Shown here piece after piece: positions 1 to 64,000 of a DNA stretch of 64,000 nucleotides. A model generated the notes under the pieces. That model did not search any database. It saw only the letters and a program-made list of their open reading frames with translations, and had not been told where the DNA came from. The translations under genes were made by a program, and so were the position numbers. How positions within the stretch are numbered: position 1 is the stretch's first letter; every line of letters begins with the position of its first letter. Source of the DNA: Acidobacteriaceae bacterium dw_441 (GTDB taxonomy: Bacteria > Acidobacteriota > Terriglobia > Terriglobales > Acidobacteriaceae); assembly GCA_018449715.1 (NCBI GenBank), contig JAAVVA010000004.1:248001-312000 (forward strand). The letters run 5' to 3'.

Positions 1-2
1 GC

Positions 3-1241
3 CCGCTGACATTCGCATTTAATGGCGGACCTGGATCGGCCACGATCTGGCTGCATATGGGAGCTTTTGGCCCAAAGCGCGTGAAGATGTTGTCAAACGG
101 ATTTATGCCGTCGCCGCCCTTTCAACTGGAAGATAACCAGGACACGTGGCTCGACAAAACAGACCTCGTCTTTATCGATGCGATTGGTACGGGCTATAGT
201 CGTGCTCTGACTCCCGAATCGGGTAAGAAGTATTGGGGCTTGATGGGAGATCTGGAAGCATTCTCTGAGTTCATTCGACTCTACCTGCAGACGAACTCGC
301 GCTGGACCTCGCCGTTATATCTGGCGGGAGAAAGTTATGGAACGACTCGCGCGGCGGGTCTATCCGGAATGCTGATTGATCGAGGGATTGCTCTCAATGG
401 CATTGTTCTTATCTCGACCGTGATGAACTTTCAGACCTCGGGATTTACTATCGGAAACGATCTTCCCTACCTTTGTTTTCTTCCTACATACGCGATGACT
501 GCGGCATATCATAAGAAGCTTTCAAAGGATTACAACGATAGTCCTGAAAAGCTTAAAGCAGATGTCGAAGCCTTTGCGTCTACGGAGTATCCGGTGATTC
601 TGTCGAAGGGAGATTCTCTCACTCCCGCAGAACGGCAGGATGCTATCTCGAAGTTAGCTAAATTTACCGGGCTCACGCCGAAGTTTATCGACCAAAGCAA
701 CCTTCGCGTCGATCTATCTCATTTTGATGCTGAGTTGCTTCGTGATGAGGGGAAAACTGTTGGCAGGCTGGATGGTCGCTTCACCGGCGTGAATAACTCT
801 GGCACGCAACAATCTGCAGACTACGATGCAAGTGAAGCTGCTATTCGCCCTCCTTATACCTCGCTGTTTGGTGATTATGTAGTCAAAGAGCTTGGTTATC
901 AGAGCGATCTTACTTACTGGGTTCTGGGAGGAGGGATTGGACCCTGGGAGTATCCCGGTAATGGACGCTCAGGTTTCCCTGATGTCAGCGATATGATGCG
1001 ACATGCTTTCGCGAAGAATCCTTCTATGCACGTTCTGATCGCCGAGGGATATTATGACTCGGCGACTCCTATGGGAGGCGTGGAATACACGCTGAACCAC
1101 ATGGGACTGAAGCCGGAAAACCACGCCAATATTGTCCGTAAAACCTTTACGGCCGGACACATGATCTATATCGATGAAAAAAGTCTTCACCAGTTCAAAG
1201 GAGATGTGGACCAGTTCTTTGCGGTTACAGCTCCTAAGTAA
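3..1241 (+). CDS. Serine carboxypeptidase-like protein (peptidase S10), 5' end outside window
   Basis: The frame is open from base 3, before the first internal ATG at 57, so this is the C-terminal ~412 residues of a longer protein. Seen: an oxyanion-hole motif NGGPGS right at the edge, the nucleophile motif GESYGTTR, a late Asp in YDSATPMGG and a His in AGHMIYI. Together these are the Ser-Asp-His triad of family S10 alpha/beta-hydrolases. Bacterial members are usually secreted and remove C-terminal residues from peptides; a signal peptide would lie upstream of the window. The gene faces the metal-efflux operon and ends 73 bp from it, with a hairpin between them. Substrate unknown. Confidence 0.88.
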   Translation, partial: PLTFAFNGGPGSATIWLHMGAFGPKRVKMLSNGFMPSPPFQLEDNQDTWLDKTDLVFIDAIGTGYSRALTPESGKKYWGLMGDLEAFSEFIRLYLQTNSRWTSPLYLAGESYGTTRAAGLSGMLIDRGIALNGIVLISTVMNFQTSGFTIGNDLPYLCFLPTYAMTAAYHKKLSKDYNDSPEKLKADVEAFASTEYPVILSKGDSLTPAERQDAISKLAKFTGLTPKFIDQSNLRVDLSHFDAELLRDEGKTVGRLDGRFTGVNNSGTQQSADYDASEAAIRPPYTSLFGDYVVKELGYQSDLTYWVLGGGIGPWEYPGNGRSGFPDVSDMMRHAFAKNPSMHVLIAEGYYDSATPMGGVEYTLNHMGLKPENHANIVRKTFTAGHMIYIDEKSLHQFKGDVDQFFAVTAPK

Positions 1242-1264
1242 TTCGTCCGACAAAGACGTCGGGT

Positions 1265-1302
1265 GTGAATGGGATGAAGCATTTGATCTTCATCCCATTC
1301 AC
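1265..1302. terminator. Bidirectional hairpin between convergent genes
   Basis: A perfect 15-bp inverted repeat (1265-1279 with 1288-1302, 8-base loop) sits between the stop codons of the S10 peptidase and the RND pump. There is no long T run, so it may slow or end transcription from both sides without being a classical intrinsic terminator. Confidence 0.6.
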
Positions 1303-1314
1303 TCATCAGGAGTC

Positions 1315-4300
1315 TTACGAACGAGGTGAGAACGTACGATATAGAAGTGGAAGAACATAGAGCGTGAGGGCTGTTGCGCTGAAGAGCCCTCCAATGACAA
1401 CCGTCGCTAAGGGACGTTGAACCTCTGCTCCTCTTGACTGAGAAAGAGCCATCGGGATGAATCCAAGGCTTGCCACAAGAGCAGTAATGAGTACAGGGCG
1501 AAGGCGGTCAACTGCTCCTTGTCGAATGGCCTCTTCTAAGTCATAACCTTTGAGGCGAAGAGCATTGATGTGGCTGACCATGACAACACCGTTCAAGACA
1601 GCGATTCCAAATAGAGCGATAAAGCCGACGCTCGCGGAGAGATTAAGATTAATTCCTCGCGCCCAGAGTGCGGCGATTCCTCCTACAAGCGCAAGAGGAA
1701 CGATCAGCAGGATCAGAAACATCTGGCGGACGTTGCGGAAGGTGGCATAGAGAAGGCCTGCAATGATCAGGACCGAGACGGGAAATACGATCGCCAGGCG
1801 AGCCTGTGCGCGTTGCTGGTTCTCATACTGCCCGCCCCATTCAAGCCGATATTCTGTGGGCAGAGAGAGCCTCTGGTTGACGGAGCTTTTCGCGTCTTCG
1901 ACAAAGCCGCCAAGATCACGGTCTCTTACGTTTGACATCACCACAACGCGGCGTCGCGCCTGTTCTCGACCGATGATGATTGGTCCGCGCACCTGGCGAA
2001 TGTTTGCGACCTGGTCCAGGCGGACAAGGGCGCCGGAAGGAGTTTTCAGCTGAAGGGAGCGTAACTCATCAGGATTATTGCGAAGCCCTGCGGGAAGTCG
2101 AAGTGCAATCGGGAAACGCTGATCCTCTTCAAACATCTCGGAGATTTGTTTGCTGCCGTAAAGGTTTTCGATGATCTCTTGAATGTCGGATACATTGACG
2201 CCGTAACGCGCGGCCTCAGTGCGGTTGATGGCAATCTGCAACTCCGCCTCTCCGGAAAGGAGCTCCATCTGTGTCTCTGAAGCTCCGTTGACGGAGGCAA
2301 TGATGTCGCGTGCTTCTTTGCCGAGACGTTCCAGCATGTCGAGATCTGGACCGAAGATCTTCAACGCCATATCGCCACGCGTGCCGGTGATGGTTTCGTC
2401 CATGCGCATCTGCATGGGCTGCGTGAACTCGTAGTTCACACCGGGAATCTTCCGCAGTTCAATCTCCATGCGCCTGGCAAGGTCTTCCTTTTTCGCGGGA
2501 CTCTCGTCGCGAGCCTTTGGCGTAAAAGTGACGTAGGAGTCGGATTCATATTCGCCCATTGCCTCGGTCGCAAGGTCCGGGCGTCCCATCTTGGTAACGA
2601 CGCCAGCGACTTCGGGGAAGCTCATAATCGTTCGCTCGATCTCTTTGCCGATCAGGAGGGATTCCGTCAGCGAGATGCCGGGCAGCTTCTTTGAGGTGAT
2701 AACCATGGAGCCTTCATCCAGCGTTGGCATGAACTCCGTACCGATGAACTTCAGGGAGGCCAGCGCAAGAACAACAAGAGTGGCCGCGATGATGTAGGTC
2801 GGTGTGCGATGTTTTTCGGCGGTGATGAGAGTGCGGAGATAACGCGCTTTGAGATGCTCGAACCAGCGTTGCTGAATCTTTTCCTCGTCATGCTTGTTGG
2901 CTACGATACGAGCGCGATGCTTGAGAGCCAGCGTACATAGCGCTGGGACAACAAAGAGCGCGAGAAAAAGCGATCCGATAAGAGCGGAGACAACCGTTAC
3001 CGCCATAGGGCGAAACATGCGGCCTTCCAGGCTTTGCAGCGTGAGGATGGGAAGGTACACCGAGATGATAATCAGGACGCCGAAGATAACAGGCCGGGCG
3101 ACTTCATGAGATGCGTTGCGGATGATATCGAGCAGGCTGGCATCGCGATTCGTGTTGCTCTCAAGCCGATGCATGCAGTTTTCGACCATGACAACGGACC
3201 CATCGACGATAGTTCCAAAATCAATCGCTCCGAGGCTCATCAGGTTCACGGATACGCCGAAGAGATCCATCCCGAGAAAGCCGAAAAGAAGAGAGAGTGG
3301 GATGGTAAACGCTACGACCAGCGCGGCACGCCAGTCTCCCAGAAAGATGAGGAGAATCGCAATGACAAGAGCGGCTGCTTCGATGAGGTTGTGCGCAACG
3401 GTTCGTGTTGTGGAGTTGATGACATCACTCTGGTCATAGAACGGGATGATCTTTGCGCCGTTCGGTAGTTTGAGAGATGCGATTCTATCCTTGATCTCGC
3501 GGATGATTCGCTCGCCATTTTCGCCGCGCAGAATGATGACCATGCCACTGACAGTCTCTCCCTTCGCGTCGTGAAGGACAGCGCCGTGGCGCAATAGTGG
3601 GCGTATGGCGATCGTTGCAACCTGATTCAACAGGACTGGGGTTCCGTTGTAAGAGCTGACGACGATCTCTCCGAGATCGTCTATGTTGTTTGCCCTGCCA
3701 AGGCCACGCACCGTGTACTGCTGCTCCGCGTGCTCGATGTAGCTTCCGCCGAAGTTTGCATTGTTGTTGCTGACGGCACTGACAACATCATGAAGGGAGA
3801 GGTTGTACTGACGCAGCGAAAGAGGATCGACCTCGATGGTGTATTGCCTGGTTTCGCCTCCCCACGAGTTGATCTCGCTTACGCCAGGCACAGAGAGAAG
3901 GTTGTAGCGAATGGTCCAGTCCTGAAGTGTCTTTAGATCCATCAGGCTCATGGAAGGTGACTGTACCGTGTATTGATAGACCTCGCCGAACGCCGTAGAC
4001 ATGGGGTTGATCGTCGGTTGCAAGCCTGAGGGAAGACGGGACTGTACCTGATTCATTCGTTCCGATACGAGTTGGCGAACAAGGTATCGGTCCATAGAGT
4101 CGTCAAAGATGACCGTGACCATCGACAGCTCGAGCTTTGACGTGGAGCGAACGATTTGCAGCTTGGGCATACCCATCAGGGCAGTTTCAATCGGGAAGGT
4201 TACGGCCTGTTCGACCTCCACTGGGGACATGCCCGGACACTGTACGGTTACGACAACCTGGTTGTTGGTGAGATCGGGAAAGGCTTCAAGCGGAAGGTTG

Positions 4301-4392
4301 AACATAACCGCGAGGCCGGTCACGATGATCGCCAGCAGAAGCCCGATCACCAGCCAGCGATTGTCGAGGAGAAAGTTGATAGCGTGTTTCAT
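1315..4392 (-). CDS. czcA: CzcA/CusA-family heavy-metal efflux RND pump
   Basis: Inner-membrane proton-driven pump, 1025 residues, the usual size for heavy-metal-efflux RND proteins. An N-terminal transmembrane segment (about residues 10-30) is followed by a large periplasmic porter loop, a helix bundle, a second loop and a final bundle. The fourth-helix motif DFGTIVDGSVVMVEN carries the DFG...D...E charged set typical of the divalent-cation (Zn/Co/Ni/Cd) subgroup rather than the Cu/Ag subgroup, so export of divalent metals is likeliest (inference). I chose ATG 4392, not the upstream in-frame ATG at 4491. The later start lies 4 bp after the adaptor stop, while the earlier one would overlap the adaptor gene by 95 bp. 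Last gene of the five-gene operon. Confidence 0.93.
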   Translation of the reverse strand: MKHAINFLLDNRWLVIGLLLAIIVTGLAVMFNLPLEAFPDLTNNQVVVTVQCPGMSPVEVEQAVTFPIETALMGMPKLQIVRSTSKLELSMVTVIFDDSMDRYLVRQLVSERMNQVQSRLPSGLQPTINPMSTAFGEVYQYTVQSPSMSLMDLKTLQDWTIRYNLLSVPGVSEINSWGGETRQYTIEVDPLSLRQYNLSLHDVVSAVSNNNANFGGSYIEHAEQQYTVRGLGRANNIDDLGEIVVSSYNGTPVLLNQVATIAIRPLLRHGAVLHDAKGETVSGMVIILRGENGERIIREIKDRIASLKLPNGAKIIPFYDQSDVINSTTRTVAHNLIEAAALVIAILLIFLGDWRAALVVAFTIPLSLLFGFLGMDLFGVSVNLMSLGAIDFGTIVDGSVVMVENCMHRLESNTNRDASLLDIIRNASHEVARPVIFGVLIIISVYLPILTLQSLEGRMFRPMAVTVVSALIGSLFLALFVVPALCTLALKHRARIVANKHDEEKIQQRWFEHLKARYLRTLITAEKHRTPTYIIAATLVVLALASLKFIGTEFMPTLDEGSMVITSKKLPGISLTESLLIGKEIERTIMSFPEVAGVVTKMGRPDLATEAMGEYESDSYVTFTPKARDESPAKKEDLARRMEIELRKIPGVNYEFTQPMQMRMDETITGTRGDMALKIFGPDLDMLERLGKEARDIIASVNGASETQMELLSGEAELQIAINRTEAARYGVNVSDIQEIIENLYGSKQISEMFEEDQRFPIALRLPAGLRNNPDELRSLQLKTPSGALVRLDQVANIRQVRGPIIIGREQARRRVVVMSNVRDRDLGGFVEDAKSSVNQRLSLPTEYRLEWGGQYENQQRAQARLAIVFPVSVLIIAGLLYATFRNVRQMFLILLIVPLALVGGIAALWARGINLNLSASVGFIALFGIAVLNGVVMVSHINALRLKGYDLEEAIRQGAVDRLRPVLITALVASLGFIPMALSQSRGAEVQRPLATVVIGGLFSATALTLYVLPLLYRTFSPRS

Positions 4393-4396
4393 GCGG

Positions 4397-5650
4397 TCAC
4401 TCCTCGCCGGCTGAGCCTTTGAGAAGTTCTCCTTTAACCATGAAGGCGCCGCTGGTGACGACACGATCGCTTGGTCCGAGTCCCTCAACAATCTCGATCA
4501 GGTCGCCGCTTCTGGCTCCTGTCTTTACGGTGGTGGCCTGAAAGTGGGTGCCATCCTGCGTCGTAAATACAACCTGATAACCGTTGACATCCTGTAAAGC
4601 ATCACGCGACACGAAGATCGCATTTCGAGTTCCGGGGCTGGTGATGCTGGCCGAGACGAACATGCCAGGTCGTAACGTTGTTCCGGGATTCGCTACGCTG
4701 ATGCGGACGGGGAGTGTCCGTGTCTGAGGATCGACGACACTGCCAATCATCGTCACTGTGCCGGAGCTCTGGATGGTTGATGGCGCCTGCATGCTGATCG
4801 TGGCTGAGTTGCCTGTGTGGATGAGCGCCACGTCCTTTTCATTGACTGCGGCGTTGACCCAGATGGAGGAAAGATTCGATGTAACGAAGAGCTCATCTCC
4901 TGTTGTCACGACCTGTCCGGGGGTGATGTTGCGAGTAATGACGACGCCGCCGGCGATTGCACGTATCGGCACGAGTTCGCGCTGATAGAGTGTGCCCGGA
5001 ACGAGAGACGTGGGAGAAACCTGAAGTATCTCGGCAAGGTGCTCGCGTTCTGCAATCACCATGGCTTCGGCATCGATGAGATTTTTTTGCGACTGTGCCA
5101 ACTCTTGTTCGACCCGCTGTGTCTCCTCAAGCGAAGCCGCCTGGATGGAGTAGAGCTTTGCGTATCGGTCGCGAGCCTGCGTCGCAAAGCTGACAGCACT
5201 CTTCTGGCGATCGAGGTCAGCATACGCCTGGGTGAGTGCTGCGACTGTTTCGTGCACCGTGTGGCTGTGAATGGTGGCGAGGGTCTGGCCGCTCCGTACG
5301 TTGTCGCCGGGCAAAGCATACACATTCTCAACACGACCGTCGGCAAGCGCGCCTATATGATTGGTGCGCCTTTCGTCCATTGCAACCTGACCGGATACGG
5401 TCAGGGTTTGCGGCATACTCTTCACGGTAGCCTGCATAACCTGGATGCTCGCCCGCTTTTGGTCTTCGAGTGCGATCGTTACTGTTCCGGTGGAGGAAGA
5501 TGTTTTTCCCGTTGCATCCTTTCGCTGCGCTTGGTCCGCATTGGTTGCAGATTCCTGCGTCGTGCCCTGCTTGCTGGAGCCGTTCTCCGAGTGGCAACCG
5601 ATGACGCCGATGAGCACGAGCGTGAAGAATGAACTGCGATTGAAGATCAT
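4397..5650 (-). CDS. czcB: RND periplasmic adaptor, lipoprotein (CzcB/CusB/HlyD type)
   Basis: Membrane-fusion protein of 417 residues linking the inner-membrane pump to the outer-membrane channel. It begins with a lipoprotein signal (lipobox VIGC near residue 19), then a low-complexity Ser/Thr/Gln/Lys linker, a barrel-sandwich (lipoyl-like) half, a coiled-coil hairpin around residues 135-190, the second lipoyl half (VVITRNITPGQVV) and beta-barrel/membrane-proximal domains. No His-rich or Met-rich metal-binding tail is visible. Its ATG overlaps the stop of the upstream TolC-type gene by 4 bp, and the pump gene follows after 4 bp, so the three should be translated together. Confidence 0.92.
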   Translation of the reverse strand: MIFNRSSFFTLVLIGVIGCHSENGSSKQGTTQESATNADQAQRKDATGKTSSSTGTVTIALEDQKRASIQVMQATVKSMPQTLTVSGQVAMDERRTNHIGALADGRVENVYALPGDNVRSGQTLATIHSHTVHETVAALTQAYADLDRQKSAVSFATQARDRYAKLYSIQAASLEETQRVEQELAQSQKNLIDAEAMVIAEREHLAEILQVSPTSLVPGTLYQRELVPIRAIAGGVVITRNITPGQVVTTGDELFVTSNLSSIWVNAAVNEKDVALIHTGNSATISMQAPSTIQSSGTVTMIGSVVDPQTRTLPVRISVANPGTTLRPGMFVSASITSPGTRNAIFVSRDALQDVNGYQVVFTTQDGTHFQATTVKTGARSGDLIEIVEGLGPSDRVVTSGAFMVKGELLKGSAGEE

Positions 5651-6903
5651 GGTTGTTCTCCATATGCCAGTTGTAGCTGAACGATGCTCTGTTGCAGCTG
5701 TGTCATGGCATGAAGAGCGTTTATTTCCACATCGAACTCCGTGCGCTCTGCGTCGATAAATCGCAAAAGGTCCACTCCTCCAATTCGATAAGCTTGTCCA
5801 ACGATGTCGAGATTTTGCTGGGCGCGCTGGCGCATCTCGGGCAAGGTCTTCTCTACAATTTCTTTCTGAGTTTCGTAGCTGGAATATGCCTGCTGCACTT
5901 CGGTTCGCACCTGCTGTTCCAACACGCTCAACTGCGCCTGGGCTGCGGTGACAGAAGCTCGCGCACGCTCGACCTCTCCCTGGTTGCGGTTGCGCAGTGG
6001 AAGAGGAATCTGCAGGCCACCGTAGGCGGTATTGTCCGTCGTATTTCTTTTGTAGCCGCCAAAGAGATCGAGATCGGGGATGGCGTTGGCGTGTTGCAGG
6101 CGAAGGTCGGCCTCTGTCGCCTGTACTGTGGCGCGTGCTGCCATCACGTCGGGTCGTTGGCTTAATACAGTGGCGATGTCTACGGGCTGGATAGGTCTCG
6201 ATGCTTCAATCGGATCGACAAGCTTTACATCGGAGGCCGGGACGCCAATCTGCTTGAAGAGATCCAGTCGCGATTGCACGAGAGTTTGTTCGGAGGTCTT
6301 GAGCGCAATTGCCAGCCGGTCCTGTTCGATCTGCATTCGCAACAGATCGACACCTTTTGCTGCTCCTGCATCGACCCGCTGGTGGTGGTAGCGAACCATC
6401 TCATCGACGGTTCTCATGTCCTGACGTAGAAGCTCGACGATGCGTTGTTGGCTGACAGCGATCCAGTAGGAAAGCGTGACGCGGCCAATGATCTGTCGCG
6501 TCCTCAACGTACGGCTGGCCTCCGTCATCTGCAATTTGGCTTTTGCGAGATCCACGCGCTTCGACCGCTTACCTGCAACCTCCAGGGTTTGTCCGAGGTA
6601 GGCGTAGTCTTCGGTCTGATTCGCGAAATCAAAGGAGTCAGCCCATGGACGCAGGTCTTCAGACTGTAGATAGAGCTTTGGGTTTGGTCCAAGACCAGCC
6701 TGACGAACCATGCCTTGTGCCTGTTGCACCTCTGAATCCAGCACTGTGGCCTGCGGACTATGCAGCGCGCGCTCGACGGCGTCATGAAGCGTGAGCTCTG
6801 GCGGCGCCTGGGCTTTCATGCTGCTGCAGAAGCCCGTAAAGCACAGGAGCATACATGCCATCGCCGCTTTGGATCTACTTTGAATGCTGTTTGTGATGGG
6901 CAC
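5647..6903 (-). CDS. czcC: TolC-family outer-membrane efflux protein (CzcC type)
   Basis: Outer-membrane channel of the tripartite efflux system, 418 residues, with a signal peptide (hydrophobic stretch around residues 15-30) and two long alpha-helical repeats typical of the outer-membrane efflux protein family (for example LTLHDAVERALHSP at the start of the mature protein and a second repeat after about residue 230). Coiled-coil helices rich in Gln/Glu/Arg dominate. The start overlaps the end of the PAP2 gene by 29 bp. A start at residue 15 (MACMLL) would nearly remove that overlap and still leave a signal peptide. Confidence 0.9.
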   Translation of the reverse strand: MPITNSIQSRSKAAMACMLLCFTGFCSSMKAQAPPELTLHDAVERALHSPQATVLDSEVQQAQGMVRQAGLGPNPKLYLQSEDLRPWADSFDFANQTEDYAYLGQTLEVAGKRSKRVDLAKAKLQMTEASRTLRTRQIIGRVTLSYWIAVSQQRIVELLRQDMRTVDEMVRYHHQRVDAGAAKGVDLLRMQIEQDRLAIALKTSEQTLVQSRLDLFKQIGVPASDVKLVDPIEASRPIQPVDIATVLSQRPDVMAARATVQATEADLRLQHANAIPDLDLFGGYKRNTTDNTAYGGLQIPLPLRNRNQGEVERARASVTAAQAQLSVLEQQVRTEVQQAYSSYETQKEIVEKTLPEMRQRAQQNLDIVGQAYRIGGVDLLRFIDAERTEFDVEINALHAMTQLQQSIVQLQLAYGEQP

Positions 6904-7708
6904 GATAGATGTAATGTCCGATAAGCCACCCCGCGGCAGAACCTAGGAGTACATCGGAAGGAAAGTGTTGTTGACTGAGAACTCGTGTAACGCTGAGTCC
7001 GGTAGAGAACGAATAGATCGCGACCTGCTGCCAGGGTTTGCTGTATTCACCGGCCATAACTGCAGCCGAGGACCATGTCACGACAGCGTGCCCTGAGACA
7101 AAAGATGGATCGGACGAGGCATCGCCTGACCAGAAATGTCCTCGGGCATTATTGATTTCAGGGCGCTCGCGCAGAGCTATGTACTTGACTGCTGTGCTGA
7201 GTGCATAAGCATCCAGCATGGCCTCCCCGCTCAGCAATCCAGTCTCCCGTAGCCGGTCGTCTTCCTTGCGGTAACCCATGATAAACATGATGGCTGGAAT
7301 GCCGATCGCGGCATCCCGGATTGCATCCGAAGCCGTGCCGTTGGCAGAGTTGAAGTCAGGATCACTGCTTACAACGTGCCGCATCGTGTGGGTGTCGGTT
7401 GCAAAGGCAAGCGCAGAGGTGCCCGCAAGAGGCAATAACCACTTCATGTCCGACTTCTCTGTTCTTGTCGGAGAGGAGAGAATCTGCCACTCATCGTTCA
7501 GGAAGCGTTGCGGAAGTTTTTTCACCGTGAAAGATTCGTCGCTTGAAGAGATGTCTTCGTTTGAACTCATGCTGGCGGTGCCGGGACTGTCGGGCAGGGA
7601 TGGGGAAGATGCAAGGTTCTGCGCTGATGCAACCCCGAGGCAGCCAAGAGTGAAGATGATTCCGAATGCTCGTAGAGAGCTTCTAGAGAATGCTTCTGTA
7701 ACCGACAT
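6875..7708 (-). CDS. PAP2-superfamily phosphatase, exported
   Basis: 277 residues with an N-terminal signal sequence. The acid-phosphatase/PAP2 triad is present: KYIALRERP (KX6RP), a PS/FVSGH motif (SFVSGHAV) and TRVLSQQHFPSD (the SRX5HX3D position, with Thr for Ser). Family members dephosphorylate lipids such as undecaprenyl pyrophosphate or phosphatidic acid at the outer face of the inner membrane, or act as periplasmic acid phosphatases. Its place inside a metal-efflux operon is unusual. Inorganic phosphate released in the periplasm could help precipitate metals, but that is inference. The start shares one base with the preceding cytochrome stop codon. Confidence 0.88.
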   Translation of the reverse strand: MSVTEAFSRSSLRAFGIIFTLGCLGVASAQNLASSPSLPDSPGTASMSSNEDISSSDESFTVKKLPQRFLNDEWQILSSPTRTEKSDMKWLLPLAGTSALAFATDTHTMRHVVSSDPDFNSANGTASDAIRDAAIGIPAIMFIMGYRKEDDRLRETGLLSGEAMLDAYALSTAVKYIALRERPEINNARGHFWSGDASSDPSFVSGHAVVTWSSAAVMAGEYSKPWQQVAIYSFSTGLSVTRVLSQQHFPSDVLLGSAAGWLIGHYIYRAHHKQHSK

Positions 7709-8235
7709 TATTGTTTATTCCTGAGAACATTTCGGACATCTTCCGTAAGCGGCTCGTTGGCCTTGGAAAGTAGAAGGCTGACCTGCCACATCTGCTGATC
7801 GTTGAGAAGATTGCGATACGACGGCATTCCTGTAAGTCGAATGCCATTCTGTAGCTTCCAGAAGGTTTCGCCGACAGGGTCGTCGCTTACCCCAACAATG
7901 CCTTTACGATGCGATGTCCATAGCTGCGGAGCCTTGGGATACATATTGGTTCCCGCGCCAGATGCTTCTCCTGGAAGGCCGTGGCAGAACGCGCAGTGCT
8001 CCCGATAAAGAAGCGCCCCGGCAAGCTGGTTTTCGGTGGTCAGGCTGATGGGAGAATCCTGTGCCTCACGGTCAATCCGATGATGGAGCGCGGCGCGGAC
8101 GATCGTCTTTTCGAAAGGAAAGGGCGAGTCGACCACGGAGACAGGAGGTCGCCCGTAGTTGATGTAGAGCATCAGAAGGAGAGGCGTAAGCGCCAGGCCG
8201 GCGAGAAACAGGACAAATGCAAGGAGCAGGCGCAT
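7708..8235 (-). CDS. Membrane-anchored c-type cytochrome
   Basis: 175 residues: an N-terminal hydrophobic anchor (LLLAFVLFLAGLALTPLLL), then a single cytochrome c domain with a CAFCH haem motif near residue 86 and a C-terminal Met (LTGMPSYRN) as likely sixth ligand. It is probably an electron carrier tethered on the periplasmic side. First gene of the efflux operon, with its start 114 bp from the divergent response regulator. Small cytochromes of this type recur beside acidobacterial metal-resistance genes, but its electron partner is not apparent here. Confidence 0.88.
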   Translation of the reverse strand: MRLLLAFVLFLAGLALTPLLLMLYINYGRPPVSVVDSPFPFEKTIVRAALHHRIDREAQDSPISLTTENQLAGALLYREHCAFCHGLPGEASGAGTNMYPKAPQLWTSHRKGIVGVSDDPVGETFWKLQNGIRLTGMPSYRNLLNDQQMWQVSLLLSKANEPLTEDVRNVLRNKQ

Positions 8236-8295
8236 CGGGAGGGTATCCTCTGTCTTGCTTATAAAGAGTGAAGATGGAGGACTTTTTTCGCTTGA

Positions 8296-8311
8296 ATGAC
8301 AAATTCGTCAT
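8296..8311. promoter_or_regulatory. Inverted repeat in divergent promoter region
   Basis: ATGAC-(6)-GTCAT lies between the divergent efflux operon (start 8235) and the two-component genes (start 8350). Its position suits a regulator site controlling both directions. No binding data; an 11-bp direct repeat like the one at 12642 was not seen here. Confidence 0.35.
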
Positions 8312-8349
8312 CTTCCATCTGAACGATACTGTGCAAGTAGAATGGCGAC

Positions 8350-9024
8350 ATGCGGCTCCTGGTGATCGAGGACGATTCGGCAATTCGAGGCTTTCTTGCC
8401 AGAAGTCTTCAGGAGGCGGGATATGTGGTCGATGCCGCAGCCTCTGCCCAGGAGGCGGAGGCACTGGTGATGCAGCAGGAGTATGCTGCCATTGTTCTCG
8501 ACCTTGGCCTTCCTGATCGCGACGGCTTTGATGTGATGACGTCCCTGCGCCAACAGGGTGTAAGTGCTCCCATGCTGATCCTGTCCGCGCGGAGATCAGT
8601 CGATGATCGTGTGCGAGGCCTGGAGCAAGGCGGCGACGATTACATGACCAAACCCTTTGCTGTCGCCGAGCTTGCGGCGCGATTACGCAATCTGATTCGC
8701 AGAAACAATCCACCTGTTTTATCGACACAGCTTCGTGTTCTCGATCTTGAGATCGACTTGTTGCGCCGGGAGGCAAAACGCGGTCAGCGTGCGCTTCGAC
8801 TTACCTCGCAGGAGTTCAGCCTGCTGGAGTATCTCTGTCGCAATGCGGGGCGAGTTGTAACGCGCTCCATGATCATGGAACAGGTGTGGAAGATGCGAGC
8901 TCTTCCGGATACGAATGTGGTGGATGTTCATATCTATCGTCTAAGAAGCAAGGTCGATGAAGAAGGAGAACGCCCTCTCATCCGAACACTGCGAGGAGTG
9001 GGTTATGTCCTCAAAGACCGCTGA
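8350..9024 (+). CDS. OmpR-family response regulator
   Basis: 224 residues: receiver domain (about 1-115) with acidic pocket EDD at 7-9, phospho-acceptor Asp51 (VLDLGLPDRDG) and Lys101 (TKPF), then a winged-helix DNA-binding domain (about 128-222) ending in RTLRGVGYVLK. It is divergent from the efflux operon and overlaps the kinase gene by 20 bp, so it is the probable metal-responsive activator of that operon (inference from position, as in CzcR/CusR systems). Confidence 0.93.
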   Translation: MRLLVIEDDSAIRGFLARSLQEAGYVVDAAASAQEAEALVMQQEYAAIVLDLGLPDRDGFDVMTSLRQQGVSAPMLILSARRSVDDRVRGLEQGGDDYMTKPFAVAELAARLRNLIRRNNPPVLSTQLRVLDLEIDLLRREAKRGQRALRLTSQEFSLLEYLCRNAGRVVTRSMIMEQVWKMRALPDTNVVDVHIYRLRSKVDEEGERPLIRTLRGVGYVLKDR

Positions 9025-10450
9025 TCGTCGATTCAGAACAGCGGCCTGGCGCATCTCCTTGTGGGGGGCGCTTACCTTTGCGTTGGGAACGACTCTCATT
9101 TTTGGTTATGTGCAGAGTTATTTCGCGAACGATCTGCAAAAACATACCGACTCCTGGCTCACCGGAGAACTGGCTGTACTTGCGGATGTTGCGCAGAGAA
9201 CGCCGGACGATCAATTGCATGATGCAGTGATTCGCGAGGTGGCGGAGTTGGCAAGTCGAGAAGCCCCACACGCGGACGAGAGTCCGAGCGCAATCGATCG
9301 GACCGTCTTTTTTCTGATGACAGATGCTGATTACAAACCCTTGCTTCATACAGGAGCGGGCCAGCCATATTCCAACATCAGCTCTATTTTGAGAAGCAGG
9401 GTAACAACATCTGTTCCTCGCAATGTCTTGCTTCCGGGATTCGATCGTCCCTTTCGTGTAGCAGAGATGGACCTGTCGAACCGTCAGCACATTTATCTTG
9501 GCTTTTCCACGCTGTATGAAAGCAAAGTCCTTTCAACATTGCGGATTCAGTTCGTTGCAATCTGGTTCGCAATGATTCTTCTGGGCAGTGGAATCCTGTT
9601 TGTTACGACAAGAAGCATGTTGCAACGAGTTCAGGCGATTTCCAATACCGCAGCACAGATCGGAAGAGATAACCTCGCGGCGCGAGTACCTGTCAGCGAG
9701 CGGAACGACGAAATCTCTTATTTGTCCGTCACGTTTAACCAGATGCTTGACCGTATTCAAGCAGCAGTACAGCAGCTGCATACGATGACCGATGCAATCG
9801 CGCATGACCTCCGCAGCCCTATCACTGCAATTCGCGGACGACTCGAGCTTGCGCTGATGGAACCACATGCCAATGCGAAGGAAGAAACGCTTGCGTCTTC
9901 GATTGAAGAGCTGGATCGGCTGACCAGTCTGCTCGATATGTCGCTCGACGTGTCGGAGGCAAATGCAGATGCGTTGAAGCTCCATAAACAGCCCTTCGAG
10001 CTGCAGGAGCTTGTTCGAGATCTGGTGAATCTTTATGAGCCGGTCTTTGCCGAGGCTGGGCTTACGATCTGTCTTAGAAACCAGAATCAAACCTCGATAT
10101 GTGCTGATGCTGCTTTATTGCAGCGTGTCATTTTCAACCTGTTCGACAACGAGGTAAGACATCTTTCTCCGGCCAGAACTGTAACCATTGCGGTGGAGAG
10201 GCGCGACGCCTATGGTGTGCTGACAATCGAAGACGATGGCCCGGGTTTTTCAGAGGAGATACTTCCCGTTCTCTTCGAGCCATATGTGAAGAGGAAGGAC
10301 TCTCCGGGGCATGGACTGGGTCTGGCTTTTGTAGCCGCAATCGTGCGCGCACATCAGGGAAGGGTGACGGCAACGAATAAACCTCAGGGAGGGGCTTCGA
10401 TTGCGATTGAATTGCCTTCTTTCGAAGCTGCTCGCGAGCGATCGACCTGA
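9005..10450 (+). CDS. Sensor histidine kinase (partner of the 8350 regulator)
   Basis: 481 residues from ATG 9005, which lies inside the end of the regulator gene. The longer reading from 8957 would overlap by 68 bp and lacks a membrane-first N-terminus. Two transmembrane helices (about 15-35 and 180-200) flank a periplasmic sensor loop. A HAMP domain follows, then the His box AHDLRSPITAIR, the N box (NLFDNEVRHLSP) and G boxes (DDGPGF, GHGLGLAFV). All catalytic motifs are intact. It converges on the broken kinase at 10454-11894. Confidence 0.92.
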   Translation: MSSKTADRRFRTAAWRISLWGALTFALGTTLIFGYVQSYFANDLQKHTDSWLTGELAVLADVAQRTPDDQLHDAVIREVAELASREAPHADESPSAIDRTVFFLMTDADYKPLLHTGAGQPYSNISSILRSRVTTSVPRNVLLPGFDRPFRVAEMDLSNRQHIYLGFSTLYESKVLSTLRIQFVAIWFAMILLGSGILFVTTRSMLQRVQAISNTAAQIGRDNLAARVPVSERNDEISYLSVTFNQMLDRIQAAVQQLHTMTDAIAHDLRSPITAIRGRLELALMEPHANAKEETLASSIEELDRLTSLLDMSLDVSEANADALKLHKQPFELQELVRDLVNLYEPVFAEAGLTICLRNQNQTSICADAALLQRVIFNLFDNEVRHLSPARTVTIAVERRDAYGVLTIEDDGPGFSEEILPVLFEPYVKRKDSPGHGLGLAFVAAIVRAHQGRVTATNKPQGGASIAIELPSFEAARERST

Positions 10451-10453
10451 GGT

Positions 10454-11894
10454 TATGACTCTGCGATGGAGAGAGAGGATTCGGAAAAAATGGAAGCTCG
10501 GCAGACTTCGACAAGGACACGGTAAAGGTGCTTCCATCGCCGGGTATCGAGTCTACTGTAATGATGGCATGGTGCGCTTGAATGATCCATTGTGCAATCG
10601 CGAGTCCCAGGCCACTGCTGCCCTCATCCTGAGTTCTCGAGCGATCGACGCGATAGAAGCGGTCGAATATCTTCGGCAACGCATCCTCCGAGATGCCGAT
10701 GCCGTCATCGCTGACGCGCAGATAAATGTTGTGTGCGTCGGTTGAGAGTGAGAGGGAGATGCCCCCTTCGGAAGGGGTGTATTTGATCGCATTGTCGACG
10801 AGGATGCCAGTCATGCGGCGAAGAAGAGACGCGTCTCCATATGTCCATACCTCGGGATCAATCTGTGTCCGAAGCGTCTGCTGTTTCAGGTTCGCTTTCG
10901 CCTGCAGGTTTTCTGCGACCTCGGTTGCGATCTGCGATAGCGATACGGCCTGCATATCGCAGTCCTGTTCCATGATGTCTGCTCGTGTAATCGTCAAAAG
11001 ATCCTGTAGCAGGCCCGAGGTCGCTTCGTACTCTGAAGAGATGGTGCGCAACGCGGCTCTGTACTCATCTTCTGTGCGCTGACGGAGCAGGGCCAGCGAA
11101 GCGGTCGTAAGCATCACCGTGATGGTCGTTCTCAGGTCATGGGAGATGTCTTCCGTAAATTGTGTCAGTTTGTTGACCGCGGTATGAAGACGTTCGAGCA
11201 ACTCGTTCCATGTCTCAGCCAGCACCTGTAACTCATCAGAAGTATCGGGCACAGGTAGTCTTCGTTGTAGATCATGGATGCCGATACTGCGTGCTTCTGC
11301 TGTCATCTCGCGAACGGGCCTGAGTGCGCGATCGCTTAAAAGGAAACCTCCTGCTGCGGAGGCAAGAAGAAGAAGAGGACAGAAAAGAAGGTACGAGTTA
11401 CGCACGCTTTCAAGAATCTCCGTGTGTTCATCGATCTTTCCCGAAAGCGATAACCTGACATTTCGGTCGCCGAGCGCAACTACATGATCGAGCGTCCGCA
11501 CCGTATGTCCGTTGCGTTTAACCAATCCAAAACAACGTTCGATACATGATTTATTCGGTCACGGAATTTTATATTCCGTAACGCCGGATGAGGAGTAAAT
11601 CAGAGTTCCATCAAGCTCATACATCTGGACGATATCTGTGGGGGCAATAGCAGTGCTCAGGCGATCCAGTTTCTCTGTCAGCGTCAGAGTCTGATCATGC
11701 GCTGGCCATGTGTCAAGAAAGCGGAGAGAGCGATCTTCGCGCGCCTGCATGGTTCCTTCACGCGAGGTCTCGAGCGCATAGTTCATGTACACATAGGAGA
11801 AGCAGCCAAGGCAGACCATCGAGAGCAGAGCGAAGATGATGTAGAGCGTGGCGAGTTTGAGGCGAAGTGAGCGGAGGCGCAGCGCGAACTTCAT
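10454..11894 (-). pseudogene. Broken sensor histidine kinase (CusS/heavy-metal sensor type)
   Basis: Two pieces lie in one frame. Residues 1-111 (from ATG 11894, with the first membrane helix and sensor region) end at an in-frame TGA at 11559-11561. The rest resumes directly with the second membrane helix, HAMP, His box SHDLRTTITVML, N box and G boxes (DDGIGISED, GSSGLGLAIAQ). The natural C-terminus GSTFTVSLS is reached near 10505. The frame has lost its stop and stays open to 10134 in low-complexity sequence antisense to the neighbouring kinase. Another frame has TAA close to 10454, suggesting a 1-base indel there. ATG 11894 still overlaps the regulator's stop (ATGA). An ORF from 11525 to 10134 remains but lacks the sensor half. 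Confidence 0.8.
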
Positions 11895-12564
11895 CGGGGA
11901 GAGACCAGCATGTATCCGAGAGAACGAACGGTTCGAATGATGCTCTCCTCTCCCTTGATGTCGATCTTTGAGCGCAGACTGTGGATGTAGAAATCGACGC
12001 TGCCGTCGCTGACGTCAGTATCAAAGGCCATCCCGCCTCGCGCAGTTGGTTGCGAGTAACGACCTTGTTGGAGCGGCGCACCAGCAGCTTCAGCAGCGTG
12101 TACTCTTTTTTTGTCAAAGTAATATTTCACTCGTGGCGACTGACAATGTAATTGTCTGTGTCGAGATTGAGGTCGCCCGCAGAGATAATGCGTGATTGCA
12201 GTGTGGGGCGACGGCGTCCTATAGCGCGAATGCGGGCAATAAAGACCTGGATCTGAAATGGCTTTGTGAGATAGTCGTCCGCTCCAAGATTTAATCCGTT
12301 CACGATGTCGGGAATTGTGTCCTTCGCGGTGAGCATAAGGATAGGGACTACACACTTGGCGGCGCGGACCTCTTTCAGAATAGAGAAGCCATCAAGACCG
12401 GGAAGCATGACGTCGAGAACAGCTACGTGAAACGGTGCACCAAGTAAAAGATCGCGGCCCTCATCGCCACGTTCCGCAATGGTGATGTGGTGACCATCTT
12501 CTATAAGGCTCTGGCGCAGTATGTTGCAGATGCGTTTGTTGTCTTCAGCAACAAGAATATTCAT
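11891..12564 (-). pseudogene. Broken OmpR-family response regulator
   Basis: The receiver is complete (ED at 7-8, VLDVMLPGLDG, TKPF) for about 145 codons. An in-frame TGA follows at 12127-12129, between VSRHE and NITLTKKEYTLL. The same frame continues into the winged helix up to NQLREA, then a 1-base indel near 12030 moves the remainder (FDTDVSDGSVDFYIHSLRSK to GYMLVSPR) into another frame, which ends at 11891. One nonsense plus one frameshift separate the phosphorylation domain from the DNA-binding domain. The final TGA overlaps the kinase ATG, which confirms the ancestral frame. Without the winged helix, the surviving receiver could not bind DNA. Confidence 0.85.
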
Positions 12565-12641
12565 AACTTATCTATTGATTACACCCTCCACGCAGATTTG
12601 CAGACAGCCATTTTGTGAATTCCCTGTAGCAGTCCGCCCCT

Positions 12642-12659
12642 TTCTAAGACTGTTCTAAG
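12642..12659. promoter_or_regulatory. 11-bp-period direct repeat, probable response-regulator operator
   Basis: TTCTAAG at 12642-12648 and again at 12653-12659, one helical turn apart, lies between the divergent dead regulator (start 12564) and the small secreted-protein gene (start 12748). OmpR-family winged helices bind tandem half-sites with this spacing, so it is a good candidate for the ancestral site of the broken regulator. Confidence 0.5.
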
Positions 12660-12747
12660 GGAGCCCCTTTTGAATCGGAGCATTGGGAAAACAGGGTGAT
12701 CTCAAGTTGCGGAGAACTCATGCCGCATCGGTTCCAGGAGATATCAA

Positions 12748-13250
12748 ATGTTTGTCTTTACGCGCAAAACAACGCTTTCCGTTTCCCTGATCTTTGGCCT
12801 GATGCCCGCTGTTGTTAATGCCCAGTCTCAGCACCCAGGCACATACATGCATGTTCATGCTCCTTTTGCGCAGTCGCTGGTAATGAAGGTTAAGGCCGCT
12901 CATAACGACGACCTGGTCAAGCTGGGGTTGCACGCGGTTCCTCCAGGAGAGAGCGATAACGTGATCGTCGCAAACATCACTCCTTCGAAGAATGGGAAGA
13001 AATCTTCCGCGGTCGATATGGAGAAGCTTGCTAACGGAAAGCCCGTTGCAGTGCGGCTTGATAAGGAGAAGTGCTTCGATCTTCTTATTCCGATCACAGA
13101 CGCGAAGGGCGCGATATCAGCGGTGGCTTTGTCGTGATGGAGGTTCCTTATACCAAGGCTTCCTCGGAAGAAGAAGCGTTGCGGATTGGTGTCGCTGTTC
13201 GTGACGACATGCAGCGGCAGATTCCCAGCAAGGAAGCTCTCTACAAGTAA
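12748..13250 (+). pseudogene. Small secreted protein of unknown function, frameshifted
   Basis: Starts at ATG 12748 behind a good ribosome site (CAGGAG). It encodes a signal peptide (to about residue 26, VNAQSQ) and about 95 further residues. The frame then hits TGA at 13135-13137. A second frame opens exactly at 13113 and reads DISGGFVVMEVPYTK through to SKEALYK and a TAA at 13248-13250, 34 bp before the TonB receptor. A one-base deletion near 13112 joins the two into a ~167-residue protein. I do not recognise the family. Position suggests a periplasmic partner of the adjacent receptor. Confidence 0.7.
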
Positions 13251-13283
13251 GAGCGGCATAAGCCGACGAAAGGATGGAATGCC

Positions 13284-14090
13284 GTGAAACGAATCACGCC
13301 GTTGTTCTTGCTGCTGTTGTCTGTGTTGCGGCTTAGCGCGCAGACAGATCGAGCAATGCTGACAGGAACGATCTCTGATGCCTCAGGCGCTCGTGTGGCC
13401 GGTGCGAAGATCGTAGTTACTTCAATCAGTACAGATACTCGTCGCGAGACTGAGACGAATAAGGCTGGAGTCTATACTGTCACCTCTCTTTCGACCGGAA
13501 TTTATAGCGTTTCGATTGAAGCCGCAGGGTTTGCTTCCTCCAGGGTGGAGAACCTTACGCTGGATGTGGGACAGGTTCGTACGCTCGACCGGAAGCTGGC
13601 CGTTGCGGGAGGATCGGAGCAGATCGAGGTCAATCCCGAGTCGGGTCTATCGAAGTCATCCGCGGAGATTGGAGGTGTTGTTTATGGCAAGCAGGCGACG
13701 GAGATTCCTCTAAACGGACGTAACTATATCGGCTTGGTCTCGCTTGCGCCCGGTGTGATCGATTCCGGCACGGGAACGCAGCAGGATATGCGCTTCGCTG
13801 GTCTCTCTGCCGAAGACAACACGTGGCATCTCGATGGCGTGGATAACTCCGGCATCAATCACCAGTACCAGAAGGTCGATCTTCATCTTCAGGTTTAGAC
13901 GGAGGCAATTGCCGAGTTTCGTGCCAACGGTGTTGCTTACAGCGCCGACCAGGGAGGCACGGCGGGAGGCCAGGTCGAAGTGGTATCGAAGACGGGCAGC
14001 GACCAGTTTCACGGGGTGCTGCGTTCTTGTCTGGACCGGAACGAGTCTTGCGCTCAGCAGGTCTCGCCTTTGGAAGGCAGCGCGACACCT
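13284..14090 (+). pseudogene. Remnant of TonB-dependent receptor with carboxypeptidase-regulatory domain
   Basis: GTG start, signal peptide (LLLLSVLRLSAQ), then the carboxypeptidase-regulatory-like domain (about 22-105) and the start of the plug domain (IPLNGRNYIGLVSLAPGV, DGVDNSGINHQ). TAG at 13896-13898 breaks the frame just after LHLQV. Plug sequence resumes in the same frame (EAIAEFRANGVAYSADQGG, GGQVEVVSKTGSDQFHG) and homology is lost near 14020. Acidobacterial receptors of this class usually exceed 1000 residues, so about three quarters, including the whole beta barrel, is missing. The remnant ends just before the terminator of the opposing cold-shock gene. Confidence 0.85.
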
Positions 14091-14106
14091 GTCTTTGGGG
14101 CAACAG

Positions 14107-14139
14107 AAAAAGGCCTCTCTATAAATAGAGAGGCCTTTT
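14107..14139 (-). terminator. Intrinsic terminator of the cold-shock gene
   Basis: Stem AGAGAGGCCTTTT pairs with AAAAGGCCTCTCT across a 6-base loop and is followed on the minus strand by a T run. Plus-strand T residues also follow, so it can work both ways. Confidence 0.85.
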
Positions 14140-14157
14140 GTATTTCAGAACTGATTC

Positions 14158-14358
14158 TTAGAGAACCTGAACGTTCTCAGCCTGCCAGCCCTTGGGTCCC
14201 TTGACCACGTTGAACTGAACAGCCTGGCCTTCCTGCAGCGAGCGGAAGCCGTTGCTCTGAATCGCGGAGTAATGAACGAAAACATCCTCTCCGCTGTTGC
14301 GGCTCAGAAAGCCAAAACCCTTCGCATCGTTGAACCACTTAACAATTCCCTGTTCCAT
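14158..14358 (-). CDS. cspA: Cold-shock protein (CspA family)
   Basis: 66 residues, a single cold-shock domain. RNP1 KGFGFLS and RNP2 DVFVHYSAI are intact, with the usual start [17 protein letters not shown]. It binds single-stranded RNA and DNA and acts as an RNA chaperone in cold or stationary-phase adaptation. Single-gene unit with its own terminator at 14107-14139. The ~140-bp stretch before it shows nothing definite. Confidence 0.96.
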
Positions 14359-14501
14359 GAACTTATTCCTCTAAATAATGTTGTGTACCGCTGAAACGCA
14401 ATGTGGATATCTCTGCGAGTTGGAGCGTACAGCCAGGAACAAGCAAGAACCAGATCGGAATCGACGATCCTCTTCAGGATACAGGAGTCGGATGAATTCG
14501 T

Positions 14502-15818
14502 CTACCGAATGGTTTCTATTTTTCTGCGAGGCGTAGCCGACTGGAAAAGGTAGACGCCCAGCACCGTAATCAGCGGCTCCAGCGGGTGCCGGAAACGGGC
14601 ATGCACCGTGACGAGGTAATACGGAAGAGGCAGCAGAAGGAAGGCCCACGCAAGAAGCCATGCGGCGGGGATGCGGTTCCTGAGAGCGAGGGCAAGTCCG
14701 AGCAGTCCAGCTAAGCTTATGAATCCAAAGTTGATAAGTCGCGGAACCTCAAGCTGCCACTTCGCATCTGAGGGAACGCCCGCCCAGAAGAGGCAGACGC
14801 GCTTGAGGGAGTTTACGACGAACCGTCCCCGATCGGCGCGGATGGTTTGCTGCGCCAGTTTGCCGCGCATCTCGGCGTACCGCACCTCGCCCATCTGGGA
14901 GTAGAGCTTGAGTTGCTCGGTGGACTGGTTAGGGTGGTTGTACTCCATCAGCAGGCCCTGCGCTCCGGGGCCGTTACCCAGCGCGGCCTCGACGCCGAGA
15001 TTTCCACGGAGGGGGATGAGGCGGTGGAAAACTGCATAATTCCGCATCTCCCACGGAGCGAGGCAGGCGAGGAAGATCAGTGTCGCGAGGATCGGGTCGC
15101 GCAGAGACTGCGGCCCCTTCCATGTGCCGACCAGAATCCACAGGCCGCATAGCGGGAGAAAGAGCAGCAGGCTGGAGTTCGACAGCGCGATCATCCCCCA
15201 CAGCAGGGCGAAGACGATCCAGCCTGCGGTGAGGGCATTCTTCTGCATCGCGGGCTGGTTTCTTCCGATGCCGCGCATACGAAGCGCCAGCAGAATGACC
15301 CACGTGAACAGGCAGGTGGTCAGGGTCATCTCCCAGAACCAGCGCACGGAGTACTGCAGCGCCGCCGGATACAGCGCCCAGATCCACCCGGCCCAGACGG
15401 CATTCCTCCGCGAGAAGCAGCGGTTGCCGATCTCCCAGACGGCCATCGCCGTCGCAGCGGAGAGGAGGCTGTTGATGACCAGAATGACCCACGCCGAGAG
15501 CGCCGTATAGATTCCAAAGAGTTTGAAGGTGCCTGCCAGCAGCAGAGGGTAGAGTGGAGGCAGCCATGCCGTCGGCCCCGTCTGCCCGCGAAACGGGCTT
15601 GCGTAGCCATAGCCGCTGACCAGCGACCGCGCAATGCGGCCAGCCTCCCATCCGAAGGGGAAGTGATCGTCGTAGGCGCGCACTCGATAGGTGTGGGCCA
15701 GCGTGATGTAAAGGACGCGGAGGAGGAAGGCTACCCAGAACAGTCGCCACGGCGCGCGAAGATCGCCTGCAGCGCGGGAGTCTTCAGCCAGCATCCACGT
15801 CCGGAGGCGATGAAGCAT
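14502..15818 (-). CDS. Membrane glycosyltransferase (GT39/PMT-like)
   Basis: 438 residues, about nine or ten hydrophobic segments. After the first helix the loop RVRAYDDHFPFGWEAGRI carries the paired acidic residues expected in the first periplasmic loop of GT-C enzymes. The C-terminal HARFRHPLEPL motif is typical of bacterial family-39 members, which move a sugar from a polyprenyl-phosphate donor at the periplasmic face. I chose ATG 15818. The frame stays open to 16274, but that extension is antisense to dut and shows no family features. Acceptor unknown. Divergent from dut, 114 bp apart. Confidence 0.82.
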   Translation of the reverse strand: MLHRLRTWMLAEDSRAAGDLRAPWRLFWVAFLLRVLYITLAHTYRVRAYDDHFPFGWEAGRIARSLVSGYGYASPFRGQTGPTAWLPPLYPLLLAGTFKLFGIYTALSAWVILVINSLLSAATAMAVWEIGNRCFSRRNAVWAGWIWALYPAALQYSVRWFWEMTLTTCLFTWVILLALRMRGIGRNQPAMQKNALTAGWIVFALLWGMIALSNSSLLLFLPLCGLWILVGTWKGPQSLRDPILATLIFLACLAPWEMRNYAVFHRLIPLRGNLGVEAALGNGPGAQGLLMEYNHPNQSTEQLKLYSQMGEVRYAEMRGKLAQQTIRADRGRFVVNSLKRVCLFWAGVPSDAKWQLEVPRLINFGFISLAGLLGLALALRNRIPAAWLLAWAFLLLPLPYYLVTVHARFRHPLEPLITVLGVYLFQSATPRRKIETIR

Positions 15819-15932
15819 CGTGGTTTTGATTTTAGCGTTACGGACGGGTTTTCCATCCGCCGGTGTTTGCTTTTCGTTTCCTCCCCGGCGATGATCGCTG
15901 AGGCGATTTTTGTTCAGGAGAAGGAGTTGAGG

Positions 15933-16373
15933 ATGAGTCAGTCGGTTCGGATCAAGGTGAAGAAGCTGGTCGAGGGAGCGCAACTGCCGCGCTACGCGCA
16001 TGTGGGCGAGTACGGCGATTTGGCTGCGGACCTCTATGCCTCCGAGGGCTTGATCCTTGAACCGGGCTCGACGGTTCTGGTACCCACCGGCATCGCGATG
16101 GAGTTTCCCTCGACGCACGGCGCTCTGGTCGAAGACCGCTCCGGCTTGGCCGTCAAGGCGATCACCACGCTGGCCGGGGTGATCGATCCCGGTTATCGCG
16201 GAGAGATTAAGGTGGTGGTGACGAATCTTGGGGTGTCGGCCTTCGAGGTCAAACCGGGCGACCGCATCGCGCAACTCAGGATCGTGCAGCGCATCCAGGC
16301 CGAGTTCGACGTGGTCGAGGATCTGGGCGAGGCCACACGCGGGGCGGGAGGCTTCGGAAGCACCGGGGTTTAG
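15933..16373 (+). CDS. dut: Deoxyuridine 5'-triphosphate nucleotidohydrolase
   Basis: Hydrolyses dUTP to dUMP and pyrophosphate, keeping uracil out of DNA and feeding dTMP synthesis. 146 residues, the length of trimeric dUTPases. Motifs are visible in order: DLAADLYA-type motif 1, motif 2 DRSGLAVK, motif 3 GVIDPGYRGEIKVVVTN, motif 4 PGDRIAQLRI and the glycine-rich C-terminal arm RGAGGFGSTGV. ATG 15933 follows AGGAGTTGAGG. The open frame upstream to 15663 has no homology and is rejected. Confidence 0.95.
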   Translation: MSQSVRIKVKKLVEGAQLPRYAHVGEYGDLAADLYASEGLILEPGSTVLVPTGIAMEFPSTHGALVEDRSGLAVKAITTLAGVIDPGYRGEIKVVVTNLGVSAFEVKPGDRIAQLRIVQRIQAEFDVVEDLGEATRGAGGFGSTGV

Positions 16374-16413
16374 CCGCTATCTGATTGCTTTTGCTGGAAG
16401 TGGAAGGATGTTC

Positions 16414-16563
16414 GGGTGCCCCATCCTTTGCGGCTTCATCGCAAAGGGTGGGATGACGGATGCCTGTCGCTGGAAGTTTTAAAAGCAGATGGCGGTCCCG
16501 GTATGAACATCTGCATCCCGTCCTTCCCGGCGATAAGACTGTCGGAAAGGACGGTGTACCCGA
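16414..16563. repeat. BIME-like double-hairpin repeat, copy 1
   Basis: Left arm GGGTGCCCCATCCTTTGCG folds with CGCAAAGGGTGGG. The right arm is its inverted copy (CATCCCGTCCTTCC to AAAGGACGGTGTACCC), degenerate at several positions. It lies between dut and purL. It is the most diverged copy and carries the shared middle GGAAGTTTTAAAAGC. Confidence 0.8.
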
Positions 16564-16654
16564 TGATCCGGCAAATCCTTGTTGGCAGATCGGGCCGCCC
16601 TTTTCCGCAGAGCGCAAAACCCTTCCCATGTCACGTACAATTAACCTGCGAGCC

Positions 16655-19060
16655 ATGGCCAATCTGCAAGCGGAACACCCCACTGCCGTACCCTCTCCAG
16701 CGACCATCACCCCGGAGCTGTTAAAACAGCACAGCATCACCCCCGACGAGTACAAGCGAATCGAAGAGGCGCTTGGCCGTGTTCCCAGCCTGACCGAGCT
16801 GGGTATTTTTTCGGTGATGTGGTCCGAGCACTGCTCCTACAAGTCTTCGCGGGTTCACCTGAAGCGCCTGCCCACGAAGGGCGAGCGCACCTCGGGCCCC
16901 GGAAGCGTAGTGCAGGGACCGGGAGAGAACGCCGGCATTATCGACGTAGGCGATGGATGGGCCTGCGCCTTCAAGATCGAGTCGCACAACCACCCCAGCT
17001 ACATCGAGCCTTACCAGGGCGCGGCCACTGGAGTCGGCGGCATTCTGCGCGACATCTTCACGATGAACGCCCGCCCGCTGGCCGTGATGGATTCGCTCCG
17101 CTTCGGCCCGCTCGATGAGACGGAGCCCGACGAGGCACTGCGCCGCAAGAATCATCAAGTTGTGACGGGCATCGTCCACGGCGTTGCGGGATACGGCAAC
17201 TGCTTCGGCGTTCCGAACCTCGGCGGCGAGACGCGCTTCGAGCCTTGTTACTCGGGCAATCCCCTGCTGAACGCCTTCGCGCTCGGCCTTGTGAAGACCG
17301 ACGAGATTTTTTATGCGAAGGCCGTCGGCATCGGCAACCCTGTCATTTATGTGGGCGCGAAGACGGGCCGCGACGGTATCCACGGGGCCACGATGGCCTC
17401 CGAGGAGTTCACCGAAGGCTCCGAGCAGAAGCGCCCCAACGTCCAGATGGGCGATCCCTTCCTCGAAAAGCTTCTTCTCGAAGCCTGCATCGAGGCGATG
17501 GCGACCGGCGCTGTGCTCGGCATTCAGGACATGGGCGCGGCGGGGCTTACCTGCTCGACCTGCGAGATGGGAGCACGCGGCGGCCTCGGCCTGACGGTGG
17601 AGCTGGATCGGGTTCCGCAGCGCGAGACCGGCATGACCAGCTACGAGATCATGCTGTCGGAGTCGCAGGAGCGGATGCTTCTGGTGGCCGACAAGGAGCG
17701 CGCCGTCGAGGTGCTCGACGTCTTCTCGAAGTGGGGCTTGGATGCCTCCATCGTGGGCGAGGTCACAGCCGAGCCGCGCATGAGGATCACGCAGCGCGGC
17801 GTGCTGGTGGCCGACATTTCCAACCAGTCGCTGACCGACGACGCTCCGGTGTATCACCGTCCCGTGGGCGAGTGGAAGGCTCCGGTGTCGCTCGATCCTC
17901 CGGCGGAGGTTCTGGCCGAGTTGCAGAAGCCGCGTGACTACACCGCCGACCTGAAGAAGCTGCTGGCCAGCGCGAACATCTGCGACAAGCGCTGGGTCTT
18001 CGAGCAGTACGACTCGATGGTCCAGACCAACACCGTGCAGGGCCCCGGCGGCGAGGCAGGTGTGATGCGCATCAAGGGAACGGGCGTGAAGGGCTCGGTG
18101 CTGTCGCCGACGGAAGACACCGAAAAGCCTTATGCCGCGCACGAGCGCGGACTCGCGATGGCTCTGGCGGGCAATGGTCGCTGGACGTATCTCGATCCGA
18201 AGCTGGGAGCGATGCACGCTGTCGCCGAGGCCGCCCGCAAGGTCGCCTGTACCGGCGCGACCCCTGTGGCCGCGACCAACTGTTTGAACTTCGGCAATCC
18301 TGAGAAGCCCGAGATCATGGCGCAGCTTTCGTCTGCCATCGACGGCATCTCCGAAGCCTGTACCGCGCTGGGAACTCCGATCACCGGCGGCAACGTCTCG
18401 CTCTACAACGAGACGAAGGGTGTGGGGATCTATCCGACCCCGGTTCTGGGAGTCGTCGGAATTATTGATGATGTGACGAAGTCTGTGCCCTCGAGTTTTC
18501 AGGAAGTGGGGCTCAAGGTGCTTCTTCTTCAATCGACGACTGAGACACAAGGTTCCGAGATCCATGAGTTTGGCAGCTCGGACTATGCGAAGACGATTCA
18601 CTCTGAACTTTGGGGTACTCCTCCGTGGATCAACCTCAAGGGTGAAGCGGCACTGCACAAGGCGCTCAGAAAACTTGCTGACCGCCGTCTCATCCGCTCG
18701 GCCAAAGATGTATCCGACGGGGGACTCGCCGTAGCGCTTGCTGAAAGCTGTTTTCGTAAGGATGTCGGTGTGCATGTGAACCTCGGACCCTTGGGGACAG
18801 AAGGCTCGCTCACTGCTTTATTCATGGAAAATGCGGGTGAGGTGATCGTGACCTGTACGCCGGAAGACTATGGTCAGATTTGCATGCTTCTCGATGAAGA
18901 AGGATCGTACTGGCCGCTGGATCTGGGCGAGACGATCGATGGCAGGATCGAGATCTTTGCAGGCGACAACGAATTGGTTGAGTCGCCGATTTCGGAGTTG
19001 AGAGCGGTCTGGGCAGGGGCTCTGGACGAACAGCTGGCCGGTGAGGTGGTGACGGCATGA
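16655..19060 (+). CDS. purL: Phosphoribosylformylglycinamidine synthase subunit PurL
   Basis: Catalyses the ATP-dependent conversion of FGAR to FGAM in purine synthesis. 801 residues from ATG 16655 means the small-type PurL, which needs separate PurQ and PurS subunits not seen here. Motifs: [48 protein letters not shown], and a second half with [12 protein letters not shown] and [16 protein letters not shown] 16628 is an in-frame alternative, adding nine residues; neither has a strong ribosome site. The 3' ~640 bp are much less GC-rich than the rest. The stop overlaps purF (ATGA). Confidence 0.95.
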
Positions 19061-20628
19061 GCGACCTCATGATTCAGGACAAGCTTGTGGCAGTAAATGC
19101 AGTTGGAACCGCAAATTCCTCCACTGCGTTGTGCTCCGATAGGAACGATACTTCGGTGTCTGCTCACGACGAGGACGACGACGCGACCCCGTTCGACAAG
19201 CTGCGCGAAGAGTGCGGCGTGATGGCCATCTACAATCACTCTGACGCGGCGCGCATGACCTACTGGGGGCTTTACTCGCTCCAGCATCGCGGGCAGGAGT
19301 CGGCGGGCATCGCCTCTGCCGACGGCCAGCAGGTGAACGACATCAAGGGCATGGGACTGGTCTCGGAGATCTTCACCGATCCCGTGCTCGCCAAGCTGCC
19401 CGGCCACATGGCCATCGGCCACACGCGCTACTCGACCACGGGCGACTCCGCGCTGCTGAACGCGCAGCCCATCTCGGTCGAGAGCACCAAGGGCCTCATC
19501 GCCATCGCGCACAACGGCAACCTGGTCAACCTGGGCAACTCGCGCGAGCGGCTGGAGCGCGACGGCGCGGTCTTCCAGACCACCTCGGACTCCGAGATCA
19601 TTATCCAGCTCATCGCGCACTCGAAGGCCACCACGCTGGTCGATTGCATCGCCGATTCGCTCTCGCAGGTCGAGGGGGCCTTCTCGATCGTGATGATGAC
19701 GCGCAACCGCATCTTCGCCGCGCGCGACCCGCACGGCTTGCGCCCGCTCTCGATGGGCCGCATCCCCGGCGTCGACGGTGCGCCCGACACCTTCGTCTTC
19801 GCCTCCGAAACCTGCGCCTTCGACCTGCTGCACGCGAAGTACGAGCGCGACGTGAAGCCCGGCGAACTGGTCATGGTCTCCGAGGACGGCGTGACCTCGC
19901 GCTACTTCGACACCACGGCCAAGCAGGCGAGCTGCGTCTTCGAGCACGTCTACTTCGCACGCCCGGACTCGCGCATCTTCGGTCGCTGGGTGCAGAGGAG
20001 CCGCGAGGAGATGGGCCGTCAGCTCGCGCGCGAGTCGCATGTAGCCGCCGATCTCGTCGTTCCGGTGCCGGACTCCGGCGTGACCGCAGCAATTGGCTAC
20101 GCGACTGAATCGGGAATCCCGTTCAACCTCGGCCTCATTCGCAATCACTACGTGGGCCGTACCTTCATCCAGCCGGAGCAGCGCGTGCGCGACTTCGGCG
20201 TTCGCATGAAGCTGAATCCGGTTCGCAGCCTGCTCGAAGGCAAGCGCGTCATCCTGATCGACGACTCGATCATCCGCGGAACCACCTCGCGCAAGATCGT
20301 CCGCATGGTTCGGGCCGCTGGCGCGAAGGAGGTTCACCTCCGTATCTCGTGTCCTCCGACGATCTCGCCGTGCTTCTACGGCGTCGATACGCCCAGCAAG
20401 AAAGACCTGATCGCGGCGAACCACTCGGTCGAGGAGATCTGTGAGTTCATCGAGGCCGACTCGCTGGCGTACCTCTCGCTGGTGGGCCTGACCCACGCTT
20501 GCACGACGGGCGAGCCTGCGGACGGGCTTTCTCCGGGAGACTTCTGCACGGCCTGCTACACGGGCGACTACCCGACCCAGTGGGTCGATGTGCGCGAAAT
20601 TCTTCCCGCGACTGCGAGCGTCGGCTAA
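19057..20628 (+). CDS. purF: Amidophosphoribosyltransferase
   Basis: First committed step of purine synthesis: PRPP plus glutamine to phosphoribosylamine. 523 residues. An N-terminal ~45-residue leader precedes the catalytic Cys ([10 protein letters not shown]), as in Bacillus-type enzymes that mature by propeptide removal, though this leader is longer than usual. The glutaminase half has [10 protein letters not shown]; the PRPP site is [16 protein letters not shown]. Cys residues at ASETC, ISPC and FCTAC fit the 4Fe-4S-binding Bacillus type. Start overlaps the purL stop by 4 bp. The leader region continues the low-GC tract from purL. Confidence 0.96.
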
Positions 20629-20647
20629 ATACGGACTTAAATATCAA

Positions 20648-20686
20648 GGGCGTCTTCCCGGTCGGGGAGACGCCCTCAGTTTTTTA
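20648..20686 (+). terminator. Intrinsic terminator after purL-purF
   Basis: A 13-bp stem (GGGCGTCTTCCCG with CGGGGAGACGCCC, one G-T pair) is followed by TCAGTTTTTT. It ends the purL-purF unit and lies 23 bp from the end of the convergent VOC gene. Confidence 0.9.
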
Positions 20687-20708
20687 AGTCAGCTTCGCGC
20701 TGCGCGGG

Positions 20709-21611
20709 TTAGTAGACTTCCTGCTCGGTGGGGTGCTTCGCGGTGAACTCGGAGCAGCAGGGCTTCTCGCGCGGTGCGAACTCCATCAGCTCCACGCGCG
20801 TCAGGTCGGGATCGTACATATTCAACTGAACCTTGCCGTCGCGTCCGGTCTTCGAAGAGCTGGGGCCACACTCAGGACCGTCGCAGTGATTGCTCTTCAG
20901 CGTCGCGAAGGCGTCGTTCATGTTCACCACGCCCAGCGACATGTGGTCCATCACGCCGATCTGCTTCAGGGGAGCGTCAGGGCGGATGTTCAGCATGTAC
21001 TCCAGCCAGTCAGAGCCGTCGGGAACCTGCTGGCTCACCCAGTTGGTGGTGGTGTCGTTCGGACCGCCGTACCAGTAGGGGCGGAAGCCCAGGATATCCC
21101 GGTAGAAGGTATCCTCCTTCGCTCGGTCCTTGACGACCAGACCGGCGTGGATCATGTGGCGCGAGACGGCTCCGGCGGGGGCCTTCGCGGAGGAAGGCTT
21201 CGTCTGCTGCACGAAGAAGATCAGATTGCCCTCGGGATCGCGCACGCTGAACTTGCCGTTCTTCAGAGGATCGACGATGGCGACCGAATGGGCTTTCAGG
21301 TAGCCCTCAAGCTGTTTGGCGTTCCGGGTCGTAAACCCAATAGCCTCAAGACGCGTGGGCGGGGTGGGAGAGGGGAGCGGCTTAACCTCGATCCACTGCA
21401 GACCGTTGACGTCGTAGCGGGTGACGTCGCCCTCTTTGCGAGGGGAGTATCCGAGGGTCGTGCCGTAGAACTTCGCCGAGGCAGCGGCATCGCTCGCATA
21501 GACGCGGACAAAGGCCAGTCCCGTGATGGCCGGGCGCTGCTGCGACCAGCCACAGGTGGCTCCAAGGGAGGCCGCTGCCATTAGAAGCGCGACTGCAAAT
21601 GTTTTTTTCAT
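20709..21611 (-). CDS. Secreted VOC-superfamily (glyoxalase-like) protein, two domains
   Basis: 300 residues from ATG 21611 with a signal peptide (KKTFAVALLMAAASLGAT). The longer frame from 21668 would bury the signal. Two VOC modules follow: one at about 28-150 (LAFVRVYASDAAASAKFY to DPEGNLIFF) and one at about 165-285 (MIHAGLVVKDRAKEDTFY to YDPDLTRVELMEF). Paired VOC modules usually form one metal-dependent active site (lyase, dioxygenase or epimerase). A periplasmic location is unusual for those enzymes. Reaction unknown. Confidence 0.82.
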   Translation of the reverse strand: MKKTFAVALLMAAASLGATCGWSQQRPAITGLAFVRVYASDAAASAKFYGTTLGYSPRKEGDVTRYDVNGLQWIEVKPLPSPTPPTRLEAIGFTTRNAKQLEGYLKAHSVAIVDPLKNGKFSVRDPEGNLIFFVQQTKPSSAKAPAGAVSRHMIHAGLVVKDRAKEDTFYRDILGFRPYWYGGPNDTTTNWVSQQVPDGSDWLEYMLNIRPDAPLKQIGVMDHMSLGVVNMNDAFATLKSNHCDGPECGPSSSKTGRDGKVQLNMYDPDLTRVELMEFAPREKPCCSEFTAKHPTEQEVY

Positions 21612-21719
21612 CGAGCGCAACTGTATCCGGCCAAGTGCGCTGAAGTCAATCGGATGGCGTGATGGCAAAGACGAAAAGCCCTGCCGAAGCAGGGCTTGTT
21701 CCCGAAGGGAAGAACGCGA

Positions 21720-21983
21720 TTACGCGACGGCGATGGGATCGATCGAGACGAAACGTCCGTGCTGGCCGCGGTCCTGAAAGCGGACCACGCCGTCGATCTT
21801 GGCGAAAAGGGTGTCGTCCTTGCCGCGGCCGACGTTGAGGCCGGGCTTCAGCGGGGTTCCGCGCTGGCGAACCAGGATGGAGCCGCCGGTAACCGTCTGA
21901 CCGCCGAAGCGCTTGACGCCGAGGCGCTGCGCGTTTGAGTCGCGTCCGTTTTTGGAAGAACCTAGACCTTTTTTATGTGCCAT
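21720..21983 (-). CDS. rpmA: 50S ribosomal protein L27
   Basis: 87 residues beginning [16 protein letters not shown], the usual L27 start, with [17 protein letters not shown] and HPG-like [14 protein letters not shown]. The N-terminal tail reaches the peptidyl-transferase centre. No N-terminal cleavage extension of the Firmicutes type. It follows rplU on the minus strand after 96 bp, the standard rplU-rpmA order. Confidence 0.98.
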
Positions 21984-22079
21984 TTCGATTGCCTCTTTTC
22001 GCGCCGCTCACAGGGGAGCGATACGCTTGAAATCTAAAATCCTGATGTGGCCGAAGCCTGTAACCGGGTAGCGCCGTGG

Positions 22080-22400
22080 TTACTTGAGGGACTTGCCGTT
22101 GACGAGGATCTCGTTGATCTTGACCTCGACGTAGTTCTGACGGTGGCCCTGCATCTTCTTGTACTGCTTCTTGCGCTTCAGCTTGAAGACGAGAATCTTG
22201 TCGCCACGGCCCTCGCCGAGGACCGACGCGGTCACCTTGGCTCCGTTCAGGTCTCCCTCGAACTTGCCCGCTTCGCTCGAGACAGCGAGGACGTCAGAGA
22301 ACTCAACAGTGCCGTTCTCGTGAGCGGTAGTCTCGATCTTCAGGGTGTCGCCGGGAGCGACCCGATACTGCTTGCCGCCGGTGCGGATGACTGCGTACAT
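22080..22400 (-). CDS. rplU: 50S ribosomal protein L21
   Basis: 106 residues from ATG 22400 (MYAVIRTGGKQYRVAPGD), the conserved L21 N-terminus, ending with the signature KKMQGHRQNYVEVKINEI. It binds 23S rRNA near L20. The open frame running upstream to 22595 is not part of the family. First gene of rplU-rpmA; the ~200-bp leader before it shows no clear attenuator. Confidence 0.97.
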   Translation of the reverse strand: MYAVIRTGGKQYRVAPGDTLKIETTAHENGTVEFSDVLAVSSEAGKFEGDLNGAKVTASVLGEGRGDKILVFKLKRKKQYKKMQGHRQNYVEVKINEILVNGKSLK

Positions 22401-22598
22401 GGTTGAAACCTCTAAGCGCACGCTCCAGAAGAGCGGGAACGCTTCCTTATGAATTGTGCTACATGGGGCGTTGCAGGGGTGGTGATCGGGGTGGCCCGCC
22501 CGGGTTCCCCCAGAGAGCTGGCCGACCTGACGGTGAGACACACCGGCTACTGCGCCAAACTTAAGAAGTTTACCGCGTCCGGAGCCAAGGGTCAAGCA

Positions 22599-23864
22599 CT
22601 ATGGCTGGGCAATTCTGGTCTCCGCGCCCGGCTGACCGAAGGCCGCCACGGGTTTTGCCTCGGGAGCGGCCTCGTTCAGCCCTCGGTGAGCAGCACGCAG
22701 CAGGACGGCGGAGTGGTCATCGTCGCCCAGCTCCCAGATCATCAGGCCGCCCAGCCCCTGCGTTCGGACAAAACCGGCCTTGAAGGCGACCGAGACGGGG
22801 TCTTCGTAGGTCCAGAAGGCATCGCCGTCGAAGAGCCAGGGGGCCTGCGAGACGGGGTCGCGGTAGGCGGTGGAGTGCTCGATCAACCCCTGAATATAGC
22901 GGTAGGGCCGGTCACCGCGAATCCCGGTCCCCTCTTGGAAGAGGCCGTGCCCGTCCTCGGGGACCTGCCGCCAGCCGTAGGCATAGAAGGGCACGCCCAT
23001 CAGCAGCCGGGAGGCCGGTACACCTGCGGTCTGCCAGGCGGCGATGGAGCGGGCGACGGTTCCGCCGTGGGAGCCGTCGGGGGCGGTGAGCGGGGCGAGA
23101 AAGCCGGTGGTGTCGCTCCAGGGACCAATGAAGTCGTAGGTCATCAGGCCGACCTGGTCGACCAGAGAGGCCACGGCCGCCACATCCGTTCCGGGGTACA
23201 TGCGCGGGCTGTGGCCGACGGCGATGGTCAGCTTCAGGCCGGGGCGCACGGCGTCCATGCGGCTGCGAAGCTCGCGCAGCAGGGCGAGGAAGTTGGCTGC
23301 GTCGGGCTCGCGGGGAAACTCCCAGTCGACGTCGATGCCGTCGAAGAGGCCGGGAGCCTCGATGCCGGGGGCGAGGTGGCCCTTGAGGAAGGTGTCGATG
23401 CAGGAGTCGAGGAAGGCCTCACGATGCTCCGGCTGCGCGTCGTAGGCGAAGTCGGAGGCGCGGCCCTCAAGCGAGATGAGGATGTGAAGGTGCGGAAAGC
23501 GCTGCTTCAGAAGCTGAAGCTGGTGCAGGTGGCCCCGAAAGGGCTGGGTGGGGGAGTCAGCGACGCCGTTGACGCTCTGGTCGGCGCGGAAGGCGAAGTT
23601 GAGGTCGGCGTTGGGGTCGGCCACAGAACAGTGGCCGTTGGTCACGAACCCCTGCGCGTAGTTGACCTGATTGACGAGAGGGCCCTTGCCTCCGGGCGAG
23701 ATGAGGTCTTTGACGAGGTAGGGTTCGTCCTCATAGAGCGCCCATTGCGGGAAGTATCCGACGAGCGCTGGGCGCGAAGGCTCCGGCGTCTTTTGCCCGA
23801 GCGCGTTCGCGAGCGCATAGAAGGCGAGACAAAGGGCGAAGGCAGGGAGAAGTGCACGTCGCAT
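22599..23864 (-). CDS. Secreted glycoside hydrolase family 18 protein (chitinase-like)
   Basis: 421 residues from ATG 23864 with a signal peptide (LLPAFALCLAFYALANALG). The GH18 catalytic motif DGIDVDWEFP (DxxDxDxE) is complete, with the acid Glu. Flanking family elements are also present: LVGYFPQWALYE at the start of the barrel, GLMTYDFIGPWS and GVPFYAYGW. It is expected to cleave beta-1,4-GlcNAc polymers such as fungal chitin by substrate-assisted catalysis. No separate binding module. A GTG at 23879 is a less likely start. Confidence 0.92.
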   Translation of the reverse strand: MRRALLPAFALCLAFYALANALGQKTPEPSRPALVGYFPQWALYEDEPYLVKDLISPGGKGPLVNQVNYAQGFVTNGHCSVADPNADLNFAFRADQSVNGVADSPTQPFRGHLHQLQLLKQRFPHLHILISLEGRASDFAYDAQPEHREAFLDSCIDTFLKGHLAPGIEAPGLFDGIDVDWEFPREPDAANFLALLRELRSRMDAVRPGLKLTIAVGHSPRMYPGTDVAAVASLVDQVGLMTYDFIGPWSDTTGFLAPLTAPDGSHGGTVARSIAAWQTAGVPASRLLMGVPFYAYGWRQVPEDGHGLFQEGTGIRGDRPYRYIQGLIEHSTAYRDPVSQAPWLFDGDAFWTYEDPVSVAFKAGFVRTQGLGGLMIWELGDDDHSAVLLRAAHRGLNEAAPEAKPVAAFGQPGAETRIAQP

Positions 23865-24016
23865 ACCTGAAAGACGCACCGGCGCTGGAATAGATGCAGC
23901 ACCCGGGGAATTTTGCAGGTCTGTAATGGAACCCGCGATCTGAGTGGGGGAACGCCGCTCCTCAAAAGGATGCAGAAGCAGGGTGCGGACCGGCCCTTGG
24001 TAAAATTGCGGTAACC

Positions 24017-25507
24017 ATGTCCACAGCCACTGCTCTTTCGCCGGAGATTCTTGCCAAGTACCAGCCCGTCATCGGACTCGAGGTCCACGTCCAGCTCCTC
24101 ACGGAGACGAAGGCCTTTTGCGGCTGCGTGAATCGCTACGGCGGAGAGCCGAACACCCATGTCTGCCCCACCTGCCTGGGGCTGCCGGGAGCGCTTCCGG
24201 TGCTCAACCGCCAGGCGGTGGAGTATGCGGTGCTGGCGGCGAAGTCGATCAACTGCGAGATTCGCGAGACCAGCGTCTTTGCGCGTAAGAATTACTTCTA
24301 CCCGGACTCGCCCAAGGGCTACCAGATCTCGCAGTTCGACAAGCCCGTGGCGGAGAATGGATGGATCGAGGTTCCGGCGTTCGACGAGAGCGGCGCTCCC
24401 ATCACCAAGCGCATCGGCATCACACGCCTGCACATGGAAGAGGATGCGGGCAAGAGCATTCATGACGGCTTTGCCGATTCGATCAACCGCACCTACATCG
24501 ACCTGAATCGCTGCGGCACGCCGCTGGTGGAGATCGTGAGCGAGCCTGACCTGCGCACGCCCGACGAGGTCTTCGAGTACCTCACGCGGCTGAAGGAGAT
24601 TCTGCTCTACACCGGCGTCAGCGACTGCAACATGGAAGAGGGTTCGCTGCGCTGCGACGCCAACGTCAGCGTGATGCTGAAGGGCGCGAAGGAGTTTGGA
24701 ACCAAGGCCGAGGTGAAGAACGTTAACAGCTTCCGCTTCATCCGTTCGGCGGTGCAGTACGAGATCGAGCGCCAGATCGGCGTGATCGAAGAGGGCGGCC
24801 GCGTGGTGCAGGAGTCGCGCCTGTGGAACTCGGGCGAGGGGCGGACCTACTCGATGCGCTCGAAGGAGCAGGCACACGACTACCGCTACTTCCCGGAGCC
24901 GGACCTTCCGCCGCTGGTGGTCGGTGCGGAGTGGCAGGCTGAGATATTCAAGGCTCTGCCGGAGCTTCCCGAAGCTCGTCGCGCCCGCATGATCGAAGAG
25001 TTCGGTCTGAACGAGCAGGACGCCGCGACCATCACGGCGACGCGTGACTTTGCCGACCGTTTCGAGGTGGCGGCGAAGAAGGCGAAGTCGCCCAAGCGTG
25101 TGGCGTCGATTCTGCTGTCGGAGATCACGATGCGTCTGCGCGCCGCTGAGCTGAGCGATGAGCAGTCGCCGGTCTCGCTCGACGGCATTGTGCTGGCCGC
25201 CGACCTGATGGAGGACGGAACGATCAGCTCGAAGCAGCTGAAGCAACTTCTGGATTCGAGCTTCGCCGAGAACAAGGACTTCCCGGAGATCTACGAGCGC
25301 GACAAGCCGCAGCAGATTTCGGATGCGGGAGCGATCGAGCAGATGATCGACGAGGTGATCGCCGCGAACCCGAAGCAGGTGGAGCAGTATCGCGGCGGCA
25401 AGAAGACGGTCGCGGCCTTCTTCGTCGGGCAGGTGATGCGTCTGTCGAAGGGACAGGCGAATCCTGCGATGCTCAATGAGCTTGTGACGAAGAAGCTGGA
25501 CAGCTAG
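24017..25507 (+). CDS. gatB: Aspartyl/glutamyl-tRNA(Asn/Gln) amidotransferase subunit B
   Basis: 496 residues. GatB carries the kinase and tRNA-binding part of GatCAB, which converts misacylated Glu-tRNA(Gln) or Asp-tRNA(Asn) to the amide form. Seen: GLEVHVQLLTETKAFCGC, CPTCLGLPGALPVLN, the signature DLNRCGTPLVEIVSEPD, and the C-terminal YqeY-like tail (VEQYRGGKKTVAAFFVGQVM). The Cys pair in FCGC and CPTC fits the zinc site. gatA and gatC are not in the window. It stands alone behind a short promoter region. Confidence 0.97.
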   Translation: MSTATALSPEILAKYQPVIGLEVHVQLLTETKAFCGCVNRYGGEPNTHVCPTCLGLPGALPVLNRQAVEYAVLAAKSINCEIRETSVFARKNYFYPDSPKGYQISQFDKPVAENGWIEVPAFDESGAPITKRIGITRLHMEEDAGKSIHDGFADSINRTYIDLNRCGTPLVEIVSEPDLRTPDEVFEYLTRLKEILLYTGVSDCNMEEGSLRCDANVSVMLKGAKEFGTKAEVKNVNSFRFIRSAVQYEIERQIGVIEEGGRVVQESRLWNSGEGRTYSMRSKEQAHDYRYFPEPDLPPLVVGAEWQAEIFKALPELPEARRARMIEEFGLNEQDAATITATRDFADRFEVAAKKAKSPKRVASILLSEITMRLRAAELSDEQSPVSLDGIVLAADLMEDGTISSKQLKQLLDSSFAENKDFPEIYERDKPQQISDAGAIEQMIDEVIAANPKQVEQYRGGKKTVAAFFVGQVMRLSKGQANPAMLNELVTKKLDS

Positions 25508-25543
25508 GTCCTTCGCGGACGGCGAAAGGCGCCTTCGGCGCGA

Positions 25544-25591
25544 AAGACAGAAAAGGAGCAAGCACTATAGTGCTCGCTCCTTTTCTGTCTT
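25544..25591. terminator. Long hairpin after gatB
   Basis: A near-perfect stem of about 22 bp (AAGACAGAAAAGGAGCAAGC against GCTCGCTCCTTTTCTGTCTT, one mismatch) around a TATA loop, 36 bp after the gatB stop. The T-rich right strand makes it a likely terminator. Confidence 0.75.
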
Positions 25592-25609
25592 GACCACAAC
25601 TTTATGAAC

Positions 25610-25880
25610 TTGTCATTCCGTAGCGCAGCGAAGGAATCTGCTTTCCATCCGTACGGAAGAGAATGCCTGGGTGCCCCATCCTTTCCGGCAGTCTTATTGT
25701 CGGAAAGGGTGGGATGAATGTTGTTTGTACCGGCTCCACTTATGTTTGAAAAACTTCCGAGGGAAAAGATCTACATCCCATCCTTCCTGACACAAAACGT
25801 CAGGAAGGATGGGGCACCCGAACATTCTTTCCCACAAAAGAAAGAAGCAGATTCTTTCGCTGCGCTACGGAATGACAAGT
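25610..25880. repeat. Outer inverted repeat enclosing BIME copy 2
   Basis: The left arm reads TTGTCATTCCGTAGCGCAGC then GAAGGAATCTGCTT; the right arm (25847-25880) is its reverse complement with one or two changes. The arms are ~34 bp and bracket the core repeat. The same arm occurs at 37003-37037 and as a pair at 46334-46369/46518-46555. Confidence 0.8.
25669..25819. repeat. BIME-like double-hairpin repeat, copy 2
   Basis: Terminal GGGTGCCCCATCCTT and AAGGATGGGGCACCC. Each arm is a hairpin (CCTTTCCG with CGGAAAGG; CCTTCCTGAC with GTCAGGAAGG), and inner boxes AAGGGTGGGATG / CATCCCATCCTT face each other. Confidence 0.85.
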
Positions 25881-25960
25881 TCAGAAGGCCGTGGCGGGAA
25901 GCGTAGCGGAATCGAAGGGACAGCGTTTGTTGTACTCGGAAGGGATGTTCTAATAACCGG

Positions 25961-27490
25961 ATGCGGATATCGTTTCTGCGAGCGTGGGCGGTGGCGGTAG
26001 TCGTATCGTTGACGCTGGCTGGATGCAGAGGAGATGAGAGCTACGTGGTGCCTGAAGGACCGATGCCTCCGAATACGATCCTGCTCTCCGGCATGATGCG
26101 CGAGCTGTCGGATACGCCCGGCTTCACCGAGGCTCTGCTGGGCCAGTTGAACGGCAACAAGCAGGGGCCGGCGCTGATGTCGCCCGAACTGATCGACCAT
26201 TTGCGCAAGATGATTCTCGGCAAGGACTGGAGCGGGCTCGACCGCTTTCCCGGCTGGACGCTCAAGTCGATCAACCCAACGGTGAAGGTTGCTGGAAGGT
26301 TCTTCGCGAAGAAAGCCGATGGAACAGCGGACACGAGTGCTGGTTCGAACGAACATGCCCCGCTTGAGCTGGGAAGCATCACGACGGATCGTCTGCGGGC
26401 TTTCCTCGACCTCGGCGCGTACACGCTGGAGAAGGCGGAAGCAATCGATCTGAATCAACCCTCCACGCTTCCAGAGTTCACGACCGAAGGCATCGTCAGC
26501 GAGCTTGGCGCGGGCGTCACTCGCGGCGATGGAGCGAATGCAGAGCTGGCTCCGCTGCACCCTGAGAGCCAGCGCGTGGCCGATGTGTTGAATCGCCTGA
26601 GTCTGAATGATCTAAGTGACATTGCAAAGGTATCGGCTGCGCTCAATGGGCAGGTGGCCTCGACTCCTGAAGAGCTGATCGATGCTCTGCAAAAGACCGG
26701 CCACACGGTCGAGGTCTACGATGCGCGATACTTCGCGAACTTCGGTCACTTTCACTACAAGGGGCAGGAGGTGATGATGCCCTTCTGGATCGACTCACAG
26801 ATCCAGATTCCCGGTGAGAGGCGTTCATTGCTCGTTCCTGTGAGCCACGCCGAGTACGAGTGGAAGATTCGCGGGCCCAAGATCAACGCCGACGTGAGCT
26901 GGTACTTTGGCATCGACGGCAAGAGCGAGTTCCGCACGATGGATACGCTGGACCAGGCGTGGGTGCTGGGGCGTCACGCGCATGTGTATCGCGGCGCGGA
27001 TGCGGTCGAGGTCACGCGGCTTGTCGGCAGGATCGTGGTGGCTTTTGCGCGTCAGCATCTGCGGCGGCCCGATCTTCCTTTTGGAGGCTACTATCCTCTT
27101 GGCGTCTGCCAGGATGGCGTGGCCGCAATCGAAAAGAAGATGACCGGCAAAAGCACGCTGTTTCCCAACACGGCTGATGTTGCTCTCTTCGACGATCCGC
27201 GCGATGCGGAGGTGAATGCGATGATGGCCGCGATCCCGAAGGATCGCGATGGTGACCTGCCTGATCCTGAGCGCATCCTCGGCTCGCTTCCTGCAGATGA
27301 CTACAACGCGATCACGATTCCGGGGCTCGCGCAGGACCTTACGCGTGTAAGGTCCGCATGGCAGGATGGTTCGCTCGAACGCACGCCGACATGGATGCGA
27401 AGAATGCTTCTGCGCTTGTTTGGAGCGGCTGCGATGTTGCTGCTGGCCGGTCTTGCGTTGTGGAGACGCCGCCGCCGCGAGTCCCACTAA
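25961..27490 (+). CDS. Uncharacterised lipoprotein with C-terminal membrane anchor
   Basis: 509 residues. Signal with lipobox LAGC (Cys near residue 22), a long soluble body and a C-terminal hydrophobic helix (about 483-500, LFGAAAMLLLAGLALW) followed by RRRRR, so both ends are membrane-linked. The body has no motif I can name. The most ordered-looking part is about 255-340 (HYKGQEVMMPFWID, SWYFGIDGKSEFRTMD), followed by a section containing PFGGYYPLGVCQDG. The C-terminal Arg cluster predicts a cytoplasmic tail. No good ribosome site is visible before the ATG. Followed after 71 bp by the DUF6496 gene. Confidence 0.75.
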   Translation: MRISFLRAWAVAVVVSLTLAGCRGDESYVVPEGPMPPNTILLSGMMRELSDTPGFTEALLGQLNGNKQGPALMSPELIDHLRKMILGKDWSGLDRFPGWTLKSINPTVKVAGRFFAKKADGTADTSAGSNEHAPLELGSITTDRLRAFLDLGAYTLEKAEAIDLNQPSTLPEFTTEGIVSELGAGVTRGDGANAELAPLHPESQRVADVLNRLSLNDLSDIAKVSAALNGQVASTPEELIDALQKTGHTVEVYDARYFANFGHFHYKGQEVMMPFWIDSQIQIPGERRSLLVPVSHAEYEWKIRGPKINADVSWYFGIDGKSEFRTMDTLDQAWVLGRHAHVYRGADAVEVTRLVGRIVVAFARQHLRRPDLPFGGYYPLGVCQDGVAAIEKKMTGKSTLFPNTADVALFDDPRDAEVNAMMAAIPKDRDGDLPDPERILGSLPADDYNAITIPGLAQDLTRVRSAWQDGSLERTPTWMRRMLLRLFGAAAMLLLAGLALWRRRRRESH

Positions 27491-27561
27491 ATGCAACGAT
27501 CTTCAGGATGGATGCAACTCGTGTTGCAGAGAACGGCCTCTCAAACAACGGGAGGATCATT

Positions 27562-27879
27562 ATGGCAACGAAAAAGGCAAGCAAGAAGACAGTGAAGAAG
27601 GCCAGCAAGAAGGCTGCAACGAAAACGACCGGGAAAAAGGTTGTGAGCAAAAAGACTGCAAGCAAAAAGGCCCCGGCGAAGAAAGCGGCGAAGAAGTCTG
27701 CGAGAAAATACAGCCCATCAGCAGGGAAGAACGTCGAGCGCGAGATGCGTGAGATGAAGCAGGGCAAGCTGAAGAGTGGACGCAGCGGTAAGAAAGTAAC
27801 CAGCCGTAAGCAGGCCATCGCGATTGGGCTCTCAGAAGCGCGGAAGCAGGGGAAGAAGGTTCCGCCGAAGAAGAGTTAG
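27562..27879 (+). CDS. DUF6496 / histone-H1-like lysine-rich protein
   Basis: 105 residues from ATG 27562 behind GGGAGG. Residues 1-48 are almost only Lys, Ala, Thr, Ser and Val in AKK/SKK repeats, as in bacterial H1-like proteins that bind DNA by charge. Residues 49-105 form a compact conserved domain (KYSPSAGKNVEREM, GKLKSGRSGKKVTSRKQAIA, IGLSEARKQGKK) that matches the DUF6496 pattern. Likely a nucleoid-associated protein. The longer frame from 27358 overlaps the previous gene and is rejected. Confidence 0.85.
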   Translation: MATKKASKKTVKKASKKAATKTTGKKVVSKKTASKKAPAKKAAKKSARKYSPSAGKNVEREMREMKQGKLKSGRSGKKVTSRKQAIAIGLSEARKQGKKVPPKKS

Positions 27880-27888
27880 TTCGCATGA

Positions 27889-27922
27889 ACCGGGGCATCG
27901 AGTGATCTCGCAATGCCCCGGT
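27889..27922. terminator. Hairpin between convergent genes
   Basis: ACCGGGGCAT pairs with ATGCCCCGGT across a 14-base loop, 9 bp after the histone-like gene and 16 bp before the end of the creatininase-family gene. There is no T run. Confidence 0.55.
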
Positions 27923-27938
27923 CTGTAACCGCGCAGTT

Positions 27939-28847
27939 CTACTGTGGAGTATCGAACGGGTGCTCGCTCTTCTCGTAGAACTCATTCTGCAGCTTCAGAC
28001 TTTCATGGTCGGCCTTGATCGCGGTGAGCGCCTTGGTCACTGCATCGACCCACCACTTCATCTGGAACTCACCCAACTCGCGGCTGGCTGTGGTGCCATC
28101 GCCCGAGTAGTGGTCGGGGAAGCTGCCATACCACCAGATGCCGGTGTAGACCCCGGCCGGAAGATTGAGATGGTGCTGGTCTGCGCCGGACTCGACACCG
28201 CCGTTTTCAGGATGCGCGAGGTCAGGGCGGATGACCATCATCTTCGAGGTCTCGCTCTCGCCCGCGTGCTGGTCGTTGGTGGTCTTCTTCTGCGGACCGC
28301 CGGGGATGTTGGGCATGCGTTGGTCGAAGATGTAGACAACGTAGTTGTGTTTTTTCTCAAGCTGCGTCTGCGCGAAGTAGGGCAGCAGGTGGTTGTTGCC
28401 GCCGTGTCCGTTGACGATGAGGATGTGCCTGCATCCGTTGCGGCCCATCTCGTCGGTCGTGGCCTGCAGCAGGGCGAGCTGAAGCTCGCGGGGATAGGCC
28501 ATCGTTCCGGGCTCGTGGCGTGCCTCGTCGATCTGGCCGAAGTAATACTCGGGGAAGACAATCGCGTACTGCTGCTCGGCTGCGTGCAGCGCGGTGTAGC
28601 GCGAGGTCAGAAGGTCCGAGCCGATGGGCATGTGCGGACCATGCTTCTCAAGGATGCCGATGGGAAGGATGCAGGTTCCCTGCGACTGCTGGATGGCCTT
28701 CACGAAGTCCGGTCCAGTCAGCTCCTCCCAGTGGGTGGAAAGCTTCGTTTGAGCCTGTGCGGCTCCCGTGTTGAAGAGGCTGCAGAAGAACAGGGGCAAA
28801 AGGGCGGCGGAGTTTTTCAATGTCTTGCGAAGGATGGAATCAGGCAC
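27939..28847 (-). CDS. Secreted creatininase-family amidohydrolase
   Basis: 302 residues with a signal peptide (SAALLPLFFCSLFNTGAAQAQ). The creatininase fold is marked by LPIGILEKHGPHMPIGSD (metal ligands Glu and His/Asp), GTMAYP and VNGHGGNNHLLPYF (His ligand). Family members are Zn- or Mn-dependent amidohydrolases that cleave creatinine, formamides or amides in cofactor maturation. Export to the periplasm is uncommon, and the substrate cannot be named. Single gene, convergent with the histone-like gene. Confidence 0.88.
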   Translation of the reverse strand: MPDSILRKTLKNSAALLPLFFCSLFNTGAAQAQTKLSTHWEELTGPDFVKAIQQSQGTCILPIGILEKHGPHMPIGSDLLTSRYTALHAAEQQYAIVFPEYYFGQIDEARHEPGTMAYPRELQLALLQATTDEMGRNGCRHILIVNGHGGNNHLLPYFAQTQLEKKHNYVVYIFDQRMPNIPGGPQKKTTNDQHAGESETSKMMVIRPDLAHPENGGVESGADQHHLNLPAGVYTGIWWYGSFPDHYSGDGTTASRELGEFQMKWWVDAVTKALTAIKADHESLKLQNEFYEKSEHPFDTPQ

Positions 28848-28895
28848 GCGGAATGGTCCTCTCTAGGCCGGATTCTAGCATCGCAGGGGCGTGAG

Positions 28896-29528
28896 CTATC
28901 GCAAGGCCGCGAGCAGGAACAGGGCTAGCTCCCGCAGTCGCTTGCGGTAGGCTTCGAGGTCTCCTTTGATCGCAGCTTCGTGCTTGGCCGCTGTGGCCCC
29001 GCGCATGGTCATGCGGACGATCTGAGCGAGTGTAAGTCCGGGAGGAGGCCCACCGATCTCTCCTTTGCGTTTAAGACCGCGAAGGAAGGCCACGATGTAG
29101 TCCTCGTACTCCTGCTCCCATGCGAGGATGCCTGCCTGCAACAGTTCGGTTCCTGCGGCTTCGAGATCCTGCACGTGGTCTGAGGCTCCGAAGCGCTCGA
29201 AGGCGGTCCCGTAGTTGGCATAGAGCAGCGCGGTCAGCCGGTCCGCGGGAGAGCCCTCGCTTTTGAGTGCGGTTTCGACGCGGCTGCGCGTCAACTCCAG
29301 CAGATACAGCGCCATCGCGCGAAAGACGTCGGCCTTGCTCTCGAAGTGCAGATAGACCGTGCGCTTGGCCACGTTGGCGGCTGCGGCGATGTCGTCGATG
29401 GAGGTCTTGCGATACCCATAGCGGGCGAAGAGGTCGATGGCGGCCAGCAGCACGCTCTCTCCCTTGCCGCTGAGCGGCTCCGCAACTTTTTCCTGAAAAA
29501 TTTGATTCTCTTTTACAGACTTCTTCAT
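28896..29528 (-). CDS. TetR/AcrR-family transcriptional regulator
   Basis: 210 residues from ATG 29528; a TTG at 29549 is a weaker option. The helix-turn-helix lies at about 25-70 (LLAAIDLFARYGYRKTSIDDI, then ANVAKRTVYLHFESKADVF), with a helical ligand-binding C-terminus. It is divergent from a short-chain dehydrogenase 63 bp away with a palindrome between them, the standard layout for a repressor controlling itself and its neighbour. Ligand unknown. Confidence 0.92.
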   Translation of the reverse strand: MKKSVKENQIFQEKVAEPLSGKGESVLLAAIDLFARYGYRKTSIDDIAAAANVAKRTVYLHFESKADVFRAMALYLLELTRSRVETALKSEGSPADRLTALLYANYGTAFERFGASDHVQDLEAAGTELLQAGILAWEQEYEDYIVAFLRGLKRKGEIGGPPPGLTLAQIVRMTMRGATAAKHEAAIKGDLEAYRKRLRELALFLLAALR

Positions 29529-29541
29529 CCTATAGACCAAG

Positions 29542-29558
29542 TATACCAATTTGTTATA
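29542..29558. promoter_or_regulatory. Candidate TetR operator
   Basis: TATACCAATTTGTTATA is an imperfect 17-bp palindrome (one mismatched pair plus the centre) in the 63-bp gap between the regulator and the dehydrogenase. It also covers the likely promoter area. Confidence 0.5.
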
Positions 29559-29591
29559 TTCAGTTCACTATCGCGACGAATGGAGTTCAAT

Positions 29592-30431
29592 ATGAAGAAA
29601 GTCGCCCTCGTCACAGGAGCCTCTTCAGGGATCGGCGAAGCCACCGTCAAAACGCTTCTTGCCGCAGGATACACAGTCTTTGCCGGAGCGCGCCGCCAGG
29701 ACCGCATGCGCGGGCTGGAGCAGCAGGGGGCAATCCTGCTGGCGCTCGATCTGACCGACGACGCCTCCATCGCACGCGCCGCCGAACAGATAAAGGCTAC
29801 GCAGGGCCGTATCGACGTGCTGGTTAATAACGCCGGATATGGGTCGTATGGCTCGGTCGAGGATGTCCCGATGGAGGAGGCCCGCAGGCAGTTCGAGGTG
29901 AATGTCTTCGGGCTTGCGCGGCTGACGCAGTTGCTGACGCCAATGATGCGGGAGCAGCGATCGGGCAAGATCGTCAACGTGACCTCTATCGGAGGCAAGT
30001 TTGGTGAGCCGCTCGGAGGCTGGTATCACGCGACGAAGTTCGCGGTCGAAGGCCTGAGCGATTGCATGCGCATGGAGCTTGCGCGGTTCGGCATAGACGT
30101 GATCGTTGTCGAGCCGGGGGCGATCAAAACGGAGTGGGGCAGCATCGCCATCGAGAGCGCGCTGAAGTACTCCGGCTCGTCCGCGTATGCAGAGCTAGCT
30201 CGTGAGAAGGCTGCGCTTTTTTCGGGTGCGGATGGCGGTTTTGCCTCCGAGCCTTCCGTGGTGGCCGAAGGAATTCTGAAGACGATCAAGGCGCGGAAGC
30301 CGAAGACTCGTTACGCGATTGGCGGCGGCGCGGGAGTGTTTATGTTCCTTGTGCGTGTTCTGCCGGACCGAGGGATCGACCGCCTGATGGACTTCATCGC
30401 GAAATCTGCTCTCAAGCGGCAGAAGGCGTAA
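29592..30431 (+). CDS. Short-chain dehydrogenase/reductase
   Basis: 279 residues from ATG 29592, placed after GGAG with 6-base spacing; ATG 29580 is in frame but lacks a site. Classical SDR: NAD(P)-binding TGASSGIGEA, NNAGYGSYG, catalytic Ser in NVTSIGG, and YHATK (Tyr-x-x-x-Lys). AGARRQDR after the second strand points to NADP(H) preference. It resembles reductases annotated as oxidoreductases acting on lipid or steroid-like alcohols, and is probably induced when the divergent TetR protein binds its ligand. Substrate unknown. Confidence 0.9.
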   Translation: MKKVALVTGASSGIGEATVKTLLAAGYTVFAGARRQDRMRGLEQQGAILLALDLTDDASIARAAEQIKATQGRIDVLVNNAGYGSYGSVEDVPMEEARRQFEVNVFGLARLTQLLTPMMREQRSGKIVNVTSIGGKFGEPLGGWYHATKFAVEGLSDCMRMELARFGIDVIVVEPGAIKTEWGSIAIESALKYSGSSAYAELAREKAALFSGADGGFASEPSVVAEGILKTIKARKPKTRYAIGGGAGVFMFLVRVLPDRGIDRLMDFIAKSALKRQKA

Positions 30432-30435
30432 CGCT

Positions 30436-30873
30436 TCAGGGAGCGGGGCTTGCTGCGGGAGAGGCATGGAAGGCCGTGACTGCTCCCGTGGCCGGATCAA
30501 GATCGCAGGTGAAGCGGAAGTCCGTCCAGCCGTCCGTGGTCCTGTACTGGCCGGAGCCGGTCAGGCGGCGGTCGCTTTCGAGCGTGAGCGTTTCGGGGGC
30601 GGAGGTGCCGAGAAACACGCGGTCGGTGCCGGGAGCCTTCCTCTTCCAGTAGGCCGTGGCTGTGGGACGGCACAGGACCTCGGCGACCTTCTTCGCATTG
30701 CTCCACTTCGCGGCCACCTTACGGTCGCCCGCGCTGTGTAGCGCCGCGATCTTGCGGTTGACGATCTTCACTTCGGTGGGGGAGAGCGCAGGATCCGTGG
30801 GGGGAGTACCTTGCGCGAGCATCGTAGCTGTCAGAAGCGTCGTGGAGAGCGTCATGATTGCGGCTCGGGTCAT
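30436..30873 (-). CDS. Small secreted protein of unknown function
   Basis: 145 residues from ATG 30873 with a signal peptide (MTLSTTLLTATMLAQG). The mature part begins with a charged helix (LSPTEVKIVNRKIAALHSAGDRK) and then beta-rich sequence (RVFLGTSAPETLTL, GSGQYRTTDGWTDFRFTC). Two Cys, at LCRP and FTCD, could form a disulfide. No family recognised. Convergent with the dehydrogenase (4-bp gap) and divergent from fabD. Confidence 0.65.
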   Translation of the reverse strand: MTRAAIMTLSTTLLTATMLAQGTPPTDPALSPTEVKIVNRKIAALHSAGDRKVAAKWSNAKKVAEVLCRPTATAYWKRKAPGTDRVFLGTSAPETLTLESDRRLTGSGQYRTTDGWTDFRFTCDLDPATGAVTAFHASPAASPAP

Positions 30874-30951
30874 GCTGGCTTCCTTCCTGTGCGTCAGGCC
30901 AAGGTTACAGGATGCGGAGCCTCGGGCCCGGCTCATTTACGATAGTCAACG

Positions 30952-31944
30952 ATGATGAAACCTGTCTTTCTCTTTCCTGGCCAGGGCTCGCAGAGCGTCG
31001 GCATGGGCCGCGACCTGTACGAAGCCTTCCCCGTGGTCCGCGCAACCTTTGAAGAGGCCGACGATGCGCTCGGCTTTTCGCTCTCGAAGCTGATCTTCGA
31101 GGGGCCGGAGGACCAGCTCAAGCTCACCGAGCACACGCAGCCCGCGATCCTGACGGTCTCGATTGCCGTGGCGCGTCTGCTTGCGGAGCGAGGCATTACG
31201 CCCGCGTTTGCCGCCGGACACTCGCTCGGGGAGTACTCCGCGCACGTCGCAGCGGGAACGTTCAGCTTCACCGACGCGGTTCGCACGGTGCGCTCGCGTG
31301 GACAGTACATGCAGCAGGCGGTTCCTGCGGGCGAGGGAGCGATGGCCGCGATTCTCGGGCTTGCTGCGCCGTTGATTGCGGAGATTTGCTCGCAGGTTTC
31401 AGATCAGCTGACACCGCTGCCGACGACCCCGGAGGCGAAGGACTTCAACCCGAACCTCGCCGTGGTCGCTCCCGCGAATCTGAACTCGCCCGACCAGACG
31501 GTGATCTCCGGCTCCGTTGCTGCCGTCGAGCGCGCCGCCGCGCTGTGCAAGGAGGCGGGAGCCAAGCGCACCGTAATGCTTCCGGTCAGCGCTCCCTTCC
31601 ACTGCGCCCTGATGCAGCCCGCGCAGGATGCCTTGGCGAAGGATCTTGCAGCCCTCAGCTTCAGCGACCCGAAGGTTCCGGTCGCGGCCAACGTCGATGC
31701 TCGTTTCGTCACCGCTGCGGCGGATACGCGCGACTGCCTCGTTCGCCAGGTGACTGGCTCGGTCCGCTGGGTCGAGTGCATCCAGCTTCTTGCGGCACAG
31801 TCGCCGACACATCTGATCGAGGTCGGCCCCGGCCGGGTGCTGACGGGGCTCAACCGCCAGATTCTCGGCAAGGACTCGGCCGTCCCCGCGCTCAACGTCG
31901 AGGATGCGGCCTCGCTCGAAAAGACGCTCGCGGCCCTCAGCTAG
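30952..31944 (+). CDS. fabD: Malonyl-CoA:acyl carrier protein transacylase
   Basis: Loads malonate onto ACP for fatty-acid elongation. 330 residues with GQGSQ at 10-14, nucleophile Ser91 in GHSLGEYSA and catalytic His217 in VSAPFHCALM. Slightly longer than the E. coli enzyme because of an insertion around 150-165 (QLTPLPTTPEAKDF). Two ATGs in a row (30952, 30955). No other fab genes follow; the next gene starts 11 bp later and encodes a glutaminyl cyclase, so a shared transcript is likely. Confidence 0.96.
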   Translation: MMKPVFLFPGQGSQSVGMGRDLYEAFPVVRATFEEADDALGFSLSKLIFEGPEDQLKLTEHTQPAILTVSIAVARLLAERGITPAFAAGHSLGEYSAHVAAGTFSFTDAVRTVRSRGQYMQQAVPAGEGAMAAILGLAAPLIAEICSQVSDQLTPLPTTPEAKDFNPNLAVVAPANLNSPDQTVISGSVAAVERAAALCKEAGAKRTVMLPVSAPFHCALMQPAQDALAKDLAALSFSDPKVPVAANVDARFVTAAADTRDCLVRQVTGSVRWVECIQLLAAQSPTHLIEVGPGRVLTGLNRQILGKDSAVPALNVEDAASLEKTLAALS

Positions 31945-31955
31945 GACTTATCTCG

Positions 31956-32759
31956 ATGCCGGTGATCGCCTCTCTGCGCATTGCTTGTGGAATGGTCATG
32001 GCCGCCCTGCTCTATGCGGGAGCAGCCGTGGCCGCGCCGGTGTCGGGTTACAAAGTGGTAGCGAAGTATCCTCACTCGACCGGGAGCTACACTGAAGGGT
32101 TCTTCTATCGCGATGGCCTGTTTTATGAGGGGACCGGCCTTAAGGGGCACTCGGCGGTGCTGGCAATTCAACCAGAGACCGGCAGGGCGCTCCAACAGCG
32201 CGAATTGCCGGAGCAATACTTTGGCGAAGGCATTATCGACTGGGGGCCGAATATCTTCGAGTGGACGTGGCAGTCGCACGTCGGCTTCGTCTACGATCGC
32301 TTCAGCCTGCGGCCTGTCCGACAGTTTAGTTATACGGGTGAGGGCTGGGGGATGACCCGAACGGACAGGGAGATCATCACCAGTGACGGCACCGCGATCC
32401 TGCGTTTCCGCAGCCCCGAGACCTTCCGGGAGACGCGCCACGTTACGGTCAGGGACGGCTCGCAGCCCGTGGTACAGCTCAACGAGTTGGAGTACGTGAA
32501 GGGAGAGATCTACGCGAATGTATGGCACTCCGACCGCATCGCCCGCATCTCGCCGAAGGATGGGCATGTGATCGGCTGGATCGACCTCACCGGCATTCTT
32601 CCGGAGGATCAGAAGGTGAATGCGGAGTCGGTGCTGAATGGCATCGCATACGACGCGCAACATGACCGCCTCTTCGTCACAGGAAAGCAGTGGCCCACCG
32701 TCTTCGAGATTAAAATCGTCAACGGGCCGCCGATGCTGCTGAAACCGGCGAGTCATTAG
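31956..32759 (+). CDS. Secreted glutaminyl-peptide cyclotransferase, plant type
   Basis: 267 residues from ATG 31956 with a signal peptide (MVMAALLYAGAAVAAP). Family features of the five-bladed propeller glutaminyl cyclase (papaya type) are present: PHSTGSYTEGFFYRDG near the start, YEGTG, NELEYVKGEIYANVW and VLNGIAYD. The enzyme turns N-terminal Gln into pyroglutamate, protecting exported proteins from aminopeptidases. The longer frame from 31386 lies inside fabD and is rejected. 11 bp after fabD and 30 bp before the peroxiredoxin. Confidence 0.9.
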   Translation: MPVIASLRIACGMVMAALLYAGAAVAAPVSGYKVVAKYPHSTGSYTEGFFYRDGLFYEGTGLKGHSAVLAIQPETGRALQQRELPEQYFGEGIIDWGPNIFEWTWQSHVGFVYDRFSLRPVRQFSYTGEGWGMTRTDREIITSDGTAILRFRSPETFRETRHVTVRDGSQPVVQLNELEYVKGEIYANVWHSDRIARISPKDGHVIGWIDLTGILPEDQKVNAESVLNGIAYDAQHDRLFVTGKQWPTVFEIKIVNGPPMLLKPASH

Positions 32760-32789
32760 AATGGCTTTGCACAGAGGAGAAGAAAACAT

Positions 32790-33269
32790 ATGAACCCCGG
32801 CGATCTTGTAGAAGACTTCACGCTCCAGAACCAGGACGGCAAGGAGGTCTCGCTCTCGGACTTCAAGGACTCGCCGGTCGTTCTCTTCTTCTATCCCCGC
32901 GCCGATACTCCGGGTTGCACCATCGAGTCCTGCGGGTTCCGCGACGCGTTCAAGAAGTTTCAGAAGGCGGGGATCGTCGTGTTCGGCATCTCGCGCGACA
33001 CCGTGCGGGCGCAGAAGAAGTTCAAGGACAAGTACGAGCTTCCCTACGATCTGCTTGCCGATCCCGACATGGTGCTGATCAACCGCTATGACCTCATCAA
33101 GCCGAAGAATATGTACGGCAAGCTGGTGAAGGGCGTGAAGCGCACGACCTATCTGATCGGGCCGGACACCGGCAAAGGGCAACAGCTCATTCACATCTTC
33201 GAGAACGTGAAGCCCGAGGGCCACGCCGAAGAGGTTCTGGCGCTGGTGAAGGAGCACGCGAAGGGCTAG
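32790..33269 (+). CDS. bcp: Thiol peroxidase of the Bcp/PrxQ type
   Basis: 159 residues, cytoplasmic. Peroxidatic Cys43 and resolving Cys48 lie in TPGCTIESCGFRD, the 1-Cys-x4-Cys arrangement of PrxQ enzymes. FFYPRADTPGCT and the later GISRDTVRAQKKFKDKY are typical. It reduces hydroperoxides using thioredoxin. Third gene of the fabD unit. Its stop overlaps the opposite gene's stop (shared CTAG at 33266-33269). Confidence 0.95.
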   Translation: MNPGDLVEDFTLQNQDGKEVSLSDFKDSPVVLFFYPRADTPGCTIESCGFRDAFKKFQKAGIVVFGISRDTVRAQKKFKDKYELPYDLLADPDMVLINRYDLIKPKNMYGKLVKGVKRTTYLIGPDTGKGQQLIHIFENVKPEGHAEEVLALVKEHAKG

Positions 33270-34651
33270 TTCTGCCCGTCCAGCTCCTCCAGCGAGGTCG
33301 CCCATCCGAAGTCGCGCTCGGAGACGATCTGCCAGCGGCCATCGGTGCGTTTCAGCAGAAGTTGTGAGGGAATGAACCACTGCGAAGCGAGCTTGCCGTT
33401 CTGCCGCACGCAGAAGTGCTTCACCAGGTGGACTGATGCGGCTCCCTCCTGCTGGCGCACCGCGACGCGCTCCATCGCGAGAGCCCAGTCTCCCTCGCGC
33501 TTGCTGATGGAAGCCTGTTTGTCCTCGAGGATCGACTGGCGGCTGACGTCGTGGCGCAGGAAGTAGCGATCGACCGGGTCGGCATAGAAGGCGGCCTGCT
33601 TTGCCGCGTCGGTCGATTGCATTGCCGCCTCCCAGTCCTTCACGACGGCAGCGGGGTCTTCCTCTGAGCCGGGCTGAGCAGCGGGAACAGCCGCCGAGGC
33701 CGCGGGAGCAGCAGCCTGCGGCGGCGCGATCTGTTGTTCCTGAGAGGGCGTGACTTCGCTCGCGGGATGGTGCGGAAGATAGAACCACACCGCCGGAGCC
33801 GCAACCAGAAGAACGAGTGCTACCGCCCAGGCTCCCCATGCGGACCTCGGCTTTTTCTCCTCCATTGCATCGCTCAGCAATGCGCCCGTGAACTTTGGAG
33901 CCTCCGGCAGAGGGGCTTGCTTCCGGGGAATCTCGATTGTGGCTTGTATCGCTTTAGGGGGAGCGTCGGTCTTCGTCTCCGAGACCTCCGGGGCGTTGGT
34001 TTTCGAGGAAGCCTCATCCTCAACGGGAGAGGCGGTGGCTGAGATTTCGGAAGTCTCGGGCGAAGCTGCAATGACTGCGATGGTGGAGGCCGCCTCTGTC
34101 TGTTCTTCTACCGGATCGCTCGGCAGCTCTGCCTCCGTGGACGTTGCGGAGGCGAGCTCTTCCTGCGGCTGCGGTTCTTCCTGCGGCTGCGGTTCTTCCG
34201 GCGCTGCGGCGACCTCGGTGGGAGGGATCGCGGAGGCGACAGCTTCGGGCATCGAGGAGGTTTCAGTCTTGGCGATAGTCTCCTGCTTTGCCTCAAAGGA
34301 TTCCGAGACAGGCCCCCGTTCCCTCTTCAGACCGAGCTGCGCCCACATTCCGTCAAAGACGCGCTCAAGTTTTTCCTGTACGACCGCGTTCTGCGAAACG
34401 GTCCCCAGCACCGCCGAGGCCTGGTAGGTAACATCCACTGCGACCGTGGTGACACCGTCCTCTTCTTTTACGTCGATCACGGTGCGGTCCCGGCGGTTTT
34501 TCACCCTCGGGGACGGCCCGAGGCCTGCGAGGGTAATCCTGCGGCCTTCACGAACCACCTCCGTGGAGACCTCAAGCAGCCCCGTCTCCATCGCCCGCAA
34601 AACCGCCTCCGGGTCCGCCCCCGGAAGCCTCTCCAGCGTCTGAAATCTCAA
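33266..34651 (-). CDS. Uncharacterised single-pass membrane protein with SnoaL/NTF2-like C-terminus
   Basis: 461 residues in four parts. Residues 1-112: a folded N-terminal domain (ITLAGLGPSPRVKNRRD, VAVDVTYQASAVLG) resembling a small lipid- or ligand-binding fold. Residues ~113-275: an acidic, Pro/Glu/Ala/Ser-rich linker with the short tandem EEPQPQEEPQPQEE. Residues ~279-300: one membrane helix (WAVALVLLVAAPAVWFYL). Residues ~335-461: a domain with VKDWEAAMQSTDAAKQAAFY and SQLLLKRTDGRWQIVSERD, the pattern of NTF2/SnoaL-like (DUF4440-type) proteins. The layout suggests a cytoplasmic sensor joined to a periplasmic domain. Function unknown. Confidence 0.7.
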   Translation of the reverse strand: MRFQTLERLPGADPEAVLRAMETGLLEVSTEVVREGRRITLAGLGPSPRVKNRRDRTVIDVKEEDGVTTVAVDVTYQASAVLGTVSQNAVVQEKLERVFDGMWAQLGLKRERGPVSESFEAKQETIAKTETSSMPEAVASAIPPTEVAAAPEEPQPQEEPQPQEELASATSTEAELPSDPVEEQTEAASTIAVIAASPETSEISATASPVEDEASSKTNAPEVSETKTDAPPKAIQATIEIPRKQAPLPEAPKFTGALLSDAMEEKKPRSAWGAWAVALVLLVAAPAVWFYLPHHPASEVTPSQEQQIAPPQAAAPAASAAVPAAQPGSEEDPAAVVKDWEAAMQSTDAAKQAAFYADPVDRYFLRHDVSRQSILEDKQASISKREGDWALAMERVAVRQQEGAASVHLVKHFCVRQNGKLASQWFIPSQLLLKRTDGRWQIVSERDFGWATSLEELDGQN

Positions 34652-34859
34652 GCGATCCTCTCCATCGAACCGGCAGTACTGCCATGCAGCAGTGAAAATT
34701 AAGAGCCCATAGGCACGATAAACCGTTCCCTGTGCCTGATTCTAAAAACTATGCACGCCGAAGGCCATTCATCTCATTTCGACGTCTGGATTTATCTTTT
34801 CCTGTCGAAAACGGCCCCGGTCGAAAACTGCTTCGACAAAAGTATGACAGCATAGAACT

Positions 34860-36188
34860 ATGTCTGACGGTGAAAGCCGAACTCCCCCACGAGCGGGAGC
34901 AGCCTTTCGTTCGCGCAACTTCCGGCTGTACCAGGGCGCAAGAATGTTGTCGGTCATCGGGTCCGAGGCGCAGTCGGTCGCGGTGGCCTGGCAGGTCTAT
35001 CAGATCACGCACTCCGCGCTCGATCTGGGCCTTACCGGTCTGGCACTGTTTCTTCCGGGCCTGATCTTCATGCTGGCCGCCGGTCATGTGGCGGATCGTT
35101 TCGACCGGAGAAAGATTCTTCTACTCTGTTTTAGTCTGCAGTCTGTTTGCACGGGCGTTCTGCTGTGGCTTGCGCTTACTCCAAGCCTGCTGGCGGGCGG
35201 CCGCATCTGGCCGATCTATGCCGTGCTGGTCGGCATCGGCATGAGCCGCGCCTTCAGTGCTCCCGCAGCCAGCGCCCTGCTGCCCAGCCTCGTTCCCAAA
35301 GACCACTTCGTCAATGCCGTTACCTGGGGCGCGACGGTCTTTCAGATGGCCAATATGTCCGGCCCGGCGATTGGAGGTCTGCTGTTCACGCTGCCTCTTT
35401 CGGTCGCGCTTGCACGCTGGCGCGGCGCTCCGGTTGTGTATCTCTGCACGCTGATCATGCTTCTGGGTTACCTCGTTCTGGTCGGCCTTATCCGGTACGA
35501 GCCGGTGGAGCAGACGGCAAAGGCCTTCGATATGAAGACCGTGCTGGCAGGCCTCGAGTACGTCTGGAAGACGAAGCTGCTGCTCGGCTCGATATCGCTG
35601 GATCTCTTCGCCGTGATGCTGGGCGGAGCCGTTGCCCTGCTGCCGATCTTCGCCACGGACGTTTTGCGCGCGGGGCCTCGCGGCCTGGGACTGCTTCGCG
35701 CAATGCCCAGCATGGGGGCGCTGGTGGTCTCGCTGCTGCTGGTGGCCCGGCCTATCCGACGCCGCGCCGGGGTCACGATGCTCTCCTGCGTGGCGACCTT
35801 CGGAGCCGCAACCATCGTCTTTGGGCTTTCGCGCCACCTTTGGCTCTCGCTCCTCGCGCTCTTTGTTATCGGAGCCAGCGACATGGTCAGCGTGGTCGTG
35901 CGGCAGAGCATTCTGCAACTGGCGACGCCGCCGGAGATGCGTGGCCGTGTCAGCGCGGTCAATGCCCTCTTCATTGGAGCCTCCAACGAGTTCGGCGAGT
36001 TCGAAAGCGGCGTGACGGCAAGCTGGTGGGGAGCCGTGCGCGCGGTCGTAGCCGGAGGCATCGCGTCGGTGATGGTCACGGCGTCGGCCTCGGCTCTCTT
36101 TCCGAGGCTTCGCCGCGCCGATGCCCTCACCGCAGAGTCGCTGATGGAAGTCGATCTGCAGTTGAGTGCAGCCGAGCCAATGGACTAA
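34860..36188 (+). CDS. MFS transporter (EntS/MFS_3-type exporter)
   Basis: 442 residues, about 12 hydrophobic helices. The start FRSRNFRLYQGARMLSVIGS and the loop motif AGHVADRFDRRKIL (motif A between helices 2 and 3) are typical of the MFS_3/enterobactin-exporter branch; a second motif-A-like loop is RPIRRRAG. RGRVSAVNALFIGASNEFGEFESG is also characteristic of that branch. Probable proton-driven export of a small molecule; substrate unknown. 44 bp before the next gene. Confidence 0.9.
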   Translation: MSDGESRTPPRAGAAFRSRNFRLYQGARMLSVIGSEAQSVAVAWQVYQITHSALDLGLTGLALFLPGLIFMLAAGHVADRFDRRKILLLCFSLQSVCTGVLLWLALTPSLLAGGRIWPIYAVLVGIGMSRAFSAPAASALLPSLVPKDHFVNAVTWGATVFQMANMSGPAIGGLLFTLPLSVALARWRGAPVVYLCTLIMLLGYLVLVGLIRYEPVEQTAKAFDMKTVLAGLEYVWKTKLLLGSISLDLFAVMLGGAVALLPIFATDVLRAGPRGLGLLRAMPSMGALVVSLLLVARPIRRRAGVTMLSCVATFGAATIVFGLSRHLWLSLLALFVIGASDMVSVVVRQSILQLATPPEMRGRVSAVNALFIGASNEFGEFESGVTASWWGAVRAVVAGGIASVMVTASASALFPRLRRADALTAESLMEVDLQLSAAEPMD

Positions 36189-36231
36189 AGTACATCCGAG
36201 CAGGCGGCATCATTTACAGGAGCAGGGACGA

Positions 36232-36975
36232 ATGCAAAGCGGAGCCAAGTGGGCGATCGGCGGAACACTGGTTTTACTGGCCGTGGTCGGGATTCGGGTG
36301 GGAATGATCTACCGTGAGCGCAACGCTCCCGAGAAGCCGGTCGCCGCGCCCGAGCGCAGAAAGATCGCCGATGACGACCTGGTCTTCCTCAGGAAGAAGC
36401 GCCAGTCCTCGATGGCGGACGCGAAGGAGCTGAATGGTTCTGCGCTGTGGGTTTCGGCGGGTGGCCAGATGGACTACTACCCCGTCACAGGCAAGCATGT
36501 CGATTATGCGAAGACCTCTGGCACGCTGCTCGGAGCCGAAAAGCTGGTCGTGAAGGACTTCGTCGAGCAGGTGGCTCCGAAGTCGGCCACGCACCGCGTT
36601 CCCGGCGGAGACCGTCAGGCGCTGATGCTCTTCACGCTTCCGGCATCGGATACGCCGGAGAAGGTCTACGGCGTCCCCGTGGGTTACCACGAGAGCGGGC
36701 TGTACACCTTCTATCTCGACGAGATCTTCTTCTACGAAGACCCGCACGAGCTGTACAAACACTGGGGGCCGGAGATATGGAAGGCGATCGATTCGCACCA
36801 GATCATCCTGGGGATGAGCGAGCGCGAGACGCAGCTTGCGCTGGGGCAGGTGAGCAAGAGCGTCAGCAACGACTATGGCAACAGGCTCGTGGTGTATGCG
36901 AATCTCGGCAAGCCCATCGCCGTGACCTACGTACAGAACAAGGCCACGGCCTTCCGCCCCGATCAGGGCTTCTGA
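36232..36975 (+). CDS. Uncharacterised exported protein with N-terminal membrane anchor
   Basis: 247 residues from ATG 36232 after AGGAGCAGGG. An N-terminal helix (WAIGGTLVLLAVVGIRVGMI, about 7-26) is followed by a soluble body rich in aromatics: DYYPVTGKHVDYAKTSG, YGVPVGYHESGLYTFYLDEI, FFYEDPHELYKHW. The C-terminal part (ILGMSERETQLALGQVSKS, then VYVQNK-like TYVQNKA) resembles SmpA/OmlA-type beta strands, which read as a helix followed by short strands, but I cannot assign it. 43 bp behind the MFS gene, possibly the same transcript. Confidence 0.65.
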   Translation: MQSGAKWAIGGTLVLLAVVGIRVGMIYRERNAPEKPVAAPERRKIADDDLVFLRKKRQSSMADAKELNGSALWVSAGGQMDYYPVTGKHVDYAKTSGTLLGAEKLVVKDFVEQVAPKSATHRVPGGDRQALMLFTLPASDTPEKVYGVPVGYHESGLYTFYLDEIFFYEDPHELYKHWGPEIWKAIDSHQIILGMSERETQLALGQVSKSVSNDYGNRLVVYANLGKPIAVTYVQNKATAFRPDQGF

Positions 36976-37002
36976 TTCTTTCCTTACTCGCTACGTTATG
37001 GA

Positions 37003-37037
37003 CTTGTCATTCCGTAGCGCAGCGAAGGAATCTGCTT
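37003..37037. repeat. Single outer repeat arm
   Basis: CTTGTCATTCCGTAGCGCAG then CGAAGGAATCTGCTT, the same sequence as the left arm at 25610. Only the left arm is present beside BIME copy 3; the right partner is absent before the ppc stop. Confidence 0.75.
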
Positions 37038-37054
37038 CTGTTTGCAGAATGATC

Positions 37055-37198
37055 GGGTGCCCCATCCTTCCTGACGTTTTGTGTCAGGAAGGGTGGGATG
37101 CAGATGTTTACTCAGGAAGTTTTCAAACCACCAACAATGGCGGTACGAGCGGGATTCATCCCACCCTTCGCGATGAGACTGCGAAGGATGGGGCACCC
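37055..37198. repeat. BIME-like double-hairpin repeat, copy 3
   Basis: Terminal GGGTGCCCCATCCTT / AAGGATGGGGCACCC. The left arm folds through CCTTCCTGACG / GTCAGGAAGG and the right through CCTTCGCG / GCGAAGG. It lies in the gap between the exported protein gene and ppc, 22 bp from the ppc stop. Confidence 0.85.
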
Positions 37199-37219
37199 GG
37201 TCGGTGGTGCTGGTTTATA

Positions 37220-40063
37220 TCAGCCTGTATTGCGAAGCCCGGCGCTGATGCCATTGATCGTCGCCGAGATCGCTCGGTTCAGCTCTGCCGACTCCGGCTC
37301 GCCCTTGGCCTGCGCGGCGCGCTTGCGGCGGATCAGCTCCACCTGGATCAGGCTCATCGGATCGACGTAGGGGTTGCGCAGACGGATCGAGCGCTCGAGC
37401 ACGGGGTTGGTTTCGAGCAAGCGCTGTTGCCCCGTAACTGCAAGCAGCATCTTCTGCGTCAGCTCGAACTCCGCCTTCAGCATCTCGTAGACACGCTCGC
37501 GCAGGGCTTCGTCCTCGACCAGCGAGGCGTACAGGCTGGCGATGCCGAAGTCGGACTTCGCCAGTGCCATCTCCACGTTGCGAACGACGTCGATGAAGAG
37601 CGGGAAGCCCTCCGCCATCGACTGAAGTTGTGCGAGGCCGTCGGGGTTCTCGCGGGCGAAGGTGTCGAGCGCGTGTCCCACGCCGAACCACGCCGGAACC
37701 AGCTGCCGCGACTGCATCCATCCAAAGACCCACGGGATGGCGCGAAGGTCGGCCATCGTGCGTTTGCCGGTACGCTTGGCCGGGCGCGAGCCGATGCGGG
37801 CGTTCTCCAACTCCGCGACAGGCGTGGCCTGCTCGAAGTAGGTGAAGGTCTCGGGGCTGTCGATGATGTTCTTGCGATAGAAGTCGTAGGAGCTCTCCGA
37901 CAGCCGCTCCATCGCGGCCTCCCACGTGGGAGTGATCTCGCCGGTCAGATGCGGGGTCTCCGTACCCTTCTGCAAGGCGGCGTCAGGTCGCGCCAGGGCG
38001 TCGAGCGAGGCGGCAATCATCAGCTCAAGATTGCGCTCGGCCAGTACGACGTCCGAATACTTCCAGTTGAGCACCTCGCCCTGTTCGGTCAGGCGCATCT
38101 CGCCGGAGAAGCTGTCCATCGGTTGCGCGAAGATAGCGCGGTGCGTCGGTCCGCCGCCACGTCCGACAGTTCCGCCGCGACCGTGGAAGAGCCGCAGCGT
38201 CACGCCGCACTCCGCGGCCACGCGATGCAGCTCGCGGTGCGCCTTCCAGATCTCCCAGGTGCTGGCAATCATGCCGCCGTCCTTGTTCGAGTCCGAGTAG
38301 CCGAGCATGATCTCCTGCCTGCGGCCCCACGACTCCAGCAGAGGCTGGAAGGCCTCGCTCGACCACAGGCGGCGCATGATGCTCGGAGCGTTCTGCAGGT
38401 CTTCGATCGACTCGAACAGCGGTACCGGCAGCAGGCCGGGGTCGTCGCCCTCGGTCTCGACGCGAACCCCGCCCAGCCGTGCCAGCCACAGCACGTTCAG
38501 GATGTCCTCGGCGCTGGTGGCTCCGCTGATGACGTACTGGCGGATGGCCTCGGCGGGGTACTGCTGCTTCAGCTCCGCGATGGCGCGGAAGGTTTCGAGT
38601 ACCTCGGCGGTCTGGGCGGAAAGCGCCTCAGGAAGGCGCAGAGATACATCGGTGGTGGCCTCAGCACAGCCTGCAATCTCGGCTACGGCGGAGGCGTGGA
38701 CGCGGGCGTGCTGGCGAATGTCCAGCGTCTGCAGGTGCAGCCCGTAGGTGCGGACCTCCATCAGCAGGGGATCGACCAGCATCTCCGCAAGCCGTTCGCC
38801 GCGATTCTCCATCAGGCTGTTGCGCAGCACGGTGAGGTCGGCCAGCAGCTCGCTCGCCTTGGTGTACGGCGGCAGGGCCGGGTTCGCCGGTAGAGGAATG
38901 TAGGTGCTCTGCAGCGCCGCTCCCAGCCGCATCAGGATGCAGGCGATCAGAAGGCGAGCGTACTCGAAGTGGAAGCTCTCTTCGATGGTGGTCTGCCCGG
39001 CGGTGCGAAGCTTCGCGAGATAGCCGTTCAGCAGCTCCAGCATCTCCTTCGAGACGGGAGCCTGCTGGGTCGAACTACCAAGTTGCTCGAAGATGTTCTG
39101 CAGACGGTTGTGATAGTGCGTCATCAGCAGCTTGCGCGCCATCGCAAGAGAGTCGCGCGTGGTCTGCGGGGTGACGAACGGGTTTCCGTCGCGGTCGCCG
39201 CCGATCCACGATCCGAACTCGATCAGTCGGGGCAGCTCCGCCAGCGATGTCTGCTTCTCGGGATACTCGGCCTTGATTGCCGCCGCGACCTCGGAGTAAA
39301 GCACCGGCAGCGTATCGAAGAGCGAAGCCTCGTAGTAGTCGAGCGCCATGCGGATCTCGTCGCGCACGGTAGGGCGAGCGCTGCGGACGTCGTCGGTCTG
39401 CCATAGTGCGGTGATCTCGCCGGTCACCTCACGCTCTAGCGCCTCAAGCTCCTCTTCGGGTACGGCGATGCGGTCCAGCTGCTCCAGCAGGTCGGAGATG
39501 CGCCTGCGCTTCAACCTTACCGAGCGGCGCGCCACCTCGGTCGGGTGCGCGGTGAAGACCGGAGTGACGACGATGCGCTCCAGTGCTTCCATCGCCTGAT
39601 TCGCGTCGAAACCGGCCTCGCGCAGACGCCGCAGCGTTCCCTGCAGGTCGCCGCGTTGCGGAGGAGCGTCGTTCACCTGGCCCGAACGCCGTCGCCGCTT
39701 GCGATGGTTCGTCTCAGCCAGGTTGATGAGTTCAAAGTAGAAGCTGAAGGCACGCGCAAGCTGGTAGGCGCGGTTCAGATCGTTGGCGTGGCCGTGCACG
39801 CGTCCCAGCGCCTGCTCGAGATTAGCCGCGGCTGCCGCGCACTCGCCTTTGGAGTCGGCCTCGCGCCGCGCAATCGCCGTGCGGCGAAGCTCTTCGACGG
39901 CGTTGTAGAGCGCCTCGCCCGACTGCTCTTTCAGGACTTCGCCCAGCAGCATGCCGAGCGAGCGCACGTCCCTCCGCAGCGGAGCTTCCTTAAGCTCACC
40001 AGTTGAAGCAAGAATTTCAGAGAGGCGCTGCGGCCAGTTCGACGGAGTCCAAAGCGACGGCAT
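37220..40063 (-). CDS. ppc: Phosphoenolpyruvate carboxylase
   Basis: 947 residues. Fixes bicarbonate onto PEP to give oxaloacetate, refilling the TCA cycle. Signature sites are intact: FTAHPTEVARRSV (catalytic His), MLGYSDSNKDGG, and FHGRGGTVGRGGGPTHRAI (glycine-rich loop). It ends in RNTG, as plant and bacterial enzymes do. The N-terminal ~60 residues (TPSNWPQRLSEILAST) are variable. Allosteric control by acetyl-CoA or aspartate is expected from the family. Single gene with BIME copy 3 just downstream. Confidence 0.97.
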   Translation of the reverse strand: MPSLWTPSNWPQRLSEILASTGELKEAPLRRDVRSLGMLLGEVLKEQSGEALYNAVEELRRTAIARREADSKGECAAAAANLEQALGRVHGHANDLNRAYQLARAFSFYFELINLAETNHRKRRRRSGQVNDAPPQRGDLQGTLRRLREAGFDANQAMEALERIVVTPVFTAHPTEVARRSVRLKRRRISDLLEQLDRIAVPEEELEALEREVTGEITALWQTDDVRSARPTVRDEIRMALDYYEASLFDTLPVLYSEVAAAIKAEYPEKQTSLAELPRLIEFGSWIGGDRDGNPFVTPQTTRDSLAMARKLLMTHYHNRLQNIFEQLGSSTQQAPVSKEMLELLNGYLAKLRTAGQTTIEESFHFEYARLLIACILMRLGAALQSTYIPLPANPALPPYTKASELLADLTVLRNSLMENRGERLAEMLVDPLLMEVRTYGLHLQTLDIRQHARVHASAVAEIAGCAEATTDVSLRLPEALSAQTAEVLETFRAIAELKQQYPAEAIRQYVISGATSAEDILNVLWLARLGGVRVETEGDDPGLLPVPLFESIEDLQNAPSIMRRLWSSEAFQPLLESWGRRQEIMLGYSDSNKDGGMIASTWEIWKAHRELHRVAAECGVTLRLFHGRGGTVGRGGGPTHRAIFAQPMDSFSGEMRLTEQGEVLNWKYSDVVLAERNLELMIAASLDALARPDAALQKGTETPHLTGEITPTWEAAMERLSESSYDFYRKNIIDSPETFTYFEQATPVAELENARIGSRPAKRTGKRTMADLRAIPWVFGWMQSRQLVPAWFGVGHALDTFARENPDGLAQLQSMAEGFPLFIDVVRNVEMALAKSDFGIASLYASLVEDEALRERVYEMLKAEFELTQKMLLAVTGQQRLLETNPVLERSIRLRNPYVDPMSLIQVELIRRKRAAQAKGEPESAELNRAISATINGISAGLRNTG

Positions 40064-40119
40064 ATATCTTGATTATTGCACCCTGAAGATACGCCTGCGC
40101 TTACGGGCCTCCGGGCGGG

Positions 40120-40368
40120 TTACATCACCATCGCCAGCTGCTCGAACTCCTCCTGCATCAGCTCGACGGCGTAGCCCGAGGACTCCAGCCGTGAGGCGGA
40201 ACTCCGCGCCGCCGGGGCCGAAACGCCGTAGCCGCGCGTGGAAAGGTATTGGCTGATGACGTCAGCGGCCTGCCAGGAGTCCAGGTGGTTGTGCCGCAGC
40301 TCCTCGCGAAGACCGGTCAGGTCCGCCGTGGAAAACTTCTCGACTCCCATGTGTTTTGCTGCTGTCAT
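40120..40368 (-). CDS. Small uncharacterised protein
   Basis: 82 residues from ATG 40368, preceded by GAGAGGAGTGACG, a good ribosome site; the ATG at 40386 has none. Helical and soluble, with no signal or membrane segment: FSTADLTGLREELRHNHLDSWQAADVISQYLSTRGYG, then SSASRLESSGYAVELMQEEFEQLAMVM. Family unknown. 56 bp upstream of ppc on the same strand, so it may share its promoter. Confidence 0.6.
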   Translation of the reverse strand: MTAAKHMGVEKFSTADLTGLREELRHNHLDSWQAADVISQYLSTRGYGVSAPAARSSASRLESSGYAVELMQEEFEQLAMVM

Positions 40369-40550
40369 CGTCACTCCTCTCCGCACTCTGCGGTGCAGTT
40401 TCCTTGTTTATTAGACGCGGATCCGACCCGGAAGATGCGATAGGCAGCGATACGCAGAATGCACCACGGAAAGTTCCCGTGCGATGGTCGGAGTCGTGGA
40501 GTGAGGGCAATAAAAGCAGGTATCGAGTCGCCGCGATACCATAAAAGAGT

Positions 40551-41477
40551 ATGAATACTCTTCCTCACGTGCTCGACGGAGTCGTTATCGCCTCCGAGAT
40601 CAAGGCCGAGGTCGCCCGCGAGGTCGTCGATCTTACGTCGCGCGGCATTCGTCCCGGCCTTGTCGTCATCCTCGTCGGCGAGGTTCCCGCCTCGCAGATC
40701 TACGTTCGCAGCAAGGTCAAGACCTGCGGCGAACTGGGCATTTACAGCGAACTGATTACTCCCCCGGAGAGCATCACCACCGAGGAGATGCTCGCGATGG
40801 TCGCCGACCTCAACGCACGCGAGGACATCGACGGCATCCTCATCCAGCTTCCCCTGCCGAAGCACGTCGATACCAAGCGCCTGCTCGAGGCCGTCGCGCC
40901 CGAAAAGGACGTCGACGGCTTCCACCCGGTCAACGCGGGACGCCTGCAGGCCGGACAGCCCGGCCTCGCTCCCTGCACCCCGGCGGGCATCATCGAGATT
41001 CTTCGCCGCACCGGCCTTCCCATTGCCGGGCAGAATGCCGTCGTCGTGGGCCGCTCCGACATCGTGGGCAAGCCCGCCGCGCTGCTGCTGCTCAACGAGT
41101 CGGCCACCGTGACCGTCTGCCACAGCAAGACGCGCGACCTGCCCTCCTTCACGCGCAACGCCGACATTCTCGTCGCCGCCATCGGACGCCCCGGCTATGT
41201 CACCGCCGACATGGTGAAGCCCGGCGCGGTCCTGATCGACGTGGGCATCAATCGCCTGACCGATCCGGCGGACGTGCAGAAGTTCTTCCCCGGCGACGCC
41301 GAGCGTGCCGCCACCTTCGCCAAGCGCGGCTCCGTCATCGTGGGCGACATCGACCCGGCGGCCTTTGCCATCTCGGGAGCGTACACGCCCGTCCCCGGCG
41401 GCGTGGGAGCCCTGACGATCGCCATGCTGATGCACAACACCGTCAAGGCGGCGAAGCTTCGCCGCGGAATCGTGTAG
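40551..41477 (+). CDS. folD: Bifunctional methylenetetrahydrofolate dehydrogenase/cyclohydrolase
   Basis: 308 residues. Interconverts 5,10-methylene-, methenyl- and 10-formyl-THF using NADP. YVRSKVKTCGELGI carries the catalytic Lys; other motifs are DGILIQLPLPKHVD, the dinucleotide-binding VVGRSDIVGKPAALLLL, and the C-terminal PVPGGVGALTIAMLMHNT. It supplies formyl-THF for purine steps, including PurN at 43.7 kb. It is followed after 4 bp by coaE. Confidence 0.97.
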   Translation: MNTLPHVLDGVVIASEIKAEVAREVVDLTSRGIRPGLVVILVGEVPASQIYVRSKVKTCGELGIYSELITPPESITTEEMLAMVADLNAREDIDGILIQLPLPKHVDTKRLLEAVAPEKDVDGFHPVNAGRLQAGQPGLAPCTPAGIIEILRRTGLPIAGQNAVVVGRSDIVGKPAALLLLNESATVTVCHSKTRDLPSFTRNADILVAAIGRPGYVTADMVKPGAVLIDVGINRLTDPADVQKFFPGDAERAATFAKRGSVIVGDIDPAAFAISGAYTPVPGGVGALTIAMLMHNTVKAAKLRRGIV

Positions 41478-41481
41478 CTCC

Positions 41482-42255
41482 ATGCTGCGCGTTGGACTTA
41501 CCGGCGGGCTCGGCAGTGGCAAGTCCACCGCCGCCCGCCTTCTCGCGCAGCATGGGGCGTACATCCTCGAGGCCGACGCCATCGGCCGCGAGATGATGCA
41601 GCCCGGCGAGGCCGTCTACGACGCTATCGTCGAGCGTTTTGGCCCCGGCGTCCTCCTTGCCGACAAGCAGCTCGACCGCGCCGCGCTGGCCCGCATCGCC
41701 TTCACCGAAGGCCGCGTCGACGAACTGAACGCCATCGTTCACCCGGCGGTCATCGCGGAGCAGGCGGCGATTGCGCAAGAGATCTTCGCCGAGGACTGGA
41801 AGGCGGTGGTGATCGTCGAATCCGCCCTCATCTTCGAGACCAAATACGGGGAAACAAAGCACGACGGACCGGCAGAGGAAGACAACGCCCCCTGGCGCTC
41901 GCGCTTCGACTGCATCATCCTCGTGACGGCCCCCGAAGAGGTGAAGATCGCCCGTTACCTCGAGCGGGTCGCGGCAGGCTCACCCCCCAGCGCTGAGCGG
42001 CGTGAGGAGCTGACCGCCGATGCTCGCCGTCGCCTCTCCCAGCAGATTCCCGACGAAGAGAAGGCCGCGCTCTGCGACTTCATCCTCGTCAACGACGGCG
42101 ATCTCGAGGCGCTGGAGCAGCAGATCGACGAGTTGTGGCCGCTGCTGGAGTTCGCCTCGGCCAACGACCCGGAGGCGAACGTCTCGTACCCCGAGGACGA
42201 CTCCGAAGCTGACCTCGAAAATGATTCTGACGGTGACTCCGAGCACGATCTGTAG
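41482..42255 (+). CDS. coaE: Dephospho-CoA kinase with acidic C-terminal tail
   Basis: Last step of CoA synthesis, phosphorylating the ribose 3'-OH of dephospho-CoA. 257 residues. P-loop GLTGGLGSGKST at 6-17, DADAIGR-type EADAIGREM, and the lid region. The family usually has about 200-210 residues. Extra length comes from an insertion near 115-135 (KYGETKHDGPAEEDNAPW) and an acidic tail of ~35 residues (DDSEADLENDSDGDSEHDL). Tail role unknown; it may only be a disordered extension. Confidence 0.93.
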   Translation: MLRVGLTGGLGSGKSTAARLLAQHGAYILEADAIGREMMQPGEAVYDAIVERFGPGVLLADKQLDRAALARIAFTEGRVDELNAIVHPAVIAEQAAIAQEIFAEDWKAVVIVESALIFETKYGETKHDGPAEEDNAPWRSRFDCIILVTAPEEVKIARYLERVAAGSPPSAERREELTADARRRLSQQIPDEEKAALCDFILVNDGDLEALEQQIDELWPLLEFASANDPEANVSYPEDDSEADLENDSDGDSEHDL

Positions 42256-42296
42256 GTTGGGGACAGGCTTTCGGCCCGCCGCCGCGACTCGATACA

Positions 42297-43562
42297 ATGA
42301 ACCTCAAAGCCGCCCCCGCGGCCACGATGGGAGAATCCAGCTCGCCGATGAAACTACGTCCGGTCCTTCTTGTCCTGCTTCTTCTCGCCGGCTTTTACTA
42401 CGTGACGACGCACTCCGCGTCCACGGGCAGGCTTTTCCCGTGGCTGCAGCACAAGACGGCTGCCGGGGATGCAGCCGCGAGCACTCAGACCACCCTTTCC
42501 GGCATTGGTGGAAGCTTCCAGCTGACCGAGGCCGCCGCCGCGCCCGCCTTCGACGCCGAAGAGCAGCAGAACATTGCCGTTTACAAGAAGGCTCTCCCCT
42601 CGGTCGTGAACATCACCTCCACCGAGGTCGCCTTCGACTTCTTCTACGGTCCGGTCCCGCAGCAGGGCCAGGGGTCGGGGTTCATCCTGACCAAAGAGGG
42701 CCTCATCCTCACCAACAACCACGTCATCGGCAACGCGCAGCGGCTTGAGGTCATGCTCTCGGACAAGCACAAGTACAAGGCCCGTGTGCTGGCCACCGAC
42801 AAGGACCACGACCTCGCCCTCATCAAGATCGAAGCCCCCAACCTGATCCCGGTCACGCTCTCCGACTCGCGGAACCTGATGGTCGGCCAGCGCGTCTACG
42901 CCATCGGCAACCCCTTTGGACTCAACGGCACGATGACGCGCGGCATCATCTCGGCCATCCGCTCGGTGCGAAGCCCCAACGGCGCTCCCATTGAGGACGC
43001 CATCCAGACCGACGCCGCCGTCAATCCCGGTAACTCCGGCGGACCGCTGCTGAACTCGCGCGGCGAGGTCATCGGCGTTACCACCATGATCGCCAGCAAT
43101 GGCGCGGACCAAAGCTCGGGCATCGGCTTCGCCATCCCGATCAACACTGCCCGTGCCATTCTCGACGACTACGCGAAGTACGGCTACATCCGCCGTCCCA
43201 CGCTCGACATCGTCACCCTTCCCATCGGTCCTGACATCGCCGAGCAGATCGGCCTTCCCGCCGACTACGGCGTGCTGATCGAGCGCGTCCTGCCCGGAGG
43301 AGCCGCCGACAAGGCCGGTCTTCACGGAGGAACCCAGAAGGCCTACCAGGGCAATATCCCTGTGATGCTCGGAGGCGACCTCATCGTGGCGATGGACGGC
43401 GACGAGATCACTAGCCCGCAGGACCTCGCGGCGGCCATGAACTCGCACCGCGCCGGAGACACTGTGACGATCACGGTCTTCCGCGGACGCAAGCGCATGG
43501 ACGTGAAGGTGGTTCTGGGAGATGCCCACGACCGCGAATCCCACGGCGGCCAGACCACTTAG
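42297..43562 (+). CDS. HtrA/DegP-family serine protease with PDZ domain
   Basis: 421 residues. A membrane anchor or uncleaved signal (PVLLVLLLLAGFYYV, about 22-37) is followed by a trypsin-like domain with triad His in TNNHVIGN, Asp in DHDLALIKI and Ser in NPGNSGGPL, then one PDZ domain (about 305-410; PADYGVLIERVLPGGAADKAG and GGDLIVAMDGDEI). A single PDZ plus membrane anchor is the DegS-like layout; periplasmic quality control or stress signalling is likely. Alternative in-frame ATGs at 42327 and 42348. Confidence 0.9.
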   Translation: MNLKAAPAATMGESSSPMKLRPVLLVLLLLAGFYYVTTHSASTGRLFPWLQHKTAAGDAAASTQTTLSGIGGSFQLTEAAAAPAFDAEEQQNIAVYKKALPSVVNITSTEVAFDFFYGPVPQQGQGSGFILTKEGLILTNNHVIGNAQRLEVMLSDKHKYKARVLATDKDHDLALIKIEAPNLIPVTLSDSRNLMVGQRVYAIGNPFGLNGTMTRGIISAIRSVRSPNGAPIEDAIQTDAAVNPGNSGGPLLNSRGEVIGVTTMIASNGADQSSGIGFAIPINTARAILDDYAKYGYIRRPTLDIVTLPIGPDIAEQIGLPADYGVLIERVLPGGAADKAGLHGGTQKAYQGNIPVMLGGDLIVAMDGDEITSPQDLAAAMNSHRAGDTVTITVFRGRKRMDVKVVLGDAHDRESHGGQTT

Positions 43563-43572
43563 CAGAATAATC

Positions 43573-43710
43573 GGGTGCCCCATCCTTTGCAGCTTTATCG
43601 CAAAGGGTGGGATGCAGGATGTTGGTTCCCGGAAATTTTCAAAAGACGGAGTCTGTACTGGTACAAGCGGGTTTCATCCCACCCTTTCCTTCGGAAAGGA
43701 TGGGGCACCC
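43573..43710. repeat. BIME-like double-hairpin repeat, copy 4
   Basis: Terminal GGGTGCCCCATCCTT / AAGGATGGGGCACCC. Left hairpin CCTTTGC / GCAAAGG-like, right hairpin CCTTTCC / GGAAAGG. The middle carries GGAAATTTTCAAAAG, a variant of the segment in copies 1 and 3. It starts 11 bp after the protease stop. Confidence 0.85.
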
Positions 43711-43742
43711 GAGCATTTGTGCGGGTGCAGGCTCTCAGGAAT

Positions 43743-44369
43743 TCAGATCTTCAGGTAGCGTCGTTCCTCGATGCGATACTCGCCGCTCAACACGCGCGAG
43801 ATCGCCTCGGGGTAGGCGATGTGCTCCTGCTTGAGGATGCGCGCAGACAGTGTCTCCGCCGTATCCTCATCGAGCACCGGCACAACCTTCTGCAACACGA
43901 TGACGCCGTGGTCCATCACCTCGTCCACGAAGTGAACGGTGCATCCGGCGACCTTCGCGCCGTAGTCGAAGGCCTGGTGCTGCGCATCCAGTCCCGGAAA
44001 CGCGGGCAGCAGCGAAGGGTGAACGTTCAGGATGCGGTTCGGAAACGCCGCGATGAAGGCGGGCGTGATGATCCGCATGTATCCGGCGAGACAGACCAGA
44101 TCGACGCGATGCTCCTCGAGTGCGGCGATCATCTTCGCATCGTGCGCCTCACGCGCAGCCTGCCCCTTGCCCTCCTGCGGAATCGCCAGGGCCGTCAGGC
44201 CAAGCGACCTCGCGGACTCCAGCCCAGCCGCCTCCGGCTTGTTCGAGATGACGACGGCAATCTCGGCGTCGGCAATCCTGCCATCCGCAATTGCGCGGTG
44301 AATCGCAAGAAAGTTCGAGCCACGCCCGGAGAGAAGAATCCCTAATCTGCGCACATTCATTCCTTTCAT
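43743..44369 (-). CDS. purN: Phosphoribosylglycinamide formyltransferase
   Basis: 208 residues from ATG 44369 (MKGMNVRRLGILLSGRGSNF); a second ATG at 44360 is possible, and the longer frame to 44474 runs into repeat sequence. Transfers formyl from 10-formyl-THF to GAR. Seen: LSGRGSNFLAI, catalytic Asn/His in NRILNVHPSLLPAFPG, and Asp in VDEVMDHGVIV. It lies between BIME copies 4 and 5, in the same direction as purM. Confidence 0.95.
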   Translation of the reverse strand: MKGMNVRRLGILLSGRGSNFLAIHRAIADGRIADAEIAVVISNKPEAAGLESARSLGLTALAIPQEGKGQAAREAHDAKMIAALEEHRVDLVCLAGYMRIITPAFIAAFPNRILNVHPSLLPAFPGLDAQHQAFDYGAKVAGCTVHFVDEVMDHGVIVLQKVVPVLDEDTAETLSARILKQEHIAYPEAISRVLSGEYRIEERRYLKI

Positions 44370-44407
44370 TCTAAGTGTGTCCCTCATGCTTGTTTGCGGA
44401 ATGACCG

Positions 44408-44537
44408 GGGGCCCCATCCTTCGCGGTTTTCTCGCAAAGGGTGGGATGAGAGAGGTTGGTACTGGAAAGGACAATGGAACTGTGCTGGTTCAAGCGAGCT
44501 TCATCCCACCCTTCGCTTCGCGAAGGATGGGGCACCC
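44408..44537. repeat. BIME-like double-hairpin repeat, copy 5
   Basis: Starts GGGGCCCCATCCTTCGCG (one base different from the other left ends) and ends CGAAGGATGGGGCACCC. Inner AAGGGTGGGATG / CATCCCACCCTT. Lies between purM and purN on the same strand, so it would be inside any joint transcript. Confidence 0.85.
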
Positions 44538-44603
44538 AGTCTTTTGTGGCGGTACGGGCGAAATACTTTTCGCTTTGCCCGGAAGGACGGCAGTGAGAAG
44601 CGG

Positions 44604-45755
44604 CTAGTTGTAGCTGACCTTGCGCTCGCCCCGGACGATGCGTCCGATGATGTGGAAGCGCTCGTTGGCGCGGTTCAGAATCGCCTTCGCCTTCTTCACC
44701 TTCTCCGCCGGGACCACCACGATCATGCCGATTCCCATGTTGAAGGTGCGCAGCATCTCATCCTGCTCGACGTTGCCCAGCTTCTGCAGGTGCTCGAACA
44801 GCGGCGGAACCTGCCACGAGGCCAGGTCCACCTGTGCTCCCAGCCCCTTGGGGAAGATGCGCGGAAGGTTCTCGGTGATGCCGCCGCCGGTGATGTGCGC
44901 CATGCCGCTGACCACCTCGCCCGCCGTCAGCTTCTTGACGATCGCGAGGTAGCTGCGGTGAACCTTCATCAGGGCCGCGCCGGTCTTGTCCTTCAGCTCG
45001 TTCACGTACTGCTCGGGGCCGTACTTCGCTACCTCGAACAGCAGCTTGCGGGCCAGCGAATAGCCGTTGGTGTGCAGCCCGTTCGAGGGCAGGCCCAGCA
45101 GAATGTCTCCCGCCTCAATGCCGCTGCCGGTGATGATTTTGTCGCGGCTCACCGCGCCGATGATGGTTCCCGCGAGATCGTACTCGCCGTCGTCGTAGAA
45201 GCCCGGCATCTGCGCCGTCTCTCCGCCGATCAGGGCGCAGCCGTTGGCGCGGCACGCATCGGAGATGCCCTGCACCACCGTCTCGACGACCGAGTTCTCA
45301 AGCTTGCCCGTGGCGAGATAGTCGAGGAAGAACAGCGGCGTCGCACCCTGCACGGCGATGTCGTTGACGCAGTGGTTCACCAGATCCTGTCCGACCGTGT
45401 GGTGAATCCCCAGGTCAAAGGCGACCTTCAGCTTCGTTCCCACGCCGTCTGCGGAAGAGACCAGCACCGGGTTCGGGTACTTTTCCGTGTCGAGCGCGAA
45501 CAGGCCACCGAAGCCGCCGATCTCGCTCAGCACCTGCTTGTTGAAGGTCTTCCGCGCCAGCATCTTGATGCGGTGCTTCGACTTGTCCGCGGCGGAGATG
45601 TCCACGCCCGCGTCAGCGTAGCTGATCGACTTCGTTCCCTTGGCCACGCTCTTCTTCGCGGAGGCCGCACTCGGCTTTGCGCCGTTCGCTGCTTCCTTTT
45701 TCTGCGCTGCGCTGTTCGTCGTCTTCGGATCGGGCGTGGGGAAGTTGTCCGGCAA
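44604..45755 (-). CDS. purM: Phosphoribosylaminoimidazole synthetase (AIR synthetase)
   Basis: Cyclises FGAM to AIR with ATP. The PurM core (SYADAGVDISAADKSKHRIK to the C-terminus) has DGVGTKLKVAFD, VNDIAVQGATPLFFLDYL and GGETAQMPGFY. An Ala/Lys-rich extension of about 40 residues (QKKEAANGAKPSAASAKK) precedes it. I chose TTG 45755, which follows GGAGA with 5-base spacing, giving 383 residues. An ATG at 45863 overlapping the previous stop (TAATG) is an alternative that would add 36 residues of uncharacteristic sequence. FGAM comes from PurL at 16.7 kb. Confidence 0.9.
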   Translation of the reverse strand: MPDNFPTPDPKTTNSAAQKKEAANGAKPSAASAKKSVAKGTKSISYADAGVDISAADKSKHRIKMLARKTFNKQVLSEIGGFGGLFALDTEKYPNPVLVSSADGVGTKLKVAFDLGIHHTVGQDLVNHCVNDIAVQGATPLFFLDYLATGKLENSVVETVVQGISDACRANGCALIGGETAQMPGFYDDGEYDLAGTIIGAVSRDKIITGSGIEAGDILLGLPSNGLHTNGYSLARKLLFEVAKYGPEQYVNELKDKTGAALMKVHRSYLAIVKKLTAGEVVSGMAHITGGGITENLPRIFPKGLGAQVDLASWQVPPLFEHLQKLGNVEQDEMLRTFNMGIGMIVVVPAEKVKKAKAILNRANERFHIIGRIVRGERKVSYN

Positions 45756-45862
45756 TGTGTTCTCCAAGGGATTTTGTGCAAAAAACAGAGTTTTCAGTCT
45801 AGCAGGGAGCGGGCGAAGATTCGTTGAAACACCGATAAACGATCGGGCTGACACCTCTTCCA

Positions 45863-46300
45863 TTATCCATCTTCCAGTCCCGCAAACCGGCTCCTGACCG
45901 CAGCCGATGGTAACGGACAGACCGCGTGACGCCCGAACAGACGATACCGCACCCGTGCCACCACGCCGTATCCCGCTTCGCGCAGCCAGTGCGGAACGGC
46001 CTTCAATACGCGCCCCGAGACTCGCCATCCCAGCAGAAAAAGCGCCTCGGCGACCGCGTCCGAGCTGCGGTAGACGCGCTGCTCCGGGGTCAGGGCGTCC
46101 GTGACCAGGGCCACGCCATCGAGCGAGGCCGCGTCCGGCACGAACTCCCGCGCCACCGAGCTTTGCAGCGGGGCGAACCGGAAGAGCCCCGCACGGTCGA
46201 ACCGCAGGACCATCTGCACCACGCCGTTGCAGAGCGCGCAGATGCCGTCGTACAGCAGCACGGGGTTTCCGGTGATGTTTTTGCGATCGGCGTCCGTCAT
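45863..46300 (-). CDS. DCC-family thiol-disulfide oxidoreductase (DUF393)
   Basis: 145 residues. The family motif is clear: LLYDGICALCNGVVQMVLR (DGxCxxC, here with ALC). RFAPLQSSVAREF and a C-terminal RYRLFGRHAVCPLP are also typical. These proteins have a thioredoxin-like fold and are assumed to act in redox reactions; the physiological substrate is unknown. Its stop overlaps a possible purM ATG, so the two may be co-transcribed. Repeat arms lie just upstream. Confidence 0.9.
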   Translation of the reverse strand: MTDADRKNITGNPVLLYDGICALCNGVVQMVLRFDRAGLFRFAPLQSSVAREFVPDAASLDGVALVTDALTPEQRVYRSSDAVAEALFLLGWRVSGRVLKAVPHWLREAGYGVVARVRYRLFGRHAVCPLPSAAVRSRFAGLEDG

Positions 46301-46630
46301 GAATTCATTCTCTTCTTCATTCCACCCTTTGAGCTTGTCATTCCGCAGCGCAGCGAAGGAATCTGCTTCTTTTTGCAGGATGATCGTTCTTCAACGATTC
46401 GCCCCACCCGGATTTGTCATCCTTCGACTGAGTCCGTCGCAAAAAAACGCGCCGGACTCCGCTCAGGATGACACTTCTGAAGAACCTGGAAATGGTTGCG
46501 GCTCCCCTGAACTGAGCGAAAAGCAGATTCCTTCGCTGCGCTGCGGAATGACAAGTCCCAATAGGACTGTGCAGGAATGCAGGGGCGTGCAGTAACGCGG
46601 TCGCCTTCCTTCCAACCTATACTGGATGCG
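46301..46630. other. Intergenic stretch: outer repeat pair with a foreign core
   Basis: 330 bp between the divergent DCC gene and hemL. Most of it is a repeat: outer arms at 46334-46369 and 46518-46555 and a different palindromic core between them. The rest (46556-46630) is the hemL leader. No gene supported. Confidence 0.8.
46334..46555. repeat. Outer inverted repeat enclosing an unrelated palindromic core
   Basis: Left arm CTTGTCATTCCGCAGCGCAG then CGAAGGAATCTGCTTC; the right arm is its reverse complement. Instead of the GGGTGCCCC core, the inside holds a palindrome with ends GTCATCCTTCGACTGAG and CTCAGGATGAC at about 46417-46473. This is another widespread REP-like sequence type. Confidence 0.75.
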
Positions 46631-47920
46631 ATGCCACTCTCGCACAGCCGTTCGCACCTGCTGCAGCAAAAAGCCGAGGCCGTCTTTCCCGGCGGCGTCA
46701 ATTCTCCGGTTCGCGCCTTTCGCTCCGTCGGCGGCGAGCCTCCCTTCCTGACCCACGCCGAAGGCTCCTGGCTCTACGACGAGGACGGCAACCGCTACCT
46801 CGACCTCTTCGGCTCCTGGGGGCCGATGATCCTCGGTCACGCCTTCCCGCCCGCCGTCGAGGCCATCCGCGAGGCCGCGGGCCGCAGCTCCAGCTTTGGA
46901 GCCTCCACCGCCGCCGAGGCCCAACTGGCTGGACTGGTCCAGCGCTGCTTCCCGTCGGTCGAAAAGCTCCGCTTCGTCTCCTCCGGAACCGAGGCCTGCA
47001 TGTCGGCCATCCGCCTCGCTCGAGGATTCACCGGACGCAACTTCATCATTAAATTCGAGGGCTGCTACCACGGCCACTCCGACGCCATGCTGGTCAAGGC
47101 GGGCTCGGGAGTCGCCACGCTCGGCATTCCCGGCTCCGCCGGTGTCCCCGCCGAGACCGCGATGCATACCCTCGCGCTGCCCTTCAACGATCTCGAAGCC
47201 GTCCGCTCTGCCTTTGCCGCGCACCCCGGCGAGATCGCCTGCGTCATCCTCGAGCCCGTCGTCGGCAACGCCGGAACCATTCCTCCCGCGCCCGGTTACC
47301 TTGAGGGCCTGCGGGCGATCACCCGCGAGCAGGGTGCTCTGCTCATCCTCGACGAGGTGATGACCGGCTTCCGCGTCACCCTTGGAGGAGCGCAGAAGCT
47401 CTACGACATCCAGCCCGACCTGACCACGCTGGGCAAGATCATCGGCGGCGGCTTGCCCTGCGGGGCCTTTGGCGGACGTGCCGATGTCATGGACTTTCTC
47501 GCGCCGCTCGGCCCGGTCTACCAGGCCGGAACCCTCAGCGGAAACCCGCTGGCGATGGCCGCTGGAATCGCCACGCTCGGGCACCTGATCGAGAACGAGC
47601 AGGCCATCTACTCGCAGCTTGACCAGACCACGGCCCAGATCGCCGACGGTGTTGCTGCCCTCGCCCGCGAGAAGGGAATTACTCTTACGACGAACCGGGT
47701 CGGCTCCATGTTTACGTGGTTCTTCACTGCGACGCCGGTCACGGACTTCGCCACGGCCTCGACCTCAGGCACCGCCGCCTTCGGACGCTTCCACCGGGCC
47801 ATGCTCGACGCCGGGGTGTGGCTGCCGCCCAGCCAGTTTGAGGCGGCTTTCGTCTCGACGGCACACTCGCCGCAGGACGTGGCCTACGTGCTGAACGCAG
47901 CCCGCGTGGCGCTCAGCTGA
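46631..47920 (+). CDS. hemL: Glutamate-1-semialdehyde 2,1-aminomutase
   Basis: PLP enzyme converting glutamate-1-semialdehyde to 5-aminolevulinate for haem and corrinoid synthesis by the C5 route. 429 residues from ATG 46631 ([20 protein letters not shown]); the frame from 46577 is not conserved. Seen: [40 protein letters not shown] and the PLP Lys in [10 protein letters not shown]. Divergent from the DCC gene and followed by BIME copy 7. Confidence 0.97.
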
Positions 47921-48014
47921 GCTGGTTTCAGGCAAGGAGATTCCCGTCGTTCCGATTCTTGAGCGAAGCGATGGGGAAGAGTCTCTGGATCTGCGTGTAG
48001 CGCCACAACAGCTT

Positions 48015-48152
48015 GGGTGCCCCATCCTTCGGCGCAGCTTTCCGCGACGAAGGGTGGGATGAATCCCGTTCCTGCCTGCGCGTTTTTTCTTTCCCGGTAT
48101 GAGCATCCTGCATCCCACCCTTTGCGATAAAACTGCAAAGGATGGGGCACCC
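48015..48152. repeat. BIME-like double-hairpin repeat, copy 7
   Basis: Terminal GGGTGCCCCATCCTT / AAGGATGGGGCACCC. The middle has CCCGGTATGAGCATCCTGCA, close to the CCCGGTATGAACATCTGCA segment of copy 1. It lies between the ends of the convergent genes hemL and the diguanylate cyclase. Confidence 0.85.
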
Positions 48153-48157
48153 GGTCA

Positions 48158-51100
48158 TTACCGCGGCTGCTCGTAGAAGAGGATGCGGTCGCGTCCGGCT
48201 GCCTTGGCCTGGTAGAGCGCCGTATCGGCGCGGCGAATCAGGTCTTCGACGTCGAGAATGTCGCGGTCGAACCACGCGGCCCCGAAGCTTGAGGTTACCT
48301 GCAGGGTATGGCCTTCGACGTGGAAGGGTTGCTCCGCGATGGACTGCTGGAGCTGCTGCAGGCGTCCATGCGGGTCGTTGACCGGAAGTCCCGGCACCAC
48401 GATCAGGAACTCCTCGCCGCCGTAGCGACCGATGTAGTCGTAGGGGCGTATGTTGTCGAGCATCCTCCGCGCTGCGTCGCGCAGAATGACGTCGCCCGCC
48501 AGGTGCCCGCAGGTGTCGTTGATCCTCTTGAAGTGGTCGATGTCGGCCAGCACGATCACCAGCGGAGTGCGGTCCCGGCGGCTGCGTTCCATCTCGCGAA
48601 GAAGAATCTCGATGATGGCCGAACGGTTCCAGATGCCGGTCAGGGCGTCGCGTGTGGCCTGAAGCCGAAGGGCCTCACGGGCGACCATCAGCTCGGCTTT
48701 TTCTGCTTCCAGCTCTTTCGTGCGTTGCGCGACCAGGTGCCGCAGCATACGCTGGCGGCTGAGCAGGCGGCGCTCCCTCCAGTGCCATGCAAGAATCGAC
48801 GCGACGAAGGAGAGGATGCCGAGCAGAAGATACATCGCGCGGGTTCTCCACCACGGAGGCCGGACGGTAAACAGCAGAGAGATCGTTTGAGACTGCTTCT
48901 GCTGGTCCGGGTCGATTGCCTGCAGCTCGAAGCGATAGTCGCCGGGCGCGACCGCAGGGTAGTGCAGGCTGTGCGCGGTCGTCTCGTTCCAGCTGAACTC
49001 CATGCCGCTGAGGCGATAGCGGAAGTGCAGCGCACCCTCGCGGGCGAAGTTCAGCGAGGTGAAGGCGATGTCGAGCGGGGCGCTCCTCCACGGAACCATC
49101 GAGTCCGACGTCAGCGAGAGAGGCGTGTCTCCCAGGCGCGCCGAGCTGAAACGCACATCGAGCGGAGCCCGGGAAAAGAGGTTCTCAGGGTGAAGCAGGT
49201 GGACCGCCCCGCCGTTGGCCCCGATCCAGACCGAGCCGTCGCTCTCGCTGTAGAAGGCTCCCTCGTCCGTGTCGTTCGAGATAAGGCCGTCGCGCCGCGT
49301 GAGCAGGCGCCACTGGTGACCGTCGAAGACGTTCACCCCAAGGTCGGTTCCGACCCACACCCAGCCGCTCCTGTCCGAGCGGACGATCTGCACGTCGCTG
49401 GAAACCAGCGTCGGGGGCGCGACCGAATCGACCGTCGTGATGGTGTCGCCGTCGACGCGCAGGTGCAGCAGTGCGGCGATTCCTCCGCCTATCCAGAGCG
49501 ACCCGTCAGGCGAGGCAGCAATGTTCCGCATCTGCCCACGAACTGCGTCAGGAGCCAGCTCGATGCGGCTGAAGCGGCCATTCTGGTGCGACAGGCGATA
49601 GAGATGGTTGTCGGCGAGAAACCACAGGTCATGGTCGGGGCTCTCGGCGGCGTCGGCGAAGGCTTCGCCGGAGACCATAGGGTTGGCGACCTTCTCGATG
49701 CCGGGCTCTGCCTGGGAAGAGGGGGCCTGGGGATGGATGACGTAAAGACCGTTGCGCGAAAGCACCCAGATCCGGTCCTCGGAGTCGCGGAGGGCGCGGG
49801 CCAGTGCGGGCAGCCGCTGGCGGAAGACGACACGCTCGGCGTTCGGGTCGGTCAGCAGGGCCTCGCCTTCGAGGGTGAAGAACCACAGCGAGCCGTCGGG
49901 AGTCTCCGCGAAGGCGGTCGTATGGGCCATCGGAAGGTTGAGAAACGCCTTCGGCGTGACCGATCTTCCGCTCGCTTCGTCCAGCCGGTTGACCTGAAAC
50001 TGGTCGGCGATCCAGAGGCGGTGGCGGCTGTCGCGGAAGATGGGCCAGACCACGTCGTCGTGCAGACCCTGCGCGATCGTCCAGTTTTCGACCTCGCCAT
50101 AGCCCTGCCAGCGCACAAGACCGTGGCCGCGTGTAGTGAACCACGGCGTTCCATGCCGGTCGAAGAGGATGGCGCTGATGTCCTTAAAGTCGATTCCATT
50201 GGCGGAGTCGAAGAACCTCCACGAGGAACCCTCCCACCGCGCCAGTCCGCGGTTGGTCTGGGTGAGAATCATTCCCTTCGGATCTTCGGCGATGGCCAGG
50301 ATTCCCGAACCGCGATAGACCGCGACCTCCTCCCGCGAGCCGAGGTCGCGGGGGCGGAAGGCATTCTCGCCGGGAGCCAGCACGCGGATGTGGCGGCGGC
50401 CCCGAACCCAGAGTGTTCCTCCGCTGTCCTCGAAGAAGCGGACCCACGGTTCGGCGGGAATCCCTGCTGACTCCTGGAAGACCTCGACGCGCTGCGGCTG
50501 GTCGGGTTCGGCCTGTCCGCGAACCCGGCAGATGGCCGTACCGCACCCCAGCCAGAGGTCATGCTCGCGGGAGACGAAGGCGCTGCGAATCTGCGCGAGC
50601 GCGGGATTGCCTGCGATCTCGGAGGCTGTAAAAAAAGGGGCGGCGATCCACTCCGGATGGCCGTTCCGCGCCTGGGAGGTTTGGGTGAGCAGCATCAGCG
50701 TTCCGCGTGCCAGCGACAACACGTGACGCGCGTCGATGGAACCGAGCGTCTGCCCGGCCCCGAACTGTATGGTTGCGGCCCCTTCCGGCGCGGAGGTGAA
50801 GCGGTCCCCTTCGGAGTAGTAGAGGTGGTCGTTGGTCGTAATCCAGATTCTGCCGGAGGCATCCTTGTGCAGCCCGAGCACCAGCGATTCGCCGATCCCC
50901 TTTTCCTCTCCGTAGCGAAGAAATTGTGCGCCGTCGTACCGGAAGAGACCGTTTTCGGTCGCCAGCCACAACATGCCGGAGTTGTCTTCGACCACGCTGA
51001 AGACGTCGAGGTTGCGAAGTCCCTCGTCCTGCCCGTAGTGAAGAAAGCTGAACTGCTGGGCTCCCGCTTGCGCAACGAAGGCCGCCGTCAGAAACGTAGC

Positions 51101-51187
51101 AAACGCAAGACGCGCAATCGAGGCGCGACGGAGCCACAGGAATACCGTAGGCCGGAGATTGGATTTGCGTTCAGGCCGGCTGCTCAA
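48158..51187 (-). CDS. Periplasmic-propeller sensor diguanylate cyclase
   Basis: 1009 residues. N-terminal signal or helix (LAFATFLTAAFVAQAGA), then about 700 residues of two-component-regulator-type propeller repeats (SVVEDNSGMLWLATENGLFRYDG, TTRGHGLVRW, VWVGTDLGVNVFDG), a Y_Y_Y domain (LHFRYRLSGMEFSWNE), one membrane helix (about 772-790), a coiled coil, and a C-terminal GGDEF domain with the active site GGEEF. RPYD sits five residues before it, a match to the inhibitory I-site RxxD. It should make c-di-GMP in response to a periplasmic ligand, perhaps a polysaccharide fragment (inference from related SusR-type sensors). Confidence 0.92.
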   Translation of the reverse strand: MSSRPERKSNLRPTVFLWLRRASIARLAFATFLTAAFVAQAGAQQFSFLHYGQDEGLRNLDVFSVVEDNSGMLWLATENGLFRYDGAQFLRYGEEKGIGESLVLGLHKDASGRIWITTNDHLYYSEGDRFTSAPEGAATIQFGAGQTLGSIDARHVLSLARGTLMLLTQTSQARNGHPEWIAAPFFTASEIAGNPALAQIRSAFVSREHDLWLGCGTAICRVRGQAEPDQPQRVEVFQESAGIPAEPWVRFFEDSGGTLWVRGRRHIRVLAPGENAFRPRDLGSREEVAVYRGSGILAIAEDPKGMILTQTNRGLARWEGSSWRFFDSANGIDFKDISAILFDRHGTPWFTTRGHGLVRWQGYGEVENWTIAQGLHDDVVWPIFRDSRHRLWIADQFQVNRLDEASGRSVTPKAFLNLPMAHTTAFAETPDGSLWFFTLEGEALLTDPNAERVVFRQRLPALARALRDSEDRIWVLSRNGLYVIHPQAPSSQAEPGIEKVANPMVSGEAFADAAESPDHDLWFLADNHLYRLSHQNGRFSRIELAPDAVRGQMRNIAASPDGSLWIGGGIAALLHLRVDGDTITTVDSVAPPTLVSSDVQIVRSDRSGWVWVGTDLGVNVFDGHQWRLLTRRDGLISNDTDEGAFYSESDGSVWIGANGGAVHLLHPENLFSRAPLDVRFSSARLGDTPLSLTSDSMVPWRSAPLDIAFTSLNFAREGALHFRYRLSGMEFSWNETTAHSLHYPAVAPGDYRFELQAIDPDQQKQSQTISLLFTVRPPWWRTRAMYLLLGILSFVASILAWHWRERRLLSRQRMLRHLVAQRTKELEAEKAELMVAREALRLQATRDALTGIWNRSAIIEILLREMERSRRDRTPLVIVLADIDHFKRINDTCGHLAGDVILRDAARRMLDNIRPYDYIGRYGGEEFLIVVPGLPVNDPHGRLQQLQQSIAEQPFHVEGHTLQVTSSFGAAWFDRDILDVEDLIRRADTALYQAKAAGRDRILFYEQPR

Positions 51188-51416
51188 CGGGGATCACCTG
51201 CGCAAGACCTCGGGTTCGGCCGGATCCGCAAAAGCGTCTTCAGCCTTGAGGAATCTCGAAACGAGCCTTGGTGTTTTCCTACTCTAGCAAGGCGGATTCT
51301 TTGGGGTAAACAACAAATGTCGAATTTGTGAAGGTATTCCCGGCTGAATAAAGGAGGAAAACCGGAGAAGTTGCTGCAGGCTGGCCGGTGGGAGTGCGGC
51401 GCAGCGTTCGGCAGGG

Positions 51417-51665
51417 CTAGACGCCGATGCCGAAGTCCACATCCTTCTCGTCCCCGGAGTGGGAGTAGAAGTCATAGGGCGTGCGACGGTTAAACTTGTA
51501 CCGCTGCCGCAGCTCACGGCCAATAAACAGGCCCAGGGCCACTGCGCCGAGACCGGCCGAAACCCAGCCGAGGGTCTTGGCGAGGGTCGATTCTTCCCCG
51601 CCTTCCGGGAAGGGGAGGTTCTTTGCGGCAGTCACAGCGGAATCCTCACGGCAAGCGCACTTCAT
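51417..51665 (-). CDS. Small membrane protein of unknown function
   Basis: 82 residues. One membrane helix (LGWVSAGLGAVALGLFIG, about 32-49) is followed by a basic stretch (RELRQRYKFNRR) and an acidic tail (SHSGDEKDVDFGIGV). The N-terminus MKCACREDS has two Cys. No strong ribosome site before ATG 51665. No family recognised. The 228 bp before the cyclase start and 102 bp to the next gene show nothing else. Confidence 0.5.
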   Translation of the reverse strand: MKCACREDSAVTAAKNLPFPEGGEESTLAKTLGWVSAGLGAVALGLFIGRELRQRYKFNRRTPYDFYSHSGDEKDVDFGIGV

Positions 51666-51767
51666 GCAAGGATGATAGCGCAGGTTGGCGGCCGCTGGCA
51701 GGCCGGGGCGTGGGAATCTGCGGGGCCGCTCCCATAAATGATGGAATTCCCAGGACGGGAGAAGGGC

Positions 51768-52424
51768 CTAGTTGACGTCCACCTGCTGAAAGCCAAGGCT
51801 GTAGAGCAGCGTCGTAACCGTGGCGCGGGCGTTCTTGCGCGCCGCGTCCAGAATGCCATCGGTCAGGGCTGTCTGCTGCAGCTGCTTCTCTGCCCTGGCG
51901 CGGGTTTCGGTCTCAAGGTTCTGGTCGACTGGCACGAGAATTCCAGTCGAACGCGCATAGACCCTCGTGTGCTGGTTATCGAGCGTGGTGGAAAAAAGCT
52001 GCGAGGTCGGAAGCGTCACGTGGACGGAGCGGACACCGTTGTTCTCGGTGATGTGGATGTCCTCGGGCCGCAGCTGGCCCAGGTCGATGCCAGCGATGGC
52101 CTGTCCGTGAACGACCAGCAGGATGCGGTCGCCCGCGAGCAGATCGGGAAGAACCGCGCTCGATCTCGACCCCTCGACGATAGTGTCCAGCGAGTAGGCG
52201 ACGGTCTCCAGGCGGCTGAGCTTCTGGATGCGCTGCACCACCGCCGGAACGGAGGTGTCGAAGGTCGTCGTGCGTCCGGTGATGTGGTCGGCGAGACGGC
52301 CCATTGCTCCTGTGGTCGCCTGCCGCAGGAAGAGAGCCAGTGCCGCGGCTCCCAGCAGCAGGGCGAACAGGAAGGCCACAAAGCCTCCCCACGAGCTTTG
52401 GCCATTGTTGTATTGCGTCGTCAT
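51768..52424 (-). CDS. DUF4230-domain membrane-anchored protein
   Basis: 218 residues. N-terminal membrane helix (WGGFVAFLFALLLGAAALALF), then the DUF4230 pattern: VQRIQKLSRLETVAYSLDTIVEG, LLVVHGQAIAGIDLGQLRPEDI, VHVTLPTSQLFST, and a helical C-terminus with ARAEKQLQQTALTDGILDAARKNA. Widespread in bacteria, function unknown. It lies on the same strand as pyrG but behind a strong terminator, so it is probably transcribed separately. Confidence 0.85.
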   Translation of the reverse strand: MTTQYNNGQSSWGGFVAFLFALLLGAAALALFLRQATTGAMGRLADHITGRTTTFDTSVPAVVQRIQKLSRLETVAYSLDTIVEGSRSSAVLPDLLAGDRILLVVHGQAIAGIDLGQLRPEDIHITENNGVRSVHVTLPTSQLFSTTLDNQHTRVYARSTGILVPVDQNLETETRARAEKQLQQTALTDGILDAARKNARATVTTLLYSLGFQQVDVN

Positions 52425-52456
52425 CTCTGGTTGGATGCTACCTCAGAGAGGTTGCG

Positions 52457-52493
52457 AAAAAAACAAAGGGAACGAACCGTAGCTCGTTCCCTT
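52457..52493 (-). terminator. Intrinsic terminator after pyrG
   Basis: On the minus strand, AAGGGAACGA pairs with TCGTTCCCTT across an 8-base loop and is followed by a T-rich run. It lies between pyrG and the DUF4230 gene. Confidence 0.88.
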
Positions 52494-52524
52494 GGGATGC
52501 GGTAAAAAATCCGTGTGCGGCGGA

Positions 52525-54507
<1,983 letters not shown>

Positions 54508-56199
54508 TTGAATACACGACACACACTCTCCGCGTTAGCCGTGGCCGTCTTCGCGATGGCCACCTCCCTGCCGGCGCAGGAAGCCGGCTTCCACAGCGCT
54601 CCGGCCTCGGCTGCAGCGACGGCGAATCCGCACACGACCCCGGACGACGTCAAAGCCGGACAGGGCGTATACCAGCAGCGGTGCGCGATGTGCCACGGCG
54701 CGACGGCCCAGGGAGCGGGAAACATTCCGGCTCTGGCCTCCGGTCCGGCTCAGTCGGCCAAGCCCGGCGAGATCATGTGGTACATCACGCAGGGCGACCT
54801 GAGCAACGGTATGCCCTCGTGGGCCTCGCTCCCCGAGGAGCAGCGCTGGCAGGTGGTCAGCTATATCAAGTCGCTGGGCAGCGGCGGCGCGGCGGCCCCC
54901 ACTGCAGCTCCGGCTGCTTCCTCGACCAACACTGGCGCCGGTGGGCGCGGTGTTCAAAGCTCGGAGCTGACGGCGAAGCCGTTCGACGCTCCCGCTCCAA
55001 CGCCTCCGTTCACCGACTTCCGCTACGAGAAGCCGGGCCAGACCCGCAAGGTCACCGTGGCCGATCTTCCGAAGCCCTATGCGACCGAGTCGGCGGGCAA
55101 CGGCCCGAAGATCATTCCGCGGCCCGAGGGTGCGTGGCCGAAGGTTCCCGAGGGCTTCAAGGTCAACATCTATGCGGAGGGCTTCGATACGCCGCGCATG
55201 ATCCGCACCGCACCGAACGGCGATGCCTTCTTCGTCGAGAACGTGACGGGTGAGATCCACATCCTGCGCGGCCTGACCGCCGACGGCAAGGCGCAGACGC
55301 ACAGCGTCTTCGCGAAGGGGCTGAACCGCCCGTTCGGCATCGCCTTCTATCCGCAGGGACCGAATCCGCAGTGGGTCTACATCGGCAATCTGGACTCCGT
55401 CGTTCGCTTCCCCTACAAGAACGGCGACCTCGTCGCCACGGGCGCTTCCGAGCATATCGCCGACATCCCCGGCGGCAAGGGACACATCACCCGCGACGTC
55501 CGCTTCTCGCTCGACGGCAAGAAGATGTTCGTCTCGGTCGGATCGGGCTCGAACGTGGATGATCCGGACACCTCGCCCGCGGAGAAGAACCGCGCCGACG
55601 TGCTGGAGTTCAACCCGGACGGCAGCGGGATGCGCGTGTATGCCTACGGCATCCGCAACTGCGTGGGCGAGGCGATTCACCCGAAGACGGGCGAGCTGTG
55701 GTGCTCGGTCAACGAGCGCGACGCCCTCGGCGACAACCTCGTGCCGGACTACATCACGCACGTGCAGGAGGGCGGTTTCTACGGCTGGCCGTGGTGGTAC
55801 ATGGGCGACCACCAGGACCCGCGCCACGCGGGCAAGCATCCTGAGCTGAAGGACAAGGCCATTGTGCCGGACGTCCTGCTGAATCCCCACAACGCCTCGC
55901 TGGGCATCCTGTTTTACGAGGGCAAGCAGTTTCCGGCGGAGTACCAGGGCGAGCTGTTCGCCGCCGAGCATGGCTCGTGGAACCGCTCGGCGCGCGTGGG
56001 CTATGAGCTGATCCGGGTTCCGATGCTTCCGACGGGCCGGGCCAAGGGCGAGTACCAGGACTTCATGACGGGCTTCGTGCTTCCGAGCGGCGACGTGTGG
56101 GGACGCCCGGTAGCGGTGGCCACGGCCACCGACGGCTCGCTGCTGGTGACCGACGACGCGGGCAAGCTGGTCTGGCGCATCAGCTACACCGGGAAGTAA
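54508..56199 (+). CDS. Cytochrome c-sugar dehydrogenase (GSDH/PQQ-type) fusion, exported
   Basis: 563 residues from a TTG start behind AAGAGGGA. Signal peptide, then a cytochrome c domain (CAMCHGA near residue 58, Met ligand NGMPSWAS), a Pro/Ala linker (about 130-185), and a six-bladed propeller of the glucose/sorbosone dehydrogenase family (GFKVNIYAEGFDTPRM, YAYGIRNCVGEAIHPKTGEL, FAAEHGSWNR). The propeller would oxidise an aldose or similar sugar with PQQ and pass electrons to the fused haem. Sugar unknown. It ends in a strong terminator. Confidence 0.9.
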   Translation: MNTRHTLSALAVAVFAMATSLPAQEAGFHSAPASAAATANPHTTPDDVKAGQGVYQQRCAMCHGATAQGAGNIPALASGPAQSAKPGEIMWYITQGDLSNGMPSWASLPEEQRWQVVSYIKSLGSGGAAAPTAAPAASSTNTGAGGRGVQSSELTAKPFDAPAPTPPFTDFRYEKPGQTRKVTVADLPKPYATESAGNGPKIIPRPEGAWPKVPEGFKVNIYAEGFDTPRMIRTAPNGDAFFVENVTGEIHILRGLTADGKAQTHSVFAKGLNRPFGIAFYPQGPNPQWVYIGNLDSVVRFPYKNGDLVATGASEHIADIPGGKGHITRDVRFSLDGKKMFVSVGSGSNVDDPDTSPAEKNRADVLEFNPDGSGMRVYAYGIRNCVGEAIHPKTGELWCSVNERDALGDNLVPDYITHVQEGGFYGWPWWYMGDHQDPRHAGKHPELKDKAIVPDVLLNPHNASLGILFYEGKQFPAEYQGELFAAEHGSWNRSARVGYELIRVPMLPTGRAKGEYQDFMTGFVLPSGDVWGRPVAVATATDGSLLVTDDAGKLVWRISYTGK

Positions 56200-56225
56200 C
56201 CGTCGTATCGGCAAGACAGAGAATT

Positions 56226-56265
56226 AAAGCGGGGAGGATGAAAATCCTCCCCGCTTTTCTTTTTG
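56226..56265 (+). terminator. Intrinsic terminator after the sugar dehydrogenase
   Basis: AAAGCGGGGAGGA pairs with TCCTCCCCGCTTT around a 6-base loop, followed by TCTTTTT. A strong GC-rich stem. Confidence 0.93.
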
Positions 56266-56282
56266 TGCGATCACGGATGTTT

Positions 56283-56423
56283 GGGTGCCCCATCCTTCGC
56301 GGCTTTATCGCGAAGGGTGGGATGAATGCTGTTTGAACCGGCATCGAGCCTCTTCATCCCGAGGCTGGAATTCTTCATCCCACCCTTCCCCACTATGAAA
56401 CCGTCAGGAAGGATGGGGCACCC
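56283..56423. repeat. BIME-like double-hairpin repeat, copy 8
   Basis: Terminal GGGTGCCCCATCCTT / AAGGATGGGGCACCC. The left hairpin closes through CCTTCGCG / CGCGAAGG. It lies 18 bp after the terminator and 51 bp before the YraN gene end. Confidence 0.85.
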
Positions 56424-56473
56424 GGTCATTTGTGGCGCTACCGGCTGCGCCCAGATGGATGGAGGCGATGCAC

Positions 56474-56965
56474 TCACTCCCAAGAGAAGGCGCTCTGAAA
56501 CAGAACGAACTCCGGCTCTGCATCCTTAATGAGATAGACGGAAAGCACATCGAACCGAGCGGGCGTATTCCTCCTGGCAGGGGGCAGGCGGTTGAGGTAG
56601 GCGCGGGCGAGACGGCGAAGAGTGCGCTGCTTGTCTTCATCGACGGCTAGTTCCGCAGGGAAGGCGTCGCGGCGGCTACGGGTCTTGATCTCGACGAAGC
56701 AGAGGGTTTCGCCGTGCCAGGCAATAAGGTCGAGGTCGCCGCGCAGACGTGCGTTCCGCCAGCGGCGGGCTACGACGGTGTATCCGTTGCGGCGAAGGTG
56801 GAAGAGCGCCTCGAACTCGCCGTCTTCACCGGTTTCGAGGTGCGCGGCCTCGCGGCTGCTCTTGCGGGCGGCGGAGCGCAGACGGCGAAGAGCCCATGCC
56901 TGCGCGTCGAGCCAGAGCGAAGAGGGCGAACTGCGGCGGGATGGGGCGGCCATGCGATTCAGCAT
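56474..56965 (-). CDS. YraN/UPF0102-family nuclease-fold protein
   Basis: 163 residues from ATG 56965; ATG 56953 is equally possible. The C-terminal ~115 residues match UPF0102: GEFEALFHLRRNGYTVVARRWRN, then GDLDLIAWHGETLCFVEIKTR, which carries the Asp-(x)-Glu-x-Lys set of restriction-endonuclease-like folds. Role unproven; probably DNA or RNA processing. The N-terminal ~50 residues (Ser/Arg/Ala-rich, SLWLDAQAWALRRLRSAARK) are an extra basic segment. Confidence 0.85.
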   Translation of the reverse strand: MLNRMAAPSRRSSPSSLWLDAQAWALRRLRSAARKSSREAAHLETGEDGEFEALFHLRRNGYTVVARRWRNARLRGDLDLIAWHGETLCFVEIKTRSRRDAFPAELAVDEDKQRTLRRLARAYLNRLPPARRNTPARFDVLSVYLIKDAEPEFVLFQSAFSWE

Positions 56966-57190
56966 AGCGGGAGGGTGCGCGGCTCGCAATGCGTTCATGG
57001 CCAAGCATCAGCGGGAGCTGATCGATTCGCTGCGGATTCCCGTGCTGGAACCGAGGCCGGAGCCGCTGAGTGCGGGGCTGGCGAGTGCGGCTTTGGGAGG
57101 GGCGGCGATCGCCTGAGGATTTTCTGTGGAGGTGCGGGAACATTTCAGGCCATTGCAACGGTCTAATATAGGCAGAGGTTAGGGGGATCG

Positions 57191-57688
57191 ATGACTCTGC
57201 TGAATGCACCGAAGTACGATGCGGGCCGTGAGAAGCTCAAGACGACGCTGCTCTTCGGAGGAATTGCTCTAGTGCTGCTGGCCGCCGTGGTGGGCGTGGC
57301 CGGATTTCTGACGGGGCACGGATGGTTCTACACGAACCTTCCGGCGGAGCATCGTGTGGATGGGTTCTTCAAGGCGCTGGAGGCGAAGGACTACAACACG
57401 GCGTATGCGATCTGGATGAACGACGCGGACTGGCAGAAGCATCCTGAGAAGTTCGACTACACGCTGAAGCGGTTCACGGAAGACTGGACGACGGAGAGCC
57501 CGGTGGGGCCGATCCGGACGCACAAAGTGGATATCTCGAAGACGGACGGAACGGGGACCTTCGGGACTGGCATCATCGTCGCGGTGCGGGTGAACGGCGA
57601 CCACAAGCTGTTCATGTGGTACGAAAAGAAGGATGGCACGATGACATATCCGGCGCCTCATATTTTGCAATACGACGCGACGAACTGA
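57191..57688 (+). CDS. Uncharacterised membrane-anchored protein
   Basis: 165 residues from ATG 57191 behind GTTAGGGGGATCG. One N-terminal helix (LLFGGIALVLLAAVVGVAGFL, about 20-40) and a periplasmic domain. HRVDGFFKALEAKDYNTAYAIW has the look of an NTF2-like fold, ending in FMWYEKKDGTMTYPAP. I cannot place it in a named family. Ends 8 bp before the opposed tRNA. Confidence 0.7.
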   Translation: MTLLNAPKYDAGREKLKTTLLFGGIALVLLAAVVGVAGFLTGHGWFYTNLPAEHRVDGFFKALEAKDYNTAYAIWMNDADWQKHPEKFDYTLKRFTEDWTTESPVGPIRTHKVDISKTDGTGTFGTGIIVAVRVNGDHKLFMWYEKKDGTMTYPAPHILQYDATN

Positions 57689-57695
57689 GGGATGT

Positions 57696-57771
<76 letters not shown>

Positions 57772-57857
57772 GAGAAGGGCGCGGGACGGATGCCTGGAGG
57801 GAATCGGTTACGCCTTCGGTATTTTTAAGTTTCGCATAGCCCGACGATTTTAGGCGC

Positions 57858-57898
57858 AGCAATCCCTTCCGGACCTTACCGGAAGGGATTGCTGTTTT
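57858..57898 (+). terminator. Perfect hairpin with T run
   Basis: AGCAATCCCTTCCGG pairs with CCGGAAGGGATTGCT (15 bp, 6-base loop), followed on the plus strand by GTTTTG. It probably ends plus-strand transcripts from the 57191 gene. Confidence 0.75.
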
Positions 57899-57978
57899 GT
57901 AGACATTTCGCGCTCCGGGCGGACTCATATCAATAAAGACTGAGTCACGACCGGCAGCATACTCTTTGATTTTCACCG

Positions 57979-58200
57979 TTATTTGTCAGGTGTAGTGCCG
58001 GGAGTAGCATTCGCGTCCTCGGGAGAAGGTTTGATGTGTCCTGCGGCATTCTCCGGGGTGTTGGAGCGGACGGCCGTGGGACCTGTGGGGGAGGTAGCCG
58101 GGTTGTCGCCTCGGGGACCGGATGGCTCAATGGCGTAGCGCCGCGTGTGGGGAGAATCGGGATCGACCCGGTGTACGGGTGGGGGAGTGTTGGTGGACAT
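57979..58200 (-). CDS. Small Pro/Thr-rich protein of unknown function
   Basis: 73 residues. An almost ideal ribosome site AAGGAGGG lies 3 bases before ATG 58200, which is the main support. The protein is predicted disordered: MSTNTPPPVHRVDPDSPH, then Pro/Thr/Asn-rich sequence ending TTPDK. No signal, membrane helix or known family. It is divergent from rfbB (159 bp apart). Confidence 0.55.
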   Translation of the reverse strand: MSTNTPPPVHRVDPDSPHTRRYAIEPSGPRGDNPATSPTGPTAVRSNTPENAAGHIKPSPEDANATPGTTPDK

Positions 58201-58359
58201 AGACCCTCCTTGCTCCCCTTTTGGAGCATGGAATAGAGCCTGCTGTTGCCTGATGCGGGCGAAGAGCCATAGACTCCGGTAGTCTGTCTCAGACGGGCAG
58301 GGCCTGTGAGTGGCTGTAGGTTGGTTGATTCAATTGGAATAGGAGTTTGTTCGCGAGGA

Positions 58360-59481
58360 ATGAGTACGAAAAGTAGAGAAAGACTGAACGCGCCAATTCT
58401 TGTGACGGGTGGGGCCGGATTTATCGGCTCGAATTTTGTGCTGGAGTGGCTCGGCGCAGGCAACGGCCCCGTGGTGAATCTGGATAAGCTGACCTACGCG
58501 GGCAACCCGGAGAACCTGGCCAGCGTGCAGGAGAGTCCGGAGTACACCTTTGTGCATGGAGACATCTGCGATGCCGCGCTGGTGAAGCAGATCATCGAGC
58601 AGCACAGGCCGCGCGCGGTGGTCCACTTCGCTGCGGAGAGCCATGTGGACCGCTCGATCCTCGGGCCGGAGGCGTTTCTTCGCACCAATATCGACGGCAC
58701 CTTTACGCTGCTGCAGGCGGCGCGGGCTTTCTACGGAACGCTTGAAGGGGAAGAGAAGGAACGGTTCCGCTTTCTGCATGTCTCGACCGACGAGGTCTAT
58801 GGCACGCTTGAGCCGGAGGACCCTGCGTTTCATGAAGAGACGCCCTATGCTCCGAACTCGCCGTATGCGGCGTCGAAGGCTTCGAGCGATCACCTGGTGA
58901 GGGCTTGGGTTCACACGTATGGTTTGCCTGCGATCATCACGAACTGCTCGAACAACTATGGGCCGTACCAGTTTCCTGAGAAGCTGATTCCTCTGATGAT
59001 CGCGAATGCCGGCAAGGGCAAGCCGTTGCCGGTGTACGGCGATGGCCAGCAGGTGCGCGACTGGTTGTACGTAGCCGATCACTGCCGCGCATTGATGGCG
59101 GTGTTGGAGCGTGGGCGCGTAGGCGAGACCTACAACGTGGGCGGAGGCAATCAGCGCAGCAATCTTGAGGTGGTGACGACGCTCTGTGCGCTGCTGGATG
59201 AGCTTGCGCCGGAGTCTCCGGTGAAGCCGCACAGCCAGTTGATTACGTATGTCGCGGATCGCCCGGGGCATGACCGCCGATATGCCATTGATGCGCGGAA
59301 GCTCGAAGGTGAGTTGAAGTGGAGCGCGCAGGAGAGCTTCGAGACCGGGCTGCGGAAGACGGTGGAGTGGTATCTCGCCAACGCGGCGTGGGTTGAGAGT
59401 GTGACCAGTGGGGCGTATCAGAACTGGGTGAAGCAGAACTACGGCTCGCGTGAGTCGGTTGCCGGGGAGGGCTCGCGATGA
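58360..59481 (+). CDS. rfbB: dTDP-glucose 4,6-dehydratase
   Basis: Second step of dTDP-L-rhamnose synthesis. 373 residues from ATG 58360 (after GCGAGGA); the longer frame from 58306 is not conserved. NAD-binding [16 protein letters not shown], catalytic [10 protein letters not shown] and [17 protein letters not shown] are all present. First gene of rfbB-rfbA-rfbD-VOC-gmhB. Overlaps rfbA by 4 bp. Confidence 0.97.
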
Positions 59482-60353
59482 AGGGGATTATTCTTGCGGG
59501 CGGCTCGGGGACGAGGCTGCATCCGGTGACGCAGGTGGTGTCGAAGCAGCTGCTGCCGGTCTACGACAAGCCGATGATCTACTATCCGCTGTCGATGCTG
59601 CTGTTGGCGGGGATTCGCGAGATCCTGATTATCTCGACCCCGCAGGACACGCCGCGGTTCGAGCAGCTTCTGGGCTCGGGCGAGCAGTGGGGCGTGCGGC
59701 TGGAATATGCGGTGCAGCCCTCTCCGGACGGGCTGGCGCAGGCATTCCTCATCGGCAGAGAGTTTCTGGCCGGGGAGCCGTGCTGCCTCGCGCTGGGAGA
59801 CAACATCTTCTACGGGCACGACATGGTGAAGGCGCTGCGGCAGGCGGCGAAGACGACCGAGGGAGCGACGGTCTTTGCGTATCCCGTGCTCGACCCGGAG
59901 CGGTACGGGGTGGTGGAGTTCGACGCGAACCGCAACGCCATCTCGATTGAGGAGAAGCCTGCGAAGCCGAAGTCGCGGTATGCGGTGACGGGGATCTACT
60001 TCTACGACGCGCAGGTGGTGGGGATTGCCGAGGGGCTGAAGCCTTCGCCTCGCGGAGAGCTGGAAATTACCGATGTGAACCGCTGGTATCTCGAGCGTGG
60101 ACAGTTGAAGACCGAGGTGCTGGGGCGCGGGATGGCGTGGCTGGATACGGGAACGCACGAGTCTCTGCTGGAGGCCTCGTCGTTCATCCACACGATCGAG
60201 AAGCGGCAGGGGCTGAAGGTCGCGTGCCTTGAAGAGATCGCGTATCGGCAAGGGTTCATCAGCGAAGATCAGCTTCGCGAGCTGGCTGCAAAGATGGGCA
60301 AGAGCAGCTATGGCCAGTACCTGACTCGTCTGCTTGCGGGGTCGGTGTTCTAA
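59478..60353 (+). CDS. rfbA: Glucose-1-phosphate thymidylyltransferase
   Basis: Makes dTDP-glucose from glucose-1-phosphate and dTTP, the first step of the rhamnose path. 291 residues. Seen: [44 protein letters not shown] and the C-terminal Mg/effector region. Starts in the ATGA overlap with rfbB and is followed by rfbD 2 bp later. Confidence 0.97.
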
Positions 60354-60355
60354 GG

Positions 60356-61261
60356 ATGAGCGGACGGATTCTTCTGACTGGTGTGACCGGGCAGGTGGGC
60401 GGCGAGCTTGCCGCGGCGCTGGCTCCGCTCGGGGCGGTCGTGGCTCCGGGGCATACAGAGCTTGATCTTGCAGACGCAGATTCGGTGCGGGAGATGATTC
60501 GCGCCGTAAAGCCGCGATGGATTGTGAACCCGGCTGCCTATACTGCGGTGGACAAGGCCGAGAGCGAGCCGGAGTTGGCGTATGCGATCAACCGCGATGC
60601 CGTGCGCGTGATGGGCGAAGAGGCCCGCGAGCTTAGGGCCGGAGTGATTCACTTTTCGACGGACTATGTCTTCGCGGGCGTGGGCATGGAGCCCTATGTC
60701 GAGACGGATGCGACGGGGCCGCTCGGGGTCTATGGAGCGAGCAAGCTGGCGGGCGAAGAGGCTCTTGCGGAGACAGGCGCGGCGCACATGATCTTTCGCA
60801 CGAGCTGGGTCTACGGGGCGACGGGGAAGAACTTTCTACGGACGATTCTGAAGGCTGCGCGGGAGCGCGACCGGCTGCGCGTGGTCGCCGATCAGTACGG
60901 CGCGCCGACGTGGAGCCGCGACCTGGCGAAGCTGACCGCGCATGGGATCGCTCAGATCGAGCGGAGGGCCGCGGAGGGCGACCTGCCCGAGGCGACGGAA
61001 GGGTTTGGCGGGATTTATCACGCGGCGGGGGCGGGGGAGACGACGTGGTTCGGCTTTGCCTCGGAGGCGATTCAAAGGCTGCGCGAGCGTGAGCCGGAGG
61101 CGACGCTGGCCGAGGTGGAGGCGATCACGACGGCGGAGTATCCGACCCCGGCGAAGAGGCCCCAGAATTCGCGGCTGAGCTGCGAGAAGCTGGCGGCGAG
61201 CTTCGGCTGGCGGATGATGGACTGGCAGGAGTCTTTGCGCGAGGTGATGGCGGAGCTATGA
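60356..61261 (+). CDS. rfbD: dTDP-4-dehydrorhamnose reductase
   Basis: Last step of dTDP-L-rhamnose synthesis, NADPH-dependent. 301 residues. NAD(P)-binding GVTGQVGGEL, INPAAYTAVDKAE-like NPAAYTAVDKAE, FSTDYVF, and catalytic YGASKLAGEE. Stop overlaps the VOC gene start by 4 bp. Confidence 0.95.
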   Translation: MSGRILLTGVTGQVGGELAAALAPLGAVVAPGHTELDLADADSVREMIRAVKPRWIVNPAAYTAVDKAESEPELAYAINRDAVRVMGEEARELRAGVIHFSTDYVFAGVGMEPYVETDATGPLGVYGASKLAGEEALAETGAAHMIFRTSWVYGATGKNFLRTILKAARERDRLRVVADQYGAPTWSRDLAKLTAHGIAQIERRAAEGDLPEATEGFGGIYHAAGAGETTWFGFASEAIQRLREREPEATLAEVEAITTAEYPTPAKRPQNSRLSCEKLAASFGWRMMDWQESLREVMAEL

Positions 61262-61695
61262 GCGAGATGAAGTTCGACCACATCGGCCTGGTCGTGGGGG
61301 ATATGGCCGAGGGACGGGCGTTTCTGGAGAGCATGTTCGGGCTCGACCGCTGGACCGAGGTCTTCGAGGACCCGGGGATCGGGGTCTACGTGCAGTTCGG
61401 ACGCTCGGAGGAGGGACCGTGCTATGAGCTGATCGCGCCGCTCGGCGATGCCAGCCCGGTGGCGACCGCTTTGAAACGTGGCATCAATATTCTTAATCAT
61501 GTGGCTTACCTGACGGACGATCTTGACCGCGATGCGAAGCGGCTGGAGGAGAAGGGCTCGATGATGGCCGGACCGGCCAAGCCCGCGGTGGCCTACGGGG
61601 GCGCTCGGGTGCAGTTCTGGATTACCCCGCAGAGGTTCATGGTGGAGCTGATCGAGGCTCCGGGGCATGAGCATCGGTATGAGATTTACGGATGA
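61258..61695 (+). CDS. VOC-family protein inside the rhamnose operon
   Basis: 145 residues, a single VOC domain: FDHIGLVVGDMAEGRAFLE, LDRWTEVFED, YELIAPLGDASPVATALKRG, INILNHVAYLTDDLDRDAKR, FWITPQRFMVELIE. His in FDHIG, His in NHVAY and Glu in ELIE suit a metal site as in methylmalonyl-CoA epimerase-type members. The reaction is unknown; its overlaps with rfbD and gmhB (4 bp each) tie it to the sugar pathway, perhaps as an epimerase or isomerase. Confidence 0.88.
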   Translation: MSEMKFDHIGLVVGDMAEGRAFLESMFGLDRWTEVFEDPGIGVYVQFGRSEEGPCYELIAPLGDASPVATALKRGINILNHVAYLTDDLDRDAKRLEEKGSMMAGPAKPAVAYGGARVQFWITPQRFMVELIEAPGHEHRYEIYG

Positions 61696-62240
61696 GTAAA
61701 CGGGCGTTGTTTCTGGACCGCGATGGCGTGGTGAATGTCGAGATCGGCTATCTGCATCGCATCGAGGATGTGAGGTTCGTTCCGGGCATCTTTTCGCTCT
61801 GCCGGACGGCGATGCGGCTGGGGTATCGGCTGATGATTGTGACCAACCAGGCGGGCATTGCGCGGGGGTACTACACCGAGGCGGATTTCGAGTCGCTGAT
61901 GTTCTGGATGCGGGGCGAGCTGCGGGCGCAGGGGGTGGAGTTGGATGCGGTGTACTACTGCCCGTATCACCCGGAGCACGGCGTCGGCGAATACAAGCGC
62001 GAGCACGAGGACCGGAAGCCGGGGCCGGGGATGCTGAAAAAAGCTGCGCAGGAGTTCGGGCTCACGCTGGCCGAAAGCGTCATGGTAGGGGATCGTTGCA
62101 GCGACATCGCGGCGGCGAACGCGGCAGGGCTGCGGCAGGCGTTTCTGCTTGTCGGGACCGAAGAAAAGGGCTGCCAGGGCGACCACATCGTCGTGGCCGA
62201 CCTGGCTGAGATGGAGCGCTGGCTGGTCGAAAAGGGCTAG
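61692..62240 (+). CDS. gmhB: HAD phosphatase, GmhB-like
   Basis: 182 residues. HAD motif I LFLDRDGVVN, motif II MIVTNQAG, motif III RKPGPGM and motif IV VGDRCSDIAAA match heptose-1,7-bisphosphate 7-phosphatases. The zinc-loop start YYCPYHPEHG is present, but the second Cys pair of E. coli GmhB is replaced by KREHEDRKP, so any zinc would need His/Asp ligands. No other heptose genes are here, and substrate specificity may differ from true GmhB. Last gene of the rfb unit. Confidence 0.85.
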   Translation: MSKRALFLDRDGVVNVEIGYLHRIEDVRFVPGIFSLCRTAMRLGYRLMIVTNQAGIARGYYTEADFESLMFWMRGELRAQGVELDAVYYCPYHPEHGVGEYKREHEDRKPGPGMLKKAAQEFGLTLAESVMVGDRCSDIAAANAAGLRQAFLLVGTEEKGCQGDHIVVADLAEMERWLVEKG

Positions 62241-62256
62241 GCGGCCGTGTAGTTTT

Positions 62257-62820
62257 TTAGGGCAGCTCTGCCGAGTTAAGTGGTTGTCCAGCCTCATCTT
62301 TACCGCTGACTGAAGGTGAGGCACCGTTCAGAATCTCAAGCGGCCAGCCGATGTTGAGAGTAGTGTCGTTCCACAGGATCGTGCGCTCTCCGGCAGGATA
62401 GTAGGGGTTGGTGGTCTTGTAGAGCACCTCGGCGGTCTCGGAGAGGACAAGGAAGCCATGAGCGAAGCCCTCGGGTATCCAGAGCATCTCGAGCTCACCG
62501 TCCTCGGTGCGGGGCTTCAAGTGGAAGCCGGTCCACTGGCCGAACTGCGGGGAGTCGCGGCGGAGATCGACGGCGACGTCCCAGATGTGCCCGGAGAGCA
62601 CGCGTACGAGCTTCCCCTGCGGCTTGCCGAGCTGGTAGTGAAGGCCGCGCAGGACCCCCTGGGTGGAAAAAGACTGGTTGTCTTGAACGAAGGCCGCAGG
62701 TAAACCCGCGGAGGCGAATACAGAGGTGTTGAAGACCTCGGCGAACCATCCGCGACTATCTCCAAAGCGCCTGGGTTGAATCAGTTTAACGTCGAGCAGC
62801 GGGGTATCGAGAACCTGCAT
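62257..62820 (-). CDS. rfbC: dTDP-4-dehydrorhamnose 3,5-epimerase
   Basis: Third step of dTDP-L-rhamnose synthesis. 187 residues. Signature motifs GVLRGLHYQLGKPQGKLVRV (catalytic His), PEGFAHGFLVLSETAEVLYK and PYYPAGERTILWND are complete. It faces the rest of the rfb operon with a 16-bp gap, so it has its own promoter upstream in the 62821-63101 region. Confidence 0.96.
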   Translation of the reverse strand: MQVLDTPLLDVKLIQPRRFGDSRGWFAEVFNTSVFASAGLPAAFVQDNQSFSTQGVLRGLHYQLGKPQGKLVRVLSGHIWDVAVDLRRDSPQFGQWTGFHLKPRTEDGELEMLWIPEGFAHGFLVLSETAEVLYKTTNPYYPAGERTILWNDTTLNIGWPLEILNGASPSVSGKDEAGQPLNSAELP

Positions 62821-63101
62821 CCCAAGAGTTTAGCCGATGAAAATAAAAGGACGGGGGTTGATTTCAAATTGAGAACGTTTCTTTCACGAATGCTCGAAAT
62901 AGATTGCGGGAAAGAGGCGTATGGTGGTTAGAATGAACGGACTGTAGTGCTGAAATATCTGGTTGGATGTCTAAAGATAAGAAAAGAAGAATTTCGTGAG
63001 GCCTGGCTGATGTCGAATGCCGCACGTTGACGCAGTAACAACCGGTATGTCGGAACCACCGCGAAGAAGCGAGGGGAACGCTATACAGACACGGGAATTC
63101 A

Positions 63102-63842
63102 ATGCAGGCTGAGTATCAATCTCCAGAGTCGCCAACGGCGACCATCGAAGGTTCTTATTCGTACGTGGATACCGTCAGAGGGAGTGTATTGGGAGCCTAT
63201 TCCTTCGACCAGGCGCCTTCGCAGTTCTTCCGGTATCGAATCATCAAGCGTTGCATCGACCTTCTCTTGATTACCGTCTCTGCTCCGATCGTTCTGCTGG
63301 TCGTTGGGGCGGTTATCGTTCTGGTCAAGATTGATTCGCCCGGACCTGTCTTCTATTCGCACCGTCGCATACGCCGGAAGGGCGCGTTTTTCTCGATGTG
63401 GAAGTTCCGCACGATGTGTGTGAACTCGACCGAGGTGCTTGAAAAGCATCTGTCCGAGGACCCGAAGGCCCGCGCGGAGTGGAAGAAGACGCACAAGCTG
63501 CGGAACGATCCTCGTATTACGCCGATCGGGTCGTTTTTGCGGCGGTACAGTATCGACGAGCTTCCCCAGCTCTGGAATGTTCTGGCAGGGCAGATGAGCC
63601 TGGTGGGACCGCGCCCGATTGTGGCGGCCGAGGTGGAAAAGTATGGGGACTCGTTTGAGTGCTACTGCAGGGTCAAACCTGGGCTGACCGGGCTGTGGCA
63701 GGTTTCCGGCCGCAGCGAGCTGACCTATGACGAGCGCGTGGCGTTGGATTGCGACTATGTGAACCGGTGGACGCTCCGGAGTGATCTGAGGATTCTTCTG
63801 AAGACCTTCCGCGCAGTTTTGAAGCAGGACGGGGCTTACTAA
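63102..63842 (+). CDS. WbaP/ExoY-type initiating sugar-phosphate transferase
   Basis: 246 residues. A reentrant or transmembrane helix (about 55-75, LLLITVSAPIVLLVVGAVIV) precedes the conserved phosphoglycosyltransferase domain: RIRRKGAFFSMWKFRTMC, SIDELPQLWNVL and MSLVGPRPIV, with GLTGLWQVSGRSELTYDERV. It moves a hexose-1-phosphate from a nucleotide sugar to undecaprenyl phosphate, starting exopolysaccharide repeat units. The large N-terminal membrane module of WbaP is missing, so it is the short form. Confidence 0.93.
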   Translation: MQAEYQSPESPTATIEGSYSYVDTVRGSVLGAYSFDQAPSQFFRYRIIKRCIDLLLITVSAPIVLLVVGAVIVLVKIDSPGPVFYSHRRIRRKGAFFSMWKFRTMCVNSTEVLEKHLSEDPKARAEWKKTHKLRNDPRITPIGSFLRRYSIDELPQLWNVLAGQMSLVGPRPIVAAEVEKYGDSFECYCRVKPGLTGLWQVSGRSELTYDERVALDCDYVNRWTLRSDLRILLKTFRAVLKQDGAY

Positions 63843-63856
63843 CGGTCTCTATTTAC

Positions 63857-63891
63857 GACAGCCTTCCAGTGGGTAGACCTGGAAGGCTGTC
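63857..63891 (+). terminator. Hairpin after the sugar-phosphate transferase
   Basis: GACAGCCTTCCAG pairs with CTGGAAGGCTGTC around a 9-base loop, 15 bp after the stop. No T run follows, so its strength as a terminator is uncertain. Confidence 0.6.
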
Positions 63892-63964
63892 GTGCGTCCG
63901 CTGTCGGTTCCACGGGGATGTGAGATTGTGGAGAGGGCTCTCCCAAGAGCTTTGCAGGTGACCG

Positions 63965-64000
63965 ATGGAACGGATGCGGGATGTGATCCGGGGCGGCCTT
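63965..64000 (+). CDS. Possible start of a further gene, cut by the window edge
   Basis: ATG 63965 begins an open frame (MERMRDVIRGGL) to the window end, 12 codons only. No clear ribosome site, and it could be chance. Confidence 0.2.
   Translation, partial: MERMRDVIRGGL

Follow-up and report, generated by a model that had tools for sequence, protein, structure and literature searches.

Four adjacent genes in the genome of Acidobacteriaceae bacterium dw_441, a two-component pair facing a small secreted protein and an outer-membrane receptor, appear dead. The locus raises the question of what these genes once formed and how they came to decay. It lies in the left part of the window (the whole stretch of 64,000 nucleotides analyzed here) and comprises the following parts:

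10480..11894, minus strand: sensor histidine kinase (HK) pseudogene; in-frame stop at 11559, frame continuing beyond the conserved end
11894..12564, minus strand: response regulator (RR) pseudogene, OmpR-type; in-frame stop at 12127 and frameshift near 12030
12642..12659, plus strand: predicted regulator-binding site; 7-bp direct repeat, 4-bp spacer, 11-bp period
12748..13250, plus strand: small secreted protein (SSP) pseudogene; frameshift near 13107, intact relatives of ~167 aa
13284..14050, plus strand: TonB-receptor pseudogene with CarboxypepD_reg and plug; in-frame stop at 13896-13898, barrel absent

Lesions, neighbors and sequence quality

Alignment with 19-20 intact relatives per gene reveals that RR, HK, SSP and TonB receptor are all disrupted, as the original prediction held. 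The RR frame is open from 12564, meets the stop at 12127, resumes in the same frame and changes near 12030, leaving the conserved C-terminus in another frame that reaches down to 11894; the receiver domain is complete (Pfam E 4.8e-24). In the HK, the same frame also resumes after the stop. The last conserved residues lie at about 10480 and the frame continues to 10134 with no recognizable end, so the lost stop claimed near 10454 holds as an overrun of the frame; because intact kinase tails vary, a junction in the DNA at the 3′ end of the kinase gene would look the same. The SSP frameshift, first put near 13112, is placed slightly upstream, and the family profile recognizes both halves on either side of it. 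The nonsense codon and the 3′ deletion ascribed to the receptor are likewise found: homology ends, in local alignments with six intact receptors, at 14014 (three receptors), 13990, 14021, and 14049. Since the barrel domain (PF25183) begins at residue 234 of 997 in the intact Terriglobus albidus homolog, the signal peptide, CarboxypepD_reg and plug were kept and the whole β-barrel was lost. There is no convincing distal receptor remnant in 14015-14157, and the missing barrel was not found elsewhere in the genome, where the best match (42% identity) is a paralog. The five internal lesions all fall within 3.64 of the 24.55 kb that separate lipA from cspA (about 7e-5 under uniform placement).

The characteristic motifs of receiver, kinase and plug remain in good condition, as first described, and the decay looks recent. 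The dead locus breaks 5 of 237 family-invariant residues, with intact rows ranging from 0 to 27 of 264; the nearest intact congener copy breaks 2 of 239, a difference that is not significant (Fisher p 0.28). The three nonsense changes translate into an estimate of about 90 substitutions (19-264) across 3,300 nt, or about 2.7% neutral change, in line with the recent decay proposed earlier. Synonymous sites are judged to be near saturation at the DNA identity of about 70-75%. The complete receiver, the preserved motifs and the perfect repeat could also mean that some pieces, such as the receiver, or the plug with part of the SSP, still function as regulators or decoys. This is very unlikely: the receiver is severed from its DNA-binding part, kinase and SSP are split, the receptor has no barrel, all four genes are struck, and recent decay explains the preservation.

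The live genes on the left side of the locus are:

1315..8235, minus strand: HME-RND-like efflux genes (RND, adaptor, OEP), PAP2 protein and cytochrome c
8350..9024, plus strand: live RR, convergent with the dead kinase
8957..10450, plus strand: live HK, convergent with the dead kinase

The Pfam models hit by the RND pump, adaptor, OEP, PAP2, cytochrome c, RR and HK are each covered for the most part, and, outside the dead locus, all 13 genes of the low-GC stretch (described below) are open, which agrees with the claim of intact neighbors. A second live cluster (RR, receptor, peptidase, HK) lies on the left side of that stretch. The description of a dead locus "next to a live one" thus stands as far as live neighbors go, but these are different systems and not an intact copy, because the SSP profile has no further match in this genome.

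The main alternative named earlier was clustered sequencing error; the locus would then be a working one, misread or misassembled. The data come from a single assembly, and a frame change also appears in one flanking gene comparison: among 18 reading frames of congener G234 (matches of at least 55% identity), 13 fit a single open frame, four share positions with an open frame of at least 236 aa, and one, at C6:222.2-223.4 kb, shows the change. Against error, three of the five internal lesions are nonsense codons that leave the frame unchanged, neither frameshift region contains a base run longer than 3, and the stretch's other genes are all open. No base-call error could remove a barrel of ~740 residues, and the locus sits inside a 504-kb contig of a genome that is 99.99% complete. 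Sequencing error is therefore unlikely as the source of the lesions, and we give this explanation next to no weight.

Intact modules, predicted operator and phosphoesterase context

All four genes are found in 17 other genomes, with a divergent layout in 15, which supports, from gene content and order, that the dead genes once formed one module. Of 26 loci examined, 19, representing these 17 distinct genomes, contain all four genes at set score thresholds; the divergent count includes layouts in which further genes separate RR from SSP as well as those in which none do, and L023 and L024 have another layout. Acidobacteriaceae are common in soil, and the SSP is present in 50 of 398 family genomes, this one included, with a patchy distribution. 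The intact L018 regulator (176.3 bits) falls below the PhoB cut-off of 296.2 (NCBIfam TIGR02154) and its kinase (268 bits) below the CztS/SilS/CopS cut-off of 292.55 (TIGR01386); the T. albidus regulator is below the curated cut-offs for both PhoB and CztR/SilR/CopR. A limited search, covering open-access literature only, found no description of the intact module, so that "undescribed" is provisional here.

The SSP matches no Pfam or NCBIfam family, and no PDB sequence match was found for it or for a 332-aa neighbor protein. Its structure model (pLDDT 86) best matches the GAF structure 4g3w (Z 11.7, rmsd 2.5 over 116 residues; next rows Z ≤9.7), and the top Foldseek rows are IclR effector domains with TM-scores <0.5. 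The model suggests a probable fold class, GAF/profilin-like and more closely GAF-like, and carries no family assignment.

The predicted operator lies 78 bp from the RR start and 89 bp from the SSP start, and both its halves are identical. Its geometry is that of the Pho box, in which 7-bp repeats recur with an 11-bp period. The 11-bp-period repeat is common to the dead locus and the nearer intact modules: 19 module loci yield seven matches at ≤1 mismatch vs. 0.15 expected from shuffles. The exact core has 34 sites in the 398 genomes, nine of them at the module (dead locus included), and occurs once in this genome. Only a degenerate form is seen in L020, and the repeat was not found near the module in the distant loci L118, L120, L121, L122, L124, L126, L128, and L129.

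Phosphoesterase-type genes lie near 15 of 19 module loci vs. none of 13 control loci, the controls being drawn from three congeneric genomes only, with one (L028) overlapping the dead module. This set of 19 omits three loci that lack a full module (L123, L127, and L130), two on short contigs (L125 and L105) and two from genomes already represented by L121 and L124 (L114 and L117), and includes L128 and L021, both without a full module in the stretch examined; because L021 and L022 overlap in one genome, the count corresponds to 14 of 18 genomes. A PafA-like alkaline phosphatase is the neighbor type in five loci; in L119 it scores 467.1 bits, below the PafA cut-off of 650 (NF042991), and is PafA-like only. 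Within the L028 overlap, no genes of the counted families were found beside the dead copy. In intact copies, the kinase may read a signal in the periplasm, which probably relates to phosphate esters and which the SSP perhaps binds; the regulator would then bind the repeat and switch on SSP, receptor and, in some genomes, the neighboring phosphatase. Judged from sequence comparison, organophosphate scavenging is the presumed role of the module and part of our best reading.

The lipA-cspA stretch and the history of the locus

The right edge of the locus coincides with a boundary in the chromosome:

C6:237604-262157 (window part 1..14157), no strand: low-GC, foreign-looking stretch of ~24.5 kb between lipA and cspA
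14051..14157, no strand: junction stretch; no convincing receptor remnant, hairpin adjoining cspA
14158..14358, minus strand: cspA-type cold-shock gene, named from its sequence; first native gene right of the stretch

GC content is 0.502-0.553 in six 4-kb blocks from 238001 and 0.55-0.68 in all remaining 4-kb blocks across the 194 kb covered. Homology on the lipA and cspA sides ends sharply vs. six congeners (G234, G233, G226, G223, G219, and G208); on the right, it begins at 14155-14158. The lipA-cspA gap measures 0.5-1.1 kb in G234, G219, G226, G223, and G208 and 24.55 kb here; in G233 the interval holds 7.3 kb of other DNA, and in G232 the two regions are far apart. Positions were compared only in congeners with both genes among the matches listed; in G227, the dUTPase-side match directly adjoins lipA, with no cspA match there among the matches listed. 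This setting, a module at the right edge of a foreign-looking stretch missing at that site in the congeners compared, was absent from the original prediction. The stretch was probably acquired horizontally. On the other hand, there is no integrase among its 13 open genes and no tRNA near the right edge within the window; repeats marking the island ends were considered and dropped, as the two ends share no exact direct repeat of at least 13 bp. One 13-bp inverted match occurs between them.

No near donor was found, the closest intact proteins being 74-85% identical. The closest RND genes are those of G211 and G224 (68-70% DNA identity); G211 has no SSP match and G224 has an intact SSP on a different contig from its RND gene, so no congener shows a donor-like pairing of efflux genes and module. 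In Acidicapsa (L024), the RND genes adjoin the SSP, on the opposite side.

The dead module forms the right edge of the stretch, and its receptor is cut at that edge. The locus is probably the decayed copy of a module of four genes found in Acidobacteriaceae, in which HK and RR diverge from SSP and TonB receptor, at the end of a stretch that itself was probably acquired. The receptor would have been cut as the segment entered or soon after, leaving the regulator with nothing to import; RR, HK and SSP would then have been freed from constraint and accumulated nonsense and frameshift changes, whereas the efflux and peptidase genes that share the stretch were retained and are live.

It had been proposed that a complete uptake system lost its use. 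That the four genes are one module bears out part of this; a module truncated as it arrived, or shortly afterwards, accounts no less well for where the receptor is cut. A whole module, arrived or native and working, may have fallen out of use and decayed gene by gene, its barrel later being deleted up to cspA. The lesions are identical under both histories, the order of events is unreadable from one genome, and an intact copy in congener KBS 146 (L106, G232) indicates that the genus can use the module. That copy, however, sits at a different place (C1:492 kb vs. the cspA-side match at C1:2.75 Mb), and the receptor cut coincides with the boundary of the stretch, a weak argument because a deletion up to cspA would give the same coincidence. 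We consider this history rather unlikely. The possibility that a complete, arrived module lost its barrel by such a deletion nevertheless counts against a cut at entry.

Comparison with known systems

The module resembles OmpR/PhoB-family two-component systems with direct-repeat operators in its regulator of receiver plus winged-helix type and in its Pho-box geometry, and differs from them in the sequence of the repeat.

In the phosphate utilization systems (PusCD, PUS) of Bacteroidetes, a TonB-dependent receptor locus stands beside phosphomono- and diesterases (Lidbury et al., 2020, PMC8115612). The intact module loci, and these only, share with PUS a TonB-dependent receptor and co-located phosphoesterase-type genes. 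In contrast to PUS, no SusD-like partner is seen among the four module genes, the hosts are Acidobacteriota, and the module has its own two-component pair and a predicted GAF-like secreted protein. It is conceivable, though we hold this tentatively, that intact copies represent an undescribed Acidobacteriaceae organophosphate-scavenging system, a SusD-free counterpart of PUS, in which the secreted SSP delivers the input to a two-component pair of its own, while a direct repeat resembling a Pho box controls SSP, receptor and neighboring phosphatases; the dead copy would be such a system trimmed at the island edge with its operator intact.

In one survey, a putative transfer origin was 2.3 times likelier for prokaryotic pseudogenes than for genes, and the histidine kinase-like ATPase ranked among the top pseudogene families (Liu et al., 2004, PMC522871). 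Like the failed-transfer pseudogenes treated there, the dead genes are inactivated versions of known genes and have atypical GC: their frames are broken vs. intact homologs, and composition and position are foreign to the host. They differ from those cases in that all four genes of a module decay at a boundary that has been mapped and that cuts one of them. The dead copy is thus mostly a further case of known failed transfer, which incidentally reveals a little-studied nutrient system. With its mapped boundary, it suggests that a transferred segment can retain some genes and shed a module cut at its edge, and the comparison brings to light a conserved Acidobacteriaceae sensing-and-uptake module, together with a so far unnamed family of secreted proteins and a predicted operator.

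Lesions and setting of a four-gene module

The source genome (Acidobacteriaceae; 4.92 Mb, 10 contigs, 99.99% complete; window at C6:248001-312000, C6 being the contig) was predicted to carry a dead locus in which the genes for a response regulator (RR), a sensor histidine kinase (HK), a small secreted protein (SSP) and a TonB receptor are all disrupted. The lesions are indeed present in all four frames, listed here by window position with the predicted operator:

RR pseudogene: opens at 12564, stop at 12127, same frame resumes, frame change near 12030, conserved C-terminus in another frame to 11894
HK pseudogene: stop at 11559, after which the frame resumes
SSP pseudogene: frame change near 13107
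Receptor pseudogene: stop at 13896, 3' end lost
Predicted operator: 12642-12659, perfect 7-bp direct repeat with 4-bp spacing in the RR/SSP spacer

The proposed loss of the HK stop near 10454 stands in part: the frame does run beyond the last conserved residues (~10480) to 10134, antisense to a live kinase, but a lost stop is indistinguishable from a junction. Receptor homology to six relatives ends at 14014 (three) or at 13990, 14021 and 14049 (the other three). Because the barrel domain of the intact Terriglobus albidus receptor begins at residue 234 of 997, the remnant comprises the signal peptide, the CarboxypepD_reg domain and the plug. Genome-wide, one receptor-barrel query gives 148 matches (many of them pieces), which point to a large set of TonB receptors of that barrel type; two matches contain in-frame stops (C9:6421, C1:758758).

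The module is the right edge of a ~24.5-kb stretch (C6:237604-262157), arranged from left to right as follows:

Left part: live RR, TonB receptor, two S9 peptidases, HK, S10 peptidase
Next: RND efflux genes with PAP2 and cytochrome c
Then: live RR/HK
Right end: the dead module, final element before cspA

GC content is 0.502-0.553 in six successive 4-kb blocks from C6:238001, and 0.55-0.68 in the remaining blocks of the 194 kb examined. Colinearity with G234, a genome of the same genus group, breaks off at C6:237600, the end of a gene that we take from its sequence to be of lipA type, and restarts at 262157, the end of a cspA-type gene; the equivalent DNA in G234 is 537 bp. The lipA-cspA distance is 0.7-1.1 kb in four further congeners (G219, G226, G223, G208), the site is arranged differently in G227 and G232 (KBS 146), and the G233 spacer holds 7.3 kb of other DNA with unrelated genes (locus L137 2000-9275, on contig C2). 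Given this variability, the simplest account of the 24.5 kb is that this lineage gained it, and the unrelated genes in G233 suggest that insertions into this spacer may recur within the genus. No integrase was found among the 13 open genes of the stretch, the sole tRNA of the window lies at 57.7 kb, with none near the right edge, and the two ends share no exact direct repeat of at least 13 bp. The segment C6:237855-249241 (to window 1241), from the live RR through a CarboxypepD_reg TonB receptor, the two S9 peptidases and the HK to the S10 carboxypeptidase, resembles a peptide-scavenging locus under inducible control, carried by the foreign-looking stretch. Elsewhere, GC skew reaches its window maximum (up to 0.14-0.23) in the final 8 kb (56000-64000).

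Decay and its age

Clustered sequencing error could disrupt neighboring frames in this way, and one gene flanking the stretch (C6:222237-223356) does show a frame change and stops relative to a G234 reading frame, which may be a real lesion or an antisense artefact. However, error is probably not the cause of the module's lesions: five internal lesions within 3.64 kb of the 24.55-kb stretch have a probability of about 7e-5 under uniform placement, three of them are stops in an otherwise unshifted frame, and the longest base run in the frameshift regions is at most 3. The 13 other genes are open, and their Pfam matches mostly cover most of the model (PF25183 matches the left-hand receptor in two separate segments, and for the left-hand RR the scan used a cut frame).

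The decay was also predicted to be recent, and two estimates together agree, roughly. Among columns invariant in the other sequences of the family, the window breaks 5/237, compared with 2/239 in KBS 146 and 1/238 in T. albidus, the nearest intact rows (0 to 27 of 264 across intact rows); 5/237 versus 2/239 is not a significant difference (p 0.28). Scaled by the stop-creating share of random single changes (3.3%), three nonsense changes would put the substitutions since the loss of constraint at ~90 (19-264), equal to 2.7% of sites (0.6-8.0%).

Intact modules and the predicted operator

DNA of the dead locus matches 9/200 family genomes (E <= 1e-20) and the SSP profile 50/398 (E <= 1e-8), own genome included in both counts; there, the only SSP matches are the two broken pieces. 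All four genes occur in 19 of the 26 loci examined with four-gene profiles, from 17 distinct genomes, 15 of which have HK-RR divergent from SSP-receptor. In the four-gene tree the window clusters with KBS 146 and with T. albidus plus three others from its genus group; the cluster has support 1.0 and its internal branching order 0.34. This mixture of two genera fits transfer, with no donor named. G183 has an intact module on contig C3 and, on C4 (691.6-692.3 kb; locus L130 9606-10275), an apparent second decayed remnant, consisting of an SSP piece (profile E 7.5e-58, positions 53-170, one in-frame stop) and a 120-aa receptor fragment; their coexistence suggests that the module decayed more than once.

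The 11-bp-period repeat is alignable in 10/10 RR/SSP spacers compared, a subset picked from the nearer modules. Its TCTAAG core is exact in L018 (T. albidus), L019, L022, L023, L106 (KBS 146) and L125, and weaker in L020, L024 and L026. One-mismatch copies lie upstream of a PafA-like gene in L119 and L025, and two-mismatch copies before the second receptor in L026 and before the SSP in L021; at two mismatches none was found near the module in L118, L120, L121, L122, L124, L126, L128 or L129. Allowing one mismatch, the 19 module loci yield 7 matches (0.15 in mononucleotide shuffles); allowing two, they yield 14 (1.2 in the shuffles), and chance may therefore account for some of the two-mismatch copies. 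The exact core occurs once in the whole genome, at the dead locus. Across the 398 family genomes the exact core is found at 34 sites, of which 9, counting the dead locus, fall in module spacers, although these spacers amount to a few kb against well over a billion bases searched. Because, going by unsummed counts, a reversed control pattern looks commoner overall than the exact core, the signal rests on position, not frequency. The one site looked at among the remaining 25, a second exact repeat in G117 (L150 1501; C1:639827), lies upstream (~400 bp) of a 339-aa gene resembling a YncE-type propeller.

Likely function and comparison with known systems

Phosphoesterase-type genes (PafA-like, calcineurin-like, PF04185 with a beta-propeller, and a 332-aa family lacking a Pfam match, counted from our reading of its sequence alone) occur in 15/19 module loci (367 kb) versus 0/13 control loci (260 kb) drawn from three congeners, with one control locus overlapping the dead locus. 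The count stays at 15/19 when the 332-aa family is omitted, since every locus holding it has another type too. YncE-like propellers occur in 12/19 module loci. The module likely senses and imports phosphate-ester-derived compounds.

At E <= 1 no Pfam family is matched by the SSP of T. albidus or by that of one further genome, and the T. albidus SSP has no NCBIfam family either. A model built from 15 sequences (mean pLDDT 86) resembles GAF-type folds (best match 4g3w, Z 11.7 over 116 residues), and IclR effector, Roadblock and chemoreceptor-sensor domains are among the further matches listed; this resemblance suggests, without showing, a periplasmic ligand-binding role. SSP-like domains also occur in longer, secreted-looking proteins (~490-620 aa) with a YncE/WD40-like beta-propeller, which adjoin modules in several loci, including L021 (2966-4621) and L123 (3785-5275).

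On this reading, a module with that likely function would have entered as the outermost part of a larger segment, its receptor being cut at the segment's edge either on entry or through a later deletion reaching cspA; the other three genes would have decayed, with the rest of the segment remaining open. Failed transfer is an established origin of bacterial pseudogenes in the account given in PMC522871. No SusD-like gene, a feature of the PUS loci of Bacteroidetes, was seen among the module genes. Those loci, described in PMC8115612, are the nearest functional parallel of the intact module, which would be at most a candidate member of that class and whose phosphate response is a prediction.
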